Below, piece after piece: positions 1-61,947 of a stretch of 61,947 bases of DNA. Position numbers and translations under genes: made by a program. Source of the DNA: an uncultured Bacteroidia bacterium (lineage in GTDB: Bacteria > Bacteroidota > Bacteroidia > Bacteroidales > UBA932); contig CACZHP010000014.1 of NCBI GenBank assembly GCA_902780935.1, positions 1 to 61,947 on the forward strand, given 5' to 3'. The notes beneath the pieces were generated by a model. The model saw only the letters and a list, made by a program, of their open reading frames with translations. It had not been told where the DNA came from and made no database searches. Positions within the stretch are counted from its first letter, which is position 1; each line of letters opens with the position of its first letter.

Positions 1-77
1 CATGGGAATCTGATAATCCCGAAATTGCTACTGTTGACGGCAGCGGCAAAGTGAATGCGATCAAGGAAGGTGTGGCT
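1..77 (+). repeat. Direct repeat copy 1 (Big2 segment)
   Basis: Positions 1-77 are identical to 2816-2892. The match is longer than the window shows on the left. It lies in the Big2-coding part of the two tandem M64 genes, while most of the rest of the two genes has diverged, so it suggests recombination or gene conversion between them. Confidence 0.9.
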
Positions 78-2285
78 AACATAACCGCCAAAGCCGGGGA
101 AAAGACAGCAACTTGCGTTGTGACGATCAGAGAACGCCCTGAAGTCAGGATCAAGGCGATTCTTATGGAGCTATACAATGCCTTGGATGGGCCAAATTGG
201 GCCAGACAGCAAAACTGGGGAACTGATGTCCAAATAAGCGAGTGGGCAGGAGTCCAGATTGTAAATAATTATGGCAATATAGTGAAGTTTAGACTGAGCT
301 TTTCCGGTGTCGGCTTGAAAGGGGAGATTCCGGAGTGTATAGGAGATCTTGTTGAATTGACAGATCTCAGTATTGATGATGAACCTGGATTAACGGGATC
401 GTTGCCTGACTCTTTCAGCAAACTGATTAATCTTAAGTACCTATGGCTTCATAACACTTCCATGACCTCATTGCCAGACGTTTTCGCGCCGCTGACTAGT
501 CTTAAGTATGTTTATATAGGATTTAATGAAAAGATGACTGGGCCCTTGCCGGAAAGTCTTGGATGTTCAGAAAACATTGAGACATTTTCAATCCAACATA
601 ATAAGTTCACAGGGGAGCTTCCTGCTTCATGGGGAAGACTTTTGAAGCTGAAAGGCTCTGACATGCTGCGTAATAACTGTCTGTCAGGCAAGATTCCAGA
701 CTCTTTTCTGCAGTCTGAGGGTGAGGAACTCGCATATGACTTGATGAGTTTCCTGGTGCAGAGTGATGGTTTCGGATTCGATATAGCGGACCTTGACATC
801 CCGGGTTATTGGCCAAGGGGGCCGATTACGGATTTTGATGGGAAAACGTTCTATTTCAAGGATGTAGTCAAAGAAAACAAATACACGGTATATCTTTCCT
901 GGGCTCCATGGTGTCCGTTCTCGGCTGTTCTTCTACCAATGTTATTGGATTACTATAATCAATACAAGCAAGATGGACTTGAGATAATAGCCACAGTGCA
1001 ATGGCCTGAGGGTAATAATTGGGGAGAAAGTGAGCGCGCGAATGAAAGTCGTGTCATAAAAGAGAAAGGATATGACGTCTGGTATAATTTCTTCTTTGGC
1101 CCTTATGGTCCCAACTCGGATAATTATTTATTTAGAGGCCGAGTCGTCCCGGAAGCTGAAGTATATGACCAGAACGGTAATGTGCTGTTCAGCACGATGC
1201 ATAATATTCTAGACCCCATCCGTGACCGGTTTGGTACTTACGAGGGCGACAAGAACGCTTTTGAGGAGTTGATTCCGTTCCTTGAGACCTTATTGGGCCC
1301 GGCCGAAGCCCCTGATGAGTACTCTTCAACTGACTATTCAATGGACGGTAAGGTCTTGACCTTGAAGAAAGCCACTGTCGGCAAAGGCATTGATATAATC
1401 TTCATGGGTGACGCCTATACCGATAGGGACATGAGCTCTGGAGGTCTTTACGAGACCGTGATGAAGCAGGCGATGGATGAGTTCTTCGCTATTGAGCCGT
1501 ACAAGACCTTCCGGGATAGGTTTAACGTTTATGCGGTCAAGGTTGTATCGAAGAATGGCAGGATCGGCAGCGGGTACACCACGACTCTTGGCACTAATTT
1601 CGGGCAAGGAACGAAAGTGTTTGTTGACAATGACAAGGCTTTTGAGTATGCCAAGAAAGTTCCTGGCAATGCGGACAACAAGAATCTTCTGGTCTGCGTC
1701 ATGGTCAACTCAAGGTCCCGTTCAGGTACCGCTTTCCTGTCCGAGAGTCTGCAATCCAGTGTCGCTGTGACTTCCACATTAGGTAACCAACCGGAACTGT
1801 TTGGTTCCACTCTCCGTCACGAGGCCGGAGGTCACGGTTTCGCCTTCCTAGAAGATGAGTATGTCAATTATCAGGTGGATGCCCCGCAATCAATGATTGA
1901 TAAGTATAATTCGTTGTACAAGTCTTATGGCTGGTACTCCAATGTTGACTTCACCAATGATCCTTCAAAGGTTAGATGGAGCGCCTTCCTGTCCGATGAA
2001 CGATACAAGGATGAGGTGGGCATATTCGAAGGAGGCGCGCAGTACGCCACGGGGGTTTACCGTCCTTCGAAGAATAGTATGATGAGGGAGAACATGGAGT
2101 ATTACAACGCTCCTTCCCGCTGGGCAATCTACAAGAGAATCATGGAGTTGAGTGGTGAGACCGCTTCCTTTGAAAAGTTCCTGGAGTACGACGCAGTCAA
2201 CCGTGGGAAACAACAGTCATCCGCACCTCGGACCCGTTCCGCCGTCGAGTGGGAACCAACCGCCCCGCCGGTAGTCGTCCCTTAG
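1..2285 (+). CDS. M64-type metallopeptidase with Big2, LRR and thioredoxin-like domains (5' end cut by window)
   Basis: The frame is open to the left edge (codons run from position 3), so the signal peptide and first domains lie outside the window. Visible parts in order: the C-terminal part of a Big2 Ig-like domain (3-135), a leucine-rich-repeat-like region starting at MELYNALDGPNW (about 165-780), a thioredoxin-like domain (about 830-1290) with WAPWCPFS, and a C-terminal M64 (IgA peptidase family) domain from about 1390. The protease motif is HEAGGH followed by LEDEY; the two His bind zinc and Glu is the catalytic base in this family, and the Asp of DEY is the likely third ligand. The protein is probably a surface or secreted endopeptidase attacking glycoproteins. 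The thioredoxin-like domain has only one Cys of the usual CxxC (codon at 912). A similar gene follows directly. The exact substrate is unknown. Confidence 0.85.
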   Translation, partial: WESDNPEIATVDGSGKVNAIKEGVANITAKAGEKTATCVVTIRERPEVRIKAILMELYNALDGPNWARQQNWGTDVQISEWAGVQIVNNYGNIVKFRLSFSGVGLKGEIPECIGDLVELTDLSIDDEPGLTGSLPDSFSKLINLKYLWLHNTSMTSLPDVFAPLTSLKYVYIGFNEKMTGPLPESLGCSENIETFSIQHNKFTGELPASWGRLLKLKGSDMLRNNCLSGKIPDSFLQSEGEELAYDLMSFLVQSDGFGFDIADLDIPGYWPRGPITDFDGKTFYFKDVVKENKYTVYLSWAPWCPFSAVLLPMLLDYYNQYKQDGLEIIATVQWPEGNNWGESERANESRVIKEKGYDVWYNFFFGPYGPNSDNYLFRGRVVPEAEVYDQNGNVLFSTMHNILDPIRDRFGTYEGDKNAFEELIPFLETLLGPAEAPDEYSSTDYSMDGKVLTLKKATVGKGIDIIFMGDAYTDRDMSSGGLYETVMKQAMDEFFAIEPYKTFRDRFNVYAVKVVSKNGRIGSGYTTTLGTNFGQGTKVFVDNDKAFEYAKKVPGNADNKNLLVCVMVNSRSRSGTAFLSESLQSSVAVTSTLGNQPELFGSTLRHEAGGHGFAFLEDEYVNYQVDAPQSMIDKYNSLYKSYGWYSNVDFTNDPSKVRWSAFLSDERYKDEVGIFEGGAQYATGVYRPSKNSMMRENMEYYNAPSRWAIYKRIMELSGETASFEKFLEYDAVNRGKQQSSAPRTRSAVEWEPTAPPVVVP

Positions 2286-2349
2286 AGATGTGAGTCCCAG
2301 TATAAGAAAAACGAGATCACCGATTAGTAAAAACATATTTCGGGCACTT

Positions 2350-5021
2350 ATGAAAAAGTTATTCAATCTCTTGTCAGTCTTTTCCGCAGTCATGCTAGCT
2401 GCGAGTTTTATGGTATCCTGCGGGCCACAGGAAGAACCTCCCGGACCTGCCACGATTCCTGTCTCCAGTGTTTCCATCAGCCAAAGTTCCGTTTCACTCG
2501 AGCCTGGTGGCACTGTTTCTTTGACTGCTACGGTCAACCCTTCGGATGCCACGGACAAAACCGTGATATGGTCCACCTCGAACCAGACTGTCGCCACTGT
2601 CAATAATGGCACGGTGACAGCGGTAGCCGAAGGTACGGCGACAATCACAGCGACAGCGGGAGGAAAGTCGGCCAGCTGTTCGGTGACAGTCAACAAGAAA
2701 GTCGTGGCCGTGACATCTATCGAACTGGATAATGCCGAGGTGGATATTGTGTCTGGAAGCACGATTACCCTCAAGGCTACCGTGAAGCCGACCGATGCCA
2801 CGGATCAGAAAGTGACATGGGAATCTGATAATCCCGAAATTGCTACTGTTGACGGCAGCGGCAAAGTGAATGCGATCAAGGAAGGTGTGGCTCCAAAGCC
2901 GGGGGAAAGACAGTCGTGTGCCAGGTGACTGTAAAGCCTAATGAGGAGGACAGGATCAAAACAGCCCTGATGAAGATTTACGATGCGATGGACGGCCCAA
3001 ATTGGAAGTTTCATGATGGCAAATGGGATATCTCCAAGGGCCTGGAATCGTGGCACGGTGTTATGCGATGGGACAGAGCGACCAACACGCTTGAACTGGC
3101 TTTCCAAGGAGAATTCGGTTTGAAGGGTGAGTTCCCCGACTGTTTTGAGGACTTGTCCTCCTGTGTCTCTTTCTTGCTTACTCGTGAGGAAGGAGTCACT
3201 GGCACATTGCCTCCTAGCTTTGGGAAGTTGAATCGTTTGACACAACTTACCATCTCTAATACTGCCATGACAGGTCTTCCTGACGTTTTTGGAGATATGC
3301 CGTTGAAGGAAGTTTCGATTGCTAATAATCTATCAATGACTGGTCCTCTTCCTGAGTCACTGGGAAAGAGTGACGGATTATTGGAAGAAAAGCAAACGCC
3401 GGCTGGAGATATTTACAGTAATTTGACTATTTCAAATAACGCCTTCACAGGAACCGTTCCTGACTCATGGGCCCGTCTCGGTCACGTATTGTACATCTAT
3501 ATGGAGCCGAATCTGTCTCGACAGATTCCTGAGTCCTTCCTTACAGCGGAAGAGTCAGGATTCCTTATCAATATGTATCTTTCTAATTCCAGATTCGACG
3601 GCCCACCCTTTTATGTGGGCAACTATGACATACCGGCGTATTGGCCCCAAAGGGGTCTTAACGATGTTGTGACAGGGAATCCTATTTCGTACAAAGACAT
3701 TGTCAGCAAAAACAAAGTCACGGTAATTTTGTCGTGGGCAACATGGTGCAACTTTTCAAAAGCATTGTTGCCGTTGGTTATAAAGATGTACGACAAGTAC
3801 CATAATGACGGTCTTGAAATCATAGCGCGCCAAGTCAATGATCCTGATTATGATCGCGAAAGTGTCAAGAAATATATAATTGAACATGGTTATGACAGGT
3901 GGTATAATGTCACCGATTTTGATTTAGGGCTTGCGGAGGAACTGAGTTTCAGCGACGGAGGGACGCCTTCTGCGAAGGTGGTTGACAATAACGGGAATAT
4001 CATCTTCTGCGGGACGGCGAATGTGAGCGACCCTTCAAGAAACAGGTTCGGTCACGATGCTTACGGAAAACTTATCCCGATTTTGGAAGGGATATTCGGT
4101 CCGATTGAAGATGAGGAAGTGTACTCTTCCCAGGATTATTCCAGGGATGGTGAGGTTATCACTTTACAGAAATCCTCTGTCGGGAAGGGCATCAATCTGG
4201 TGTTTATGGGTGATGCCTACACTGATAAGGATATGGGTGAAGGTGGCCTCTATGAGACATTGATGAGACAGTCGATGGAGGAGTTCTTCGCTATTGAGCC
4301 GTACAAGACATTCCGAGACAGGTTCAATGTGTATGCCGTGAAGGTTGTATCCAGGAATGGCAAGAGTGGGAATGGATACTCGACAGCGTTAGAAGTGGAG
4401 AGTAGCGCATCTTCCATATCGTCCGGCGCTACTGACAAGTGCTACGAATATGCGCTTAAAGTGCCGGCAATAAAAGACAAAAAGAATCTGATTATAGGAG
4501 TTCTGGCGAATTCCGTTTACGTTGGTGGTGGTATCACTACGATGAACGAATCGTTCCAATCTGCGGTCGGAGTGCTCGCGTCCGGAGGCAATAATCCGGA
4601 GTTGTTCGGTCCTGTACTTCGCCACGAAGTAGGAGGTCACGCTTTCGCTTTCCTTGACGATGAGTATTCAAAGTATCAGGAAGAGCCGTCAGCTGAGATC
4701 ATCGCCTACCGCAAGTCGATGCACGAGAAATACGGATGGTATGCCAATATAGACTTCACTAACGATCCGTCAACGGTCAAGTGGAGCGCTTTCTTGTCAG
4801 ATGAGCGTTACAAGGGTGAGGTCGGTATCTTTGCGGGTGGTGCCAATTTCATGATGGGTGTTTACAGGCCTTCAGAAAACAGTATGATGAGAGATGACCT
4901 TGAGTATTACAACGCTCCTTCCCGCTGGGCAATCTACAAGAGAATCATGGAGTTGAGTGGCGAGACCGCCTCCTTTGAAGAGTTCCTGGAGTACGATGCC
5001 GTCAACCGGGGCAAGAATTAG
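2350..5021 (+). pseudogene. Second M64-type metallopeptidase lipoprotein, broken by a frameshift near 2892
   Basis: The start is the ATG at 2350, which gives a lipoprotein signal MKKLFNLLSVFSAVMLAAS with lipobox FMVSC; the upstream in-frame ATG-like start is poorer. Two Big2 domains follow (about residues 35-195). At 2892 the reading frame breaks: compared with the first copy (position 77), ten bases are missing and the frame moves to that of 2916-5021, so the first frame stops at 2926-2928. After the break come an LRR-like region (DAMDGPNW), a thioredoxin-like domain with ATWCNFSK (single Cys), and an M64 domain with HEVGGH and LDDEY. Both halves are otherwise intact, so the break is recent, phase-variable, or an assembly error. 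Translation restarting at the ATG at 2916 would give a protein without an export signal. Tandem paralog of the preceding gene. Confidence 0.8.
2816..2892 (+). repeat. Direct repeat copy 2 (Big2 segment), ending at the frameshift
   Basis: Identical to 1-77 by direct reading. The identity ends exactly where ten bases are missing in this copy relative to the first, so the repeat boundary and the frameshift coincide. Confidence 0.9.
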
Positions 5022-5036
5022 CTCTCTTGTGTCGGA

Positions 5037-5237
5037 TTACAATCCGAACTCAGAGCGGATGAGATCGACGGAGTCCAGTTTTTCCCAACCGAAGAACTGG
5101 ACTTCTTCTTTGACTTCCTTCCCATTGCGCCAAAGTGTCACGGTCTCCGTGTATGGATCCCTGCCGAAATGGCCGTAGGCGGCCGTGGGCTCGTAGATAG
5201 GGTTCTTCAATCCGAACTTGCGGATAATTGCCGCCGG
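5037..5237 (-). pseudogene. metK: 3' remnant of metK (S-adenosylmethionine synthase)
   Basis: Read on the minus strand, this stretch encodes about 65 C-terminal residues of MetK in one open frame, from [20 protein letters not shown] to a TAA stop at 5037-5039. Over that span it matches the C terminus of the complete metK at 7677-8924 at all but nine residues. There is no N-terminal part, and homology stops at about 5240, where an inverted repeat begins. It therefore cannot encode an active enzyme. Because it differs from the intact gene it is not a fresh duplication; it looks like the end of a related metK allele left when the block 5240-7676 entered or rearranged here. Confidence 0.9.
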
Positions 5238-5258
5238 TCGGGGTTTTCTGACCGGCGG
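5231..5258. repeat. Inverted repeat at the metK homology breakpoint
   Basis: CCGCCGGTC (5231-5239) pairs perfectly with GACCGGCGG (5250-5258) across a 10-base loop. The left arm is metK sequence, the right arm is not, and metK similarity ends at this point. It could act as a terminator stem, although no U-run follows, or mark a rearrangement junction. Confidence 0.6.
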
Positions 5259-5388
5259 ATCTCTTATTTGGCTGTAAATAAATCGGTTATGTACCAGGCG
5301 GCTGCTGGATTTTCGCAGGAAGTCACTTGTTTTGGTGGCTTGGATTTTGCGGCTTTTTATGGATTGGTTTAAACTATACTATGATATG

Positions 5389-5826
5389 ATGAAAAACGTG
5401 TTTCTTTCCGCGGCATTGATGCTTCTGTCTATCAGCGCTTTCGGCCAGACCGCCAAGGAAAACCTGTTCTCCGGTCCGGAGGACTTTGACACTTACCCTC
5501 GTGAGGTCTATTGCGAGATAGAGTCTTATACCAAAAGGATTTTAACAAACAAAGTCGCCGTCAAGGTTGATTTCGGTCAAGAGGCTGACTTCAGGAACAA
5601 GGACAGCAGGCTCGTTGACGAGAATGGCGAGGACATTATTTTCAACTCCATCGTCGATGCCGCTAATTACATGGCAAAACGTGGCTGGATATTCAAGCAG
5701 GCTTATACTATCCAGGACATTGACTCGGGCGCTGTCACTACGCATTGGATCATGGCCAAGAAGGTAACCTGTTCCGAGCAGATATTGGAAGGTCTGCGTA
5801 CTTTCCGAATGACGATTGAGGAATAG
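5389..5826 (+). CDS. Small secreted protein of unknown function
   Basis: 145 residues with a clear signal peptide (MKNVFLSAALMLLSISAFGQ, cleavage near AFGQ-TAKE); the ATG pair at 5386/5389 fits this, while the upstream in-frame ATG would add an unlikely leader. The mature part is about 125 residues, mixed alpha/beta in appearance, with one conserved-looking stretch NSIVDAANYMAKRGWIFKQA. I do not recognise a named family. Its last 77 bases overlap the 3' end of the convergent M64 gene. It lies inside the block bounded by the metK remnant and the intact metK, so it may have arrived with that block. Confidence 0.7.
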   Translation: MKNVFLSAALMLLSISAFGQTAKENLFSGPEDFDTYPREVYCEIESYTKRILTNKVAVKVDFGQEADFRNKDSRLVDENGEDIIFNSIVDAANYMAKRGWIFKQAYTIQDIDSGAVTTHWIMAKKVTCSEQILEGLRTFRMTIEE

Positions 5827-7648
5827 CTTGCCGCGAATAGGCTTCAGCGGCTTGTTGGCGGCCGGCCTTGTCTGCCTCGACAAAGGTCTCGTAGTCAAAT
5901 GTCCAGTCCTCGCCTAAGCCAAGACGCATGATGTGCCTGTAGATCGCTTCCCGGCTTGGGGCGTTGAACACGGCTCCAGGAGCGTAATCCATTCTCATCA
6001 TGCTGTTTTCAGTAGGACGGAATATTCCTTTAGTGTAATACCCTCCGCCTTCAAACACGCCTAGTCCTTCTTCGGAGTACCTTGGATCTTTAAGGAAACG
6101 GCTCCACCGTACCTGTTCAGGATCGCTTCTCCAGTCGAGATTGAGGAGCATGCCATATCCCCAGGCATTCTCATATCTTTCCTGGGCGTTAGGACATGTC
6201 GTGTCGTACAGCGAGTACTCGTCATCCAGAAAAGCGAACCCGTGGCCTCCCAACTCGTGGTTCACGACGGTGGGGCGAACACCTATCGATTCAAAGATAA
6301 CACCCAGGCAGGAACCGTCTGAATTCCAGTCGCACCAGCTGCGTCCCACACTACTATCGGTGTTAAGGAACACACAGACCTTGTGTTCCTGGCCATCTGG
6401 ATTAGGAACCAATCCGGCGTATTGGTCGCAGACATCGATGAGAACCGTGTTCTGGTTCCCGCCTTGGTCAGTGTCCCCGCCGGGTGCGGTGTCCTTGGTC
6501 AGTTTACGCTCTAATTCAGGACTTCCGAAAATACCGTGTTTGCTGATGACTTTCACGGCGTAAATGGAGAACCAGTCCCTGAAAGTCTTGTATGGCTCGT
6601 ACACAAAGAACTGCTCCATCCATTGTCTCATGACGGACTCGTATTTTCCTCCGGGCTCCATGTCCTTGTCAAGGAAGCCGTCTCCGAGGAAAATAAGGAC
6701 GATACCTTTCCCTTCAGTGGCTTCCTGGAGACAAACTACTTCCCCATCTTTGGAATAATCCGTCGAGGTATAGAGGAAGTCGAAGGGGGAGTGTCCTTCT
6801 TCGGTTATCCTGTAACAATAAATCCTCCATCCTTCCGCTTCCTGATAGAGAGGTGCTTTTCCCGCCGGAACATAAATGACGCAATCATCTTTTACCCAGG
6901 CGAACTCGTTATCACTCAAAGCCGGCGGTGTCTCGGCCAGGACATCAATCCTTGAGAGCGGGATGCCGCCTAGAGCGCCTTTTCCTATGCTCTTGACGCT
7001 ACTGGGGATGACCAGGCGGGAAAGACTGGAGCAATTGATGAAAGCGCCATTTCCGATTATCTCAAGTCCATCAGGGAATGATATGGAGGTAAGATTCCTA
7101 AAACCGTTAAAGAAATTGTCAGGAATAGTCTTGAGGCTGGTAAAATGCTTTAATTCATCGAAAGAACTGACTCCGTAGAAGTCGCCCTGAAGTTCCTTCA
7201 CGGCGGCGGCCTCTTTCTCAGAGAACTCTCCATCTTGGTTCGCATCCCATTGTTTTACGCATATTTCCTTGGCAACCTGGTCTTTAAAGACGATCAAGGG
7301 GGATCCCTTATCCTGCCGGACGGTCACTGTCTTTAACAGTCCGTTCTCGGAGTTGGCGAAGGTGACGCTTCCTGTACGGGCATCACAACTTCCGTAACTA
7401 TCGTTGCAGGCGACAGTGAAGAAGAATGTGCTTTTGTCGGGTGATACACTGGTTTGACGGATCCATCCATCCGAAATCTTGATGGAAACGGCTACGTTCG
7501 TGGCTACCTTGACGCTGAAGCGGCCTCCATCACCGCTGATAGAATACTCTGCCTGGCCAATGGAGAGTTCTGGATCAGGAGAATTCTGGCATGATACAAA
7601 GCAAGTAAGCGCAATTATCGTGGTAATCGCCAGGATTGTTTTATTCAT
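5750..7648 (-). CDS. M64-type metallopeptidase lipoprotein with BACON and BspA-like LRR domains
   Basis: 632 residues. The lipoprotein signal MNKTILAITTIIALTCFVSC is followed by a BACON-type domain (about residues 30-115), a calcium-loop-like DANQDGEFSEKEA (about 134-147), BspA/LRR_5 repeats (about 160-245) and an M64 peptidase domain (about 290-600) with HELGGH and LDDEY. It is paralogous to the two plus-strand M64 genes in the protease domain only: it has LRR_5 and BACON in place of Big2 and the thioredoxin-like domain, so the protease is shared between different adhesion or anchoring modules. The final 25 or so residues (after GRQQAAEAYSRQA) are antisense to the convergent small gene and have no counterpart in the paralogs; they may be an extension gained by stop loss. 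Likely a surface protease for host or dietary glycoproteins. Confidence 0.85.
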   Translation of the reverse strand: MNKTILAITTIIALTCFVSCQNSPDPELSIGQAEYSISGDGGRFSVKVATNVAVSIKISDGWIRQTSVSPDKSTFFFTVACNDSYGSCDARTGSVTFANSENGLLKTVTVRQDKGSPLIVFKDQVAKEICVKQWDANQDGEFSEKEAAAVKELQGDFYGVSSFDELKHFTSLKTIPDNFFNGFRNLTSISFPDGLEIIGNGAFINCSSLSRLVIPSSVKSIGKGALGGIPLSRIDVLAETPPALSDNEFAWVKDDCVIYVPAGKAPLYQEAEGWRIYCYRITEEGHSPFDFLYTSTDYSKDGEVVCLQEATEGKGIVLIFLGDGFLDKDMEPGGKYESVMRQWMEQFFVYEPYKTFRDWFSIYAVKVISKHGIFGSPELERKLTKDTAPGGDTDQGGNQNTVLIDVCDQYAGLVPNPDGQEHKVCVFLNTDSSVGRSWCDWNSDGSCLGVIFESIGVRPTVVNHELGGHGFAFLDDEYSLYDTTCPNAQERYENAWGYGMLLNLDWRSDPEQVRWSRFLKDPRYSEEGLGVFEGGGYYTKGIFRPTENSMMRMDYAPGAVFNAPSREAIYRHIMRLGLGEDWTFDYETFVEADKAGRQQAAEAYSRQAIPQSSFGKYADLPISARNRLPSWP

Positions 7649-7676
7649 AAATCAGGTTGTGTGGATTGAATCTGTC

Positions 7677-8924
7677 TTAGAGTCCGAACTCGGTGCGGAT
7701 GAGATCGACGGAGTCCAGTTTTTCCCAGCCGAAGAACTGGACTTCCTCTTTGACGGTCTTTCCGCCCCGGGTGAGCTCCAGGACTTCGGTGTAAGGCTTG
7801 CGGCCAAAATGGCCGTAGGCGGCAGTAGGCTCATAGATAGGATTTTTGAGCCCGAACTTGCTGATTATGGCCGCCGGTCGCAGGTCGAAGATATTCCCGA
7901 TCTTGTCAGCGATCTCGGCGTCGGGGATTATTCCCGTGCCTTTCGTGTTGACATAGATGCTGACAGGCTGCGCCACACCGATGGCGTAGGCGATCTGGAC
8001 CACCATCTCGTCGGCGACTCCAGCCGCGACCATATTCTTGGCTATATATCTCGCGGCGTATGCGGCGCTGCGGTCCACCTTGGACGGGTCCTTGCCTGAG
8101 AACGCTCCGCCACCGTGGGGAGCACGGCCTCCATAGGTGTCCACGATTATCTTCCTGCCTGTGAGGCCCGTGTCGCCTGCGGGGCCGCCGATGACGAACT
8201 TGCCGGTAGGATTGACATGGAGAATGAAATCGCCTTTGAACAGGGCCGCTGTCTCAGGTTTGAGCTTGGATATAACCCTGGGCAGCAGGATGTTCCGCAC
8301 ATCAGCCTCGATCTTTGAGCGCATAGCCTCATCTGAGTCGAATTCGTCGTGCTGGGTTGAGAGAACAATAGTGTGGATCCTGACGGGCTTGTCATTCTCG
8401 TCGAACTCGATGGTGTACTGGGCCTTTGAGTCCGGCCTCAGGTAAGGCATAAGATGAAGCTCGTTGTGGCGGATGTCCGCAAGCTCCTTGAGTGTCAGAT
8501 GAGAGAGGTAAAGCGCGAGAGGCATGTAGTCCTCCGTCGCCTTGCAGGCGTAGCCGAACATCATGCCCTGGTCTCCGGCGCCCTGATCCTCAGGATCTTC
8601 CCTGGATACGCCGCGGTTGATGTCCGGGCTCTGGCTGTGGATCTGGGAGAGAACTCCGCATGAACCACTGTCGAACATGTACTCGGCCTTTGTGTAGCCT
8701 ATCTTCTTGATAACGTCCCGAACGGTTCCCTGAATGTCGACATAGGCCTCGGAGGTGACCTCGCCTCCAACTATCACAAGCCCTGTCGAGCAGAAAGTCT
8801 CGCATGCCACCTTGGACTCAGGGTCCTGGCGGAGGAACTCATCGAGAATAGCATCTGAAATCTGGTCGGCCACCTTGTCAGGATGGCCCTCGGAGACTGA
8901 CTCCGAAGTGAAAAGATAGTTCAT
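7677..8924 (-). CDS. metK: S-adenosylmethionine synthase
   Basis: 415 residues starting at the ATG at 8924 ([20 protein letters not shown]); a longer frame exists upstream but the family begins at this point. It makes S-adenosylmethionine from methionine and ATP in the cytosol. The diagnostic motifs are visible: [15 protein letters not shown] near the N terminus, [12 protein letters not shown], and the glycine-rich [16 protein letters not shown] that binds the phosphates. Length is normal for the family. A promoter candidate with -7 box at 8991-8998 lies upstream on the minus strand. The 3' end is repeated as a diverged fragment at 5037-5237. Confidence 0.97.
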
Positions 8925-8990
8925 ATTCTTTAGCATTTTTTTGGCCGGGGTTGCAAGCGGCGCAAATCCGTCCCCGGAAGTTTTCGTCCG

Positions 8991-8998
8991 CAAAGATA
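8991..8998 (-). promoter_or_regulatory. Candidate metK promoter (-7 box)
   Basis: On the minus strand this reads TATCTTTG, an exact match to the Bacteroidetes -7 consensus TAnnTTTG, 66 bases upstream of the metK start. I see no clear -33 TTG. Confidence 0.5.
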
Positions 8999-9050
8999 AG
9001 ATAATTCTCTGTATGAATGAAATAAATTTTAGCAACCCGATTATTTGTAT

Positions 9051-9058
9051 TAATTTCG
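9051..9058 (+). promoter_or_regulatory. Candidate TonB-receptor promoter (-7 box)
   Basis: TAATTTCG matches TAnnTTTG except for one base and lies 56 bases before the receptor start. It sits in the divergent metK/receptor intergenic region. Weak evidence. Confidence 0.35.
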
Positions 9059-9114
9059 CAGGTTATTTAGAAAAGAGGAAAGATATAACAACTTTTATAT
9101 TACTTCAATCCATT

Positions 9115-12100
9115 ATGGTTCAATCAATTAAAAGAGGATTTGCCGCTTTGGTGGCGATCTTTGCGGGAGTCGCCGCCTTTGCGCAGGTCACGACTTCCAG
9201 CCTCGCCGGAAACATCAAGGATGACTCCGGAGAGCCTCTTACCGGAGCCGCTGTCGTGGCTGTCCACACACCTTCCGGTACACAGTACGCCGCCGTGGCC
9301 AACATCGACGGTAACTACACGATCAACGGTATGCGTGTAGGTGGCCCTTACAAGGTGACGATCTCCTTCCTGGGCTATCAGACCATCGAGTACACGGACG
9401 TGACTCTCCAGCTCGCCGAGACTTTCAACCTCAATGCGCAGCTCAAGGCTGACAATGAGATGCTGGAGTCTTCTGTTGTCATCGCTTCTCCCGCCTCCAA
9501 ACTCGCTGTCGAGAAGACAGGTGCGGCGACGAACATCAACAGCAGGCAGATCGCTAACTTGCCGACGGTCTCGAGAAGCATTACCGATGTCACAAGGCTT
9601 TCTCCTTACGGTGGTAATGGTACTACCTTCGCCGGTATGGACGGGCGTTCCTCCAACTTCACTGTTGACGGAGCGAACTTCAACAACAACTTCGGCCTTA
9701 GCGCCGGACTTCCCGGAGGTGGCAATCCTATCTCGATTGATGCTATTGAAGAGCTTCAGGTCGTGATATCCCCTTACGATGTCCGCCAGACCAACTTCAT
9801 CGGCGGTGGAATCAACGCCATCACCAAGTCCGGTACCAACACATTCAAGGGATCCGCTTATGTCTATCACCGCAACGAGAACCTCCGCGGTGACGCCATC
9901 GAGGGCGAGCAGATCAGTGGCGCCCGCGACAAGGACCGCAGCACCACTTACGGTATGACTTTCGGAGGCCCTATCATCAAGAACAAGCTCTTCTTCTTCG
10001 TCAACGCCGAGCAGTCCAAGATCCCTACGATTGTCAATCGCTGGAGAGGATCCGAGGATGGCAAGATGGATGCTGACAATAAGATTTCCCGTACGAAACT
10101 CTCTGACCTTAAGACGGTCTCTGATTTCGTGAAGAGCAAATATGGTTACGACACAGGTTCTTGGACAGATTTCCCCGCCAACGAGGACAACACCAAGCTC
10201 CTTGCCCGTATCGACTGGAACATCTCCAATAACCATCACCTCGCTATCAGGTACAACTACACTCTGAACAACTCCTGGAACACCCCCAACGCCACTTCGA
10301 TGGACGGTGGTACCCGTATGTCCGGAGCCCGTATGTCCCAGTACTCGATGTCCTTCGCTAACTCAATGTATGCCAACAGGAACATGGTCAGCACCTGGTC
10401 ATTCGACCTTAACAGCCGTCTGTCCGACAATCTTTCCAACCAGTTCCTCGCCACATATTCCAAGGTTCAGAACCCTATCCGTAGCAGCACATCCGAGGAG
10501 TTCCCCTTCATCGACATCCTTGACGACACCCAGGAGAACAACTACATGGCTCTCGGTTATGAGCTCTTCACCTGGAACAACGCCGTCAATGAGATCAACT
10601 ACAACATCAAGGACGACCTGACCTGGTACAAAGGCAACCACAAGATCATGGGTGGTGTCAACTACGAGTACCAGATGGCTGACAACCAGTACATGCGTAA
10701 CGGTTCCGGTTACTACCGTTACAGCAGCCTCAATGACTTCCTGACTGGTGCCGCTCCTGAGATCGTCAACCTTACTTACGGTTACGACGGTGAGCTCAAG
10801 CCCGCTGCCCGTGTCCGCTTCCACAAACTTGGCATTTATGCCCAGGATGAGTGGAACGCCACCGACAAGTTCAAGCTTACTTACGGAGCCCGTGTCGACG
10901 GCCTGTTCTTCGATGACGGCGACCTTATGACCAACGAGGCTATCAAGGCCCTGACTTACTATCCGAAAGCCAAGGATTACAAGGAGACTCACATTGACAC
11001 CGGCCAGTGGCCTACTGGCGCCATCACAATCTCCCCTCGTCTCGGTTTCTCCTGGGATGTGAAAGGTGACAAGAGCCTGAAGGTTCGCGGCGGTACCGGT
11101 TTCTTCTCCGGTCGTCTGCCTCTCGTCTTCTTCACGAATATGCCGACCAACGGCGGTCTCGTCCAGTATCAGGCCCAGATCAACGCCAAGAACGCCGCCG
11201 CGAAGGGCTTCTCAATGGATACCTTCAAAGGTGGTCTCGTGACTGACGCCAATGGCAAAGCCACTGTTGACGCTCTTTACCAGAAGTTGATCTCCCTTGG
11301 TTATCCCAGCACAGTCAGCCCTAAGGATGGTACTGTTCCTTCTTCCATCAGCGCTGTCGATCCTGACTTTAAGATGCCTCAGATCTGGAAGACTTCCCTC
11401 GCTGTTGACTACTCATTCCCGACCGCGTTCCCGATGAGCCTCACCGCTGAGGGTATATTCAACAAGACCATCAACGGCGTGTCCATCTCTGACTGGAGCA
11501 TGACCAACGTCGGCGGTTACGCCAGGTTCAACGGAGCTGACAACCGTCCGATCTATCCTTCCGGTTTCCGTAACGCCACCAAGGCTTTTGTCCTTGAGAA
11601 CACCAGCAAGGGTTATGGCTGGACCGGTAACGTGACCTTCAACGTCCGTCCTGTCGAGGGCGTCAGCTTCATGGCCGCCTACACCCATACCGTCTCCAAG
11701 GAGATTACCGGTATGCCTGGTTCTGCCGCTGAGTCCGCTTTCACATACGTCCCTACTTCCGAGGGTCCGAACTACATCAAGCTTCACAACTCACAGTACG
11801 TGACTCCTGACCGTGTCGTGGCGGCTCTTGACCTCAGCGACAAGAGTGGCAACCACTTCAATTTCATCTATGAGACCTGGAGAGGTGGCTACAAAGAGTC
11901 CTACATGCTCACCAACGACATGAATGGTGACGGCTACGCTTACGATGCCATCTATATTCCTACAGATGAGCAGGTCAGCAAGAACGAGTTCCGTTTCGTC
12001 AACACCGACAGCCGCGACCGCTTCATGGATTATGTCCACAAGGACAAGTACATGAGCAAGCATCAGGGTGGCTACGCTGAGCCTTACACCGTTTACTCTC

Positions 12101-12420
12101 CTTGGGTCCACAGGGTTGACTTCGGCTACAAGCACGACTTCACTGTCAAGGCTGGTAACACCAAGAACACCCTTCAGCTCGGATTCGACCTCAAGAATGT
12201 CCTTAACCTCTTCAACTCCAGCTGGGGCGTGAGCAAGTATCTCAATCCCGCGATTGGTTCAGAGGCCCGCATCCTCAAGTATGAGGGAGTCGATGCTGAC
12301 GGTTTCGCCACATTCTCAACTCCATCCGCCATCAGCGGCAGCACCAAGACCTTTGTTCCTTTCCATGACCTCGGCCAGTGCTGGTACGCTTCCATCGGTA
12401 TCAAGTATATTTTTAACTAA
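9115..12420 (+). CDS. TonB-dependent outer membrane receptor (Oar-like)
   Basis: 1101 residues from the ATG at 9115, chosen because it starts a good signal peptide (MVQSIKRGFAALVAIFAGVA, cleavage near AFAQ). A carboxypeptidase-regulatory-like domain follows (about residues 25-110, SLAGNIKDDSGEPLTGAAVV), then a plug domain (about 120-230, with DGRSSNFTVDGANFNNNFGL) and a long beta-barrel ending in aromatic KYIFN, as expected for an outer-membrane barrel. It lacks the usual SusC pattern and has no SusD next to it; the barrel resembles Oar/OmpA-related TonB receptors. The next gene, 17 bases downstream, encodes a surface lipoprotein likely made with it. Substrate unknown. Confidence 0.85.
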   Translation: MVQSIKRGFAALVAIFAGVAAFAQVTTSSLAGNIKDDSGEPLTGAAVVAVHTPSGTQYAAVANIDGNYTINGMRVGGPYKVTISFLGYQTIEYTDVTLQLAETFNLNAQLKADNEMLESSVVIASPASKLAVEKTGAATNINSRQIANLPTVSRSITDVTRLSPYGGNGTTFAGMDGRSSNFTVDGANFNNNFGLSAGLPGGGNPISIDAIEELQVVISPYDVRQTNFIGGGINAITKSGTNTFKGSAYVYHRNENLRGDAIEGEQISGARDKDRSTTYGMTFGGPIIKNKLFFFVNAEQSKIPTIVNRWRGSEDGKMDADNKISRTKLSDLKTVSDFVKSKYGYDTGSWTDFPANEDNTKLLARIDWNISNNHHLAIRYNYTLNNSWNTPNATSMDGGTRMSGARMSQYSMSFANSMYANRNMVSTWSFDLNSRLSDNLSNQFLATYSKVQNPIRSSTSEEFPFIDILDDTQENNYMALGYELFTWNNAVNEINYNIKDDLTWYKGNHKIMGGVNYEYQMADNQYMRNGSGYYRYSSLNDFLTGAAPEIVNLTYGYDGELKPAARVRFHKLGIYAQDEWNATDKFKLTYGARVDGLFFDDGDLMTNEAIKALTYYPKAKDYKETHIDTGQWPTGAITISPRLGFSWDVKGDKSLKVRGGTGFFSGRLPLVFFTNMPTNGGLVQYQAQINAKNAAAKGFSMDTFKGGLVTDANGKATVDALYQKLISLGYPSTVSPKDGTVPSSISAVDPDFKMPQIWKTSLAVDYSFPTAFPMSLTAEGIFNKTINGVSISDWSMTNVGGYARFNGADNRPIYPSGFRNATKAFVLENTSKGYGWTGNVTFNVRPVEGVSFMAAYTHTVSKEITGMPGSAAESAFTYVPTSEGPNYIKLHNSQYVTPDRVVAALDLSDKSGNHFNFIYETWRGGYKESYMLTNDMNGDGYAYDAIYIPTDEQVSKNEFRFVNTDSRDRFMDYVHKDKYMSKHQGGYAEPYTVYSPWVHRVDFGYKHDFTVKAGNTKNTLQLGFDLKNVLNLFNSSWGVSKYLNPAIGSEARILKYEGVDADGFATFSTPSAISGSTKTFVPFHDLGQCWYASIGIKYIFN

Positions 12421-12437
12421 TTAATAGGGAGAATCTT

Positions 12438-14762
12438 ATGAAAACGAAATATATCATTGTTTCCCTGATTGCCGCTCTCGGTCTTCTTTTTACCGGTTGC
12501 GTGGAAGAGGCTGATCATTACCTTGATGAGGTCAAGGTTTCTTCCTCTTATGTTACCTTTTCAGCTGGCGGCGGTTCTGTTCCCGTAGAACTCAACGCCA
12601 CAGGTTCATGGTCTGTCACGAACCTTCCTGAATGGGTTACCGTTAGCCCTGCCACCGGTGGTGCCGGACAGGTTACCGTCACTTTCACCGCCCCCGCGGC
12701 CGAAGAAACCCGTGACGCTGTCGCCACTATCGAGTGTGGCGGCAAGACCCAGAATATCAATCTCCTTCAGACTACCCAGAAAGCAGAGCCCGTCACGATG
12801 ACAGTCAAGCAGGCTCTCGAGGTAATAGCTCCTCTTGGCGACGGTGATGTCGCCGGCGGAACCTACCGTGTCAAGGGTATTGTCTGCAAGATCAACGAGA
12901 TCAGCGCCCAGTACGGCAACGCCACATATTTCCTTTCCGATGACGGATCGTATGGCGAGAACAACTGGCTGGAGGTTTATCGCGGTCTCTGGATCAATGG
13001 TGCCGCAATCACGACCGGCAACGAGTTCTCAGTTGGTGACGAGCTGACAATCGAGGGCTCGCTCATGAATTACAAGGGTACGCCTGAGACCAAGGAGAAG
13101 ACCGCCATTGTAGTCTCTCATGTCAAATCCCTCATCAGCGTTGACGCGTTCGATTTCGATGAGCTGCCTTGCGTTGACACCACCTTCAAAATGGTCGTCA
13201 CCGCCAAGGAGAGCCCGCTTCTCGTGAGCAGCGACGCCGATTGGCTCCAGATCACGGATGTCAACAAGGACGGCAGCTACAGCGTCCATGCCGCTGAGAA
13301 CACCCGCACGGCCAAGCGTACTGCCAATGTCACGATCAAAGGCCCCACGGCTCTCAAGACTATCGGCATCACCCAGGCCGGCGCTCCTTCTACAGGCGCT
13401 TCCGTCTCCGAGATCATCGAGGCCGCTGACAAAGATCAGGTCCAGACTCTTCCTTCAACTGTTGTCGTTGCTCTGACCACCAAGGGCGCTGTCGTTTCCG
13501 ATGGTTCGAAGGCCCTTTATGTCTATGGTGACAAGGCTGCCGCTCTCAAGGTTGGTGACGGAGTAAAGATCGCCGCGACCAAGACCACCTATAACGGTGT
13601 CCCTGAGCTCACTGACATCACTGAAGTGTTCGTCGACAGCGAGGGCAACACGGTTGAGCATCCCAACGCTACCGACATTACCGCCAACGCAGCCGAGTAC
13701 ACAGCCTCTGTGGCTGAGTATGTCAAGCTTTCCGGAACCCTTTCAGTCTCCGGTAATTACTACAATATTACTCTTGACGGCATTGATCCCGAGACCAAGA
13801 TGGGAAGCATCGTCTATCCTGTTGACGCCTTGAATGCCAAGAGTTTTGATGGCAAGAAGATCACTGTGACCGGTTACTTCAACGGACTTTCCAGCAAGGG
13901 CAAGTTCATCAACATCATCGCCACCAAGATCGATGAATATGTTGATAACCCTAAGGGAACCGCCACGAATCCTTACACCGCTTCTGAGGCAGCGGCTCTT
14001 CTGACCGCAGGCACGAAGTTCGATGAGGACATCTACATCAAGGGTAAGGTCTCCGCGATCCTCTATGATTTCAGCACATACGCCGGTACTGGTACCTTCT
14101 GGCTCTCCGACGATGGCGAGTTCAAGGGTTCTGAGGACAAGAAGTCCACGACCGAGTTCACCCACGATTTCGAGTGCTACAGCGCATATTGGTTCGACAA
14201 TAAGCAGTGGGTTGAGGGTAACGGACAGGTTCGCATAGGCGACGAGGTCGTTGTCTGTGGTAAGACCACCGTTTACAACGGCATAGCTGAGACCTCCAAC
14301 AAGAAGGCTTGGGTTTACAGCGTCAACGGTGCAACCAGCGAGGCCAATGGACTTGGCAACGCCGAGTATCCGTTCAACGTTGCCGGTGCTGTCGCTTTCA
14401 TCGATGCGATGGAGGCCGCTAAGGCTGCCGCCAAGGCCGCTGACCAGCCCACTCCCACCTTCCCTGACGTGTACGTGAAGGGCAAGATCTCCAAGATCCA
14501 GTCTGAGTATTCAGTTGAATATGGTACTTCTATTTTCTGGATCTCCGAGGACGGTGAGTTCAAGAATGATCCCAAGCAGGATTTCGAGGCTTACAGCCTC
14601 TGGTACTTCGGTGGAAAAGCATGGGCAGAGGGTGACAAGCAGATCGCTCTTGGCAACGAGATTGTCCTCAAAGGCCAGCTGACCTACTACGCCAAGAACA
14701 ATGTCTATGAGACATCCAGCAAGAAGGCCAGCCTGTACTCCCTGAACGGAGCCACAGAGTAG
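12438..14762 (+). CDS. BACON and OB-fold-repeat surface lipoprotein
   Basis: 774 residues with lipoprotein signal MKTKYIIVSLIAALGLLFTG-C. A BACON-like domain follows (about residues 35-112, SYVTFSAGGGSVPVELNATG). At least three similar OB-fold-like units are then visible, at about 120-230, 510-635 and 645-770, each with the pattern YxKGKxSxI, TFWLSDDGEF, an aromatic YW stretch, a GDEVVxxG strand and a closing SxNG. A second BACON-like segment and further OB-like segments lie between. It is 17 bases downstream of the TonB receptor and followed by a terminator, so the two probably form an operon. Likely role: surface binding partner of the receptor. No catalytic residues seen. Confidence 0.75.
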   Translation: MKTKYIIVSLIAALGLLFTGCVEEADHYLDEVKVSSSYVTFSAGGGSVPVELNATGSWSVTNLPEWVTVSPATGGAGQVTVTFTAPAAEETRDAVATIECGGKTQNINLLQTTQKAEPVTMTVKQALEVIAPLGDGDVAGGTYRVKGIVCKINEISAQYGNATYFLSDDGSYGENNWLEVYRGLWINGAAITTGNEFSVGDELTIEGSLMNYKGTPETKEKTAIVVSHVKSLISVDAFDFDELPCVDTTFKMVVTAKESPLLVSSDADWLQITDVNKDGSYSVHAAENTRTAKRTANVTIKGPTALKTIGITQAGAPSTGASVSEIIEAADKDQVQTLPSTVVVALTTKGAVVSDGSKALYVYGDKAAALKVGDGVKIAATKTTYNGVPELTDITEVFVDSEGNTVEHPNATDITANAAEYTASVAEYVKLSGTLSVSGNYYNITLDGIDPETKMGSIVYPVDALNAKSFDGKKITVTGYFNGLSSKGKFINIIATKIDEYVDNPKGTATNPYTASEAAALLTAGTKFDEDIYIKGKVSAILYDFSTYAGTGTFWLSDDGEFKGSEDKKSTTEFTHDFECYSAYWFDNKQWVEGNGQVRIGDEVVVCGKTTVYNGIAETSNKKAWVYSVNGATSEANGLGNAEYPFNVAGAVAFIDAMEAAKAAAKAADQPTPTFPDVYVKGKISKIQSEYSVEYGTSIFWISEDGEFKNDPKQDFEAYSLWYFGGKAWAEGDKQIALGNEIVLKGQLTYYAKNNVYETSSKKASLYSLNGATE

Positions 14763-14778
14763 GTTCTCTATATAATTG

Positions 14779-14812
14779 AAAAGCCGCGGAGACAATTCTT
14801 CGCGGCTTTTTT
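14779..14812 (+). terminator. Rho-independent terminator after the receptor/lipoprotein operon
   Basis: AAAAGCCGCG (14779-14788) pairs with CGCGGCTTTT (14801-14810), followed by more T. It starts 17 bases after the stop of the lipoprotein gene and lies inside the open frame upstream of the GH92 gene, which argues for a GH92 start downstream of it. Confidence 0.85.
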
Positions 14813-14841
14813 ATATATTTATGCGTTTAACAGTTGTCATT

Positions 14842-17817
14842 ATGAGAGGATCAACTCTGTTCTTTATCGCTTGCCTTGCGTGGCTGGTCTCTTCTTTCGA
14901 ATTCCCCAGACGTGAGCCGGTGGATTATGTCAATCCTTATGCTGGGAATATCAGCCATCTTCTGGTGCCGACTTTCCCGACAGTGCAGCTTCCGAACTCT
15001 ATGCTTAGGGTCTATCCCGAGCGCTCGGACTACACTTCGGAGTACCTTAACGGCTTGCCGGTCATTGTCACGAACCACCGGGAGAGGTCGGCGTTCAAGC
15101 TGTCGGTGGCGACGGAGGAGATTCTTCGCTCCGCTCAGAATGACAGGGCGGACCAAAATGACAGGTTGGTCATTCCGGTCTCTTATGACAACGAGCATCT
15201 GACTCCATATTCATTTGACGTCACCTTGGCGGACGGGGAGATTCACGCCAAGTATGCCCTGTCCCATCAGTCCGCAATATATTCCCTTGAGGCTGGAGAG
15301 CCTTTGAGAATCATACTGGCAAGTGAAGATGGTTCGGTTTACTGGGACGGCAAGGCGCTTCGGGGATGTCAGACGGTTGAGGACGAGACCAGGGTATATG
15401 TCTATATGGAACCGGAAGTCAAGCCGGTCTGGCAGGAATCCTTCGTGAAGGGGGACAGTAGCTGGGTCTCGCTTGCTTTTGACAAGACTTCAGTGAGGCT
15501 TCGCTACGGAGTGTCTTTTATCGATGTGGATCAGGCAAAAGCCAACCTTCGAAGGGAAATAGCTGATTATGACGTTGATGCGCTTGCAGCGAAGGGACGA
15601 AAAATCTGGAATGAGACCCTGGGAAGAATAGCCGTGAAGGGATCGGAGAAACGCAAGCGGGTCTTTTACACTTCATATTACAGGACCTTTGAGAGGCCGA
15701 TCCTTATGAGTGAGGACGGACGCTATTGGAGCGCTTTTGACAACTCAGTCCACAAGGACGGGGGAGTGCCTTTTTACACGGATGACTGGATCTGGGACAC
15801 CTACAGGGCAGCCCATCCGCTCCGTACTTTGATGGATGTTCCCTTGGAAGAGAATATTCTTGCCTCTTTTTTACGTATGGCCGAGCAGATGGGTACCGGC
15901 TGGATGCCTACCTTCCCGGAAGTCAGTGGCGACTCACGGAGGATGAACTCCAACCACGGGATCCCTACTTTCGCCGACGCTTATGCCAAAGGACTGAAAG
16001 TGGATGTGGACGCCGCATACGAGGCTGGACTTAGGGCCCTCCTGGAAAAGACTTTAGTCCCTTGGTCAGGCAATCCGGCCGGGGAATTGGACAGGTTCTA
16101 TTGGGAACATGGTTATATGCCGGCGCTCCGGGAAGGGGAGAGCGAGACCGACCCGAATGTCAACGGTTGGGAGAAGCGTCAGCCTGTGGCGGTTAGTCTT
16201 GGAACGGCATACGACAGTTGGGCGCTTTCAAAACTTGCCGAGGCGGCGGGGGAGAAGGAAGCCGCTGAATTCTTCAAGGATTGGTCTCTGAATTACCGCG
16301 AGCTTTTCAATCCCGAGACCCTTTTCTTCCATCCGAAAGACTCCGACGGACAGTTCATCCCGAACTTTGATTATGAGTTCCAGGGTGGACCAGGCATGAG
16401 GGATTCTTACGACGAGAACACAGGCTGGGTGTATCGCTGGGACGTGCAGCACAATATTCCTGACTTGGTGGCTTTAATGGGAGGTCCGGAGCGTTTCAGT
16501 GAGGAACTGGATAGGATGTTCGCGACCCCTTTGAGTCATTCCAAGAATGTTTTCTATGCCAAGATGCCTGATCACACCGGCAATATCGGCCAGTTCTCGA
16601 TGGCAAATGAGCCGTCTCTCCATATTCCATATCTCTACAATTATGCGGGTGCTCCTTGGAAGACGCAGAAGAGGGTCCGGCAGATGCTCGACACCTGGTT
16701 CAGGGACGATCTTATGGGAATTCCGGGCGATGAGGATGGCGGTGGACTTACATCTTTCGTTGTCTTCTCTTCCTTGGGGTTTTATCCTGTCACTCCAGGG
16801 GAACCGGTCTATACCATCGGCAGCCCGGTGTTCTCTGAGTCAAGCCTGACTCTCTCGAACGGCAAAGTGTTCACGATCGTGGCGAAGGAAGTCTCAGATG
16901 ACAATAAATACATCCAGAGCGCCACATTGAACGGCGAACCGCTTAATGGCCCCTGGATAACTCATGACCAGATCATGGCCGGCGGCACGTTGATCCTTGA
17001 GATGGGTAGCTTGCCCAACAAGGAATGGGGAGCTGTTTGCCCTTCTGATTTAGAGGAATGGAATGCCGCCGGGTGGCAATGGAACGACATCGGGGATGGA
17101 GTCCAGACAACTCATGCCCAATTCCCATTCCATGGCACAACCCAGAGCATCAGCTTGGTCAGGTACCCCGCATCAAAGATGTCCACATCTTTTGTCCATG
17201 CCCCGGGTGAGAGTTCTTCGACAACTGACACTCTCGCGATGCGTGAGGGGGCTCGTATAGGATTGAACGGTAGCTATTTCAATATGAGGCGACTGACTCC
17301 ACACACTTTTTTCTGCATCGACGGGGAAGTGCTCGGGCAGACTCCTGCCTCAGGACTACAGCGCTCCAACGGAGTCCTAGCGGTTAAAGACGAGGGTGGA
17401 CATCAACTCGAGATATTCCCTTATGACAGTACCTTGACTGAGCGTTACAGGCTTGACTACAAGCAGTGCCTCGCTTCCGGGCCTATTCTCATAAAAGAAG
17501 GCAAGGTCCCCGCTTTCCCTGACGCTTCTTTCTTTACGATGCGTCATCCCAGGACCTTCATGGGCTGGAATGGGGACTGCATGGTTTACATGGCGGTCGT
17601 GGATGGAAGGTTCCCCGGTAATGCCGATGGAATGACTATTCCTGAGCTCGCTACTCTTTGCCGTATCCTCGGGCTTAAAGACGCCATAAACCTCGATGGT
17701 GGCGGATCCTCTACCCTCTGGACAGACAAGACAGGAATAATCAATTATCCCTATGATAATAAAAAGTACGACCACGAGGGAGCACGGGTCGTACCTAATA
17801 TTGTCATTGTGAAATAG
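14842..17817 (+). CDS. GH92 alpha-mannosidase fused to a phosphodiester glycosidase (NAGPA-type) domain
   Basis: 991 residues from the ATG at 14842 (MRGSTLFFIACLAWLVSSFE, signal peptide); the ATG at 14821 is an alternative, and anything earlier would run through a terminator. Residues about 25-725 are a GH92 exo-alpha-mannosidase: VDYVNPYAGN at the start, TDDWIWDTYRAAHP, YDENTGWVYRW (position of the general-acid Glu), NEPSLHIPYLYNYAG and GIPGDEDGGGLTSF. Residues about 740-991 are a PF09992-like phosphodiester glycosidase domain, as in the mannose-6-phosphate uncovering enzyme: GLNGSYFNM, HPRTFMGW, VVDGRFPGNADGM and INLDGGGSSTLW. The fusion suggests action on mannans carrying phosphodiester-linked sugars (inference). 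Residues about 93-108 (RSAQNDR, DQNDR) come from a dispersed repeat inserted in frame. No promoter is obvious after the terminator. Confidence 0.88.
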   Translation: MRGSTLFFIACLAWLVSSFEFPRREPVDYVNPYAGNISHLLVPTFPTVQLPNSMLRVYPERSDYTSEYLNGLPVIVTNHRERSAFKLSVATEEILRSAQNDRADQNDRLVIPVSYDNEHLTPYSFDVTLADGEIHAKYALSHQSAIYSLEAGEPLRIILASEDGSVYWDGKALRGCQTVEDETRVYVYMEPEVKPVWQESFVKGDSSWVSLAFDKTSVRLRYGVSFIDVDQAKANLRREIADYDVDALAAKGRKIWNETLGRIAVKGSEKRKRVFYTSYYRTFERPILMSEDGRYWSAFDNSVHKDGGVPFYTDDWIWDTYRAAHPLRTLMDVPLEENILASFLRMAEQMGTGWMPTFPEVSGDSRRMNSNHGIPTFADAYAKGLKVDVDAAYEAGLRALLEKTLVPWSGNPAGELDRFYWEHGYMPALREGESETDPNVNGWEKRQPVAVSLGTAYDSWALSKLAEAAGEKEAAEFFKDWSLNYRELFNPETLFFHPKDSDGQFIPNFDYEFQGGPGMRDSYDENTGWVYRWDVQHNIPDLVALMGGPERFSEELDRMFATPLSHSKNVFYAKMPDHTGNIGQFSMANEPSLHIPYLYNYAGAPWKTQKRVRQMLDTWFRDDLMGIPGDEDGGGLTSFVVFSSLGFYPVTPGEPVYTIGSPVFSESSLTLSNGKVFTIVAKEVSDDNKYIQSATLNGEPLNGPWITHDQIMAGGTLILEMGSLPNKEWGAVCPSDLEEWNAAGWQWNDIGDGVQTTHAQFPFHGTTQSISLVRYPASKMSTSFVHAPGESSSTTDTLAMREGARIGLNGSYFNMRRLTPHTFFCIDGEVLGQTPASGLQRSNGVLAVKDEGGHQLEIFPYDSTLTERYRLDYKQCLASGPILIKEGKVPAFPDASFFTMRHPRTFMGWNGDCMVYMAVVDGRFPGNADGMTIPELATLCRILGLKDAINLDGGGSSTLWTDKTGIINYPYDNKKYDHEGARVVPNIVIVK
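15119..15144 (-). repeat. Dispersed 26-bp repeat copy, in frame inside GH92
   Basis: Read on the minus strand it is GTCATTCTGAGCGGAGCGAA followed by GAATCT, a member of the same family as 18280-18305, 48039-48065 and 59090-59116. It contributes residues LRSAQND to the GH92 domain, and a degenerate second unit (AAAATGACAGG) follows. Confidence 0.75.
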
Positions 17818-17822
17818 GAAGC

Positions 17823-19382
17823 TTATTCCAGCGTCCACTCGGCGCCGTCCTTGGTGTCTTTGACGGTGATGCCGAGGGCTTTGAGATGGTCCCGAATAGA
17901 GTCGCTTTGAGCCCAGTCTTTTGCTGCCTTGGCTTTCGCGCGCTCCTCAAGGACCATATTCATCAGTCCTGAAATGACTTCCTGGCTTTTACCGCCGTCA
18001 CCGGCACTCTCGTCTTTCAGGCCGAGGACGCCGAAGACTATGTCATCGAAGATCTGGAGCAAGGTCTTGATGTCTCCTTCTGACAGATTCCCGGCCCCTG
18101 AAGGACCCGCCTTTGCGGTATTGATGATCTTCACAGCCTCAAAGATGTGCGAGAGGGCGATCGGGGTATTTAGATCGTCGCAAAGGGCATCATAGACTCC
18201 GTCGAATATGGCCTTGATTTCCTGGGAGTCGGCCGGGCAGGAGTCTGGAGCGATGAAGGAGTACAGCTCGCCGTAGGGGAGATCCTTCGCTTCGCTCAGG
18301 ATGACACCATGAGCCTTGGCCAAGGCGACCAGATCCTTATAGGCTTGGAGAACCCGCTTGAGGGCTTTTTCGGAAGCTTGCAGGGCCTCGTTGCTGAAGT
18401 CGAGAGTGCCACGGTAGTGAGCCTGCAGGATGAAGAACCGTACAGTCATCGGGGAATAAGCCTTCTCAAGCTTCGGGTGGTTACCCGAGAACAGTTCTGG
18501 AAGGGTTATGAAGTTCCCGAGGGACTTACCCATCTTCTGGCCATTGATGGTGATCATATTGTTATGAACCCAATAGCGAACACCTCTGGTGCCTCTCCAG
18601 GCCACATTCTGGGCGATCTCGCACTCATGATGAGGGAACATAAGATCCATTCCGCCACCATGGATGTCGAACTCCTCACCGAGATATTTCTCACCCATCA
18701 CCGAGCACTCAAGATGCCATCCTGGGAATCCCTCGCTCCAGGGGCTCGGCCAATGCATGATGTGCTCCGGCTCGGCCTTCTTCCATAGGGCGAAATCATA
18801 CGGAGCCCTCTTGTCGCTCTGGCCGTCAAGAGCCCTGGTCCCCTCAAGCGTGTCGTCCAAATTGCGTCCCGAAAGAATGCCATAGTGGTATTTCTCGGAA
18901 TATTTCTGGACATCAAAATACACAGAACCATTTGAGATATAGGCATATCCAGCCTCCAAAATCTTCTTTATGGTCTCAATCTGCTCGATGATATGCCCAG
19001 AAGCACGAGGTTCGATCGAGGGCGGAGCGACATTCAGCAGACGCATCGCCTCATGGTAACGGAACGTGTAGTTCTGGACGACTTCCATGGGCTCCAGCTG
19101 CTCCAGCCTGGCCTTCTTGGAAATCTTGTCCTCACCTTCGTCCGCGTCATGCTCAAGATGACCCACGTCGGTGATATTCCGGACATAACGGACCTTATAG
19201 CCAAGGTGGCGGAGGAGCTTGAACAGCACGTCGTAGGTGACACCCGGCCGGGCGTGGCCAAGGTGGGCGTCGCCATAAACGGTCGGACCGCAGACATACA
19301 TCCCCACATGTCCCTCATGGACCGGAACGAACAGTTCCTTGTTCTTTGTCAGTGTATTTGTAAGAAACAGATTCCTCATCAC
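17823..19382 (-). CDS. cysS: Cysteinyl-tRNA synthetase
   Basis: 519 residues, class I synthetase charging tRNA-Cys. The HIGH-type motif ([11 protein letters not shown]), zinc-site residues ([21 protein letters not shown]) and the KMSKS-type loop KMGKSLGN are present in the expected order, with the alpha-helical anticodon-binding end at the C terminus. The protein is a little longer than usual because [15 protein letters not shown] (about residues 360-375) carries an in-frame copy of a dispersed repeat, in the linker between the catalytic and C-terminal parts. It ends five bases from the convergent GH92 gene and follows the rubredoxin gene by 34 bases. Confidence 0.97.
18280..18305 (-). repeat. 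Dispersed 26-bp repeat copy, in frame inside cysS
   Basis: Minus strand: GTCATCCTGAGCGAAGCGAA then GGATCT. Encodes VILSEAKDL in CysS. Same repeat family as the copies at 15119, 48039 and 59090. Lying in a synthetase that should be essential, it must be tolerated. Confidence 0.8.
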
Positions 19383-19416
19383 GTTATACTCTTAGTACTT
19401 CGGCATTTTCAGCCTG

Positions 19417-19575
19417 TCAGGCCTCGGAGAACTGGTCTTTGCCGACTCCGCAGAGAGGGCAGACCCAATCCTCAGGGAGATCCTCAAAAGCTGTTCCGGG
19501 GGCGATTCCGTTGTCCGGATCGCCGACTGCGGGATCATACTCGTACCCGCAAACATCGCATGTGTACTTCTTCAT
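19417..19575 (-). CDS. Rubredoxin
   Basis: A 52-residue protein starting [20 protein letters not shown]. The two CxxC pairs (Cys6/Cys9 and Cys39/Cys42, the second in [14 protein letters not shown]) form the single-iron Fe(SCys)4 site; the length and the GYEYDP and [10 protein letters not shown] motifs are those of classic rubredoxins. It is a small cytosolic one-electron carrier, often serving oxygen or peroxide detoxification in anaerobes. It lies two bases after the purL stop and 34 before cysS, so it is probably cotranscribed with them. No dedicated partner reductase is adjacent. Confidence 0.95.
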
Positions 19576-19577
19576 GA

Positions 19578-22500
19578 TTAGTTGGCTTTGAAATAATTGA
19601 CAGCATTGTCGAAAAGCGGTTGCTCGAGGTCGGCCTCTATGTTCTTGAAGAGACCTTGCTCGTAGCGCTCGCTGTGGCCCATCTTGCCGAGAATCTGGCC
19701 ATTGCGGCTGATGATTCCCTCGATGGCGTAGTAAGATCCGTTGGGATTGTAAGGTGACTCCATGGTAGGCTCGTCGGTGAGCGGATCCACGTACTGGAAA
19801 GCCACCTGCCCGTTGGCGAACAATTCCTTGGCAAGCTCCTCATTCACAACGAATTTGCCCTCTCCGTGACTCACGGGAATGGTGTATTCATCACCGATGG
19901 ACATACCCTTCAGCCAGGGGGAGTTGGTCGTGGAGACCCTTGTCGTGACCATCTGGGAGATGTGGCGGTTGATGTCGTTGCGGAACAAGGTGGGGGAGTC
20001 CTTGGTGACCTTGCCCAGTTCTCCGTACGGCAGGAGACCTGACTTCACGAGGGCCTGGAAGCCGTTGCATATTCCGAGAATCAGGCCTCCACGGGAGAGA
20101 AGATCCTCTAAGGCGGCGGCTATCGCCTTGTTGTTCAGCACGTTGGCAATGAACTTTCCGCTTCCGTCCGGCTCGTCTCCGGCAGAGAATCCTCCGGAGA
20201 TCATAAGAATCTGGCAGCCCCTGATGCCGGCGGCCATCTCCTCGATAGAGTCGAAAACATCCTGGTCCGAAAGGTTCCTGAACACGCTCGTCCGCACCTC
20301 GGCCCCGGCCTTGCGGAAGGCCTTGGCGGAATCGTAGTCGCAGTTGGTTCCCGGGAAGACGGGCAGGTATGCCACGACCTTATCCACTGCCGGTCCCTTA
20401 TATTCGAGATCCATCTTCTTGGCCTTGAACGGCTTCACACCTTCCATGCCGCGAGGCAGCAGCCTCTTGTGGGTGGATTCGCTGACAGCCGGATAGACCT
20501 TCTCGAAAAGGGATCCGTTGAAGTCCATCAGCTCGAAGATCGAGATAGATGTGCCGTTGACGCGGACATTGCCGTCCTCGCCGGAAGTCACGTCACCGAT
20601 CAGCTCTGCGTTCTCGAAATCGACCACCCCGTCGGTCTCGATCACGATAGAGCCGTAGGACAGATTGAACAGATCCTCCTCGGAAAGCTTCACGTCAAAA
20701 CCGAAGGCGTTGCCGAAGCTCATCTTGCAGAGAGCCTCCGCCACACCGCCGAAACCGACTGACCATGCGGCGACGATCGTGCCGTCCTTTATCTTAGCGA
20801 GAATATTGTCCCAGTTCTTTTTAAGCTGCTCTGTGTCAGGCATTTTATTGGCCAAAGGCGTGTGCCTTACAAGGTACAGCCTGTCGCCTTCCCACTTGAA
20901 CTCAGGCGAAATGACATCCCCAACCTTGACGGGGGTGATTCCGAAGGCAATCAGTGTCGGAGGAACATGGATCGGGCCGTGCTCCGTCTCGAAGGAGCCG
21001 CTCATTGAGTCTTTTCCACCGATGGAGGGCAGCCCGAGAGCCTCCTGCATCTTCAGCGCGCCAAGCAGAGCGGCGGTGGGTTTTCCCCAGGTATGGGGGT
21101 CGGAGGTCATCCTTTCGAAATATTCCTGGCAGGAGAATCTCATTGTCTTCCAGTCACCTCCGGCAGCGACGATCTTTGAGCAAGCTTCGACGAAGGAATA
21201 AGCGGCCCCGTGGTACGGGCTCCATGAGCATATCTCCGGATTGAATCCGAACGCCATCATGCTGGCGGTGTCCGTGAACCCTTCGACAGGCAGTTTCTGG
21301 ACGGAAACCTGGGTCTCGGTCGTCTGGAGCTCGCCGCCGAAAGGCATCAGCACCGTCGAGCGTCCGATGGTCGAGTCGAACATCTCGATAAGGCCTTTCT
21401 GGCTAGTCACATTAGGATCCTGCAGGTTAGCGAACATCCTCTCTTTGAGGTTCTTGCCGGGAATATCCCTGCTGAAAGGGTCCGCCGGGTCAACCGCTCC
21501 GACCACGGCCTTTGAGTAGTGTTTCGCTCCGGCGCTGTCGATGAAATCCCTGCGCAGGTCCACGACGAGCTCACCTTTGTTGTACATCCTCATCCGCTGG
21601 GTGTCAGTGACATCGGCGACGTGGGTCACCTCTATGTTCTCCGAGTGGCAATATTCTTTGAATTTCTCCTCGTCAGTGGCCTCGATAACGACGGCCATCC
21701 TTTCCTGGGACTCGCTGATAGCCAGCTCAGTGGAGTTCATGCCGCTGTACTTGACAGGAACCCTGTCCAGATAGATGTCCAGTCCGGCGGTAAGCTCTCC
21801 GATGGCGACGCTGACTCCTCCGGCCCCGAAGTCGTTGGATTTCTTGATGAGGGATGTGACCTCCGGCCTGCGGAAAAGCCTTTCCAGCTTCCTCTCCTCC
21901 GGAGGATTGCCCTTCTGGACCTCGCTGCCGCATGTCTCGAGGGATTCTTCGGTGTGCTCTTTGGACGAGCCCGTGGCTCCACCGATTCCGTCGCGGCCGG
22001 TACGGCCTCCGAGCATCAGCACCACATCGCCGGGGACGGGGCTCTCCCGCCTTACATTGGCGGCCTTGACCGCTCCCACCACGGCTCCAACCTCCATCCT
22101 TTTGGCAGTGTAGCCCTCGTGGAATATCTCCCGGACATGGGTGGTGGCCAAGCCGATCTGGTTGCCGTAGCTGGAATACCCTCCCGCGGCCTTGCGGGTG
22201 ATCACCTTCTGGGGAAGCTTGCCCGGAATCGTCTCAGACACAGGCTTATAGATGTCTCCCGCACCGGTGACGCGCATCGCTTGATACACATACGAGCGTC
22301 CCGAGAGGGGATCCCTGATAGCGCCTCCAAGGCAGGTCGCCGCTCCTCCGAAGGGTTCGATCTCCGTAGGATGGTTATGAGTCTCGTTTTTGAACATAAG
22401 GAGCCAACGTTCTGTATTGCCATCCACATCGACGTCAATGAAAATGCTGCAGGCGTTGTTCTCCTCGCTGACCTCCATGTCGTCGAGCTTGCCGGCTTTG

Positions 22501-23330
22501 CGGAGGTATTTGGCCCCGATAGTGGCCATGTCCATGAGGTTGAGGCCCTTGCCTTCCCGTCCCAGCTCCGAGCGCATCTTGAGGTAAAGCCTCATCGTCC
22601 CCTCGATGTCTTCCTTGATGAAGGAATCCTCGACGCCGATGTCCTCGAGCTCGGTCGTGAAAGTCGTATGGCGGCAGTGGTCGCTCCAATATGTGTCCAG
22701 AATCCGAAGTTCGGTCTCGTTTGGATCCCGTCCCTCCGCAGAGAAATACCTTACGACCTCGGCGAGGTCATCCTCGTTCATGGCCAGCCCCATCTTCTTG
22801 CAATATGCCTTGAGATCAGGACCTTCCATCGAGCGGAAACCTTCCAGGACCGGCACGTCCTTGACGGCGGCGTGCTCTGTGTCGGACAGTTTCCCCAGAT
22901 CCTTCTCCCTGGACTCGACAGGGTTGATCACGTAGTGGCGGATCTTGTCCAAAGCCTCCTTGGAAGCGTCGTCATCGACAATTATCAGCTTCGAGCTCTT
23001 GATGTTGATCTGAGCCTTGGGGTCGATCAGGTGGACGCAGTCCACGGCTGATGCCGCCCTTTGGTCAAATTGGCCTGGGAGATACTCCACGGCTATGTAC
23101 TTGGAAGCCTTGGGCATCTCGTCGGTCACCGAGTCCGTGACGATCTCGCCGAACACGCTGTACCTGCTCTTCTCAACCAATTCGGGGGTGAATCCGAACA
23201 GGTCATACACGTTGATCAACCTCAAGGACCTCAGTTTGAGACCAAGGTTCTCGTTGAGCTCTGAAAGTAAGCTTTGAGCCTCGACTTGGAATTCGGGATA
23301 TTTCTCTACAAAGATACGGAAATCGCTCAT
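19578..23330 (-). CDS. purL: Phosphoribosylformylglycinamidine synthase, single-chain
   Basis: 1250 residues, the large single-polypeptide form (synthetase plus glutaminase) that converts FGAR to FGAM in purine synthesis. The synthetase part shows [33 protein letters not shown] and a second half with GGKDSMSG. The C-terminal glutamine amidotransferase has the nucleophile elbow [10 protein letters not shown], and PVSHGEGKF supplies the His/Glu pair. Length fits the bacterial large form. It starts 15 bases after a periplasmic protein gene and is followed at two bases by rubredoxin, inside a tightly packed minus-strand run. Confidence 0.97.
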
Positions 23331-23345
23331 TTACAACTTATTGAT

Positions 23346-23933
23346 CTAAAGTTTAGGAACGTCGAACACTTGCGGGAGCACCATGGCGTCCTCCTTGAAT
23401 TCGGTGGCGACGGCGGCTATCTTCATGCCCATCACCTCGGTCTCGGTCTTCATGGTGAAACCCTTGTAAACCCAGACCTTGAGTTTGGCAGTCATGCCCT
23501 GGGCCTCTGTCTCCAAGGTGTACACGGTGCAGTCCTTGTCGAGAACCTTCTCGGTGCCGACTTCCTGGATCTTGAATTTCTTCTTCGCCTCATCTGTCAA
23601 ATTCAGGAAATTAGGCTGGTCGGCCGGATTAATATCCATTTCCTGAACCTGGTTCATGGTGTAGTTGACGGACCATGTCTTACCGTCTTTGGAGATTGTA
23701 GCGGACTCTACGGATCCCATGCCCGGGACATCGACCTTGGTCTTCTGGCACTCCTTGGCACCATATTCATCGATGTAAGCGGTAGATTCCACCTTCTGGC
23801 CCATCACGTCAGAGGAGAGCTTCACGATAGCGGATTTGAACCCGTATTTCTTCACGGGAGCGTTCTCTTCCTGTGCGAAGAGTCCAAGAGATACCAGCAT
23901 CAAAAGGCTGGCGAACAAAAACTTGGTTTTCAT
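23346..23933 (-). CDS. Periplasmic protein, DUF4412-like (paralog B)
   Basis: 195 residues with a signal peptide (MKTKFLFASLLMLVSLGLFA-QEE). It opens with AQEENAPVKKYGFKSAIVKL, nearly the same as the neighbour upstream, and carries beta-strand-rich sequence ending in LPQVFDVPKL. It resembles small Bacteroidetes exported proteins that look like outer-membrane lipoprotein-sorting or DUF4412 folds. Its ATG overlaps the stop of paralog A by four bases (ATGA type), so the two are translationally coupled. Function unknown. Confidence 0.75.
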   Translation of the reverse strand: MKTKFLFASLLMLVSLGLFAQEENAPVKKYGFKSAIVKLSSDVMGQKVESTAYIDEYGAKECQKTKVDVPGMGSVESATISKDGKTWSVNYTMNQVQEMDINPADQPNFLNLTDEAKKKFKIQEVGTEKVLDKDCTVYTLETEAQGMTAKLKVWVYKGFTMKTETEVMGMKIAAVATEFKEDAMVLPQVFDVPKL

Positions 23934-24529
23934 TTCTTTTTCTTGATTTTGTAATCAGGGATCTCAAGAACATCTTGAGGGATATCAGCGTTCTCTTCAA
24001 AAGCGGTAACCTCTGTAGAGACTTTTAATATGCCGGTGTCAATCTCTGTCTTCATGGGATAGCCTTTGTAAGACCATATTGTCATAGTGGAGGGAGTTCC
24101 ATTGTAGTCTGACTCAAGACTATAGACTACGCACGTCTTCCCGAGAACAGTATCCTCAGCAAGTTCTTTGATTTTGTATTTCTCTTTATCAGCGTCGGTG
24201 GGATTAAGCAGGTTCGGCTGCTCGACGGCATCCGTGACCTCGATCTTCTTCGAGGTGTAGTTTACAGTGTAGGATTTGCCATCCCTCACGATGGTGGCGC
24301 TCTTCACGTCTCCCTTGAGAGGAATGTTCATCTCAACCACCTGGCTGGTCTGAGCCCCGTAGTTGTCCACGTAGGCGGTGGACTCTATGGTTCTGCCCAG
24401 CATCTGAGTGTTGATCTTTGCGATAGCGGACTTGAACCCGTATTTCTTCACGGGAGCGTTCTCCTCCTGTGCGAAGAGAGTCACGGCGGCCAGCATCATG
24501 ATGCTGGTGAGTAAAGCTTTGGCTTTCAT
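23930..24529 (-). CDS. Periplasmic protein, DUF4412-like (paralog A)
   Basis: 199 residues with a signal peptide (MKAKALLTSIMMLAAVTLFA-QEE), then AQEENAPVKKYGFKSAIAKI, the same mature N terminus as paralog B. Both keep a KxYKIKE/KKFKIQE segment, a C-V-Y-x-L-E/S strand and a KGxxMKTE segment, so the pair arose by tandem duplication. The C terminus is lysine-rich (YKIKKKK). It lies 17 bases after nagB and overlaps paralog B by four bases. No enzymatic motif seen. Confidence 0.75.
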   Translation of the reverse strand: MKAKALLTSIMMLAAVTLFAQEENAPVKKYGFKSAIAKINTQMLGRTIESTAYVDNYGAQTSQVVEMNIPLKGDVKSATIVRDGKSYTVNYTSKKIEVTDAVEQPNLLNPTDADKEKYKIKELAEDTVLGKTCVVYSLESDYNGTPSTMTIWSYKGYPMKTEIDTGILKVSTEVTAFEENADIPQDVLEIPDYKIKKKK

Positions 24530-24546
24530 GGGGACAAAATGTTAAG

Positions 24547-25341
24547 TTATTTGTTCTCAGCGGCTTCCACGGCCTTGAAATACTTGTAGGAATTGACCTT
24601 CAGCTCACCGGCGGCGGGCTCGTCAAGGACGACAATACCGTTCTCGTGGAGCTGGAGTGCGGAGAGAGTGACGTAGTGGCTGACAGATCCCTCGACGGCC
24701 TGGGCGACCACCCTTGCTTTCTTGCTTCCGAAAGCGAGGATCAGGACTTCGGCCGCGGAGCAGACGGTAGCGACACCGACAGACATGGCCTGCTTGGGAA
24801 CCTGGCTGGTGTCTCCGCCGAAGAAGCGGGAGTTGACCTCGATGGTGTCCTGGGTGAGGGTGACGACCCTGGTCCTGGAGTTGATGGAGGAGAAGGGCTC
24901 GTTGAAAGCGAGGTGACCGTCCTCTCCAACGCCTCCGAGGAAAAGGTCGATACCGCCGGCGGCGACAATGGCTTTCTCATAATCCTCGCACTCTTTGTCA
25001 AGATCAGGAGCGTTACCGTTGAGGATGTGGATGTTGCCGGCAGGGATGTCGATCTTGTCGAACAGGTTCCTGTACATGAAGCTGTGGTAGCTCTCCGGGT
25101 GTTTCTCGGGGATGCCCACATATTCGTCCATGTTGAAGGTGATCACGTTCTTGAACGAGACCTCCCCGGCCTCGCACATGCGCGCGAGTTCGGCATAGGT
25201 GTCCAGGGGGGTGGATCCGGTGGGAAGACCCAGGACAAAGGGATCATCGGTGCGTTCGGCCTTGGCTTTGATGGCCTGGGCGATATGATGGGCCGCCCAG
25301 ATGGAGGCCTCTTTCTTGCTGTCTCTGATTATTACTTTCAT
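24547..25341 (-). CDS. nagB: Glucosamine-6-phosphate deaminase
   Basis: 264 residues. Converts glucosamine-6-phosphate to fructose-6-phosphate and ammonia, feeding amino-sugar carbon into glycolysis. Motifs: GLPTGSTPLDTY (phosphate loop), TFNMDEYVG (catalytic Asp72 region), and GVGEDGHLAFNEP, which holds the Asp141, His143 and Glu148 equivalents of E. coli NagB. Length matches the family. It follows the NagB-like/PIG-L fusion gene by 13 bases, which suggests joint use of amino sugars released from glycans. Confidence 0.96.
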   Translation of the reverse strand: MKVIIRDSKKEASIWAAHHIAQAIKAKAERTDDPFVLGLPTGSTPLDTYAELARMCEAGEVSFKNVITFNMDEYVGIPEKHPESYHSFMYRNLFDKIDIPAGNIHILNGNAPDLDKECEDYEKAIVAAGGIDLFLGGVGEDGHLAFNEPFSSINSRTRVVTLTQDTIEVNSRFFGGDTSQVPKQAMSVGVATVCSAAEVLILAFGSKKARVVAQAVEGSVSHYVTLSALQLHENGIVVLDEPAAGELKVNSYKYFKAVEAAENK

Positions 25342-25354
25342 GTCTTATGGTTTT

Positions 25355-27289
25355 TTATTTCAATCTAAGGAATACTTCAATGGCCTGGTACTCAGCCATG
25401 CCGAGCTCGTCGTAGTGTTTGGCGGTGTTCTGGGTACGCTCCTCGGCCCTCTGCCAGAACTCTCTCGGGTCGTCGCCCGGGAAAGGAACGATGTCTTTCT
25501 GGGAAAGGTGACGGAATATAGCGTGACGCTTCTCGACAACCTCGTCGGGGCTGAGCGGGACCGCCATATCGACTCTCCAAAGCTCCCATTCCATCCATGC
25601 GCCCCTGTAAAGCCAGATAGTGGTGTTCTCAAGCCAGTCTTTACCTTCCTCTTTCAGCTGCTCGATAGCCTCAAGGGCGGCCTCCGTGCAGACGCGGTGG
25701 GTCCCGTGGGGATCAGCAAGGTCTCCGGCCATGTAGATCTGGTCGGGTTTCAGCTTGAGGATGAGGGCCTTGATGATGTCAAGGTCGGCCTGGGTGCGGG
25801 GAAGCTTAGTGACTCCTCCGGACTCGTAGAACGGGAGGTTGAGGAAGTGGACGTTGGTGTTGTCGTTAAGGCCGAAACTCCTGTCGGCGCCCCTTGCCTC
25901 ACTGCGCCTGATGGCAGCCTTGAGAGCGAGCAGCTCCTTGGGCTCCGGCTCTCCGGGCTTCTTCGAAGCGATGATCGCCTTTACCTCATCGAACCTGTCG
26001 CCGAATCCAAGCTGGCGGGCGGCGTCCATATGCTGGAGCACCACGTCGTCGTGGACCGCGAGGTCACCCGAAGTCTCGTAGGCGACATGCACGTCATGCC
26101 CCTGGTGGACCAGGCGGATGAATGTGCCACCCATTGAGATCACGTCGTCGTCCGGATGGGGCGAGAATATGAGCACCTTCTTGGGGAAGGGGGTGGACTT
26201 CACAGGTCTTGTCGAGTCGTCGGCGTTCGGCTTTCCGCCGGGCCATCCGGTGATGGTGTGCTGCAACTCGTTGAAGACGTCTATGTTGATCTTGTCGAAC
26301 GGGCCGTAGAGTTCGAGAAGCTCACCGAGGGAGTTCTCAAGATAATCTTTCTGGGATAGTTTCAGGATCGGCTTGTGGACTTGGTCGCAGAGCCACACGA
26401 CGGCTTTGCGGATAAGCTTCGGAGTCCAGTTGCAGGGGCCGACTGTCCAAGGGGCCACGATCCTGGTGAGGAGCGAGGCTGACATCTCGTCTGTGAAGAA
26501 GCTGATGTTGTCGTGCTTCTGGAGGAAAGTGGCCGGACAAGTGGAGTCGATGCCACCTTCGACAATATTACGTACGACCGAGGCTTTGTCCTCTCCCCAG
26601 GCCATGAGTATGATCCTCCTGGAGCTCATCATGGTTCCGATGCCCATGGTGATGGCTGACTTCGGAGTCGCGGAAATGTCGCCGTTGAAATTGCGGGACT
26701 GCGTCTTTCTGGACTGGTAGGAGAGAGGGACGACGCGGGTGCGGCCCTTCTCGGACGCTCCGGCCTCGTTGAAGCCGACCTGACCGCCTTCCCCGACACC
26801 GATCACAAGCAGATCAAGACCGCGGGCGGCCTTGTCGAATTCGGCGCAGTAGTCCGAGACGCGGTCCTCGGGGATGGCGCCGTCGGGAATATGAATATTC
26901 TCGGGCTTTATGTCGACCAGATCAAGGAAATCCTTGTGGAGCCTGTTGTTGCGGCTTTGGGCGGAGTCTTTCCTGCAGGGATAGTACTCATCTATCGAAT
27001 ACACCTCCACGTTCGAGAAAGACACCTCGCCATTGTGGTTCATCTCAGCGAGCCTTCGGTAGAGGATCGAAGGGGTGACTCCGGTTGTGAGACCGAGTTT
27101 GAACGCTCTTGGCAGGGCGGCCTTCTCATGGTCGGATATGGCTTTGACTATAACTTGGGCGACGCTTTCGCTTCCGGAAGCGGCGTCATCAAAAATCTCG
27201 GCGGTGATGTTCTCGTGGGAGTGGAGAATACCTTTCGGGAGGTTCTCCTCAATCAGGCCGCCGTCTTTAGGCAGTGAGAAATGTTTCAT
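25355..27289 (-). CDS. NagB-like domain fused to PIG-L (LmbE) deacetylase
   Basis: 644 residues. Residues about 1-270 are NagB-like (GLTTGVTPSILYRRL, SIDEYYP), and residues about 370-640 are a PIG-L/LmbE zinc deacetylase with the hallmark FSPHPDDDVISMGGT and AGDLADPHGTHR. Such fusions are known in Bacteroides and are usually annotated as glucosamine-6-phosphate deaminase. Here, however, the active-site segment is GVGEGGQVGFNEA where true NagB has DGH: the Asp141 equivalent is Gly and His143 is Gln, while the Glu is kept. The NagB half may thus be inactive or changed, leaving an N-acetyl-sugar deacetylase with a sugar-phosphate-binding partner domain. It sits three bases after the metallopeptidase gene and 13 before nagB. 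Confidence 0.88.
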   Translation of the reverse strand: MKHFSLPKDGGLIEENLPKGILHSHENITAEIFDDAASGSESVAQVIVKAISDHEKAALPRAFKLGLTTGVTPSILYRRLAEMNHNGEVSFSNVEVYSIDEYYPCRKDSAQSRNNRLHKDFLDLVDIKPENIHIPDGAIPEDRVSDYCAEFDKAARGLDLLVIGVGEGGQVGFNEAGASEKGRTRVVPLSYQSRKTQSRNFNGDISATPKSAITMGIGTMMSSRRIILMAWGEDKASVVRNIVEGGIDSTCPATFLQKHDNISFFTDEMSASLLTRIVAPWTVGPCNWTPKLIRKAVVWLCDQVHKPILKLSQKDYLENSLGELLELYGPFDKINIDVFNELQHTITGWPGGKPNADDSTRPVKSTPFPKKVLIFSPHPDDDVISMGGTFIRLVHQGHDVHVAYETSGDLAVHDDVVLQHMDAARQLGFGDRFDEVKAIIASKKPGEPEPKELLALKAAIRRSEARGADRSFGLNDNTNVHFLNLPFYESGGVTKLPRTQADLDIIKALILKLKPDQIYMAGDLADPHGTHRVCTEAALEAIEQLKEEGKDWLENTTIWLYRGAWMEWELWRVDMAVPLSPDEVVEKRHAIFRHLSQKDIVPFPGDDPREFWQRAEERTQNTAKHYDELGMAEYQAIEVFLRLK

Positions 27290-27292
27290 ATT

Positions 27293-28150
27293 TTATAGTT
27301 TGTTGTAATCGATCTCGAAGGTGTTGCCATGCTCCAGGTCTCCGTAGGTCATGCCTTTCTTGAGCCAGTTGTAGCGCTGCTGGGCGGTGCCGTGGGTGAA
27401 GGACTCGGAGACCACATAGCCCTGGGCCTTCTTCTGGAGATAGTCGTCGCCGATCTTCGAGGCGCAGTCGAGAGCCCTCTCGATGTCGCCGGGCTCGATG
27501 GAGCGGAAACGGGCGTTGTCGTTGTTGGCCCACACTCCGGCATAGTAGTCGGCGAGGAGCTCGAGGCGGACGCTCCATTGGTTGGCAACGGCCTTGCTGG
27601 ACTGGCTCATCTTCTGGTGGGCCTTGCCCAGGGTACCGAGCAGGTACTCGACATGGTGTCCGACCTCATGGGCGATGACATATGCGTAAGCCAGGTCGCC
27701 GTCGGCTCCGATCTGCTGCCTCATGGTGGAGAGGAAGCTCAGGTCGAGATAGACGGTCTGGTCAGCCGAGCAGTAAAACGGTCCCACCTGGGAGTTGGCC
27801 GTGCCGCAGCCGGAAGAAGTGGTTCCTGTGTAAAGAACCATCTTCGGGGCCTGGTACTGGTAGCCGTATTTGGCAAACTGGGCGGTCCAGATGTCCTCTG
27901 TGCCAGCCAGGATCTTCTTGGCGAACGAGGCGAGCTCCTGCTCCTCCTCTGAGAAGGTCACGTCTCCTGTCTGCTCGGTTGTCTGCATGGTTCCGGCCTG
28001 CTGAAGTACGGCTGAAGGGTCTCCTCCCAGCAGCATCACGATCAGGGCGATGATGATGGCGCCTCCTCCGAGGCCACCGGCTATGGCTCCGCCACTCATT
28101 CCGCGGCGGTCTTCGACGTTGGTGCTCTCACGTCTTCCTTCGAGTCTCAT
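27293..28150 (-). CDS. Membrane-anchored neutral zinc metallopeptidase (YpfJ type)
   Basis: 285 residues from the ATG at 28150 (MRLEGRRESTNVEDRRG); a TTG at 28162 is possible but less likely. After the arginine-rich, glycine-rich N terminus comes one membrane helix (GGAIIIALIVMLL), then the periplasmic peptidase domain with the zinc motif HEVGHHVEYLLG and, downstream, ELLADYYAGVW, as in the bacterial YpfJ/neutral zinc metallopeptidase family. The physiological substrate of this family is not established. It heads the minus-strand run toward purL and cysS. Confidence 0.92.
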   Translation of the reverse strand: MRLEGRRESTNVEDRRGMSGGAIAGGLGGGAIIIALIVMLLGGDPSAVLQQAGTMQTTEQTGDVTFSEEEQELASFAKKILAGTEDIWTAQFAKYGYQYQAPKMVLYTGTTSSGCGTANSQVGPFYCSADQTVYLDLSFLSTMRQQIGADGDLAYAYVIAHEVGHHVEYLLGTLGKAHQKMSQSSKAVANQWSVRLELLADYYAGVWANNDNARFRSIEPGDIERALDCASKIGDDYLQKKAQGYVVSESFTHGTAQQRYNWLKKGMTYGDLEHGNTFEIDYNKL

Positions 28151-28288
28151 ATTGCGATTCAATATTAAGGGTTAACTATTTCTTGATATATCTTTTGATA
28201 TATCATCTTACAAATATAAGCAGATTTTCCGAAGGAAGGAATACTATTAAAGGCCCTTTGTGAAAGTGTAGCGACTTTTGTCTCGACA

Positions 28289-28320
28289 TTTTGTAAATTA
28301 AATGAAAATAGATAAATTTG
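28289..28320 (+). promoter_or_regulatory. tRNA-Leu promoter
   Basis: TTTTG at 28289-28293 (-33 box) and TAAATTTG at 28313-28320 (exact TAnnTTTG -7 box) are 19 bases apart, the normal Bacteroidetes spacing. The tRNA starts 17 bases after the -7 box. This is the clearest promoter in the window. Confidence 0.85.
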
Positions 28321-28337
28321 CAGTCCATCCGTTTACT

Positions 28338-28425
28338 GCCCGAATGGCGGAATTGGTAGACGCGTTGGACTCAAAATCCAATGTCCTTTAAAGACGTGCC
28401 GGTTCGAGCCCGGCTTTGGGCACCA
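28338..28425 (+). tRNA. tRNA-Leu (anticodon CAA)
   Basis: Acceptor GCCCGAA pairs with TTTGGGC (one G-U). The anticodon stem TTGGA/TCCAA encloses the loop CTCAAAA, so the anticodon is CAA, reading UUG leucine codons. A long variable arm follows, as in class II Leu tRNAs, then a normal T arm (GGTTCGAGCC) and an encoded CCA end. Confidence 0.97.
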
Positions 28426-28456
28426 GAAAAAGCACCGCTAGCCGCGGTGCTTTTTC
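28426..28456 (+). terminator. Terminator directly after tRNA-Leu
   Basis: A perfect 13-bp stem: GAAAAAGCACCGC (28426-28438) with GCGGTGCTTTTTC (28444-28456), loop TAGCC, ending in a T-run. It begins at the base after the tRNA CCA. Confidence 0.95.
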
Positions 28457-28479
28457 TGTGCCCTTGGCCCTTCTATTTA

Positions 28480-28562
28480 CTGAGGGGCGTTCCCCTCAGA
28501 CTCCCTGAACTCGCTTCGCTCGGAATGGGCTGATATTTAGTAGGTGGGAGGACTTCGGTCCT
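28480..28562 (+). other. Two further hairpins between tRNA-Leu and the sialidase-like gene
   Basis: CTGAGGGG/CCCCTCAG (28480-28499, loop CGTT) and AGGAC-TTCG-GTCCT (28549-28562) followed by a T-rich run. The 12-mer CTTTTTCTGTGC occurs on both sides of this stretch (28450-28461 and 28564-28575). No gene is seen in 28457-28637. The stretch also contains CTCGCTTCGCTCGGAATG, resembling the dispersed repeat core. Confidence 0.6.
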
Positions 28563-28637
28563 TCTTTTTCTGTGCTTGCTCCTCAGTACGTTTTTTTTTG
28601 TTTATTTTTATACGGGATATTACTAAATCGTGTATTT

Positions 28638-29651
28638 ATGAGACAGTTTATTTCGATCGCATTGGCGGCAATTCTTCTTGCCGGGTGCGCAAAAAAGGAT
28701 GAATCCGGCGTAAAGTGTATCTGGGATCAGGGCTACAGCGCATTCCCTTCCATCACTCGTTATCAAGACGCTTATTATGTGACCTTCCGCGAGGGAGCGG
28801 GCCACGTTTTCGACGAGAACGGGATCGCCGCAGGCAAGACCCGCATCCTGCGCTCCAAGGACTGTGAGCGTTGGGAAAGCGTTGCCTTGCTCTCTAAAGA
28901 AGGATATGACCTGCGCGACCCCAAACTGTCGGTTACTCCCGATGGCCGGCTGATGGTGATCCAGGGCGGCTCAGTGTATGTGGACAAAGTTCTTCAGAAG
29001 CAGATCCCACAGGTGTCCTTCAGTTCCGACGGCCGGACTTTCAGTGATCCCGAGCCCGCCGATTATCCCCTCCATGACGGGTTCGCATGGTTCTGGAGGA
29101 TGACTTGGTGCGACGGAACGGGTTATACAGTCTCCTATGGCAAGTCGGACAGCGGTAAGCTGGAACTGCTCAAAACCACGGACGGCCTTCGCTTTGACAA
29201 AATATCCGACATAGAACTGGACGGATTTCCCAATGAGACTACGGTCCGCTTCCTCCCGGACGGAAGGATGGTATTGCTCATCCGTCGTGACCAGGGCGAT
29301 AAAAAGGCGTATCTCGGGGTAAGCGAGGCGCCTTATACCGACTGGAAGCTCGTCCCTCTGGCTTTCCATGTGGGAGGCCCGGAGATGGCTGTGCTTCCAG
29401 ACGGGTCGCTGCTGATCGGTGGACGGGGATATCTTGAAGACGGAGAACCGAAGACTTGCCTGTGGAAAGGAAGTGCCGACGGACAGTTCGAGTTATGGAA
29501 GACCCTTCCCTCGGGCGGAGATAACAGCTATCCCGGATTCCTTGTTGAGGACGGTTCGCTCAAGGTGGTGTACTATTCCTCCCATGAACTCACTTTCCCT
29601 GACGGCCGTTCCAGGGCTGGAATCTACCTCGCCAGGATACCCTTGGATTAA
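28638..29651 (+). CDS. Sialidase-like (BNR/Asp-box) lipoprotein
   Basis: 337 residues from the ATG at 28638, chosen because it starts the lipoprotein signal MRQFISIALAAILLAG-C; an earlier in-frame ATG would precede it by 22 residues. The rest is a single beta-propeller of sialidase type with Asp-box-like turns (SSDGRTFSD, SKDCERW, TTDGLRF) and repeated PDGR/PDGS blade turns. I do not see a clean FRIP motif, so activity on sialic acid is not certain; other exo-glycosidases and glycan-binding proteins share the fold. It converges on GH43 and GH29 genes, which supports a role in host-glycan breakdown at the cell surface. Confidence 0.7.
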   Translation: MRQFISIALAAILLAGCAKKDESGVKCIWDQGYSAFPSITRYQDAYYVTFREGAGHVFDENGIAAGKTRILRSKDCERWESVALLSKEGYDLRDPKLSVTPDGRLMVIQGGSVYVDKVLQKQIPQVSFSSDGRTFSDPEPADYPLHDGFAWFWRMTWCDGTGYTVSYGKSDSGKLELLKTTDGLRFDKISDIELDGFPNETTVRFLPDGRMVLLIRRDQGDKKAYLGVSEAPYTDWKLVPLAFHVGGPEMAVLPDGSLLIGGRGYLEDGEPKTCLWKGSADGQFELWKTLPSGGDNSYPGFLVEDGSLKVVYYSSHELTFPDGRSRAGIYLARIPLD

Positions 29652-29652
29652 T

Positions 29653-30963
29653 CTATTCGAAGCGGAAGGAGTTGATAGTAAATAGGTTCTTGTCCTTATC
29701 TCCATGGAAACGCATCCGGATTGGCCTTACCCCCTTCAGGTCGATGCCCACCTTGGCCTCGAGGGTTATGAGCGTTTTCCCGTCGCCCTCCGGGACTTTG
29801 AAAGTGGCCACATTATTGCCGTACAGATATTCCGAATAGACATAGATCATCCCGCCGGCCTCCGGGCAGATTGAGAGGATCATTTTCTTGGGTCCGTCCT
29901 TGAAGTCGAAGTCTCTCCAGGCGGCGGTGTCGAAGTCACGGATCTCGCTGAGCCTGTGGTCCTTGTCGATTCTGGCGTGGCCGGTGAGGTAGCATGCCCT
30001 CGCCGCAATGGGATCGGATCCGATAGCGAGGTAAGGGTCAAGTGGCCTTCCTGCTCCGGTCGAGGTCATCTCCACCTCGGGGATGGAGCCGTCTGGAAGG
30101 ATCTCGATAGGCTCGGCGCAAGTCTGGCGCATGATGTTTGAGCCTTGTGACGAGCGGTGGTAGAAGACGTACCACTGGTCCTTGAATTTTACGACGGAGC
30201 CGTGGTTGTTCCACACACACGGGTCGCTGCCGAAGTTGTCGATGATGACTCCGCGGTATGTATAAGGACCGGTGATATTCTTGGAAGTGGCGTAGCCGAT
30301 GCAGGTCGGCATTCCCCTGCGTCCGATGTCGGCGAAGGTCAGGTAATATGTCCCATTGTGCTTGAACGCCTGTACTCCTTCGTGGAAATGGTGCTCCGCC
30401 TCGGTAAGGATCCCGTCCTTGATAGTAGATGGGTCAATCGAGCGCATATCCGGATTGAGCTTGGCGCATTTCGCGGAGAACTGGCCCCAGAACAACCAAG
30501 CCTGACCATCGTCGTCAATGAATACTGAAGGGTCGATCTGTTCGGCATTATCAACCCTTCTGGCATCCTTGAATGGACCGTAGGGGGAGTCGCTGACGGC
30601 TGTTCCCTCGGGATCGGGACCGGGCTGGGAAAAGAACAGGTAATACTTCCCGTCTTTCTCGATGCAGTCCGGGGCGTAAAGAACCTCGTCGTTGTACTTG
30701 ACTTCATCGGATGAGAAGGAAGGGCCTCCTTTCCAATTGATCATGTCCTCCGTTGAGAACACATCGTATTTACTTGAACAGTAATATTTTGTATTCTCAT
30801 CCTTCGAGCCGTAGACAAACAGCGTCGGCTTTCCGTCGATTGTCCAGACCCTCGCCTGCGGGTCTGAATTATATGCTTTATTAAGGAATATAGGGTTTTG
30901 CGCCGAGGCGCTAATTGCGGCAGCAAGCAGGGCCGCTCCTGTTATTAACCGTCTCATATTCAT
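29653..30963 (-). CDS. Glycoside hydrolase family 43-type enzyme
   Basis: 436 residues with a signal peptide (MNMRRLITGAALLAAAISASA-Q). The five-bladed propeller of GH43 is indicated by the three acidic positions in order: YNSDPQARVW (catalytic base Asp), QIDPSVFIDDDG (pKa-modulating Asp) and HFHEGVQAFKHNGTYYL (catalytic acid Glu; the usual EGP is EGV here). About 130 C-terminal residues form a CBM6-like beta-sandwich (ATFKVPEGDG...LEAKVGIDLKG). Likely an exo-acting arabinosidase, xylosidase or galactosidase; specificity cannot be read. It lies four bases after the GH29 gene, so the two form an operon. Confidence 0.88.
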   Translation of the reverse strand: MNMRRLITGAALLAAAISASAQNPIFLNKAYNSDPQARVWTIDGKPTLFVYGSKDENTKYYCSSKYDVFSTEDMINWKGGPSFSSDEVKYNDEVLYAPDCIEKDGKYYLFFSQPGPDPEGTAVSDSPYGPFKDARRVDNAEQIDPSVFIDDDGQAWLFWGQFSAKCAKLNPDMRSIDPSTIKDGILTEAEHHFHEGVQAFKHNGTYYLTFADIGRRGMPTCIGYATSKNITGPYTYRGVIIDNFGSDPCVWNNHGSVVKFKDQWYVFYHRSSQGSNIMRQTCAEPIEILPDGSIPEVEMTSTGAGRPLDPYLAIGSDPIAARACYLTGHARIDKDHRLSEIRDFDTAAWRDFDFKDGPKKMILSICPEAGGMIYVYSEYLYGNNVATFKVPEGDGKTLITLEAKVGIDLKGVRPIRMRFHGDKDKNLFTINSFRFE

Positions 30964-30967
30964 TTGA

Positions 30968-32743
30968 TTAATCTATTCTGAAAACTATTGCCGATTGGAA
31001 AGGAATCATGTCGGGGCAGGTGATTTCCAATGCTTGCTCGCCGCGGTCCCATTTAATACTCCCGTCGTAGCCAAGCAGTTTCACGCTTCTCACGGTGTCT
31101 TTAAGCCCGGCCTCTTTACCGAGGGATTTGACACTGATGGTCTGCTCCGGCTTTGGAGGGTTCATCATGAAAGCGTACACGGCGCCGTCCTTGCCCTGGG
31201 TGAAACGGATATCATCCGGAGCGTAACGGAACTCCGCCTGAGTCTTCCCGAGTCCTCCACCCGGAAGTTTGATAAGGTGGCCATTTTCGTCCAGTGTGCC
31301 CTCGCCGAGGGTTTTCCATGCGCTGCTGCCGTATATTCCTTCGCCACAAGTCTCCATCCATTTCCCGACTTCCAGGAGCATTGTCTCGCCTTCCTCGTCG
31401 ATCGACCCGTCCGCCTTGATCGGGACGCAGAGGGCGCAGTTGCCGTCCCTTGTCACCGCCTCGATTATGAAATGGATAGCCGAGGTGGCGTCATAGATAA
31501 AGCCGGGGGCATAGAACCAGTCGCCGATAGGAGCTTCCCTGATCCACGGTTGGGAAGTCTTGATGTCATCCGGGAAGGAGAATTCCTCCGTTGTGACAGT
31601 CCCGTTGGTCGGACGGCGGAACTTCACGACACTGAATGTGTTGACCTCCCCGCGGTCCCTCAGGGTCCTGTTATAGAAGTCTGCCATGACCCGAGGCATG
31701 GCGTCGCACTTGTAGCCGGCTCCGGTGCCGTCGCCACAGAACGGTCCCTGTGTGATCCCGTCGGTGTAGATGAAGTCGGGGTCATAGTTGTGGGTCACAT
31801 CCATGATCCTGAGAGCCCATTGGGTCGCATACCAGCGGGCATACTCCTGGTGACGGAAGAATATTCCCTCTTCGGGGACCACGTTGGGCGGGCCGACACT
31901 CTTATATTCCCGAAGATCAATTCCGTAGAGCATTCTGGGATCGTAGCCTTCCCACCATTTGCCCTTCCCGTCTTCGAGAGTTAGGTTGCCGTCGTATGGT
32001 ATTCCGGCCTTGGGACCGGTTGAGTCTGCCCCAAAAGCGGTCTGCCACCACCACCAGGTGTACTCGTGGTGGAAAGTCACGCCAAAACGCATGCCCTCCT
32101 CGCGGCAGGCCTCTGACCATTCTTTAATGAAATCCCTCTTTGGACCGATGTTGACCGAGTTCCAGGGCTGGTAGCGGGAGTTCCAGAGATCGTAGTTGTC
32201 ATGGTGGACCCCTTGGACAAGCAGGAAGCGGGCTCCGGCTTTTTTATAGAGATTGGTCAGTTTCGCCGGATCGAGTTTGGAAGGATTCCATGCGTTGAGG
32301 ACATCCTTATAACCCACCTCGGATGGGTGCCCGAAGCGCTTCACGTGATTCTCGTAGGCCTTATTGCCCTCTTCGTAGAGCCTGCGGGCATACCAGTCAC
32401 CGCTTTCCCCTGATGCTTGCGGCCCGAAATGGACCCAGATACCCACCTTGGCGTCCCGGAGCCACTGGGGAGTACCAGGATAGTTCTCCTCGATGCTTTC
32501 CCAGGTCGGCTGGAAGGGCCCGGGGGTTACGGGAATATCCAGTTTTACCTCGGGAAAACTGTCCGGAGGAGCCATGGTGACGCTGGCTACGGGCAGTTTT
32601 TCGGGAACTTCGGGAATAGGGGGAAGTTCCGGTAGGGGAGTATTATCGGTTTTGGCCTTTCGGTTGGCGCATGATGTGGCGCAGAATGCCGCTAGCAGCG
32701 CCGCGCATGCAACCGCAATAATATCTGGCACGAATCTCTTCAT
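30968..32743 (-). CDS. Alpha-L-fucosidase, GH29 type
   Basis: 591 residues with lipoprotein-like signal MKRFVPDIIAVACAALLAAF ending CATSC, then a proline-rich linker (PLPELPPIPEVPEKLP). The GH29 TIM barrel begins at WLRDAKVGIWVHFGPQ with GDWYARRLY; FLLVQGVHHDNYDLWNS and PDFIYTDG (nucleophile Asp in the TDG turn) are at the expected order. A C-terminal beta-sandwich follows. It removes terminal L-fucose from glycans, acting outside the cell or at the surface. Upstream is a 113-bp foldback (32784-32896). It is cotranscribed with the GH43 gene. GH29 rather than GH141 or GH95 is based on these motifs. Confidence 0.87.
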   Translation of the reverse strand: MKRFVPDIIAVACAALLAAFCATSCANRKAKTDNTPLPELPPIPEVPEKLPVASVTMAPPDSFPEVKLDIPVTPGPFQPTWESIEENYPGTPQWLRDAKVGIWVHFGPQASGESGDWYARRLYEEGNKAYENHVKRFGHPSEVGYKDVLNAWNPSKLDPAKLTNLYKKAGARFLLVQGVHHDNYDLWNSRYQPWNSVNIGPKRDFIKEWSEACREEGMRFGVTFHHEYTWWWWQTAFGADSTGPKAGIPYDGNLTLEDGKGKWWEGYDPRMLYGIDLREYKSVGPPNVVPEEGIFFRHQEYARWYATQWALRIMDVTHNYDPDFIYTDGITQGPFCGDGTGAGYKCDAMPRVMADFYNRTLRDRGEVNTFSVVKFRRPTNGTVTTEEFSFPDDIKTSQPWIREAPIGDWFYAPGFIYDATSAIHFIIEAVTRDGNCALCVPIKADGSIDEEGETMLLEVGKWMETCGEGIYGSSAWKTLGEGTLDENGHLIKLPGGGLGKTQAEFRYAPDDIRFTQGKDGAVYAFMMNPPKPEQTISVKSLGKEAGLKDTVRSVKLLGYDGSIKWDRGEQALEITCPDMIPFQSAIVFRID

Positions 32744-32783
32744 GCCACTAAGTTACGAAAAAAGGTGGAAAGGGCATGCTTTG

Positions 32784-32896
32784 CGGGCAAGGTCTAATTT
32801 TAGGTGCGTGACTTTGCCCGCCGAATCGCCCTTCTATCGCCCTGTGGCCCCATTCTCCCCGGCAAGGTCCCCCCAGGCAAAATTAGACCTTGCCCG
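32784..32896. repeat. Foldback element with 18-bp perfect terminal inverted repeats
   Basis: CGGGCAAGGTCTAATTTT (32784-32801) and its exact reverse complement (32879-32896) flank 77 bases of GC-rich sequence with no gene. The inner part repeats a weaker version of the arms (TTTGCCCG, GGCAAGGTC). It lies between two minus-strand genes, 12 bases past the stop of the BspA-like gene, so it could be a terminator or a miniature mobile element. Confidence 0.8.
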
Positions 32897-32908
32897 AAAG
32901 TGGGGGAT

Positions 32909-34765
32909 TTAGTATACGGTCCAACCCTCAGGGACTCCGTCTGGCCCGGTGACATCCCAGATGGCGTCATCCGCCTTGACGAATGTGCCTGTCGTCGCCA
33001 CGCCTTCCACCCAACCTTCCATATTGTTGATTAAATCAGACCCTGATGTCACGAATATATCAGTCGCCATCATCTCAATATGGTTAAGGCTGGAACACCC
33101 TTTGAACATACCGTTGTAACAGTAGGGATTAAGATTCTTCGCCGGCAATACCGGAGCCGTCACAAGGTTTGAGCAGTCCTCGAACATATGATAGTAACAT
33201 CCCATCGCCATAGAAGTGGAAGGTAATTCAGGCGCGACGGTCAAGGATGTGCAACCCCAAAACATATAACTATAACAATAGTTTGCCATTTCCTCGGCAG
33301 TAAGTACCGGAGCTGAAACGAGCTTTGTGCATCCTCTGAACATGCAATTGTAACACCTTGCGTATAATTTGGTCGCGGGAAGGGCAGGAGCTTTTGTCAA
33401 GGCACAATCCCAGAACATTGAGTCATAGCACCTTTCCGCCAGCGCTATGGCGGGAAGTTCAGGAGCGGACGAGAAATTCTCACAAAGGGCGAACATAGAC
33501 CTGTAACAAGACTCTGTTAAAGTTGTTGCCGGTAGAATAAGATTCCTTGACTCGTGAGAGAATAGATGTTTGTTATTGTAAAAGAGGTTTTCAAAAGTGT
33601 GAGCGCCTGAAAGGGTGTTACTCTCCCCGAAGGTATCCCGATTTATCAAGGACATGACATTCCCGTATGCGTAGATATTCCCTGAGCTACTGATTGTGGT
33701 GTGCCGCTCTCCATCGCTATAAGCATCGTTATTACCTTTTAAATAGACTTTGTCGGCAGTGGCGACTGGTATCTCAATCGTTTCGGAACTTTCTGATGTC
33801 CAATTGGTCAAGTCTTTGCTGTACTCGAGAGTCAGGCCGAGAGGGTTCGAGATGGTGACTGTTCCGTCCTCGACGGCCTCAAGGCAGAGAGGCAGGAACT
33901 GATCATCTGTCTCAAACTCAACGTTATTGTCCGCATTTGTCAAAGTCTTGAAAGCTCCTTGGTTCAAGCTGAAGGAAGAGTTGATTTTCCTTGTGCCTGT
34001 GGAAGTGGCTGTCTTAAAAGTAAGTGAGATCCCCTGCGAGAATGTGACAGGCAGGGTGACAATATAATAAGTTACTCCAGGCTCAAAAGTTTCTCCTTCT
34101 GGAGCATTGACTGTAATACTGGAGCTGGAGTTTGAGTAGTCGTCTTGTATGATCGGATAGCCATCCTCGCCAAAAGCAGCGGAGAAAGTACCCGCAAGAG
34201 TTTCCCCTCCATTTGCCGTCAAAGTGACTGACTCGATTCCCTCATTGGCTAGTGTGAAATGGAGGCTTGAGCATGCATGATGGAAAGAAATCTTAAATGA
34301 GAGCGAGCGTCCCATCGTGATCATGAGATCATCGTCGAATGTTCCTGGTCTCCCGGTCTGTACCGAAGGCAAGGTAGTCGTGATCTTCCCTTCCGAATAT
34401 GTGGCGCTCTCGTCATAGGGGTAGAGCCCGTAGATATATGAGTCATCCTCATTTTCATTCGTGCCCGATATGACCGATATAAGGCCTTCAAAATATGCGG
34501 TTGGCGCCGCCACCTCATTCATTGAGGTGAATTTTGAGGCTTTGGATCCTGCGAAAATCGAAATCTCGTCGTTAGGAAGCCAATATACCTTTGTTTTGTC
34601 AGCCTGTGTTGTCCGGGTCTTCACGGGCGTGTCATCACCCAAGGAGGCTGTGATAATTACTTTTTGCCCCTTGATAGAGGAATCTTCAAAATAGTCTATT
34701 GGTTGCTCAACAGAACAAGCTATGGCGGCAAAAACTGCCGTCATCAGAATTAGATGCTTTCTCAT
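32909..34765 (-). CDS. Surface lipoprotein with fimbrillin-like N terminus and Cys-rich BspA-like repeats
   Basis: 618 residues; lipoprotein signal MRKHLILMTAVFAAIA-C. Residues about 30-290 resemble the fimbrillin/Mfa-like fold (VKTRTTQADKTKVYWLPNDE, IYGLYPYDE, SYSGTR-type strands). Residues about 290-400 form a further beta domain. Residues about 405-565 are six or so repeats of about 24 residues with the pattern APxLPAxxLxxxCYxxMFxxCxxL, a BspA/DUF285-like leucine-rich repeat with two regular cysteines per unit. The C-terminal GWTVY tail is typical of such repeats. Likely a surface adhesin or fimbria-related subunit. A 46-residue peptide gene lies 20 bases upstream on the same strand. Confidence 0.75.
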   Translation of the reverse strand: MRKHLILMTAVFAAIACSVEQPIDYFEDSSIKGQKVIITASLGDDTPVKTRTTQADKTKVYWLPNDEISIFAGSKASKFTSMNEVAAPTAYFEGLISVISGTNENEDDSYIYGLYPYDESATYSEGKITTTLPSVQTGRPGTFDDDLMITMGRSLSFKISFHHACSSLHFTLANEGIESVTLTANGGETLAGTFSAAFGEDGYPIIQDDYSNSSSSITVNAPEGETFEPGVTYYIVTLPVTFSQGISLTFKTATSTGTRKINSSFSLNQGAFKTLTNADNNVEFETDDQFLPLCLEAVEDGTVTISNPLGLTLEYSKDLTNWTSESSETIEIPVATADKVYLKGNNDAYSDGERHTTISSSGNIYAYGNVMSLINRDTFGESNTLSGAHTFENLFYNNKHLFSHESRNLILPATTLTESCYRSMFALCENFSSAPELPAIALAERCYDSMFWDCALTKAPALPATKLYARCYNCMFRGCTKLVSAPVLTAEEMANYCYSYMFWGCTSLTVAPELPSTSMAMGCYYHMFEDCSNLVTAPVLPAKNLNPYCYNGMFKGCSSLNHIEMMATDIFVTSGSDLINNMEGWVEGVATTGTFVKADDAIWDVTGPDGVPEGWTVY

Positions 34766-34785
34766 ATTGTGTTGTTATTTATATC

Positions 34786-34926
34786 TCAAGTTCCAGGGAT
34801 TTCTCCTTCATCCGGAGTGTCGTCTGTTTTGTTCCCTCCGCTGACACAAATAATGGATGTCGTTCCGATAACCATCTCCTCAATCTCGGGTGCGGAATAA
34901 TCTTGAATGAAATTGATCTTTGTCAT
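34786..34926 (-). CDS. Small peptide gene (46 residues)
   Basis: An ATG-to-TGA frame encoding MTKINFIQDYSAPEIEEMVI followed by GTTSIICVSGGN and an acidic tail DDTPDEGEIPGT. No signal peptide is present. Its pattern (N-terminal basic/aromatic part, acidic EIEE, then a single Cys after small residues) matches the many short Bacteroidales peptides found ahead of surface-lipoprotein genes, whose function is not known. It lies 20 bases upstream of the lipoprotein gene with the same orientation, and a promoter-like region (TTTGTGGCTATAAAAA on the minus strand) precedes it. Alternatively a chance frame, but composition and position favour a gene. Confidence 0.6.
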   Translation of the reverse strand: MTKINFIQDYSAPEIEEMVIGTTSIICVSGGNKTDDTPDEGEIPGT

Positions 34927-34978
34927 TTCCACATTGTTTTTTATAGCCACAAAGAACCACATTAATAGTTTTCAAGTC

Positions 34979-34999
34979 AAGGTCATATTCGGGTCATTT
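34979..34999 (+). promoter_or_regulatory. Shared 21-bp upstream element, copy 1
   Basis: AAGGTCATATTCGGGTCATTT, differing by one base from 36185-36205. It holds two direct GGTCAT half-sites 11 bases apart (about one helical turn). It lies 62 bases before the nitroreductase-remnant start and upstream of that gene's promoter candidate, a place typical of an activator site. Confidence 0.55.
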
Positions 35000-35026
35000 T
35001 GCTTGCCGGGGGATCTGGGTTAAGTC

Positions 35027-35057
35027 TTGTCAAAAACGCTGGAATCAGTTATCTTAG
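35027..35057 (+). promoter_or_regulatory. Promoter candidate of the nitroreductase remnant
   Basis: TTG (35027-35029) and TATCTTAG (35050-35057, one mismatch to TAnnTTTG) are 20 bases apart. The ATG follows after four bases, so the leader would be very short. Confidence 0.45.
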
Positions 35058-35061
35058 CGCC

Positions 35062-35352
35062 ATGAAGAAATTAGTGATTATTGCCATCTCCGTTGTGGCG
35101 GCCATGTCCTGCGGACGGCAGGGAAGTGAGTCTTCTTCAGCGGTTTCCTTCGACGAGGTGCTGGAAACCCGTCGTAGCATCAGGGACTTCGACACCCTGA
35201 TCATGGGCATGCGGGACTCGGATGCCTTACGCTCTCTTTTCGGCATCCCTGATGGGGAGGAGGTCATGGCCGTTATCGCCCTTGGCCACCGGGCCAGCGA
35301 TCCAGTCAAGCCCACCCGCAAGCCACTTGACGAGATCGCTAAGTTCTTCTGA
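35062..35352 (+). pseudogene. Nitroreductase-family lipoprotein with its middle deleted
   Basis: 96 residues: a lipoprotein signal (MKKLVIIAISVVAAMS-C), the start of a nitroreductase domain (FDEVLETRRSIRDFD), then at once the end of one (DSDALRSLFGIPDGEEVMAV then IALGHRASDPVKPTRKPLDE). In a whole enzyme about 100-120 residues with most FMN contacts and the dimer core lie between these parts. The two pieces are joined in one frame, so an in-frame deletion is the simplest cause. It probably has no flavin enzyme activity. It carries a promoter candidate and the shared 21-bp upstream element, so it may still be expressed. Confidence 0.8.
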
Positions 35353-35367
35353 TTTTCTGAATATCAA

Positions 35368-35934
35368 TTATTTCCGGTACGCCATCCGGAGAAAGTCCAC
35401 CCCGAATATCCGGCGGTGATCATGGCTTCTGAACCCGACCGACTCGTAGAGCCTGACAAGGTCGGGCATGTCGCTGTCCACCACGAGGGTGATCAGGTCG
35501 AAGTCCTGGCTCATTCCCAGCCTGATGCCATCCTCCAGGAGAGCCCGGCCGATGCCTCTGTGGCGATATTCCGGAACCACGGCGAGGGTGTCGAGGTAAT
35601 ATTCCCCCGGTCCGGTCTCCTGCTCTGAGTCGGTGTCCATGCTGATAAATTCCGGCCATAGTTCAGAGAAAGTCTTGTGCCTCAGCTCTTTATAATTATC
35701 TCCGGGGTAGGAGAGGAGCGATCCTGCAACCTCGCCGTCTATTTCGGCGATCCGGGAATTGGCGAAAGTGTAAAGAAGATCTGTCCGTCTCTCGCAGTCC
35801 ACGAGACTTTGGTAAAAGCCTTCCATTTCGGGCTTGATCGGCTCAAAATCATAGTAGTGCATCCCGGCCATCACGCATTTGGCGAGGAACGGGGCGTCCT
35901 CAGGCCCGGCGTCACGGATGTTGACAGGGGCCAT
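35368..35934 (-). CDS. GNAT-family N-acetyltransferase
   Basis: 188 residues from the ATG at 35934 (a TTG two codons earlier is possible). Acetyl-CoA-binding motif A is clear: YLDTLAVVPEYRHRGIGRAL (Q/RxxGxG/A type), with the C-terminal LVRLYESVGFRSHDHRRIFG strand-helix typical of the fold. Substrate unknown. It follows a 64-residue basic protein gene with two bases between them. It converges with the nitroreductase remnant (15 bases apart). Confidence 0.88.
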   Translation of the reverse strand: MAPVNIRDAGPEDAPFLAKCVMAGMHYYDFEPIKPEMEGFYQSLVDCERRTDLLYTFANSRIAEIDGEVAGSLLSYPGDNYKELRHKTFSELWPEFISMDTDSEQETGPGEYYLDTLAVVPEYRHRGIGRALLEDGIRLGMSQDFDLITLVVDSDMPDLVRLYESVGFRSHDHRRIFGVDFLRMAYRK

Positions 35935-35936
35935 AG

Positions 35937-36131
35937 TCAATCTTCTATCGACTGCTCCTTCAGCCGCTTCCTGTCGTACACTTTCTTGGACCGGTGCAGG
36001 GCCTTCCGGAAAGTCACCGGCCGTCCATGCTCAGCGATCTCCTCCAGCCTCGCCGCCCTGCGGTTCGCCAGCATGAAATCCGCCTCCGTGATCCGCAAGG
36101 TCTTTTTCCTGTTCTTTCTCTTCGCGCTCAT
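35937..36131 (-). CDS. Small basic protein of unknown function
   Basis: 64 residues, MSAKRKNRKKTLRITEADFM and so on, strongly basic (many Lys and Arg), mostly helical, ending KVYDRKRLKEQSIED. I do not recognise a family. It sits two bases upstream of the GNAT gene on the same strand, so they are likely cotranscribed. GNAT toxins are often preceded by small DNA-binding antitoxins, but I see no ribbon-helix-helix pattern, so a toxin-antitoxin reading is only a weak possibility. Confidence 0.6.
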   Translation of the reverse strand: MSAKRKNRKKTLRITEADFMLANRRAARLEEIAEHGRPVTFRKALHRSKKVYDRKRLKEQSIED

Positions 36132-36184
36132 GACCGCGAAGATAGGTAATATTCAGGGAGAATTGGCCGTAAGGCAGGCGGATT

Positions 36185-36205
36185 AAGGTCATATCCGGGT
36201 CATTT
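36185..36205 (+). promoter_or_regulatory. Shared 21-bp upstream element, copy 2
   Basis: AAGGTCATATCCGGGTCATTT, one base different from 34979-34999. It lies 70 bases before the LRR lipoprotein start and 45 before its -7 box, a similar location to copy 1. Confidence 0.55.
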
Positions 36206-36250
36206 GTGAGGCGGTGGGGGACTGGGGGAGCATATTCTGATAAATATTCC

Positions 36251-36258
36251 TAATTTTG
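36251..36258 (+). promoter_or_regulatory. Promoter candidate (-7 box) of the LRR lipoprotein
   Basis: TAATTTTG is an exact TAnnTTTG match 17 bases before the ATG at 36276. Its last base is the first base of an in-frame GTG (36258), which argues for the later ATG start. No -33 TTG seen. Confidence 0.5.
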
Positions 36259-36275
36259 TGAAGAATGACCTTTTT

Positions 36276-37184
36276 ATGATCGTTTCGGGTAAGTTTTTAC
36301 TGTTTTGGTGGCGGCTGTCGTTGTTGTTCGCCATAGCGTCGCTTTATGGCGGGGTTGTGGCCTGTACCCGAGACCTGCCTGATCCCGGGCAGTTCGTCCA
36401 TGTGGAAAACGGGGGGAAAGAGCCTGAGCAGCCCCAGCAGCCGTTCCAGACCGACCCTGACCCCCAGTCCCCTTCAGAGCCTCAGCAACCTGAAGGCCGG
36501 GTGGATATTCCCGATTCGACCTTCCGGGCGTGGATTCTCTGGAATTATGATTCAAATAAAGACGGAGTTTTGGATCAGGACGAGGCCGCGTCGGTCACCA
36601 AAATAGAGTTTTCAACGGAGAATGTCACGACCCTGGATGGCATTCAATATTTCCCCAACCTCACCTATCTCCATGCCCAGGGAATCAGAGATTGGGATAA
36701 TGACAAGAACTTGGGGAGACTCACTGAATTGGATCTCTCCGGCAACCCTAAACTCCAGCATATTCATCTCATCTACAATAATATCAAGACCCTTAAGCTG
36801 GCCGAATGCCCAGACCTGGATTATCTGTGTATTGACTATAATGAGGTTACGGAGCTTGATGTCAAGGGGTTCCATCACATGACCCTTCTCCAGGTCTCTT
36901 ACAACAAGCTTAAAACCATAGACGTCAGTGGCCTTAATGAGCTTACGGAGTTCCATTGCGACTCCAACCCGATCGAAACGATAACTCTGTCCAATGCCAA
37001 ACTGGAGAGTTTCCGCTGCGCCGGGACATTGGTCAAGGAATTGGACTTCACCAGGTGCCCGAAGATCAATAATGTGGATTGCCTGAACTGTAAGAACCTT
37101 ACAACCATAAAGTTAGCCAAGGGGCAAGTGGTCGGGAATGTCAGAAAAGAAGAAACCGTCAAGATAGTTTATGGCAATGAATAA
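36276..37184 (+). CDS. Leucine-rich repeat lipoprotein with an EF-hand-like loop
   Basis: 302 residues from the ATG at 36276. The N terminus MIVSGKFLLFWWRLSLLFAI leads to a lipobox near GGVVAC. A proline/glutamine-rich linker follows (EPEQPQQPFQTDPDPQSPSE), then a calcium-loop-like DSNKDGVLDQDEA and irregular leucine-rich repeats of about 21 residues (LTELDLSGNPKL, LKTLKLAECPDL type) to the C terminus. A surface binding protein is likely; no enzyme motif is present. The next gene overlaps it by 14 bases, so the two are coupled. Confidence 0.75.
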   Translation: MIVSGKFLLFWWRLSLLFAIASLYGGVVACTRDLPDPGQFVHVENGGKEPEQPQQPFQTDPDPQSPSEPQQPEGRVDIPDSTFRAWILWNYDSNKDGVLDQDEAASVTKIEFSTENVTTLDGIQYFPNLTYLHAQGIRDWDNDKNLGRLTELDLSGNPKLQHIHLIYNNIKTLKLAECPDLDYLCIDYNEVTELDVKGFHHMTLLQVSYNKLKTIDVSGLNELTEFHCDSNPIETITLSNAKLESFRCAGTLVKELDFTRCPKINNVDCLNCKNLTTIKLAKGQVVGNVRKEETVKIVYGNE

Positions 37185-37734
37185 TAATACTCCGGAGATA
37201 GAATTCCTCCTTGGAGAGGTGGCCCAGGCATTTGGTGGTGCGGTGGCCACATCCAAAGACTTCGAGTCCCTTTCCGCCAAGATTGAGGAGCAGACAGGCC
37301 AGATTGTCTCGACCTCGACTCTTAAAAGGCTGTACGGATATATGTCCCTGAAACCCAAACCCCGGATGGCGACACTTGACATTCTGTCGAAGTTTGTCGG
37401 GCGGTCCGGATTCAGGGAACTGTGTCTTGAGCTCCAGGAATCATCGGATTTCCTGACAGTTGAAACTGTCTCAAGCGCTTCGTTAAAACCTGGTCAGGAA
37501 TTGGTTATCAGTTGGTTGCCGGATCGGGAAGTCCGGTTGCGGCACGATTCGGGGCAGGATTTCACAGTCGTTGATTGTGGAACATCGAAACTCCGGGACG
37601 GTGACAAGTTCTCCGTCATAGAATTCGTCAAAGGACATCCTCTGTACATCTCCGGGATAAAGCGTGGTGGAGAGATCCTTCCTGAATATGTTGCCGGTCG
37701 TACGGCGGGAATTAAGGATATCAAAGTCTATTGA
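37171..37734 (+). CDS. Putative regulator with helix-turn-helix-like N terminus
   Basis: 187 residues (ATG at 37177 is an alternative start). The N-terminal part (about 1-95) has the Bacteroidetes pattern STSTLKRLYGYMSLKPKPRM then TLDILSKFVG, which looks like a small DNA-binding domain selecting short helices; the C-terminal part (about 100-187) is beta-rich (ELVISWLPDREVRLRHDSGQ, GHPLYISGIKRGG). I cannot name the family. It overlaps the LRR lipoprotein gene by 14 bases and overlaps the 3' end of the convergent kinase gene by seven bases, so it probably belongs to a signalling module. Confidence 0.6.
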   Translation: MAMNNNTPEIEFLLGEVAQAFGGAVATSKDFESLSAKIEEQTGQIVSTSTLKRLYGYMSLKPKPRMATLDILSKFVGRSGFRELCLELQESSDFLTVETVSSASLKPGQELVISWLPDREVRLRHDSGQDFTVVDCGTSKLRDGDKFSVIEFVKGHPLYISGIKRGGEILPEYVAGRTAGIKDIKVY

Positions 37735-38693
37735 GAACCAGCGTCGTCAATCATCTCCGTGGCTTGCCGGAACAGCTCGTCGATAGCTTCAGCATCGATG
37801 ACTGTCGTCGTGTCGGGCTTTTCAGCACTCTCGTTGACCGGTTGGTGAGCGGAGTTGAACCACCGGCCAAGAACAACGATAATACCCAAGGCCGCGGCAC
37901 AGGCAAGGAACAAAGGCCATATCCTCCTCTTGCGTTCAAGTGCCGCCTTGACCTCATCGACATCCTGGAACCTTTCCACTGGGTTCTCCATCATGCATTT
38001 ACGGGCGATCTTTCTCTCCGAGGGGAGAAGCAGGGTGATCACCTTGCCCAGCGACCAAATGTCGGTCCGGTTGTCCACGGGGTCTCCCGCAAGGAGTTCC
38101 GGAGCGGCGTAGCTTTCTGTTCCGGCAGGGCCCTTGAGGATCGACCAGGAATCTGCGTCAGAAAGGCCGAAGTCAATGAGTTTCACGTAGTTCCCGTTAT
38201 GGGTGATGAGAATATTGGAGGGCTTGAGATCCCGGTGGACAATCTGTTTGGAGTGAAGGTAGGAAAGAGCGTCACAGAGTTGGAGCGCGATTTTTCTCAG
38301 GATGGTTTTGCCAGAATGGCCCTTGGAGAGAAATTCCGCCAAAGTTACTCCATCCACCCATTCCATCTCGATGCAGTTTCCAAGTCCCGGAATATTCCGG
38401 AAGTCATAGACCTCACGGATCGCTGTGTGGGAGAGGCTGTAGCCGATCTCATATTCCTTTCTGAGGAGGGATTCGTAACGAGCCTGTCCCCTGAAGGAAG
38501 GCTTCAGGGCTTTGAGAATCCGGAAACGTCCGTCCTTGTCGATGAGCCAGGTCTCGGACCAGCCGCTCTCGGAACTGTGGATGAGGCGCGGCCCTTCGGC
38601 TCCGCTCAGGGACCGCTTGTTGAGCGGGTCTGGTTCCCGATTGTTGAGCGGAGCCGAACCACGGTTGGTGAAGAATGTGGAGTCTTCAGGCAT
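37728..38693 (-). CDS. Membrane-anchored Ser/Thr protein kinase (Hanks type)
   Basis: 321 residues. A kinase domain (about residues 40-245) carries VHRDLKPSNILIT (catalytic loop) and KLIDFGLSD (DFG), with AGTESYAAPELL after it; the glycine-rich loop is degenerate and a Lys in FRILKALKPS is the likely ATP contact. One membrane helix (WPLFLACAAALGIIVVLG) follows, then a short tail. Residues 1-35 (TNRGSAPLNNREPDPLNKRS) and part of the tail (AHQPVNESAEKPD) derive from dispersed repeats. The start is 23 bases from the divergent barrel-protein gene, a tight shared upstream region. Target unknown; the neighbouring LRR/regulator and barrel genes are candidates. Confidence 0.82.
   Translation of the reverse strand: MPEDSTFFTNRGSAPLNNREPDPLNKRSLSGAEGPRLIHSSESGWSETWLIDKDGRFRILKALKPSFRGQARYESLLRKEYEIGYSLSHTAIREVYDFRNIPGLGNCIEMEWVDGVTLAEFLSKGHSGKTILRKIALQLCDALSYLHSKQIVHRDLKPSNILITHNGNYVKLIDFGLSDADSWSILKGPAGTESYAAPELLAGDPVDNRTDIWSLGKVITLLLPSERKIARKCMMENPVERFQDVDEVKAALERKRRIWPLFLACAAALGIIVVLGRWFNSAHQPVNESAEKPDTTTVIDAEAIDELFRQATEMIDDAGSQ
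37838..37866 (-). repeat. Second dispersed repeat family, copy in the kinase tail
   Basis: An imperfect palindrome CCGGTTGGTGAGCGGAGTTG then AACCACCGG. In the kinase frame it adds residues AHQPVNESAE-like. Related copies are at 38592-38662 and 39063-39173. Confidence 0.7.
38592..38662 (-). repeat. Second dispersed repeat family, tandem copies at the kinase N terminus
   Basis: CCCTTCGGCTCCGCTCAGGG (38592-38611), then two GTTGAGCGG units (38619, 38643), the last ending GAGCCGAACCAC. It encodes residues about 11-34 of the kinase, ahead of its catalytic domain. Confidence 0.75.
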
Positions 38694-38716
38694 GAGTCCA
38701 AAGTTAGTGATTTTTC

Positions 38717-39811
38717 ATGAATAGTTTCAGACACATATTCATAGCGTTTTTGTGCTTGCTGGCGGCTTCGAGCGTTGCCCAGGCACAAAACGACTGGGAT
38801 TCCGTGCTTGACCGCTATGAGAAAATCGCTCTCCAGTGCATGTCGCTGCGGGATAAGGCCGCAGCGGGGGAAAAAGTGTCCCAGAAGTCTGTCACGGATC
38901 TTTTCGGGGAGTTGAACCGGCTCAGAAACAGCCTGCAGCAAGCGTCGGGAAAGATGACGGCGAAGCAGCGGGATCGGTTCAGGAGGGTCAGGGAGTTGTA
39001 TGACGGTAAGATGGCCGGTCAGGACGGTCATGACGAGAAAAGCCAAGCCGGCGATGAGGGTGCCCTTCGACTCCGCTCAGGGACTGTTGAGAAAAAAACT
39101 GCCGAAGCGTCGTCCCACCAACCGGTCGGTGAGCACAGCCACATACCGGTTGGTGAGCGGAGTCGAACCACCGTGAATAGCATGGTAGAGCCGTTGCCGA
39201 AGGTGGAGGGATGGTCGGCCATTATGAAGGATATTCCGAAAGCCAAGGTCGATGTGTTGGATCCTCAAGCCAGGCCAACCAGGTCGATCAGGACAACAGA
39301 AACAACCGGAACCATGACTGGGAAACATCTGACATTCAGTGCTATCCCGACTCTATCCATAGGCGACACCCGCCAGGGAGGAATATTCCTTTCATTGTCC
39401 CGTGGAAGATTGGGAGGCTACCTTTCCGCTCGAACCAATTTCGTCAGCCAGCTTTACGCCTACGAGTGCCTCTCCGACGGGGCGACTGCCGGTCCTGAAG
39501 CCTTCAAAGGGAATGGCGGCCAGAGGATCGGGGAGTATTCCCTCTCGGCCGGAGCAGTGATCAATGCCACGCCATGGCTCGGTGCTTTCGCCGGAGCGGG
39601 TTACGGCAGCTCGACTCTTTGCTGGAGCGACTTTCGAGGTACCTGGGCCAGGGTCAAAGACTATTCCGCATCCGGGCTCCAGGTTGAAGGTGGCGTGGTC
39701 TTCCATCTTAGGAATCTCAGCCTTCTTGGCGGTGTGTCATGGCTTACCGCCCGGCCGACCTCCGGCCCTTTCATGCCTGTTTTCACCCTCGGGGCCGGTG
39801 TCAGTTTCTGA
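38717..39811 (+). CDS. Exported barrel-like protein with coiled-coil N terminus
   Basis: 364 residues with a signal peptide (MNSFRHIFIAFLCLLAASSV, cleavage near AQAQ). Residues about 28-100 are charged and helical (RYEKIALQCMSLRDKAAAGE, QRDRFRRVRELYDG), probably a coiled coil. Residues about 110-155 (LRLRSGTVEKK, SHQPVGEHSHIPVGERS) come from dispersed repeats. Residues about 200-364 look like an eight-stranded membrane barrel (GIFLSLSRGRLGGYLSARTN, AGAVINATPWLGAFAGAGYG) ending in aromatic GAGVSF. It is divergent from the kinase gene with only 23 bases between, so paired function is likely. Confidence 0.7.
   Translation: MNSFRHIFIAFLCLLAASSVAQAQNDWDSVLDRYEKIALQCMSLRDKAAAGEKVSQKSVTDLFGELNRLRNSLQQASGKMTAKQRDRFRRVRELYDGKMAGQDGHDEKSQAGDEGALRLRSGTVEKKTAEASSHQPVGEHSHIPVGERSRTTVNSMVEPLPKVEGWSAIMKDIPKAKVDVLDPQARPTRSIRTTETTGTMTGKHLTFSAIPTLSIGDTRQGGIFLSLSRGRLGGYLSARTNFVSQLYAYECLSDGATAGPEAFKGNGGQRIGEYSLSAGAVINATPWLGAFAGAGYGSSTLCWSDFRGTWARVKDYSASGLQVEGGVVFHLRNLSLLGGVSWLTARPTSGPFMPVFTLGAGVSF
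39063..39173 (+). repeat. Second dispersed repeat family, tandem copies in the barrel-like protein gene
   Basis: CCCTTCGACTCCGCTCAGGG (39063-39082), then two ACCGGT(T/C)GGTGAGC units (39121-39134, 39145-39158), the second continuing GGAGTCGAACCACCG. Same family as the copies in the kinase gene. It stays in frame in this gene. Confidence 0.75.
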
Positions 39812-40069
39812 CAAACACACGCTCTTTAGCCAGCGACCACTGTCCAGTAATATTTATAAGTATCAGAATATCAAATAGTTGCCCAAGCGCCTCTGCTCGG
39901 CCTCTAGATTTCTGGCAGGGCCGTCCAGCCGTTGGTTCACAACGTGTTGATTATAAATTATTTGTAAAAATATTCTTGGAAAGGGGGCAAGGGGTGTCAC
40001 AATTCGAAAGAAAAATGTATATTTTTGTGTTTTTGGCCATTTATAGCCGGGTTATATAAATTTAACAAA
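39812..40069 (+). other. Intergenic region before pfkA
   Basis: 258 AT-rich bases with no gene I can support. The sequence TATTTTTG at 40020-40027 is an exact TAnnTTTG match 42 bases before the pfkA start and is the best promoter candidate. No -33 TTG at the right distance. Confidence 0.45.
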
Positions 40070-41056
40070 ATGAGAGAGATAAAGACAATCGCTGTTCTGA
40101 CTTCCGGAGGAGACGCTCCGGGGATGAACGCTTGCATAAGGGCCGTCACCAGGTCCGCCATATTCCACAACATGAAGGTCATCGGGGTCTATCGGGGCTA
40201 TGACGGCCTGATCAACGAGGAGTTCCAGGAGTTCACCTCCTCCTCGGTGTCCAACACGATCCAGAGGGGAGGAACGATCCTTAAGACCGCCCGCAGCCAG
40301 GAATTCATGACCCCCGAGGGGCGCAAGAAGGCCTATGACAACATGGTCAAGAACAAGATCGACGCCCTGATCGTTATCGGTGGAAACGGCTCACTCACAG
40401 GTGCGCAGCAGTTCGCGAGGGAATATGACCTCCCGATCATTGGCCTTCCCGGCACCATCGACAACGACCTTTACGGAACTGACCACACCATAGGCTATGA
40501 CACGGCTCTCAACACCATTGTCGAGTGTGTGGACAAGATCCGGGACACGGCCAATTCCCACGACCGGATATTCTTCGTTGAGGTTATGGGCAGGGACGCC
40601 GGTTTCCTGGCGCAGAACAGCGCTATAGCCTCCGGAGCGGAGGCCGCAATCATCCCCGAGGACAAGACCGATGTGGACCAGCTCGCGGAGTTCATCGGCA
40701 GGGGTATGCGCAAGAGCAAGAACAGCTCGATCGTCCTCGTCTCCGAGTCCAAGCACGGCGGTCACGGCGGAGCGATGTACTACGCCGAGAGGGTACGCAA
40801 GGAATATCCCCAGTACAATGTCCAGGTCACTATCCTCGGCCACTTGCAGAGGGGCGGCACTCCGAGCGCCTATGACCGCATCCTGGCCTCACGCCTGGGC
40901 TACGCCTCGATCGAAGCCCTGATGGAAGGCCAGCGCAACATCATGGTCGGAATCTCCAATGACGAGATCGTCTATGTCCCGATCCAGAGGGCGGTCAAGA
41001 TGGACAAGCCCATCGACAAGGAGCTGATAAACGTCCTCTCTGTTCTTTCTCTTTAG
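40070..41056 (+). CDS. pfkA: 6-phosphofructokinase
   Basis: 328 residues from the ATG at 40070 ([20 protein letters not shown]), which is the family start. ATP-dependent phosphofructokinase type, cytosolic, the committing glycolytic step. Motifs: [16 protein letters not shown] (ATP site), [30 protein letters not shown] (Asp in IDND is the catalytic base), [12 protein letters not shown] and [15 protein letters not shown]. Length is normal. The next gene starts 19 bases downstream, which suggests an operon. Confidence 0.97.
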
Positions 41057-41075
41057 GAAATAACCTACAGTCAAT

Positions 41076-42545
41076 ATGTCCAAGAAATTTTTCATAGCGG
41101 CCTCCATGGTTCTCCTCCTGGCCTCCTGCGCCACGGAAAAAGAGCCAGTCGTGAATTATAAGCTTTGGCTGGACTGGCCGGAGAGAAAGCTTCCGGACTT
41201 CTCGACGCTCGGCGAGCCGGACAAGGTAGGCGTAAAGAACAACTTCGACCTCGTTGACATCGACGAGACCCTGAACCACTATGCCCTTCTCCTGGAAACG
41301 ACCCTCAAGGTTGACAAAGAGGAGGAATATACCTTTAAGGCCTCTACCGACGACGGCTCGAAACTCTATGTTGACGGCGAGCTGCTTTACGACAATGACG
41401 GGGCTCACGGGCCGATCACCAAGATCGTGTCTAAGACTCTCGCCAAAGGCAGGCACGACCTTCGCCTTGAATATTTCGACTGCGATAAAGGCCAGTCCAT
41501 AAACTTCCTGTACAAGACCCCGACGATCCCCTGGCGGGAGATCAATGACAAGCTCCATGAGAAAGAGGACAAGGCTACGGACAAGGATGACTTCGTGAAA
41601 CCGCAGATTAAAGAGGCTCTCGCGAGATTCAACGCCTGGAAGGGTGACGATGAGGTTATGTCTTTCCCGATCGTGACGGATGTCCACACCGCCGGGCGGT
41701 TCTCCTACAAGCACATTGGCCATGCGGCAAAGGTGGCGGAGGCTTTCGGGAGCGACTTCATGGAGAATTTCGGGGATATCGGGCTGAACGCGTATCCTGC
41801 CACTGAGAATTCGGCCTATGCCAGGGAAATCGTGGATAACGTCCAGGCCCAGATGATGAAATATGACGGGATATGGCTCTACACTCCCGGCAACCACGAC
41901 TGGGACGCCGGTGAAGGGAAATATTTCACTGACAACGATTTGAGCGGCTTCTTCCAGAAGCCTTGGCAGGAGAAGGCGGGGGAGAACCTCCACCTTACAC
42001 CCGGCAAGACCTACGGTTGGTATGATGTCCCCGGGAAGGGGATCAGGGTGATATTCCTGAACAGCCAGGGAACCGGAACCCAAAACGGCTCGTACTATCT
42101 TTTTGACGACGAGCAGATGGCCTGGTTCCAGGAGCTTTTGGACAGCACCCCGGCAGATATGCCTGTGCTTGTCACGGCCCACTATATGCCACATCCCCAA
42201 GGGCGCTGGACCACAGTCGCCACCACCGCCGAGACTCTCGCGAGCAACGAGAGGATCATGAATATTCTCTCCTCATTTGCCGCCAAAGGCACCCTTATCG
42301 GGATGGTCACCGGAGATTCCCATTTCAACATGTATGAGAAAAAGGACGGCGTGAACTATTTTGTCTCCCAGGGCTACGGCTGGGTGGTTCCCGACCTTAT
42401 GATGCCCGGGACGACCCACGCGTTCTTTGATTACACGACCAACCTCTGCATCGATGTCCTTGCCGTCAAGCCTTCCAAGAGGGAGGTCCGTACTTTCAGG
42501 GTCGGAGCCGGCGGGGAATCTTTCGACTGCGGTTTCACGTATTGA
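41076..42545 (+). CDS. PA14-domain metallophosphoesterase lipoprotein
   Basis: 489 residues; lipoprotein signal MSKKFFIAASMVLLLAS-C. Residues about 40-150 are a PA14-like carbohydrate-binding domain (TFKASTDDGSKLYVDGELLY). Residues about 195-470 are a calcineurin-type phosphoesterase with the metal-binding sequence blocks TDVHT, GDI, GNHDWD, TAHYMPH and GDSHFN in order. Substrate unknown; the PA14 domain suggests a phosphorylated sugar or glycan at the surface. It lies between pfkA and pyrH with small gaps. Confidence 0.85.
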   Translation: MSKKFFIAASMVLLLASCATEKEPVVNYKLWLDWPERKLPDFSTLGEPDKVGVKNNFDLVDIDETLNHYALLLETTLKVDKEEEYTFKASTDDGSKLYVDGELLYDNDGAHGPITKIVSKTLAKGRHDLRLEYFDCDKGQSINFLYKTPTIPWREINDKLHEKEDKATDKDDFVKPQIKEALARFNAWKGDDEVMSFPIVTDVHTAGRFSYKHIGHAAKVAEAFGSDFMENFGDIGLNAYPATENSAYAREIVDNVQAQMMKYDGIWLYTPGNHDWDAGEGKYFTDNDLSGFFQKPWQEKAGENLHLTPGKTYGWYDVPGKGIRVIFLNSQGTGTQNGSYYLFDDEQMAWFQELLDSTPADMPVLVTAHYMPHPQGRWTTVATTAETLASNERIMNILSSFAAKGTLIGMVTGDSHFNMYEKKDGVNYFVSQGYGWVVPDLMMPGTTHAFFDYTTNLCIDVLAVKPSKREVRTFRVGAGGESFDCGFTY

Positions 42546-42596
42546 TCCTTCCACTTTAGAGTAAAAATCATTATTTTTGACGAAATTCGTCTGAAT

Positions 42597-43301
42597 ATGT
42601 ACAAGAGAGTTCTGCTTAAATTGAGTGGGGAGATCCTGGGAGGCCCCGAAGGGAAAGGGCTGGAGCCGGATTATCTCCGTAAATACGCCCACGAGATCGC
42701 CGAGGCGGCCAAGGCCGGTCTCCAGATAGGAGTGGTCAACGGGGGCGGGAATATATTCCGCGGCCTCCAGGGACTTGACAAGGGTTTCGACCGGGTCGGA
42801 GGTGACCGTATGGGCATGCTCGCTACGGTGATCAATTCGCTGGCTCTCAGTCAGTTCATTGAGGATGAGGGAGTCCATGCCGAGGTGTTCACCGCCACTC
42901 CCATGGAGCCGTTCGTCCGTTACTACAACCGCGACAACGCCGTGAAGGTCCTCGAGCAGGGCGGTGTGGCGCTGATCGCTGGAGGGACCGGCAACCCGTT
43001 CTTCACCACTGATTCCGGCGCCGCGCTTAGGGCTCTCGAGATCCGGGCTGATGTGATGCTGAAAGGCACGAAAGTTGACGGGGTTTACACCGCCGACCCG
43101 AAAAAGGATCCCTCAGCCGTTAAGTATGAGGACATTACGTTCGAGGAAGCCATGGCAAAGCAATTGAGAGTTCTTGACCAGACCGCTTATGCCCTTTGCA
43201 ATGACGGGAATATGCCGATAATAGTTTTCGACATCAATTCTCCCGGAGCTCTGAAGAGGCTCCTGGACGGAGAAAAGGTCGGTACGTTGGTACATAAGTA
43301 A
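42597..43301 (+). CDS. pyrH: UMP kinase
   Basis: 234 residues, cytosolic. Phosphorylates UMP to UDP with ATP. Motifs: KRVLLKLSGEIL at the N terminus (ATP/phosphate loop), VVNGGGNIFRG, GDRMGMLATVINSLAL, GTGNPFFTTDSGAALRALE and the C-terminal LDGEKVGTLVH. Full length. It is followed 14 bases later by frr, the usual bacterial neighbour. Confidence 0.97.
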   Translation: MYKRVLLKLSGEILGGPEGKGLEPDYLRKYAHEIAEAAKAGLQIGVVNGGGNIFRGLQGLDKGFDRVGGDRMGMLATVINSLALSQFIEDEGVHAEVFTATPMEPFVRYYNRDNAVKVLEQGGVALIAGGTGNPFFTTDSGAALRALEIRADVMLKGTKVDGVYTADPKKDPSAVKYEDITFEEAMAKQLRVLDQTAYALCNDGNMPIIVFDINSPGALKRLLDGEKVGTLVHK

Positions 43302-43315
43302 AAACAGATATAGCG

Positions 43316-43885
43316 ATGTTATCAGAGAAAGCCAAAGAGATTTTGAATGGTGTCGAGGCTAAGATGCAGGACACTGTTGATTTCCTTGAGGAAGACCTCA
43401 AGACCTACAGGGTGGGCAAGGCCAACCCTTCCATTCTCAACAATGTGACCGTGAACTATTACGGCACTGATACCCCTATATCCCAGGTGGCTTCCGTCAG
43501 CGTCCCTGATGCCAGAACCATCACCATCCAGCCTTGGGAGAGAAGCCTTATCGCCGCTATCGAGAAGGCCATCATGGCCGCCAATCTCGGTTTCACTCCG
43601 CAGAACAATGGCGAGATCATCCGTTGCCCCATCCCACCGCTCACGGAGGAAAGGCGTAAGGACCTGATCAAGAAGGCCAAGGCCGCGGGTGAGAGCGCAA
43701 AAGTGGCTGTCAGGAATATCCGCAGGGAGGGAGTCGATGCCCTCAAGAAGGGGCAGAAGGCCGGTGATTTCTCCGAGGATGTCCAGAAGGAGGGTGAAGA
43801 CGAGATCCAGAAGGTCACTGACGCCAAGGTCAAGGCTATAGACGCTCTTGTCTCCGCCAAGGAGAAAGAGATCATGACAGTGTGA
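43316..43885 (+). CDS. frr: Ribosome recycling factor
   Basis: 189 residues, splits post-termination ribosomes with EF-G. The three-helix bundle and its hallmark sequences are visible: LKTYRVGKANPSILNNVTVN (the family GRAxP region), DARTITIQPWERSLIAAIEK and PPLTEERRKDLIKKAKAAGE. Full length. The stop overlaps the GTG start of the prephenate dehydratase gene (GTGA), linking protein synthesis and aromatic amino-acid genes in one transcript. Confidence 0.97.
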   Translation: MLSEKAKEILNGVEAKMQDTVDFLEEDLKTYRVGKANPSILNNVTVNYYGTDTPISQVASVSVPDARTITIQPWERSLIAAIEKAIMAANLGFTPQNNGEIIRCPIPPLTEERRKDLIKKAKAAGESAKVAVRNIRREGVDALKKGQKAGDFSEDVQKEGEDEIQKVTDAKVKAIDALVSAKEKEIMTV

Positions 43886-44715
43886 CGACAGTAGCGATCC
43901 AGGGTTATCGTGGATGTTTCCACGAGCAGGCCGCTCGGGAGTTCTACTCCGCGAGAGGTGTTGACATCAATATCGCCGAAGGACCTACCTTCGAGAGCCT
44001 TTTCAAGGCTATGGCGGAAGGCTCGGCCGATGCTGCAGTCATGGCCATCGAGAATACCATCTCCGGTGGACTGCTACCCAATTTCGAGCTTCTGCGGGCC
44101 CATCCCTATAAGATTAAAGGAGAGGTCTATATCCCTATCCACCAAAACCTTATGGCTATCCCTGGCCAGGCGGTGGAGGACATCCGGGAAGTGCGGACCC
44201 ACTATATGGCCATCAACCAGACAAGGCGCTATTTCGAGAAGAATTGTCCATGGATAAAGATGGTCGAGTCAGAGGATACGGCCAAGAGTGCCATTGACAT
44301 CGCGGCCCAGGGTCTAAGGGGAGTCGGGGCTGTCGCCTCCGAACTGGCGGCGGAGCAGAACGGGCTGGAGATCCTGGCGAAAGGTATAGAGACGTATAAG
44401 CAGAATTTCACGAGATTCCTTATTCTCGACGACTCGATCTCTATTCCGAGGAACAAGACTGATAAGGCGTCTCTTTGTTTCACGCTGCCCCACAAGCCGG
44501 GCTCGCTCGCCCAGGTGCTGACTGTCCTTTCGTTCTACGACATGAACCTCACGAGGATCCAGTCCCTTCCTATCCCCGGGAAAGAGTGGCAGTACTTTTT
44601 CTACGCCGACATCAGGTTCTCCTCGTACTCCCGCTACCGGCAGGCTCTCAAGGCCGCAAGGCCGCTCATGGCGGACCTGTACATTTTAGGAGAATATGGA
44701 TCTTATAATAAATGA
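43882..44715 (+). CDS. pheA: Prephenate dehydratase
   Basis: 277 residues starting with GTG at 43882, which overlaps the frr stop. Converts prephenate to phenylpyruvate for phenylalanine. Catalytic domain: TVAIQGYRGCFHEQAAREFY, then IENTISGGLLPNFELL, and NFTRFLIL (the family TRF motif). A C-terminal ACT domain (LCFTLPHKPGSLAQVLTVLS, TRIQSLPIPGKEWQYFFYAD) is the likely phenylalanine feedback site. There is no chorismate mutase domain here; that is fused to the DAHP synthase downstream. Confidence 0.95.
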   Translation: MTTVAIQGYRGCFHEQAAREFYSARGVDINIAEGPTFESLFKAMAEGSADAAVMAIENTISGGLLPNFELLRAHPYKIKGEVYIPIHQNLMAIPGQAVEDIREVRTHYMAINQTRRYFEKNCPWIKMVESEDTAKSAIDIAAQGLRGVGAVASELAAEQNGLEILAKGIETYKQNFTRFLILDDSISIPRNKTDKASLCFTLPHKPGSLAQVLTVLSFYDMNLTRIQSLPIPGKEWQYFFYADIRFSSYSRYRQALKAARPLMADLYILGEYGSYNK

Positions 44716-44733
44716 ATTTAACAAATAATAACA

Positions 44734-45909
44734 ATGATCATCCAACCAGCTGAAAGAACCAAGGGAGTCCAGGAATATTACTTCTCCCGCAAGCAGAAAG
44801 ACCTCGACGCAGTCACCGCTGAAAGGGCGGCGAAAGGACTAGGGCCCCTTATCAATCTCGGTATAGGCGCTCCGGACGGCATGCCTCCCCAGGCAGCCAT
44901 CGATGCACTGACCAAGGTAGCCGCATTGCCGGATAGTCATAAATATCAGAATTACAAGGGTTTGCCTGTGCTTCGCCAGGCCTTTGCTGACTGGTATGCC
45001 CGTTACTATGGTGTGACACTGAATCCCAATGGAGGAATCCAGCCGCTGGTCGGCTCCAAGGAGGGAATATTGCTGATCACCCTGGCTTTTGTCAACCCTG
45101 GCGACAAGGTTCTTGTGCCGGATCCCGGATATCCTACGTATTCCTCCACTGTCCGTCTCGCAGGCGGGGAGATCGTCACCTACAACCTTAAGGCAGAGAA
45201 CGGCTGGTTCCCTGATTTCAACGAGCTTGAGAGCATGGATCTCGATGGTGTCAAGCTGATGTGGGTCAATTATCCGAACATGCCCACTGGTGCCTGCGCG
45301 ACGCCGGAGCTCTATCAGAGGTTCGTCGATTTTGCCAAGAAGCACAAGATTCTACTTGTCAATGACAATCCATATTCCTTTATCTTGACAGAGAAACCGA
45401 TCTCTATCCTTGCCGCCGATGGTGCTTGGGATTGCTGCCTGGAGCTTAATTCCCTGAGTAAAGCCCACAATATGAGCGGCTGGCGACTGGGTATGGTCGC
45501 AGGTGATCCCGAGATGGTGAATGAGATCCTGAAGGTCAAGAGCCAGATGGATTCCGGCATGTTCAAAGCTATGCAGCTCGCCGCTGTTGAGGCTTTGGCT
45601 GAGGGACCGGAATGGTTCGAGAAGCTGAATGCTGAATATAAGCGCCGCCGTGTTGTCGCCGGCCAGATATTCGATGCCCTCGGAGTTGAGTATAATCCCA
45701 ACTCGACCGGTCTTTTCCTGTGGGGAAAAGTCGGTTATTCCGGTGAGGAACTGTCAGAGAGGATCTTGCATGGGGCAGGAGTTTTCATGGCTCCGGGCTT
45801 CGTGTTCGGAAAGAACGGGGCGGACTATATCCGCATCTCTCTCTGCGCCCCGGTCCCTACTCTCGAGGAGGGCCTCGCCCGTATCAAAGCCTTTTTGGCA
45901 TCTAATTGA
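44734..45909 (+). CDS. Class I/II aminotransferase (likely phenylalanine/tyrosine transaminase)
   Basis: 391 residues, PLP enzyme of fold type I. Key sites: YQNYKGLPVLRQAFADWY, VNYPNMPTGA, the cofactor lysine in NSLSKAHNMSGWRLGMV, and the C-terminal IRISLCAPVPTLEEGLAR with the substrate-binding Arg. Its place between prephenate dehydratase (18 bases upstream) and prephenate dehydrogenase suggests it aminates phenylpyruvate and 4-hydroxyphenylpyruvate; LL-diaminopimelate aminotransferase-like members look similar, so specificity is inferred. Confidence 0.88.
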   Translation: MIIQPAERTKGVQEYYFSRKQKDLDAVTAERAAKGLGPLINLGIGAPDGMPPQAAIDALTKVAALPDSHKYQNYKGLPVLRQAFADWYARYYGVTLNPNGGIQPLVGSKEGILLITLAFVNPGDKVLVPDPGYPTYSSTVRLAGGEIVTYNLKAENGWFPDFNELESMDLDGVKLMWVNYPNMPTGACATPELYQRFVDFAKKHKILLVNDNPYSFILTEKPISILAADGAWDCCLELNSLSKAHNMSGWRLGMVAGDPEMVNEILKVKSQMDSGMFKAMQLAAVEALAEGPEWFEKLNAEYKRRRVVAGQIFDALGVEYNPNSTGLFLWGKVGYSGEELSERILHGAGVFMAPGFVFGKNGADYIRISLCAPVPTLEEGLARIKAFLASN

Positions 45910-45915
45910 TAGATA

Positions 45916-45933
45916 GCGTTTTATGAAAAACGC
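45916..45933 (+). terminator. Weak hairpin after the aminotransferase gene
   Basis: GCGTTTT (45916-45922) pairs with AAAACGC (45927-45933), loop ATGA. No T-run. It may be an attenuating structure or processing site within the aromatic gene cluster rather than a full terminator. Confidence 0.4.
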
Positions 45934-45991
45934 ATAGCTTATTTGACTACGCGTTTTCTGTAAGTTGTTAATATTGAGATATTTGTAAACA

Positions 45992-46846
45992 ATGGTCATT
46001 GGAGTAATAGGCTTGGGATTGATCGGAGGCTCGATGGCGATTGACCTTAAAAGGCGAGGGTTTGCCTCAAAGGTCCTCGGTGTCGAGTCAGAGCCTGTCA
46101 ACGCGGAGGCTGCTCTTAGGATAGGTCTTTGCGACGAGCTTGTCTCATTCGAAGACTGTGTCAGAAGGTCAGACATCGTCGTGATCGCCGTTCCAGTCGG
46201 TACAGCAGTGAAAATGCTCCCCAAGGTGCTGGACATATTCTCTGAGGGCGGTAACGGTGGAAAGATTGTTATTGACACCTGCTCCACCAAGAGCCAGATA
46301 GTGAGGGTTGTACATTACCATCAGATGCGCGGCCGATTTGTCGCGACCCATCCGATGGCTGGAACTGAGTATTCAGGGCCATGGGCTGCCATGCCAAATC
46401 TTTTCGACGGAAGGGCGTGCATATTCGCCAATTCTGAAGAGTCTGATCCCCAGGCGCTTAGGACCGTCGAGGAGCTTTATGACGCTTTGAATATGCGCCC
46501 GATCTACATGAACGCCGACAACCACGATGTCCACACGGCTTATGTCTCGCATATTTCCCATGTGACCTCATTCGCCCTTGCCCTCACGGTTCTTGATAAA
46601 GAGCAGGATGAGAAACATATTTTCGACCTGGCGTCCGGTGGATTCTCTTCCACCGTACGTCTTGCGAAGAGTTCATCCGATATGTGGGTCCCGATCCTGA
46701 CCCAAAACCGGGACAACGTGCTTCGGGTGATCGACACCTATCTGGAAAAGATGAGGCAGTTTCGGGACGCGATCGCTGATTATGACGAGTCCCGCATTGA
46801 TGAATTGATCCGGGAAGCAAACCGGATAAAGAAGATTATCAGATAG
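45992..46846 (+). CDS. tyrA: Prephenate dehydrogenase
   Basis: 284 residues. NAD-binding Rossmann start VIGVIGLGLIGGSMAIDLKR, then VGTAVKMLPKVL and the catalytic region with HPMAGTEYSGP (family histidine) and NADNHDVHTAYVSHISHVTS. Makes 4-hydroxyphenylpyruvate from prephenate for tyrosine. No fused chorismate mutase or ACT domain. It is followed two bases later by the DAHP synthase-chorismate mutase gene. Confidence 0.95.
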   Translation: MVIGVIGLGLIGGSMAIDLKRRGFASKVLGVESEPVNAEAALRIGLCDELVSFEDCVRRSDIVVIAVPVGTAVKMLPKVLDIFSEGGNGGKIVIDTCSTKSQIVRVVHYHQMRGRFVATHPMAGTEYSGPWAAMPNLFDGRACIFANSEESDPQALRTVEELYDALNMRPIYMNADNHDVHTAYVSHISHVTSFALALTVLDKEQDEKHIFDLASGGFSSTVRLAKSSSDMWVPILTQNRDNVLRVIDTYLEKMRQFRDAIADYDESRIDELIREANRIKKIIR

Positions 46847-46848
46847 TT

Positions 46849-47943
46849 ATGGAACGAACACTTGACACTGTCCCCGTGTCTGAATGGGGATTCTTTGACG
46901 AGAGTATTCCCCCGATAGTCATTGCCGGCCCTTGCAGCGCCGAATCTGAGTTGCAGATGATGATGACGGCCAAGGGCCTTCACGACTTCGGCATTCATGT
47001 TTTCCGCGCTGGAATATGGAAACCCAGGACTCATCCGGGCTCTTTCGAGGGTGCCGGGATACAGGGTCTTAAATGGCTCCAGAAAGTCAAGAGGGAGTAT
47101 GGAATGAAGGTCTGTACAGAGGTGGCCAGCCAGAAACATGTGTATGAGTGCATGAAGTATGGAGTGGACATGGTCTGGATCGGAGCCCGCACGACCGCCA
47201 ATCCTTTCCTCGTGCAGGAAATAGCTGAGGCTCTGCAGGATACGGATATTCCTGTCCTGGTCAAGAACCCTGTCAATCCAGACCTTGACCTTTGGGTCGG
47301 TGCCCTTGAGCGCCTGAACCGGGCCGGGATCAGGAAACTTGGCGTAATACATCGTGGCTTCTCCACGACCCAGAAGATCCCTTACCGCAACCTTCCCGGC
47401 TGGCAGATCGCCGTGGAGCTCCGCACCAGGTATCCCCAGATCCCGTTCTTCGCCGATCCGAGCCACATGGGAGGCTCCCGGAAGTATCTTAAGGAGCTGT
47501 CCCAGAGGGCTATGGATCTTGGTCTTGACGGGCTTATGATCGAGTCGCACTGCGATCCTTCATGCGCCTTGAGTGACGCTGCCCAGCAGCTTGTCCCTGC
47601 TGATCTTAAAACCCTTCTCGAGAGTCTTGTCGTACGCCAGAAACAGACAAACGACAAGGAATATAACGAGAACATAGAGCAGCTCCGCGCCCAGATTGAC
47701 GTGATCGACGAGAATCTTCTAATGAGCCTTGCCTCCAGGATGGATATCTCCCGCAAGATAGGGGAGTTCAAGAAAGCTCATAACATCGCCATCGTCCAGG
47801 CCGCACGCTGGGAGGACATCCTCTCCGACATGATCGCCAAAGGACGCACCTACGGTCTCCCTGAGTCTTTCGTCACCGCAGTCTTCAACGCCATCCACGA
47901 TGCCTCCGTCGCAGAGCAGAACCGGATACTCGAAAGAGAATAG
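46849..47943 (+). CDS. Bifunctional DAHP synthase / chorismate mutase
   Basis: 364 residues. Residues about 20-265 are a short-type DAHP synthase (the KDO8P/DAHP synthase barrel): IAGPCSAESELQMM, FRAGIWKPRTHPGSFEGAGI, KTEVAS-type VCTEVASQKHVYE, IGARTTANP, VKNPVNPDLDLWVGALERL and DPSHMGGSRKYLK (metal and substrate residues). Residues about 275-364 are an AroQ-type chorismate mutase helix bundle (LRAQIDVIDENLLMSLASRM, KIGEFKKAHNIAI). This fusion is common in Bacteroidetes and places the first step and the branch step of the pathway in one protein, with the mutase likely sensing feedback. Confidence 0.95.
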   Translation: MERTLDTVPVSEWGFFDESIPPIVIAGPCSAESELQMMMTAKGLHDFGIHVFRAGIWKPRTHPGSFEGAGIQGLKWLQKVKREYGMKVCTEVASQKHVYECMKYGVDMVWIGARTTANPFLVQEIAEALQDTDIPVLVKNPVNPDLDLWVGALERLNRAGIRKLGVIHRGFSTTQKIPYRNLPGWQIAVELRTRYPQIPFFADPSHMGGSRKYLKELSQRAMDLGLDGLMIESHCDPSCALSDAAQQLVPADLKTLLESLVVRQKQTNDKEYNENIEQLRAQIDVIDENLLMSLASRMDISRKIGEFKKAHNIAIVQAARWEDILSDMIAKGRTYGLPESFVTAVFNAIHDASVAEQNRILERE

Positions 47944-48001
47944 ATATATTAGTCATCAATCTTTGATAAGACTGATACAAATCTAGCTTGGGTAAAACGT
48001 A

Positions 48002-48034
48002 AAGAAGGGGCCCTTTTTCGGGGTCCCTTCTTTA
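48002..48034. terminator. Bidirectional terminator between the aromatic cluster and susD-1
   Basis: AAGAAGGG at 48002 pairs with CCCTTCTT at 48025 around GCCCTTTTTCGGGGT, with A- and T-runs on either side. It ends both the plus-strand aromatic genes and the minus-strand susCD-1 operon. Similar to the terminator after susD-2. Confidence 0.85.
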
Positions 48035-48038
48035 TTTC

Positions 48039-48065
48039 AGATCCTTCGCTTACGCTCAGGATGAC
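48039..48065 (-). repeat. Dispersed 27-bp repeat copy downstream of susD-1
   Basis: Minus strand: GTCATCCTGAGCGTAAGCGA then AGGATCT. It lies six bases past the susD-1 stop codon, between the gene and its terminator. Confidence 0.8.
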
Positions 48066-48071
48066 AGCGAG

Positions 48072-49607
48072 CTACTCGTTGGGAGTGACATCCCACCAGA
48101 GGCGTACCCACTGGTCGTCATTTCCGCCGAGATACTTGCTGACCGCGGCATCATACTGATCCTGGTTGCGCTCTGAGTCAGTGGATGAGTAAACGAAGCG
48201 CACAGGGTATGTCGTGTGGCCCGTATGGTTCATCTGCTGGTACTCTGTGAGCGGCATGGTGGGGATGTTGGTCCTCCTCCAGTCTGACCAGGCCTCGACG
48301 CAGTCACACATGAAGTCGGCGATCCACCTCTGCATGCAGATCTCCTTGATGGCACCGTCGTTGTCCTCGGGGAGCGGGTGGGCTGCGATGTACTCGTCGG
48401 CTCCCTCGGTCTCCTCGAAAGCGAAGGAGGCCTTGATAGCCTTGGCGTAGAGGTCGGCGGCGTCACCGTCGATGAGTCCCCTCTGCACGGCCTCCGCCAT
48501 GTTGAAGAGGCTCCTGGCGGCGGTAAAGAGGCCGTAGGTGGCATCCTGCACGCAATACTTCTCAGTGACGGAACAGGCAACTCCGGCCTGTGCTATGACC
48601 GAGGGGTTGTCCTCGAGGCCGAAGGTGATGCCGTAGTAAGACTCGAAGTCCGTGGGATCTCCCCCCCTCTTGCCGAGGTATGCGTCGTCACCGATGGTGA
48701 AGCGGGTGAACATACGGGGATCCTTGTACTCCTTGAGGGCGTCCACGATCATGGCGTTGGGACCCCAGGCGAGGTTCTTGCTGGGCGACAGCGCGACGGG
48801 ATACAGGGGCGAGCCCGTGGCCCTGGTGTCGTACTTGTAGTTGAGCTGGTCGGCTACCTCGGTGATTCCGCCCTGTGCGTAGGCCGCGCTGAACTTGGAC
48901 TTGGCCGTAGCGGCATCCACGTCGGAGATCCTAAGAGCCATGTCCATGCGGATGGTGGCGTTAAACTTCTTCCAGCGGGCGATGTTGCCTTTGAATAGGA
49001 TGTCGGCGTTGGAGAGGTTCGCTCCCTCCTGGAACATGCCGTAAGCCTGCTCCAAGTCGTTGAACAGGGCAGTGTAGATGTCCTGCTGAGAGTCGAAAGC
49101 CGGGAACCAGTTGTCATCGCTCTCACCCTTCCAGGCCTCTGACCAAGGGAGCGCTCCGACACAGTCGGTGAGGTGCATCATGATGAACGCCCTGAGGGTG
49201 AGCGCCGCGGCGATCTGGTTCTCGTTGCTCGAGCAGAACGGCTTGACAGTCACCTCGTCGTTCTTCGTCTCCTCGTCCTGGTTCAATTCGATGATCTGGT
49301 TGAGGACCTTCAAGGAGCCGTAGTAGTAGCCGCGGGTATCGAACTCGTAGGTCGTCATGAGCGATCCGAACTGGTTGTTGCCGGACTCGGCCAGGTAGCC
49401 GACGTGGTTGGGCTGCCAGTAGTCGTAGCTCGTGGCGGAGATGAAGTTCTGGGTGGTGAAGCACGCCTGCGTGAAGAGCAGGTTGGTGTACGGGGTGTTC
49501 GGGGAGTTGGGGGAGATGTTGATGTCCCCGAAGTCGCTGAAGTCGCAGCTTGTCAGCGTGGCGGCGATAGCGAGGGCCGCAAGTATGGATTTTCTAATCA
49601 TTTTCAT
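48072..49607 (-). CDS. SusD-like nutrient-binding lipoprotein (operon 1)
   Basis: 511 residues from the ATG at 49607 (MKMIRKSILAALAIAATLTS-C). It belongs to the SusD/RagB-like group: after the lipobox comes DFSDFGDINISPNSPNTPYT, helical TPR-like segments, and the C-terminal QRWIADFMCDCVEAWSDWRR region typical of the SusD-like type. It covers the SusC barrel on the cell surface and catches substrate, probably an oligosaccharide or peptide. It lies 20 bases after susC-1, same strand. The paralog at 57446 shares its layout (SCD-x-x-DFGDIN) but is well diverged. Confidence 0.93.
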   Translation of the reverse strand: MKMIRKSILAALAIAATLTSCDFSDFGDINISPNSPNTPYTNLLFTQACFTTQNFISATSYDYWQPNHVGYLAESGNNQFGSLMTTYEFDTRGYYYGSLKVLNQIIELNQDEETKNDEVTVKPFCSSNENQIAAALTLRAFIMMHLTDCVGALPWSEAWKGESDDNWFPAFDSQQDIYTALFNDLEQAYGMFQEGANLSNADILFKGNIARWKKFNATIRMDMALRISDVDAATAKSKFSAAYAQGGITEVADQLNYKYDTRATGSPLYPVALSPSKNLAWGPNAMIVDALKEYKDPRMFTRFTIGDDAYLGKRGGDPTDFESYYGITFGLEDNPSVIAQAGVACSVTEKYCVQDATYGLFTAARSLFNMAEAVQRGLIDGDAADLYAKAIKASFAFEETEGADEYIAAHPLPEDNDGAIKEICMQRWIADFMCDCVEAWSDWRRTNIPTMPLTEYQQMNHTGHTTYPVRFVYSSTDSERNQDQYDAAVSKYLGGNDDQWVRLWWDVTPNE

Positions 49608-49627
49608 AATCTTAACCTCCATATTTA

Positions 49628-52600
49628 TTAGAACATGCACCTGAAGGTGAGACCGAAGGTCCTGGAGGCGGGCGTCTGTCCTGCCTCAAGGTAGTTGCTG
49701 CTGGACTCCGAAGGGTCGAAGTTCGGGCAGGCGGAGTAGATCAGCCAGGGGTTGGTCGCCACGAAGGAGACGCTGGCGGAGCTGAGGCCGATGTTGAGCT
49801 TGTTGACGAAGGTCCTCGGGAGGGCGTAGGTCAGGGAGAGCTCGCGCATCTTCAGGTAAGTCCTCTTGTAAAGGACACCGTCGTTGTCGTAGTTGGACTT
49901 GTACTGGTACCACCTCCATGACTGGACGTGTGTATCCACAGGGTTCCCATCCTCGTCAACGCCGACGATGTGGACACCACCGCCCTTGGCGACAGGCTCG
50001 CGTACGTTGACACCGTTGTCGTTGACCTCGGCTGTCTCGGCGGCGAGGCCGGATCCCTGCATCCACAGGTTGGTCCATGAGAAGATGTTACCACCGATGG
50101 TGTAGTCGAAGCTCATGTTGAGCGACCATGTCTTGTAACGGAAGCCAGTGGAGAATCCACCGGTAAAGTCAGGCTGGAAGTTTCCGACGGTTTTCTCTGT
50201 GGCGTCGATGATAGGCATGTAGTCGCCGAAGTTCTGCTTCTGGCCGGCGCTGGAAGTGGCCCTGAGGACGTACTTGCCGTCATCGGTCCTCTTGAAGCGG
50301 GCACCGGTGTAGAGCACACCGACGGGCTCACCCTCGATGGAGTACATTCCGAACTCGTAGTTGAACTTTTCGTAGCGGAGGAAGTACTGCTTCTGCAGGG
50401 GGTGGAGCTCAACTAGGGTGTTGACGTTCTTCGCGATGTTGAAGTCGGCGTTCCAAGTGAAGTCCTTCGTGCGGATGATGTCTCCGCCGATCTCGAACTC
50501 GACACCACGGTTGCGCACCAGACCGGCGTTGATCTGCCTCATGTTCCATCCTGTCTGTCCGGCGACGGGCAGATTGATGATCTGGTTCTTGGTGTCGCGG
50601 TTGTAGAAGTTGATGTCACCATGCAAACGGTTGCGGAACATCCTGAACTCGGTACCGACCTCATAGGAAGTGGAGATGGTCGGCTTGAGGTCCGGGTCGA
50701 TCTGGGTCGTGGGGACGCTCATCGAGGAGATGGAGTTGTTGTACCTGGAGCCGATACCATAGACATAGGTAGTGGCGTAGGCGCCCATCGTCGATCCGAC
50801 CTGGGCGGCGCTGGCGCGCAACTTCCAGAAGTCAAGCCAGTTGGCTTTGAAGAACTTGTTCAGCATGATGGAGACAGAAGCACCGCCGTAGAGGTAGTGG
50901 TTCTGCGAGACGGGCAGCCTGGAATCCCAGTCGTTGCGGAGCGACAGGTCGAGGAAGAACGTGTCGTCGAAGCCGGCGGTCACGTTGCCGTAGACCGAGC
51001 GGGTCGTGTACTGGGTCTCGCTGTTGGATGTCGAGTAGGTGTTGACCGAGTTGGAGAGGTTGTAGAGCTTCGGGATCATGAGCCCGGCGTTGGTGTTGGA
51101 GCTCAGGGTTCCGTAGTCGTAGTCCTCCTGCTCGATGAACGCGGCGGCATTGATGCCGAGACGGTCATTGATGAAACTCTTGTCCCAGGTGATCCTGCCC
51201 TGGTAGGTCATGTCCATGACATGGTTCTGGCTCTCGCCGTAGTAGGACTCCCAGTTGCGGACGTTGCCGGCCTGGTGCTGCGTGGTCTCGCCGTGGTAAT
51301 TGCGGATGTTGCCCATGATGCGGGCACCCACCTTGAAGTTCCAGGGAAGGATGATCTCGGCGTCGCCGGTGATGACGTTCCATAGGTAGGTCCCGTAGGC
51401 GTTGTGCAGCTCAGCATAGGCGAAGGGGTTGTCATGGTAGGTCGGGTTGAAGTTGGACTTGCTGGTGATGTTCCAGGTCCTGACGCTTCCGTCCGGACGC
51501 TCCCAGTCCCTCAGCCTCTTGAAGTCGATGTTCATCTGTCCCCACTGGATGAAGTCAGCGAGGGGGCTGTTGTTGGATGAGTACCCGTCACCTGCGGCAT
51601 TGTGGTCCTGGCGGTAGGTGAACTTGTAGTCCAGGGTGAGGTTGAGCCAGTTGGTAGGCTTGATGTTGGACTTCATAGTGAGGTAGCGCCTGACAGCCCT
51701 GGCGTTGTACATGATGCTGGTGCGGTCGGTGTTGGTGAAGGACACGCGGGTGTTGTGCTTTGGACCGCCGTTGGACATGGCGATGTTAGTCGTGTTGGTC
51801 CATCCGGTGCGGAACATGTCGGCGGGGTTGAACCTGCTGATCCACGGGTCAGCCTTCATATAGTAAGGGCTGGTGGGATCCCAGTATTGAGCCGAGGCCA
51901 CGTTGACACTCTCGTCGAAACGGGCTCCCCAGTTCTCGTCGTTGCCCCACTCCATGTTGTAGGAACCGTCGGGGTTCTGGAGCTTGTTGCGCTCACCCAT
52001 CAGGTACTGAGGTGACATGGTGTCGACGTTGGCGTAGCTGTCGAGCTGGCCGAGCAGCTGGCCGGTCTCACCCATGGAACCTCCACCGTAAGCGTGCTGT
52101 AGCTTGAGGTGATTGTAGTAACGCTCCATGGTTGTGGTGTGGCTGAACTCGACATGAGTCTCGCCGCTCTTGGCGCTGCGGGTGGTGATGATGACGGCAC
52201 CGTTGCCTCCCTGGGAACCGTACAGGGCCGTGGCGGCAGGTCCCTTCAGGATGTTGACATTCTCGACGTCATCCATGTTGACAGCGTTCTTGTTCGTGAT
52301 CGTTCCGTCAACGACATAGATCGGCTCGCTACCGCCCCATGACCCGTAGGCCGTGGTACCGCGGAGGACGATGGAACCGGAATCGAAAGTCGTACCCGAG
52401 CTGGAGTAGAAGCGGGCTCCGGCCACCTTACCGGCGAGGGACTGGCCGAGGTCGGTCTGGCGCGCGATGGTCAACTTCTCGCCGTCGATCTTGACGGTGG
52501 AGTAGCCGATGGCCTTGTCCTTTCTCTTCAGACCCTGGGCCGTCACGACGACCTGGTCGAGGAGCTCCGAGTCGGGGGCCAACACGACATCAACTGTCGT

Positions 52601-52861
52601 GGCCGCCGGCTTGGTCTGGTTGGCGAACCCGATGCAGGAGAACACGAGTGTGCTCCCGGCGGGAACGCTGCGGAGGGAATAACGGCCGTTAGCGTCGGTC
52701 ACGACACCGTTGGTCGTCCCCTGCACAAAGACAGACGCTCCGATCACGGGGAGGCCGTCCTCCGCAGAGGTGACCGTACCGCTGACGGTCATGTTCTGCG
52801 CGAATGCCATGCCCGCGCTGACGCACAGGCAGAGCAAAATGGAGAATAATTTTTTACCCAT
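49628..52861 (-). CDS. SusC-like TonB-dependent transporter (operon 1)
   Basis: 1077 residues from the ATG at 52861 (MGKKLFSILLCLCVSAGMAF-AQ). A carboxypeptidase-regulatory-like domain (MTVSGTVTSAEDGLPVIGAS), a DQVVVTAQGLKRK TonB-box region, a plug domain (IYVVDGTITNKNAVNMDDVE, NILKGPAATALYGSQGGNGA) and a barrel ending in TFRCMF make a full SusC/RagA transporter. Its first 14 codons are identical in DNA to those of susC-2 and form one arm of the inverted repeat. In the orientation shown it faces the 350-base AT-rich region on the recombinase 5' side, so it is the better candidate for the expressed state. Confidence 0.95.
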   Translation of the reverse strand: MGKKLFSILLCLCVSAGMAFAQNMTVSGTVTSAEDGLPVIGASVFVQGTTNGVVTDANGRYSLRSVPAGSTLVFSCIGFANQTKPAATTVDVVLAPDSELLDQVVVTAQGLKRKDKAIGYSTVKIDGEKLTIARQTDLGQSLAGKVAGARFYSSSGTTFDSGSIVLRGTTAYGSWGGSEPIYVVDGTITNKNAVNMDDVENVNILKGPAATALYGSQGGNGAVIITTRSAKSGETHVEFSHTTTMERYYNHLKLQHAYGGGSMGETGQLLGQLDSYANVDTMSPQYLMGERNKLQNPDGSYNMEWGNDENWGARFDESVNVASAQYWDPTSPYYMKADPWISRFNPADMFRTGWTNTTNIAMSNGGPKHNTRVSFTNTDRTSIMYNARAVRRYLTMKSNIKPTNWLNLTLDYKFTYRQDHNAAGDGYSSNNSPLADFIQWGQMNIDFKRLRDWERPDGSVRTWNITSKSNFNPTYHDNPFAYAELHNAYGTYLWNVITGDAEIILPWNFKVGARIMGNIRNYHGETTQHQAGNVRNWESYYGESQNHVMDMTYQGRITWDKSFINDRLGINAAAFIEQEDYDYGTLSSNTNAGLMIPKLYNLSNSVNTYSTSNSETQYTTRSVYGNVTAGFDDTFFLDLSLRNDWDSRLPVSQNHYLYGGASVSIMLNKFFKANWLDFWKLRASAAQVGSTMGAYATTYVYGIGSRYNNSISSMSVPTTQIDPDLKPTISTSYEVGTEFRMFRNRLHGDINFYNRDTKNQIINLPVAGQTGWNMRQINAGLVRNRGVEFEIGGDIIRTKDFTWNADFNIAKNVNTLVELHPLQKQYFLRYEKFNYEFGMYSIEGEPVGVLYTGARFKRTDDGKYVLRATSSAGQKQNFGDYMPIIDATEKTVGNFQPDFTGGFSTGFRYKTWSLNMSFDYTIGGNIFSWTNLWMQGSGLAAETAEVNDNGVNVREPVAKGGGVHIVGVDEDGNPVDTHVQSWRWYQYKSNYDNDGVLYKRTYLKMRELSLTYALPRTFVNKLNIGLSSASVSFVATNPWLIYSACPNFDPSESSSNYLEAGQTPASRTFGLTFRCMF

Positions 52862-52871
52862 AAGCTTAAAC
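52821..52871 (-). repeat. Inverted repeat left arm (51 bp, perfect) over the susC-1 start
   Basis: On the minus strand it runs from GTTTAAGCTTATGGGTAAAA to GCCTGTGCGT and is identical to 54192-54242 on the plus strand. It includes the ATG. A further 13-bp match (ATTAAGTTTAATT at 52876-52888 versus 54176-54188) extends it inward after a 3-4 base difference; outward the arms continue with a few mismatches. Confidence 0.97.
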
Positions 52872-52873
52872 AT

Positions 52874-53221
52874 TGAATTAAACTTAATATTTAGTGAATA
52901 AATAGTGAATAATCTCGACTACTTATGTCGGCCGGCGGAGTCGCCGGAAGGGGACAGTTTGCCCTAACCCGAACGAAATACGCAAAAACCGACATACAAA
53001 TAAAAGAATAAAATTGGAATAATGCAACATTAACAAGTAGATACAACAATTAGAATAATATGGAATTTACATCGTTTTATAAGGTTCGCCCTTAAAGTTG
53101 TTTTAGCGCTTCAATTTAAAAATTATTACTATTTTGTAGGAAATAATTTCAAATTGAAACTTATTAAATTATTTGTGTAAACAGGTTTTTTGTTTAGTAA
53201 AACATTTAAATTTTTTAGATA
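52874..53221. promoter_or_regulatory. AT-rich leader between susC-1 and the recombinase gene
   Basis: 348 bases without a gene. It must hold the recombinase promoter and probably the susC-1 promoter. Visible structure: CCGGCG-GAGT-CGCCGG (52932-52947), and TATGTCGG (52924-52931) paired with CCGACATA (52989-52996) around it. I found no exact TAnnTTTG on either strand, so promoter positions are not assigned. The GC-rich island near 52925-52980 stands out from the AT-rich surroundings. Confidence 0.5.
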
Positions 53222-54142
53222 ATGTCACGAAAAACATTCAAAGAAGTCTGTCGGCAGTGGGAGTTGGAGAAGGCGAAATTCATCAAGCCGACTTCACTCG
53301 CGGCATATTCATTGACCCTGAGATACCATCTTGAGCCGAGATTCAAAACCCTTGGCGACATATCCCCGGAGTCAGTACAGAGGCTCGCCGATGAGGAACT
53401 CGAGTCAGGGAATAGCCCGACCACTGTGAAAGGAATCATCCTGGTTTTGAAAATGGTCATCCGATACTGCGAACGGAACGGCTGGATGCCGGAACGGAAG
53501 TATGAGGTAACATATCCGAAAAGGAAGGAGAAGCGCAATCCTCAGATCCTGCTCCTTGATGAGGAAAAACTGATGCTCTCATGGCTCGAGAGGAACCCTT
53601 CACCCGCGAACCTCGGACTGATTATATGTCTCTGCTGCGGACTGAGGATCGGGGAGGTTTGCGCTCTGAGATGGGAGGATGTCGATGTGCGGCGTTGTGT
53701 GATCCACATCCGGAGGACCGTACACAGGATATACGACCGGGAACGTCCCGACAAGAAATCCCAACTGACTCTTGGAGTACCGAAGACCGAGGACTCCCGG
53801 CGCGATGTCCCAGTCTCCCACTATCTTACCAATATATTAAAAAAGGTATATCTCGATACTTATCCCGAACAATACATAGTCTCCGGGAAAGAAAAGCCCA
53901 TGGACCCGCAGACCTTCCGAAACCATTTCAAGAAAGTCGCCCGTATCCTGGAGATTCCGGCGAGGAAAGTGCATAGCCTGAGACACACTTTCGCCACAAG
54001 GTGCGTTGAGAGCAAATGCGACTTCAAGACCCTGAGTTCCCTGCTCGGCCACGCTGATATCACGACTACCCTCAATCTGTATGTCCACCCGGGCATAGAG
54101 CAGAAACGACGTTGCGTAGAGGATATGATGAATATGCTGTAG
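53222..54142 (+). CDS. Tyrosine recombinase (site-specific integrase/invertase)
   Basis: 306 residues. N-terminal SAM-like core-binding domain (about 1-90, KFIKPTSLAAYSLTLRYHLE), then the catalytic domain with the full residue set: Arg in CCGLRIGEVCALRW, His-x-x-Arg in HSLRHTFATR, His in LLGHADITTT and the nucleophile Tyr in LNLYVHPG. It is short, unlike conjugative-element integrases with arm-binding domains, and no other mobile-element genes are nearby. It lies between two inverted repeats over divergent susC starts, so it is likely the invertase of that segment. The neighbours are the susC-1 leader (left) and susC-2 start 59 bases to the right. Confidence 0.92.
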   Translation: MSRKTFKEVCRQWELEKAKFIKPTSLAAYSLTLRYHLEPRFKTLGDISPESVQRLADEELESGNSPTTVKGIILVLKMVIRYCERNGWMPERKYEVTYPKRKEKRNPQILLLDEEKLMLSWLERNPSPANLGLIICLCCGLRIGEVCALRWEDVDVRRCVIHIRRTVHRIYDRERPDKKSQLTLGVPKTEDSRRDVPVSHYLTNILKKVYLDTYPEQYIVSGKEKPMDPQTFRNHFKKVARILEIPARKVHSLRHTFATRCVESKCDFKTLSSLLGHADITTTLNLYVHPGIEQKRRCVEDMMNML

Positions 54143-54191
54143 ACGGCCTTATAGGGGAATATTTTTTTATCAATTATTAAGTTTAATTAAA

Positions 54192-54242
54192 GTTTAAGCT
54201 TATGGGTAAAAAATTATTCTCCATTTTGCTCTGCCTGTGCGT
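54192..54242 (+). repeat. Inverted repeat right arm (51 bp, perfect) over the susC-2 start
   Basis: Identical, in opposite orientation, to 52821-52871. Between the arms are 1320 bases (52872-54191) holding the recombinase gene and the AT-rich leader. The coding part is identical even at synonymous positions for 14 codons, while susC sequences diverge after that, as expected for a recombination site. Confidence 0.97.
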
Positions 54243-57200
54243 GAGCGCTGGCATGGCATTCGCTCAGAACATGACCGTCACAGGTACGGTCACTTCCGCG
54301 GAGGATGGCCTCCCTGTGATCGGGGCGTCCGTCTTTGTACAGGGGACGACCAACGGTGTCATCACCGACGCCAACGGTAACTATACCTTGCGCAACGTCC
54401 CGTCTAACGGCATGCTCGTGTTCTCGTGCATAGGCTTCTCCAACCAAACGAAAGCCGTGGCACAGACAGTTAATGTCGTTCTTTCACCTGATTCCGAGCT
54501 ACTTGACCAGGTCGTTGTCACGGCCCAAGGTCTGACCAGGAAACAGAGGGCTATCGGTTATTCCGCTCAAACAATGAAACAGGAAGAGCTTACCTCGACC
54601 CGTAGTTTCTCATTGGGTAACTCCCTGGCTGGTAAGGTCGCCGGAGCCCAGTTCTGGGGATCCGCTGGATCGACCTTCAGCGAGGGTAAGATCATCCTCC
54701 GAGGCCCGACATCCTACAGCAACCAGGAGGGTAGCGAGCCTATCTACGTCATCGACGGAACGATCACCGGCGCAGGTGCAGTCAACATGGATGATGTCGA
54801 GAGCATCAACATCCTGAAGGGTCCCGCCGCGACCGCCCTGTACGGTTCCAGAGGAGCCAACGGTGCAGTGATCGTCACCACCAAGAAGGCCCAGGAGGGA
54901 CACAGCCAAGTCGAGTTCTCCCACACCACCTCAGCTGAGGTGTTCTACAACCATATCAAGTTCCAGAAGATGTTCGGTGGCGGTAGCGCCGCTTCCGAAG
55001 GTGCCACATCGCTTTACGCCCAGGCTGGAGGCGATGTCGATGTCCTCGACGCCAAGTACCTCTTCGAGCAGAACGAATGGGGACTCGGTGACGGCACCTA
55101 TATGATGGACTATTTCCACGATGAGAACTGGGGTCCCCGCTACGACGACAAGACCCTTGTCCGCACCGCCCTTTCATGGGATCCCACATCTTCCCACTAT
55201 AAGGAGACCGACACCTGGAGCTATAGGCTGAATCTCCGCGACCTTACACGCGTAGCCTGGACGAACAACACCAACGTCGCCTTCACGAAGGCTGTCAAGG
55301 GCATGAACACCCGCGTGTCGTTCAGCAACGTTGACCGCCCCGGTATCTTCGAGAACTCGAAGGCCGTGCGCAGATCGTTCAGCATCTCCTCGCAGATCAA
55401 ACCCAATAGCTGGCTGAATGCTGACATCAGCTATCGCTACCGTTTCCGCAGGAACCAGAACGCCGAGCAGGAGGGTTACTCCGCCAACGGTAACTACGTC
55501 TGCGACTTCATCCAGTGGGGTCAGACCAACGTCAGAATCGCCGACCTGAGGGACTGGCAGCGCCCGGACGGATCGTGGAGGTCATGGAACATCAAAAGTA
55601 CTGATGACCTTACCGCCAACTTCCACGACAATCCCTTCGCCGTGATGCACAACTACACCTACACTTCCGAGACTCAGTACCACATGCTTTCCGGCGACAT
55701 CTACGCCACCCTGCCTTGGAACTTCAAGCTCGGAGCACGTATCAACAACATGTTGAACGGCAGCCGCTACGAGGAGAAGAACGGAAGCGGATCCATCAAC
55801 TACACCCCCTATTTCAGGACGTATTTCAACCAGACCAACGATATCACCGCCCAGGGATATCTGACATGGGCGAACCAGTACGTCGAAAACCGCCTCTCGA
55901 TCGAGGCAGCTGCCTTTGCTGAAACCCGCAAATACGACTACTACTACCTGAACAGCTCCACCAACGGCGGACTTTCAGTTGACGGCCTCTTCAACCTCAG
56001 CGCATCAGCATCAACGTATTCCACGAACAACAGCGAGACCCACTACAAGACCCGCTCGTTCTTCGGCAACACCACGATCGGCTGGGACGACCTCGTCTAT
56101 GTTGACGGCTCGATCCGTTACGATCTCGACTCCCGCCTCCCTGCCGACAACAACGGTTACCTCTACGGCGGAGCCTCCCTATCCTTCATGGCCAGCAAGC
56201 TCATCAAGGCTCCTTGGCTCGACTTCTGGAAGATCAGGGGTTCCATCGCTCAGGTCGGTTCGACTCTCGGTGCCTACAACGTTCTTCCTACCTACACTAT
56301 CGGGACCAAGCTTCACGGTTTGACCACTCTGTACGAGCCCACAAAGCAGGTCAACCAGAACATCAAACCCACCATCTCCACATCCTACGAGGTCGGTACC
56401 GAGTTCAAGATGTTCAAGAACAGGTTCTATGGTGACATCAACCTCTATCAGAAGAACACCAAGAACGACATCATCGCCGCGACCGTCCTTCCCCAGTCGG
56501 GTTATTCAAGCAGGACGATCAACGCCGGTCTTGTGACCAACAAGGGTATCGAGATCCTCCTCGGTGGCACCCCTGTCCGTACAAGGGATGTCGAGTGGAA
56601 CGTCAGCGCCAACATCGCTAAGAACGTCAACACCCTCGTCGAGCTGAACCCCGACAACCCCGAGCAGACTTTCGTCAACATCTGGGGTAACTCCTTCTAC
56701 TATTACTGGTACGTCCAGTCGAGAGTAGGCGAGCCTATCGGCGCCATCGCTACCAACGCCCGTTGGAAGAGGAACGAGAACGGCCAGCTGATCCTCAGGA
56801 AGGGTACCACAGCCACAGGTGACGTGCGTCCTACCTTCGAGACCAACGAGCAGAAAGTCGCCGGTAACATCCAGCCCGATTTCACAGGTGGTTTCAACAC
56901 CAGCTTGAGGGTAAAGAACCTCACTTTCAGCGCCGCTTTGGATTATGTTATCGGTGGACAGCTTGTTTCCTGGACCAACATGTGGGGAGAGGGTTCCGGT
57001 CTGCTTGCCAGCACCGCTGCCAACAACGACAAAGGCGTCTGTGTCCGTGAGCCTGTCCAGAAGGGCGGTGGATACCACCTGACCGGTGTCGATGCCGATG
57101 GCAACCCCATGGACGGCTATATCGAGGCCTGGTACTACAACTATTATAAGTACGTCTATGACCAGGATTCCACGATCTACGACCGCACCTACTTCAAGCT

Positions 57201-57426
57201 CCGTGAGCTCTCGCTCCGCTACGACTTCCCGAAGGTGCTGCTCAACAGAATCAAGGGTGTCTCAAGGGCCAGTGTCGCTTTCGTCGCCACCAACCCTTGG
57301 CTGATCTACTCCGCTGTCCCTAACATCGATCCTTCGGAAATGGGCGGCTCTAATTACAACTTCCTTGAGGGAGGTCAGGCTCTGTCCACACGCACATTCG
57401 GACTCACTCTCAATCTCACTTTCTAA
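54202..57426 (+). CDS. SusC-like TonB-dependent transporter (operon 2)
   Basis: 1074 residues starting MGKKLFSILLCLCVSAGMAF. Same layout as operon 1: carboxypeptidase-like domain (MTVTGTVTSAEDGLPVIGAS), DQVVVTAQGLTRK, plug (PIYVIDGTITGAGAVNMDDV) and a barrel ending LTLNLTF. The surface-loop regions differ from susC-1, so the cargo probably differs. The region between recombinase and ATG is only 59 bases with no promoter I can see, so in this orientation it may be silent or read through from the recombinase gene. Confidence 0.95.
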   Translation: MGKKLFSILLCLCVSAGMAFAQNMTVTGTVTSAEDGLPVIGASVFVQGTTNGVITDANGNYTLRNVPSNGMLVFSCIGFSNQTKAVAQTVNVVLSPDSELLDQVVVTAQGLTRKQRAIGYSAQTMKQEELTSTRSFSLGNSLAGKVAGAQFWGSAGSTFSEGKIILRGPTSYSNQEGSEPIYVIDGTITGAGAVNMDDVESINILKGPAATALYGSRGANGAVIVTTKKAQEGHSQVEFSHTTSAEVFYNHIKFQKMFGGGSAASEGATSLYAQAGGDVDVLDAKYLFEQNEWGLGDGTYMMDYFHDENWGPRYDDKTLVRTALSWDPTSSHYKETDTWSYRLNLRDLTRVAWTNNTNVAFTKAVKGMNTRVSFSNVDRPGIFENSKAVRRSFSISSQIKPNSWLNADISYRYRFRRNQNAEQEGYSANGNYVCDFIQWGQTNVRIADLRDWQRPDGSWRSWNIKSTDDLTANFHDNPFAVMHNYTYTSETQYHMLSGDIYATLPWNFKLGARINNMLNGSRYEEKNGSGSINYTPYFRTYFNQTNDITAQGYLTWANQYVENRLSIEAAAFAETRKYDYYYLNSSTNGGLSVDGLFNLSASASTYSTNNSETHYKTRSFFGNTTIGWDDLVYVDGSIRYDLDSRLPADNNGYLYGGASLSFMASKLIKAPWLDFWKIRGSIAQVGSTLGAYNVLPTYTIGTKLHGLTTLYEPTKQVNQNIKPTISTSYEVGTEFKMFKNRFYGDINLYQKNTKNDIIAATVLPQSGYSSRTINAGLVTNKGIEILLGGTPVRTRDVEWNVSANIAKNVNTLVELNPDNPEQTFVNIWGNSFYYYWYVQSRVGEPIGAIATNARWKRNENGQLILRKGTTATGDVRPTFETNEQKVAGNIQPDFTGGFNTSLRVKNLTFSAALDYVIGGQLVSWTNMWGEGSGLLASTAANNDKGVCVREPVQKGGGYHLTGVDADGNPMDGYIEAWYYNYYKYVYDQDSTIYDRTYFKLRELSLRYDFPKVLLNRIKGVSRASVAFVATNPWLIYSAVPNIDPSEMGGSNYNFLEGGQALSTRTFGLTLNLTF

Positions 57427-57445
57427 AGCATAGGAGGAAGACAAT

Positions 57446-59032
57446 ATGAAAAAGATATTTACTTTAATAGTTTCCGTTTTCGCCGCATCAATGTTCTTGA
57501 CCAGCTGCGACCCTACGGATTTCGGTGACATCAACAAGGATCCCAACAAGCCTTCCACCTCGTTTACCACGTACTTCTTCACTGATGCCTGCCGTTACGC
57601 GAACAGGTTCGCCTACACGACTGCGACCAACGCCTACGACCCTTGGCTTCAAGAATGGGCCGGATATCTTTCCGAGTCCAAGAACAACCAGTACGGGCCT
57701 CTTTCCACGACATCCTATTATTCCTGCTCATCCATTTACCTCAATCCCCTGAAGAACCTTCATAACATCATTGAGATGAATGAGGATCCCGAGCAGAAGG
57801 ACCAGACCTACGTGGCTATCCTGGGCACCTCCGGGAACCAGATCGCCGCAGCCAAGACCTTGATGTCATACTACTTCATGTCCATCTCCGACATCAACGG
57901 ACCTGTCATCATCACCGATGCCTTCAAGGGCGCATCCGAGGATAACTGGACCCCGAAGTACGATACCCAACAGGAGGCCTACACCATTCTGGACAACACC
58001 CTTAAGGAGGCCTATGCCCAGTTCGACGAGAGCGGTACTCTTGACGGTTCGGCTGACGTGCTCTACGGTGGTGACATCAAGAAGTGGAAGAAGTTCAACG
58101 CTTCGCTCCGTATGCTCCTCGCCATCAAGCTCAGCGACGTGGATCCCAATACCGGTAAGACACGTTTCGCCGCCGCTTATGCGGACGGTGGTATGACCGA
58201 TGTCGCTGACGGCTTGGATTTCACTTACGATGATCTCAATTGGAACATGATGTACTACTGGTGCAGCCCCGATTATTCATCGGCCGGTCTGAACCCTGTC
58301 CCTAACTACTTCATTGTCGAGACCATGAAAGAGCTCAAGGACAACCGTATGTTCAAGTATTTCGATGTCGAGTGCTATAAGGGCAAGCGTGATCCTGAGA
58401 TCTTCCCTCGTGACCAGTACTCTTCCTTCTATGGCGCTCCTTTCGGCCTTGTTTCTAATGAGGCGGTGTCAAAATGGAGCGACTGCGTCTCCAGCATCAA
58501 CTACAGCATGCTTGGCCAGTCCGCCACCGTTCCGATCATCCCTGCCGCCAGGATCCTCCTCACAGAGGCCGAGGCCGCTTACAGGGGCTGGATCAACGCC
58601 GACCCCAAGACCCTTTACGAGGCGGGTATAAAGGCATCATTCGCCTGGTGGGGTGCGACCGGCGCCGACGCTTATGTCAAGAGTGACGCTGTCGCCTACA
58701 ACCCTGACAACGGGCTTGAGCAGATTGCAATCCAAAGGTGGATCGCTGGTTATCTCGCTGACGGTGTTCAGGCTTGGTCCGATTGGAGGCGTCTGGATAT
58801 CCCGAAGATGCCCGTGGGACCTGGGGCTTCCAACACCGGAACCACCCACTATCCTTACCGTCTGCCGTTCTACGACACTGACCGCGACTACAACAAAGAG
58901 AACTACCAGGCCGCCATCGCCACTCTCCAACCCAATGGAAAGGACGACAAGGACAACCGCATGTGGTGGGATGTCGCTCCCAACTGGGAGGGTGTCCTGA
59001 CCGAAGCGCAGTGCACACCTCCTGCTCTATAG
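57446..59032 (+). CDS. SusD-like nutrient-binding lipoprotein (operon 2)
   Basis: 528 residues; lipoprotein signal MKKIFTLIVSVFAASMFLTS-C then DPTDFGDINKDPNKPSTSFT. Helical SusD-like architecture with the same C-terminal IQRWIAGYLADGVQAWSDWR block as the operon 1 protein. It lies 19 bases after susC-2 and ends before a terminator. It partners the upstream transporter at the cell surface. Confidence 0.93.
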   Translation: MKKIFTLIVSVFAASMFLTSCDPTDFGDINKDPNKPSTSFTTYFFTDACRYANRFAYTTATNAYDPWLQEWAGYLSESKNNQYGPLSTTSYYSCSSIYLNPLKNLHNIIEMNEDPEQKDQTYVAILGTSGNQIAAAKTLMSYYFMSISDINGPVIITDAFKGASEDNWTPKYDTQQEAYTILDNTLKEAYAQFDESGTLDGSADVLYGGDIKKWKKFNASLRMLLAIKLSDVDPNTGKTRFAAAYADGGMTDVADGLDFTYDDLNWNMMYYWCSPDYSSAGLNPVPNYFIVETMKELKDNRMFKYFDVECYKGKRDPEIFPRDQYSSFYGAPFGLVSNEAVSKWSDCVSSINYSMLGQSATVPIIPAARILLTEAEAAYRGWINADPKTLYEAGIKASFAWWGATGADAYVKSDAVAYNPDNGLEQIAIQRWIAGYLADGVQAWSDWRRLDIPKMPVGPGASNTGTTHYPYRLPFYDTDRDYNKENYQAAIATLQPNGKDDKDNRMWWDVAPNWEGVLTEAQCTPPAL

Positions 59033-59051
59033 GCGATGCGAGTAAATTGAG

Positions 59052-59085
59052 AGAAGGGACCTTTCGAGGCCCCTTCTTTTTCTTT
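59052..59085 (+). terminator. Terminator after susCD operon 2
   Basis: AGAAGGG (59052-59058) pairs with CCCTTCT (59071-59077), followed by a T-rich run. Closely resembles the operon 1 terminator in arm sequence. Confidence 0.75.
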
Positions 59086-59089
59086 CTTT

Positions 59090-59116
59090 GTCATCCTGAG
59101 CTTGAGCGAAGGATCT
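59090..59116 (+). repeat. Dispersed 27-bp repeat copy between susD-2 and lpxK
   Basis: Plus strand: GTCATCCTGAGCTTGAGCGA then AGGATCT. Its end overlaps the lpxK stop codon (59115-59117). Same family as 15119, 18280 and 48039. Confidence 0.8.
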
Positions 59117-60263
59117 AATAGTCTTTATGGAATTCCCTGAGTGCCCGTAACAGCGCTTCCTCGAAAACCTCCTTCTCATGCTCAGACAGGAACCCGACCT
59201 CGATCGGAACCTGGAACATCCTGACTTTCAGCTCGTCAGGAATATCCTTCAAGTCAAGGACCCTCTGGCAGTCCTTCTCGGTGGTCGCCACGACGGCCGT
59301 CGGATGCTCCTTGACCGCCCTGAGGATCGCGCGTATGTCCGCCTTGGTGTACTTGTGGTGATCCTCGAAGCGGAACCTCTTGATAATCTTATGCTCGTCG
59401 CTCAGGTACATCCTCAGGGGAGTGTCCTTTGCGATGCCGGAGAACAGGATGAGTTTCTGAGAATATGCGTAACGGGGATCCGCCTCCTCGAAAATGGGTG
59501 TCAGGGCAATGTACCAGATGGTGGTGAAAAGAAGTATCTTTTCCTTGCCCTTCTTGTCCGTACCCCGGCATGTCTCCGGGTTGAAATCAGCGAGACCGAA
59601 AGCCTCTGCCCATTGGACTTTCTTTTCGTCCTCAAGATAGGCGGGACACTTTGAGACTATGATGATGTCCGCCTCGGAGAGTCTTTCCGGCAGATCACGG
59701 AGCCTTCCGAAGGGTAGAAGATGGTCCTTGTGGACCGGCCTGTTATAATCGACAAGAATAATATTAAGATATGCCCGGAGTGCCCTGTACTGGAAAGCGT
59801 CGTCGAGGACTATCAAGTCGGCCGGAGCGATCTGCTCATCAGCGCATCCACGGGTCCTTTTTTCTGTCTTTAGTTTCTCGGGATGGCAAAGCAGGTCGCA
59901 GCCTTTGACCCTGTCCCTGTCAACGGCGACAGTCACTCCCGGGAATTTCTTCTTAATCTGGAGAGGCTCGTCGCCATATTCCCGGACAGATCCTTCTCTC
60001 TTGACTATCTGGAAGCCCCTGGTGGATCTGCGGTGGCCCCTTGAGAGGACAGCGATGTCCTCGTAGGCCCAGTCGTCGCTCTTCAGGAGCGTACGGAGTA
60101 TCATCTCGGTGTGGGGAGTCTTGCCGGTTCCACCGGCGGTGATATTGCCCACGCAAATGGTCGGGACCTCACATGTCCTGACCTTGCGGATACCATGGTC
60201 GTAGCAGAAGTGCCTGAACTTCAGGGCCAGATAGTATGGTGCAAGTATGATCCTGTCAAGCAT
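59115..60263 (-). CDS. lpxK: Tetraacyldisaccharide 4'-kinase
   Basis: 382 residues from the ATG at 60263 (MLDRIILAPYYLALKFRHFC). Phosphorylates the 4' position of lipid A precursor at the inner membrane. The P-loop GNITAGGTGKTPHTEMIL, the Walker-B/catalytic region DLIVLDDAFQYRAL and the conserved LPFGRLRDLPERLSEAD are present. A gram-negative outer membrane with lipid A is thus implied. The stop codon overlaps a dispersed repeat. Confidence 0.95.
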   Translation of the reverse strand: MLDRIILAPYYLALKFRHFCYDHGIRKVRTCEVPTICVGNITAGGTGKTPHTEMILRTLLKSDDWAYEDIAVLSRGHRRSTRGFQIVKREGSVREYGDEPLQIKKKFPGVTVAVDRDRVKGCDLLCHPEKLKTEKRTRGCADEQIAPADLIVLDDAFQYRALRAYLNIILVDYNRPVHKDHLLPFGRLRDLPERLSEADIIIVSKCPAYLEDEKKVQWAEAFGLADFNPETCRGTDKKGKEKILLFTTIWYIALTPIFEEADPRYAYSQKLILFSGIAKDTPLRMYLSDEHKIIKRFRFEDHHKYTKADIRAILRAVKEHPTAVVATTEKDCQRVLDLKDIPDELKVRMFQVPIEVGFLSEHEKEVFEEALLRALREFHKDY

Positions 60264-60286
60264 CGCGGCACAAAGATACAAAAATA

Positions 60287-61321
60287 TCAGACGCCATAGA
60301 CGCCGGTTGACTCATTAATAGGGGTGGCGCCCCATTTTTCGGCGATATAGTCAAGGATATTCAGCACTTCGGCGGGATCATTCTCCGTGACGAGGCGCAT
60401 CCTTGTCTCCTTGAAGTCGGGGAGGCCTTTGAAGTAGCAGCTGAGGTGGCGGCGCATCTCATAGACCCCGACCGGCACTCCTTTAAGCTCTACCGATAAG
60501 CGGAAATGACGTTTGGCCAGTTCCACCCTGTCCCTCACGCCAGGAGAGGGAAGCTCCTCTCCGGTCTGGAGAAGGTGCTTGATCTCCTTGAATATCCACG
60601 GGCGGCCGAACGAGGCTCTCGCGACCATAATCCCGTCAACCCCGTAACGATCGAAGGCGTCTTTTGCCTTGGCGGCGGAGTCGATGTCGCCATTCCCTAT
60701 TATAGGTATAGTCATCCTGGGGTTCCGCTTCACCTCGCCGATCAGGGTCCAGTCGGCCTCTCCCTTGTACATCTGGCAACGGGTGCGGCCATGGACGGTA
60801 AGGGCCTGTATCCCGCAATCTTGCAGACGCTCAGCGAGTTCCACGATTATTTTGCTCTTGTCGTCCCAGCCCAGGCGGGTCTTGACAGTCACGGGCTTTC
60901 CGACGGCCTCTACGATGCGCTTGGTGATCATCACCATCTTGTCCGGCTCCCTCATCATGCCTGAGCCGGCGCCCCGGGCCGCGATCTTGCTGACTGGGCA
61001 GCCGAAGTTGATGTCTATGAGGTCGCAGCCGTGCCCGCCTACGATCTGGTCTGCGTGGTCGGCCATCCTGGCAGCCTCGACCATGGCGTCAGGGTCGCTG
61101 CCGTAGATCTGTATTCCTATAGGAGCCTCTTCATCGGAGGTCTTCAGTTTGGCGTAGGCTTTCTTGGCGTCCCGGATCAGGCCTTCGGCTGGGATGAACT
61201 CCGTATAGACCATGTCCGCTCCCTGCTCCCGGCATATTCCCCGGAAAGACGCGTCAGTCACGTCCTCCATCGGTGCCAGCAGCACCGGTCTTTCCCCAAG
61301 ATCAATGTCTCCGATCCTCAT
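60287..61321 (-). CDS. dusB: tRNA-dihydrouridine synthase
   Basis: 344 residues from the ATG at 61321 (MRIGDIDLGERPVLLAPMED), the normal family start. FMN-dependent reduction of uridines in tRNA. Motifs: LLAPMEDVTD, DINFGCPVSKIAARGAGSGM (catalytic Cys), VTVKTRLGWDD, LTVHGRTRCQMYKGEADWTL and IPIIGNGDIDSA. DusB-like rather than DusA or DusC is an estimate from the length and motif form. It starts 23 bases upstream of lpxK, and both are on the minus strand. Confidence 0.93.
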   Translation of the reverse strand: MRIGDIDLGERPVLLAPMEDVTDASFRGICREQGADMVYTEFIPAEGLIRDAKKAYAKLKTSDEEAPIGIQIYGSDPDAMVEAARMADHADQIVGGHGCDLIDINFGCPVSKIAARGAGSGMMREPDKMVMITKRIVEAVGKPVTVKTRLGWDDKSKIIVELAERLQDCGIQALTVHGRTRCQMYKGEADWTLIGEVKRNPRMTIPIIGNGDIDSAAKAKDAFDRYGVDGIMVARASFGRPWIFKEIKHLLQTGEELPSPGVRDRVELAKRHFRLSVELKGVPVGVYEMRRHLSCYFKGLPDFKETRMRLVTENDPAEVLNILDYIAEKWGATPINESTGVYGV

Positions 61322-61369
61322 TTCAAAAATGATAGGACACAAAATTACGATTTTTTCAAAAATAATTGC

Positions 61370-61377
61370 TACCTTTG
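61370..61377 (+). promoter_or_regulatory. Candidate rplM promoter (-7 box)
   Basis: TACCTTTG exactly matches TAnnTTTG, 60 bases before the rplM start and just after the divergent dus gene. No clear -33 TTG. A short CCCT/AGGG inverted repeat follows (61381-61398). Confidence 0.55.
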
Positions 61378-61437
61378 CGTCCCCTATAATGTGTAGGGAT
61401 CGCAATTATTTATGTTAAACCATTAAAGATCAAGACA

Positions 61438-61890
61438 GTGGACACACTTAGCTACAAAACAGTCTCGCTCAACAAGGCGACTGTGAACAAGGAGTGGGTC
61501 GTCATCGATGCCACGGATCTTCCCCTTGGCCGTCTTGCTTCCAGGGTTGCCCTTATCCTCCGCGGTAAGAACAAGCCCGGGTTTACCCCTCACGTGGATT
61601 GCGGTGACAACGTCATCGTCATCAACGCCGAGAAGGTCGCCCTCAAGGGAGACAAGATGGACAACAGGGTCTATATTCGCTACACCGGTTATCCCGGCGG
61701 ACAGCGTTTCACGACCCCCAGGGAGATTCTCGCGAAGAGACCCGCTGAACTGGTGAGGAGATCCGTAAAGGGAATGCTCCCCAAGACACGTCTTGGTGAC
61801 AAGATTCTCGGCAACCTGCATGTTTATGTCGGCCCCGAGCATCCGCACCAGGCGCAGAATCCTAGAGAAATTAAGTTGAACGAAATCTAA
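61438..61890 (+). CDS. rplM: 50S ribosomal protein L13
   Basis: 150 residues with a GTG start at 61438. Hallmarks: WVVIDATDLPLGRLASRVAL, DNVIVINAEKVALKGDK, YTGYPGGQR and VKGMLPKTRLGDKILGNLHV with YVGPEHPHQAQNP near the end. Full length. It is followed eight bases later by rpsI, the usual pairing. An ATG alternative is not present in a suitable place. Confidence 0.98.
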   Translation: MDTLSYKTVSLNKATVNKEWVVIDATDLPLGRLASRVALILRGKNKPGFTPHVDCGDNVIVINAEKVALKGDKMDNRVYIRYTGYPGGQRFTTPREILAKRPAELVRRSVKGMLPKTRLGDKILGNLHVYVGPEHPHQAQNPREIKLNEI

Positions 61891-61898
61891 CAGAGCAA

Positions 61899-61947
61899 AT
61901 GGAACAGAAAAACGCCCTTGGAAGACGTAAATCAGCCGTCGCTCGTG
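61899..61947 (+). CDS. rpsI: 30S ribosomal protein S9 (start only)
   Basis: The first 16 codons (MEQKNALGRRKSAVAR) up to the window edge. GRRKSAVAR is the strongly conserved S9 N terminus, and the gene directly follows rplM, as in most bacteria. Confidence 0.95.
   Translation, partial: MEQKNALGRRKSAVAR

Follow-up and report, generated by a model that had tools for sequence, protein, structure and literature searches.

We identified, in an uncultured Bacteroidia bacterium, a locus that appears to be a self-contained two-way switch based on DNA inversion, comprising its own recombinase, one promoter-bearing leader and two susCD operons, a reading to which we give a probability of roughly 80%. 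The stretch of DNA analysed (the window, 61,947 nucleotides) is an entire contig of a 3.05 Mb genome in 82 contigs. At the center of the locus lies a cassette of leader and recombinase gene, flanked by genes for SusC-type TonB receptors, each of which is followed by a gene for a SusD-like_2 lipoprotein (Pfam). The features are as follows (coordinates, strand, description).

46849..47943, plus: DAHP synthase and chorismate mutase gene (Pfam PF00793, PF01817); left boundary of the locus in relatives by synteny
48072..49640, minus: susD of the left operon (Pfam PF12771/PF12741)
49628..52873, minus: susC of the left operon (leader-linked, of allele type L); the shared start codon is that at 52861
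52821..52871: perfect 51-bp inverted repeat, left arm (arm comparison)
52876..52889, minus: exchange element TATTAAGTTTAATT, left copy (putative role)
52874..53221: leader from left susC to recombinase gene, 348 bases, with a conserved promoter-like element aimed at left susC
52982..52993, minus: invariant 12-bp box GTCGGTTTTTGC, directly downstream of the promoter-like element (leader-linked starts 14/14, others 0/6)
52997..53027, minus: promoter-like TTG-N20-TTTATTTG, facing left susC (leader-linked starts 13/14, recombinase-linked 0/6)
53222..54142, plus: tyrosine recombinase gene within the putative invertible segment (Pfam PF00589, PF14659; alignment; XerD 1a0p)
54175..54188, plus: exchange element TATTAAGTTTAATT, right copy (putative role)
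54192..54242: perfect 51-bp inverted repeat, right arm (arm comparison)
54202..57426, plus: susC of the right operon (allele type R, recombinase-linked), without leader in this assembly
57446..59032, plus: susD of the right operon (Pfam PF12771/PF12741)
59115..60281, minus: lpxK (Pfam PF02606); right boundary of the locus in relatives by synteny

A chimeric assembly at this position is unlikely, because both flanking genes bracket the orthologous locus on a single contig in seven relatives.

The preliminary description of this DNA rested on a perfect 51-bp inverted repeat that includes both start codons, and this was borne out: the 51 bases of 52821-52871 and those of 54192-54242 are reverse complements without a mismatch, and each arm contains an ATG (52861 on the minus strand, 54202 on the plus strand). 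The left susC reading frame has an extra in-frame ATG at 52873, 12 bases upstream of 52861 and outside the arm. A fall in identity was described beyond the 51 bp, but similarity runs at 81% over 383 nt (52499-52881 / 54182-54564) and fades gradually, and the two SusC proteins of the window have 587 identical aligned residues. A chance repeat was rejected on the strength of the perfect arms together with this extended similarity. Inverted repeats across both susC starts are also found in four related genomes (G408, G073, G176, G430).

The similarity of the arms also reaches 32 nt into the cassette, again at 81%, and this extension holds a perfect 14-bp inverted pair, TATTAAGTTTAATT (52876-52889, 54175-54188), of which the window has only these two copies at one mismatch or fewer (shuffled sequences, 0/100). 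The site pattern AAGTTTARTN{4,8}TTAAGCTTATG gives 20 sites in 13 of 13 genomes, which were chosen for carrying the locus, and all 20 are susC starts; the reversed pattern, used as a control, has no match in any of the 13. The window's own genome has the pattern at two places, both at this locus, and a search of that genome for sites resembling the start pattern with up to three mismatches returned the same two places only, though looser sites may lie elsewhere. The stretch TATTAAGTTTA is invariant in all 11 arms compared. Strand exchange probably takes place in the 14-bp element rather than in the 51-bp repeat, which shifts the exchange point of the inversion first proposed (52872-54191) to just inside the repeat. 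This placement, on the cassette side of the arm and in TATTAAGTTTA, is suggested by the way unusual arm sequence stays with its susC: the odd spacer TAAAAAAT moves with a susC whose product begins MSKKFV, found in G176 and on contig C195 of G073. The variable spacer of seven or eight bases between AAGTTTAA and TTAAGCTT was considered as the strand-exchange overlap and rejected, because the window's two arms carry different versions of it and because it stays with susC in the same G176/G073:C195 pair.

Between the arms lies, as described earlier, a tyrosine recombinase: a full-length reading frame (53222-54142, 306 aa) with a Phage_integrase domain (PF00589, E 1.9e-24), the closest solved relative of which is XerD (1a0p, E 1.8e-12). 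Residues R142, K188, H251, R254, H277 and Y287, which we take to be the catalytic ones, are invariant in an 11-member alignment. The recombinase reading frame, intact or decayed, adjoins the leader at all 12 loci that we placed, and it is broken in G017, G066 and G073, though the broken frame of G073 could be an assembly error. Four single-susC loci (G235, G033, G114, G300) have a full-length recombinase reading frame and one site each, and G422 has two sites in direct orientation only; the enzyme is thus retained at loci lacking an inverted partner of the site pattern, and this counts against the switch. A looser recombinase family, gathered from 80 genome-contig loci and 14 others, has a susC match within 2.5 kb at 8 or more of its 94 loci, a lower bound since the queries missed the receptor genes of L180. 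Five of these eight (L092-L096) are records of genus loci already counted, and three are new (L135, L168, L179).

In the mechanism that we propose, this recombinase would be the agent of inversion. It would bind the two inverted 14-bp elements just upstream of the divergent susC starts and flip a segment of 1.3 kb (about 52890-54174) that holds the leader and its own gene, whose transcription presumably begins at the opposite end of the leader region. The flip would put the leader and the untranslated region before either the left or the right susCD operon, and the remainder of each susC, shared start codon included, would stay in place, so that the protein made from the shared start would be unchanged. 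In the assembled state the left operon would be served by the leader, and the right operon would lie behind the recombinase gene and receive at most read-through. Such read-through is possible because the recombinase gene is on the same strand and its stop is 59 bases before the start of the leaderless susC; expression of the latter may be low, not off. Reversibility within a strain and the outcome for expression are inferred; the differences in partner come from comparison between species, with one genome for each.

The single 348-base leader described between the arms is present as claimed (52874-53221). Twelve leaders align, and the strongest block, read on the strand facing susC, is TTGCA..ATTCC..TTTTATTTG followed by the invariant GTCGGTTTTTGC. 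Bacteroidetes promoters have a -33/-7 spacing, and we take the TTG and TTTG of this block to be spaced like that consensus. Among 20 site-bearing susC starts from 13 genomes, 14 are linked to a leader and six to the 3' end of the recombinase gene, which lies upstream of every one of the six leaderless starts. The promoter-like motif precedes 13 of the 14 leader-linked starts (the leader of G176 is without it) and none of the six others, and the 12-bp box precedes 14 of 14 and 0 of 6, counts in which the leader-linked starts are not independent because the leaders are homologous to each other. The motif was defined after inspection of the leaders, has three matches across the whole window and occurs in 47 of 2000 leader shuffles. 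On its own it is weak evidence, and the argument that it may be a working promoter rests on its conservation and one-sidedness. A consensus fold of the leader RNA from nine genomes gave a hairpin in which three of 35 predicted pairs are changed on both sides, which is too weak to use, and an Rfam search of 52700-54400 returned no matches.

The preliminary description proposed comparing related genomes for both orientations. A draw of 400 genomes from the genus gave a recombinase match at E <= 1e-20 in 110, and a second, partly shared set, 232 genomes of 85% completeness or more, contained 11 with a match at E <= 1e-90; the locus was placed in the window and 11 relatives. The contig includes both flanks in the window, G017, G033, G235, G114, G066, G176 and G430, and one flank only in the others (the DAHP-synthase/chorismate-mutase gene in the G422 stretch; lpxK in G408, G300 and G073). 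With lpxK drawn at the right, five loci have two divergent susC genes around the cassette, and the leader faces left in the window and G073 and right in G176, G430 and G408. The two-susC loci thus show the leader facing opposite flanks, between species. At the other seven loci a single susC stands on the leader side, and the recombinase gene has no susC behind it; the leader faces right in G017, G033, G235, G114, G066 and G422, and left in G300.

Some of these single-sided loci may bear the marks of an earlier, larger form. G066 is the closest species to the window by lpxK (support 99/99) and its leader faces right; its truncated recombinase gene runs into 73 nt that match, at 95%, the end of the SusD gene on its own right side, which suggests that the locus once held a second operon. 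Downstream of the recombinase gene, G422 and G114 match G408 as far as the exchange element, where both pass abruptly to the flank, which looks like a loss of the left operon at that element. G422 also carries a second, tandem susCD preceded by a 206-nt match to the leader. In an lpxK tree of 10 of the 12 placed loci (G430 and G422, whose stretch ends short of lpxK, were left out), at least two changes of orientation and at least four changes of operon number are found, with three of the seven inner branches open.

Four allele types, L, R, X and Y, can be told apart among the susC genes of the locus, and three of them (L, R and Y) occur in both linkage states between species. Type L has the leader in the window, G300, G176 and G430, whereas the other L gene of G176 and the one on G073:C195 are recombinase-linked. 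For type R, the window gene is recombinase-linked, and the leader-linked cases are the tandem gene of G422 and the gene on G170:C285. Type Y is found behind the recombinase gene in G430, G073 and G408, and behind the leader in G066, G114, G422 and the other gene of G408; type X is leader-linked only. The closest pair is the L-type MSKKFV susC, leader-linked in G176 and recombinase-linked on G073:C195, with 82% amino acid identity over 502 residues and an unusual arm sequence common to both. The G073 assembly is 71% complete and 5% contaminated, and C195 may belong to another strain or species, but a foreign origin is of no matter for the linkage argument. The proposal that the leader serves either operon by inversion is thereby supported as far as linkage goes, in that the partner differs between species for three of four allele types; homologous recombination at the arms, replacing one allele by another, could also shift the linkage.

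To follow exchange between the arms we compared the first 57 nt of 18 starts (those on G073:C195 and G170:C285 were left out). The L and R starts of the window agree at 55 of 57 nt, in proteins sharing 54%, whereas the window L start agrees with its orthologues at 38-44 positions (four comparisons) and the R start with its one orthologue at 47. In G430 the L and Y starts agree at 56 of 57, against 39-48 for its L start with other L starts (four comparisons) and 40-49 for its Y start with other Y starts (six). All six within-genome pairs score, out of 57, 55 (window), 55 (G408), 48 (G422), 41 (G073), 44 (G176) and 56 (G430); between genomes, the mean is 0.82 for 36 pairs of the same type and 0.72 for 111 pairs of different types. 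Along the gene, the window's L and R are 0.97 identical over codons 1-20 and about 0.6 beyond codon 100, where orthologues are at 0.76-0.89; beyond codon 60, identity within the window is below that between orthologues. Because the two starts of the window and of G430 are closer to each other than to their orthologues, the arms recombine within these two genomes. G408 is neutral, being of type Y on both sides, with a recombinase-linked start identical at 57/57 to its G422 orthologue. G176 is a counter-example, with a full-length recombinase reading frame yet arms at 44/57, although its codons 41-100 are at 0.95 identity.

This exchange could be the work of general (RecA-type) homologous recombination or gene conversion at the arms, together with replacement of susCD between species and with no part for the recombinase, an account that we hold to be unlikely. 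It would fit the long similar tracts (in G176, 516 nt with 88% identity; in G408, 268 nt with 94%; at the paralogous locus of G073, 856 nt with 85%) and the scatter of L, R, X and Y types over species and sides, and site-specific exchange alone would not homogenise coding sequence past the exchange point. Against a purely RecA-type process stand the constant position of the recombinase gene, next to the leader at 12 of 12 loci and with its 3' end upstream of six of six leaderless starts, and the fall of the putative exchange point and two deletion break points within one short conserved element. Moreover, the only two-arm locus with a broken recombinase frame, that of G073, is one where the arms have diverged (41/57).

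Distinctly improbable, in our view, is the inversion of the whole two-operon block between its flanks, which would change the flank that the leader faces and leave its susC partner the same. The leader-linked susC of type L stands on the left side in the window but on the right side in G430 and G176, and a 28-nt inverted repeat at 93% lies outside both susD genes (48039-48066 / 59089-59116), as such an inversion would have it. It could not change the partner, however, yet types L, R and Y occur in both states, and the Y-type susC on the lpxK side is without the leader in G073 and with it in G066, G114 and G408. Whole-block inversion may occur in addition to the cassette switch. Slightly less probable still is that the operons are static divergent paralogues, their starts conserved by selection on translation initiation and the signal peptide and the recombinase a relic: the start sequence GTAAAAA..TT hardly varies, even where a species has a single susC, and three loci have a broken recombinase, but selection for a common start would conserve the starts of orthologues too, whereas in the window and in G430 the two starts resemble each other more, and leader linkage differs between orthologues.

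The same genome has a second system of this kind, on contig C26 (L006), where a 52%-identical recombinase gene is bracketed by arms of 108 nt, 98% complementary, that span another susC-like signal-peptide start. One of these arms is cut off by the end of the contig, and a short stub follows the other. Of 10 loci of this class that were examined, five have inverted cassette-end repeats at the lengths searched for (L006, L079, L080, L083, L086) and five are without such repeats at those lengths (L077, L078, L081, L084, L087); L083 has two susC genes and 856-nt arms at 85%. The layout thus recurs in paralogous form.

Parts of this layout are familiar from other switches. The Hin switch of Salmonella uses a serine recombinase and its promoter serves one operon; as in that switch, with its invertible segment of about 1 kb, the recombinase gene and the putative promoter described here would both lie within the segment that inverts. 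In the sap locus of Campylobacter fetus, promoter inversion is RecA-dependent and moves a larger segment. Like sap and the vsa locus of Mycoplasma pulmonis, the cassette switch would have one promoter for alternative surface-protein genes with common 5' coding ends, but those loci belong to other phyla and encode other proteins. Tsr0667 of Bacteroides fragilis is a tyrosine recombinase with the inverted-repeat motif AGTYYYN4GDACT, and the primary paper on its inversions at SusC/SusD clusters is reportedly that of Nakayama-Imaohji (2009). The motif has four matches in the window and none within 52821-54242; the arms, unlike those of the Tsr0667 system, are without it.

B. fragilis varies SusC/SusD by inversions, with inverted repeats that overlap the susC start codon in region EE, and moves alternative susCD pairs behind one promoter in an "intergenic shufflon" (PMC5729914). 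The present locus is similar in its repeats over the susC start and its tyrosine recombinase (PF00589). It differs in having the recombinase gene inside the segment and two symmetrical operons, and in that the leader-recombinase cassette would move with the receptor genes fixed, whereas in B. fragilis, by the same source, large gene-bearing segments are moved behind the promoter. Tsr0667 is described as the invertase for three SusC/SusD clusters and nine other regions (PMC4747536), one invertase for many regions, whereas here the site pattern occurs, within the genome, only at the recombinase's own locus. Promoter inversion between inverted repeats also governs surface molecules at the Bacteroidales capsule loci of Mpi and at Tsr19-controlled promoters, according to three sources (PMC10939037, PMC12632263, PMC4747536), in one of which Mpi is given as a serine recombinase (PMC4747536). 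Those promoters are ON/OFF switches of one operon, and the leader described here would serve one of two. Promoter and SusC/SusD inversion in Bacteroidales is further treated in a review (PMC12632263) and by Carasso (2024; PMC10939037). Titles and opening lines of abstracts, in the openly licensed part of the literature, yielded no description of the present layout. We rate the locus as a compact form of known SusC/SusD inversion switching, the apparent novelty being a recombinase gene within the segment and a leader that moves.

A wider role is possible, though we advance it tentatively: the locus may be a two-slot exchange station, where the recombinase flips the promoter, deletes an operon (as suggested by G114 and G422) and perhaps takes in susCD alleles. 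If so, four allele types would circulate through one chromosomal position among related species, the promoter-recombinase cassette staying while alleles pass, and the full-length recombinase of single-susC species would be kept for a second role. With one leader, one recombinase and two operons around 1.3 kb, the locus is, for Bacteroidota, a candidate receptor switch that is self-contained and close to minimal. Comparison of species could find such switches without reads, by the same allele before and behind a leader, and a second read-free sign would be start regions that resemble each other inside one genome more than they resemble their orthologues. The module could be transferred to a model host, as a way into how one cell type picks its nutrient, and perhaps phage, receptors.

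Directly outside both susD genes of the window lies an inverted repeat of 28 nt (93%), with the following arms:

48039-48066: first arm, TGTCATCCTGAGC
59089-59116: second arm, GAAGGATCT

A sequence resembling this susD-flanking repeat is also present in two further recombinase loci, L078 and L079. The whole window was also scanned with the repeat motif of Tsr0667, the B. fragilis invertase of SusC/SusD clusters. This gave four matches at three places (18512-18526, 32595-32609, and 33811-33825; 0.53 expected), and none at the switch locus. Within the leader RNA, a small hairpin is predicted (52855-53000, - strand); across the nine genomes compared, 3 of the 35 predicted pairs of the fold show changes on both sides.

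The window's own genome carries a further recombinase cassette with inverted arms of 108 nt (98%) that span a susC-like start (L006, contig C26, 1-1447). One arm is cut by the contig end, and a short stub lies beyond the other.

L180 (G424:C48, 3233-10938) has a compact layout: a divergent pair of TonB-receptor-like genes (OMP_b-brl_4) encloses the recombinase at gaps of 30 and 77 bases, and a gene for a BACON-domain protein comes after each member of the pair. The inverted stretches of this locus measure 362 and 377 nt (76-77%). At L168 (bin SUG2176, 4666-12366), two divergent susC genes flank a more distant recombinase (39%), and here it is downstream of the recombinase that the longer non-coding stretch, of about 280 bases, is located.

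L074 (G422:C23, 10544-15794) contains a tandem susC pair, each gene being preceded by a copy of the leader and by the conserved site found at susC starts, in direct orientation. This direct arrangement could lead to the loss of one operon by deletion.
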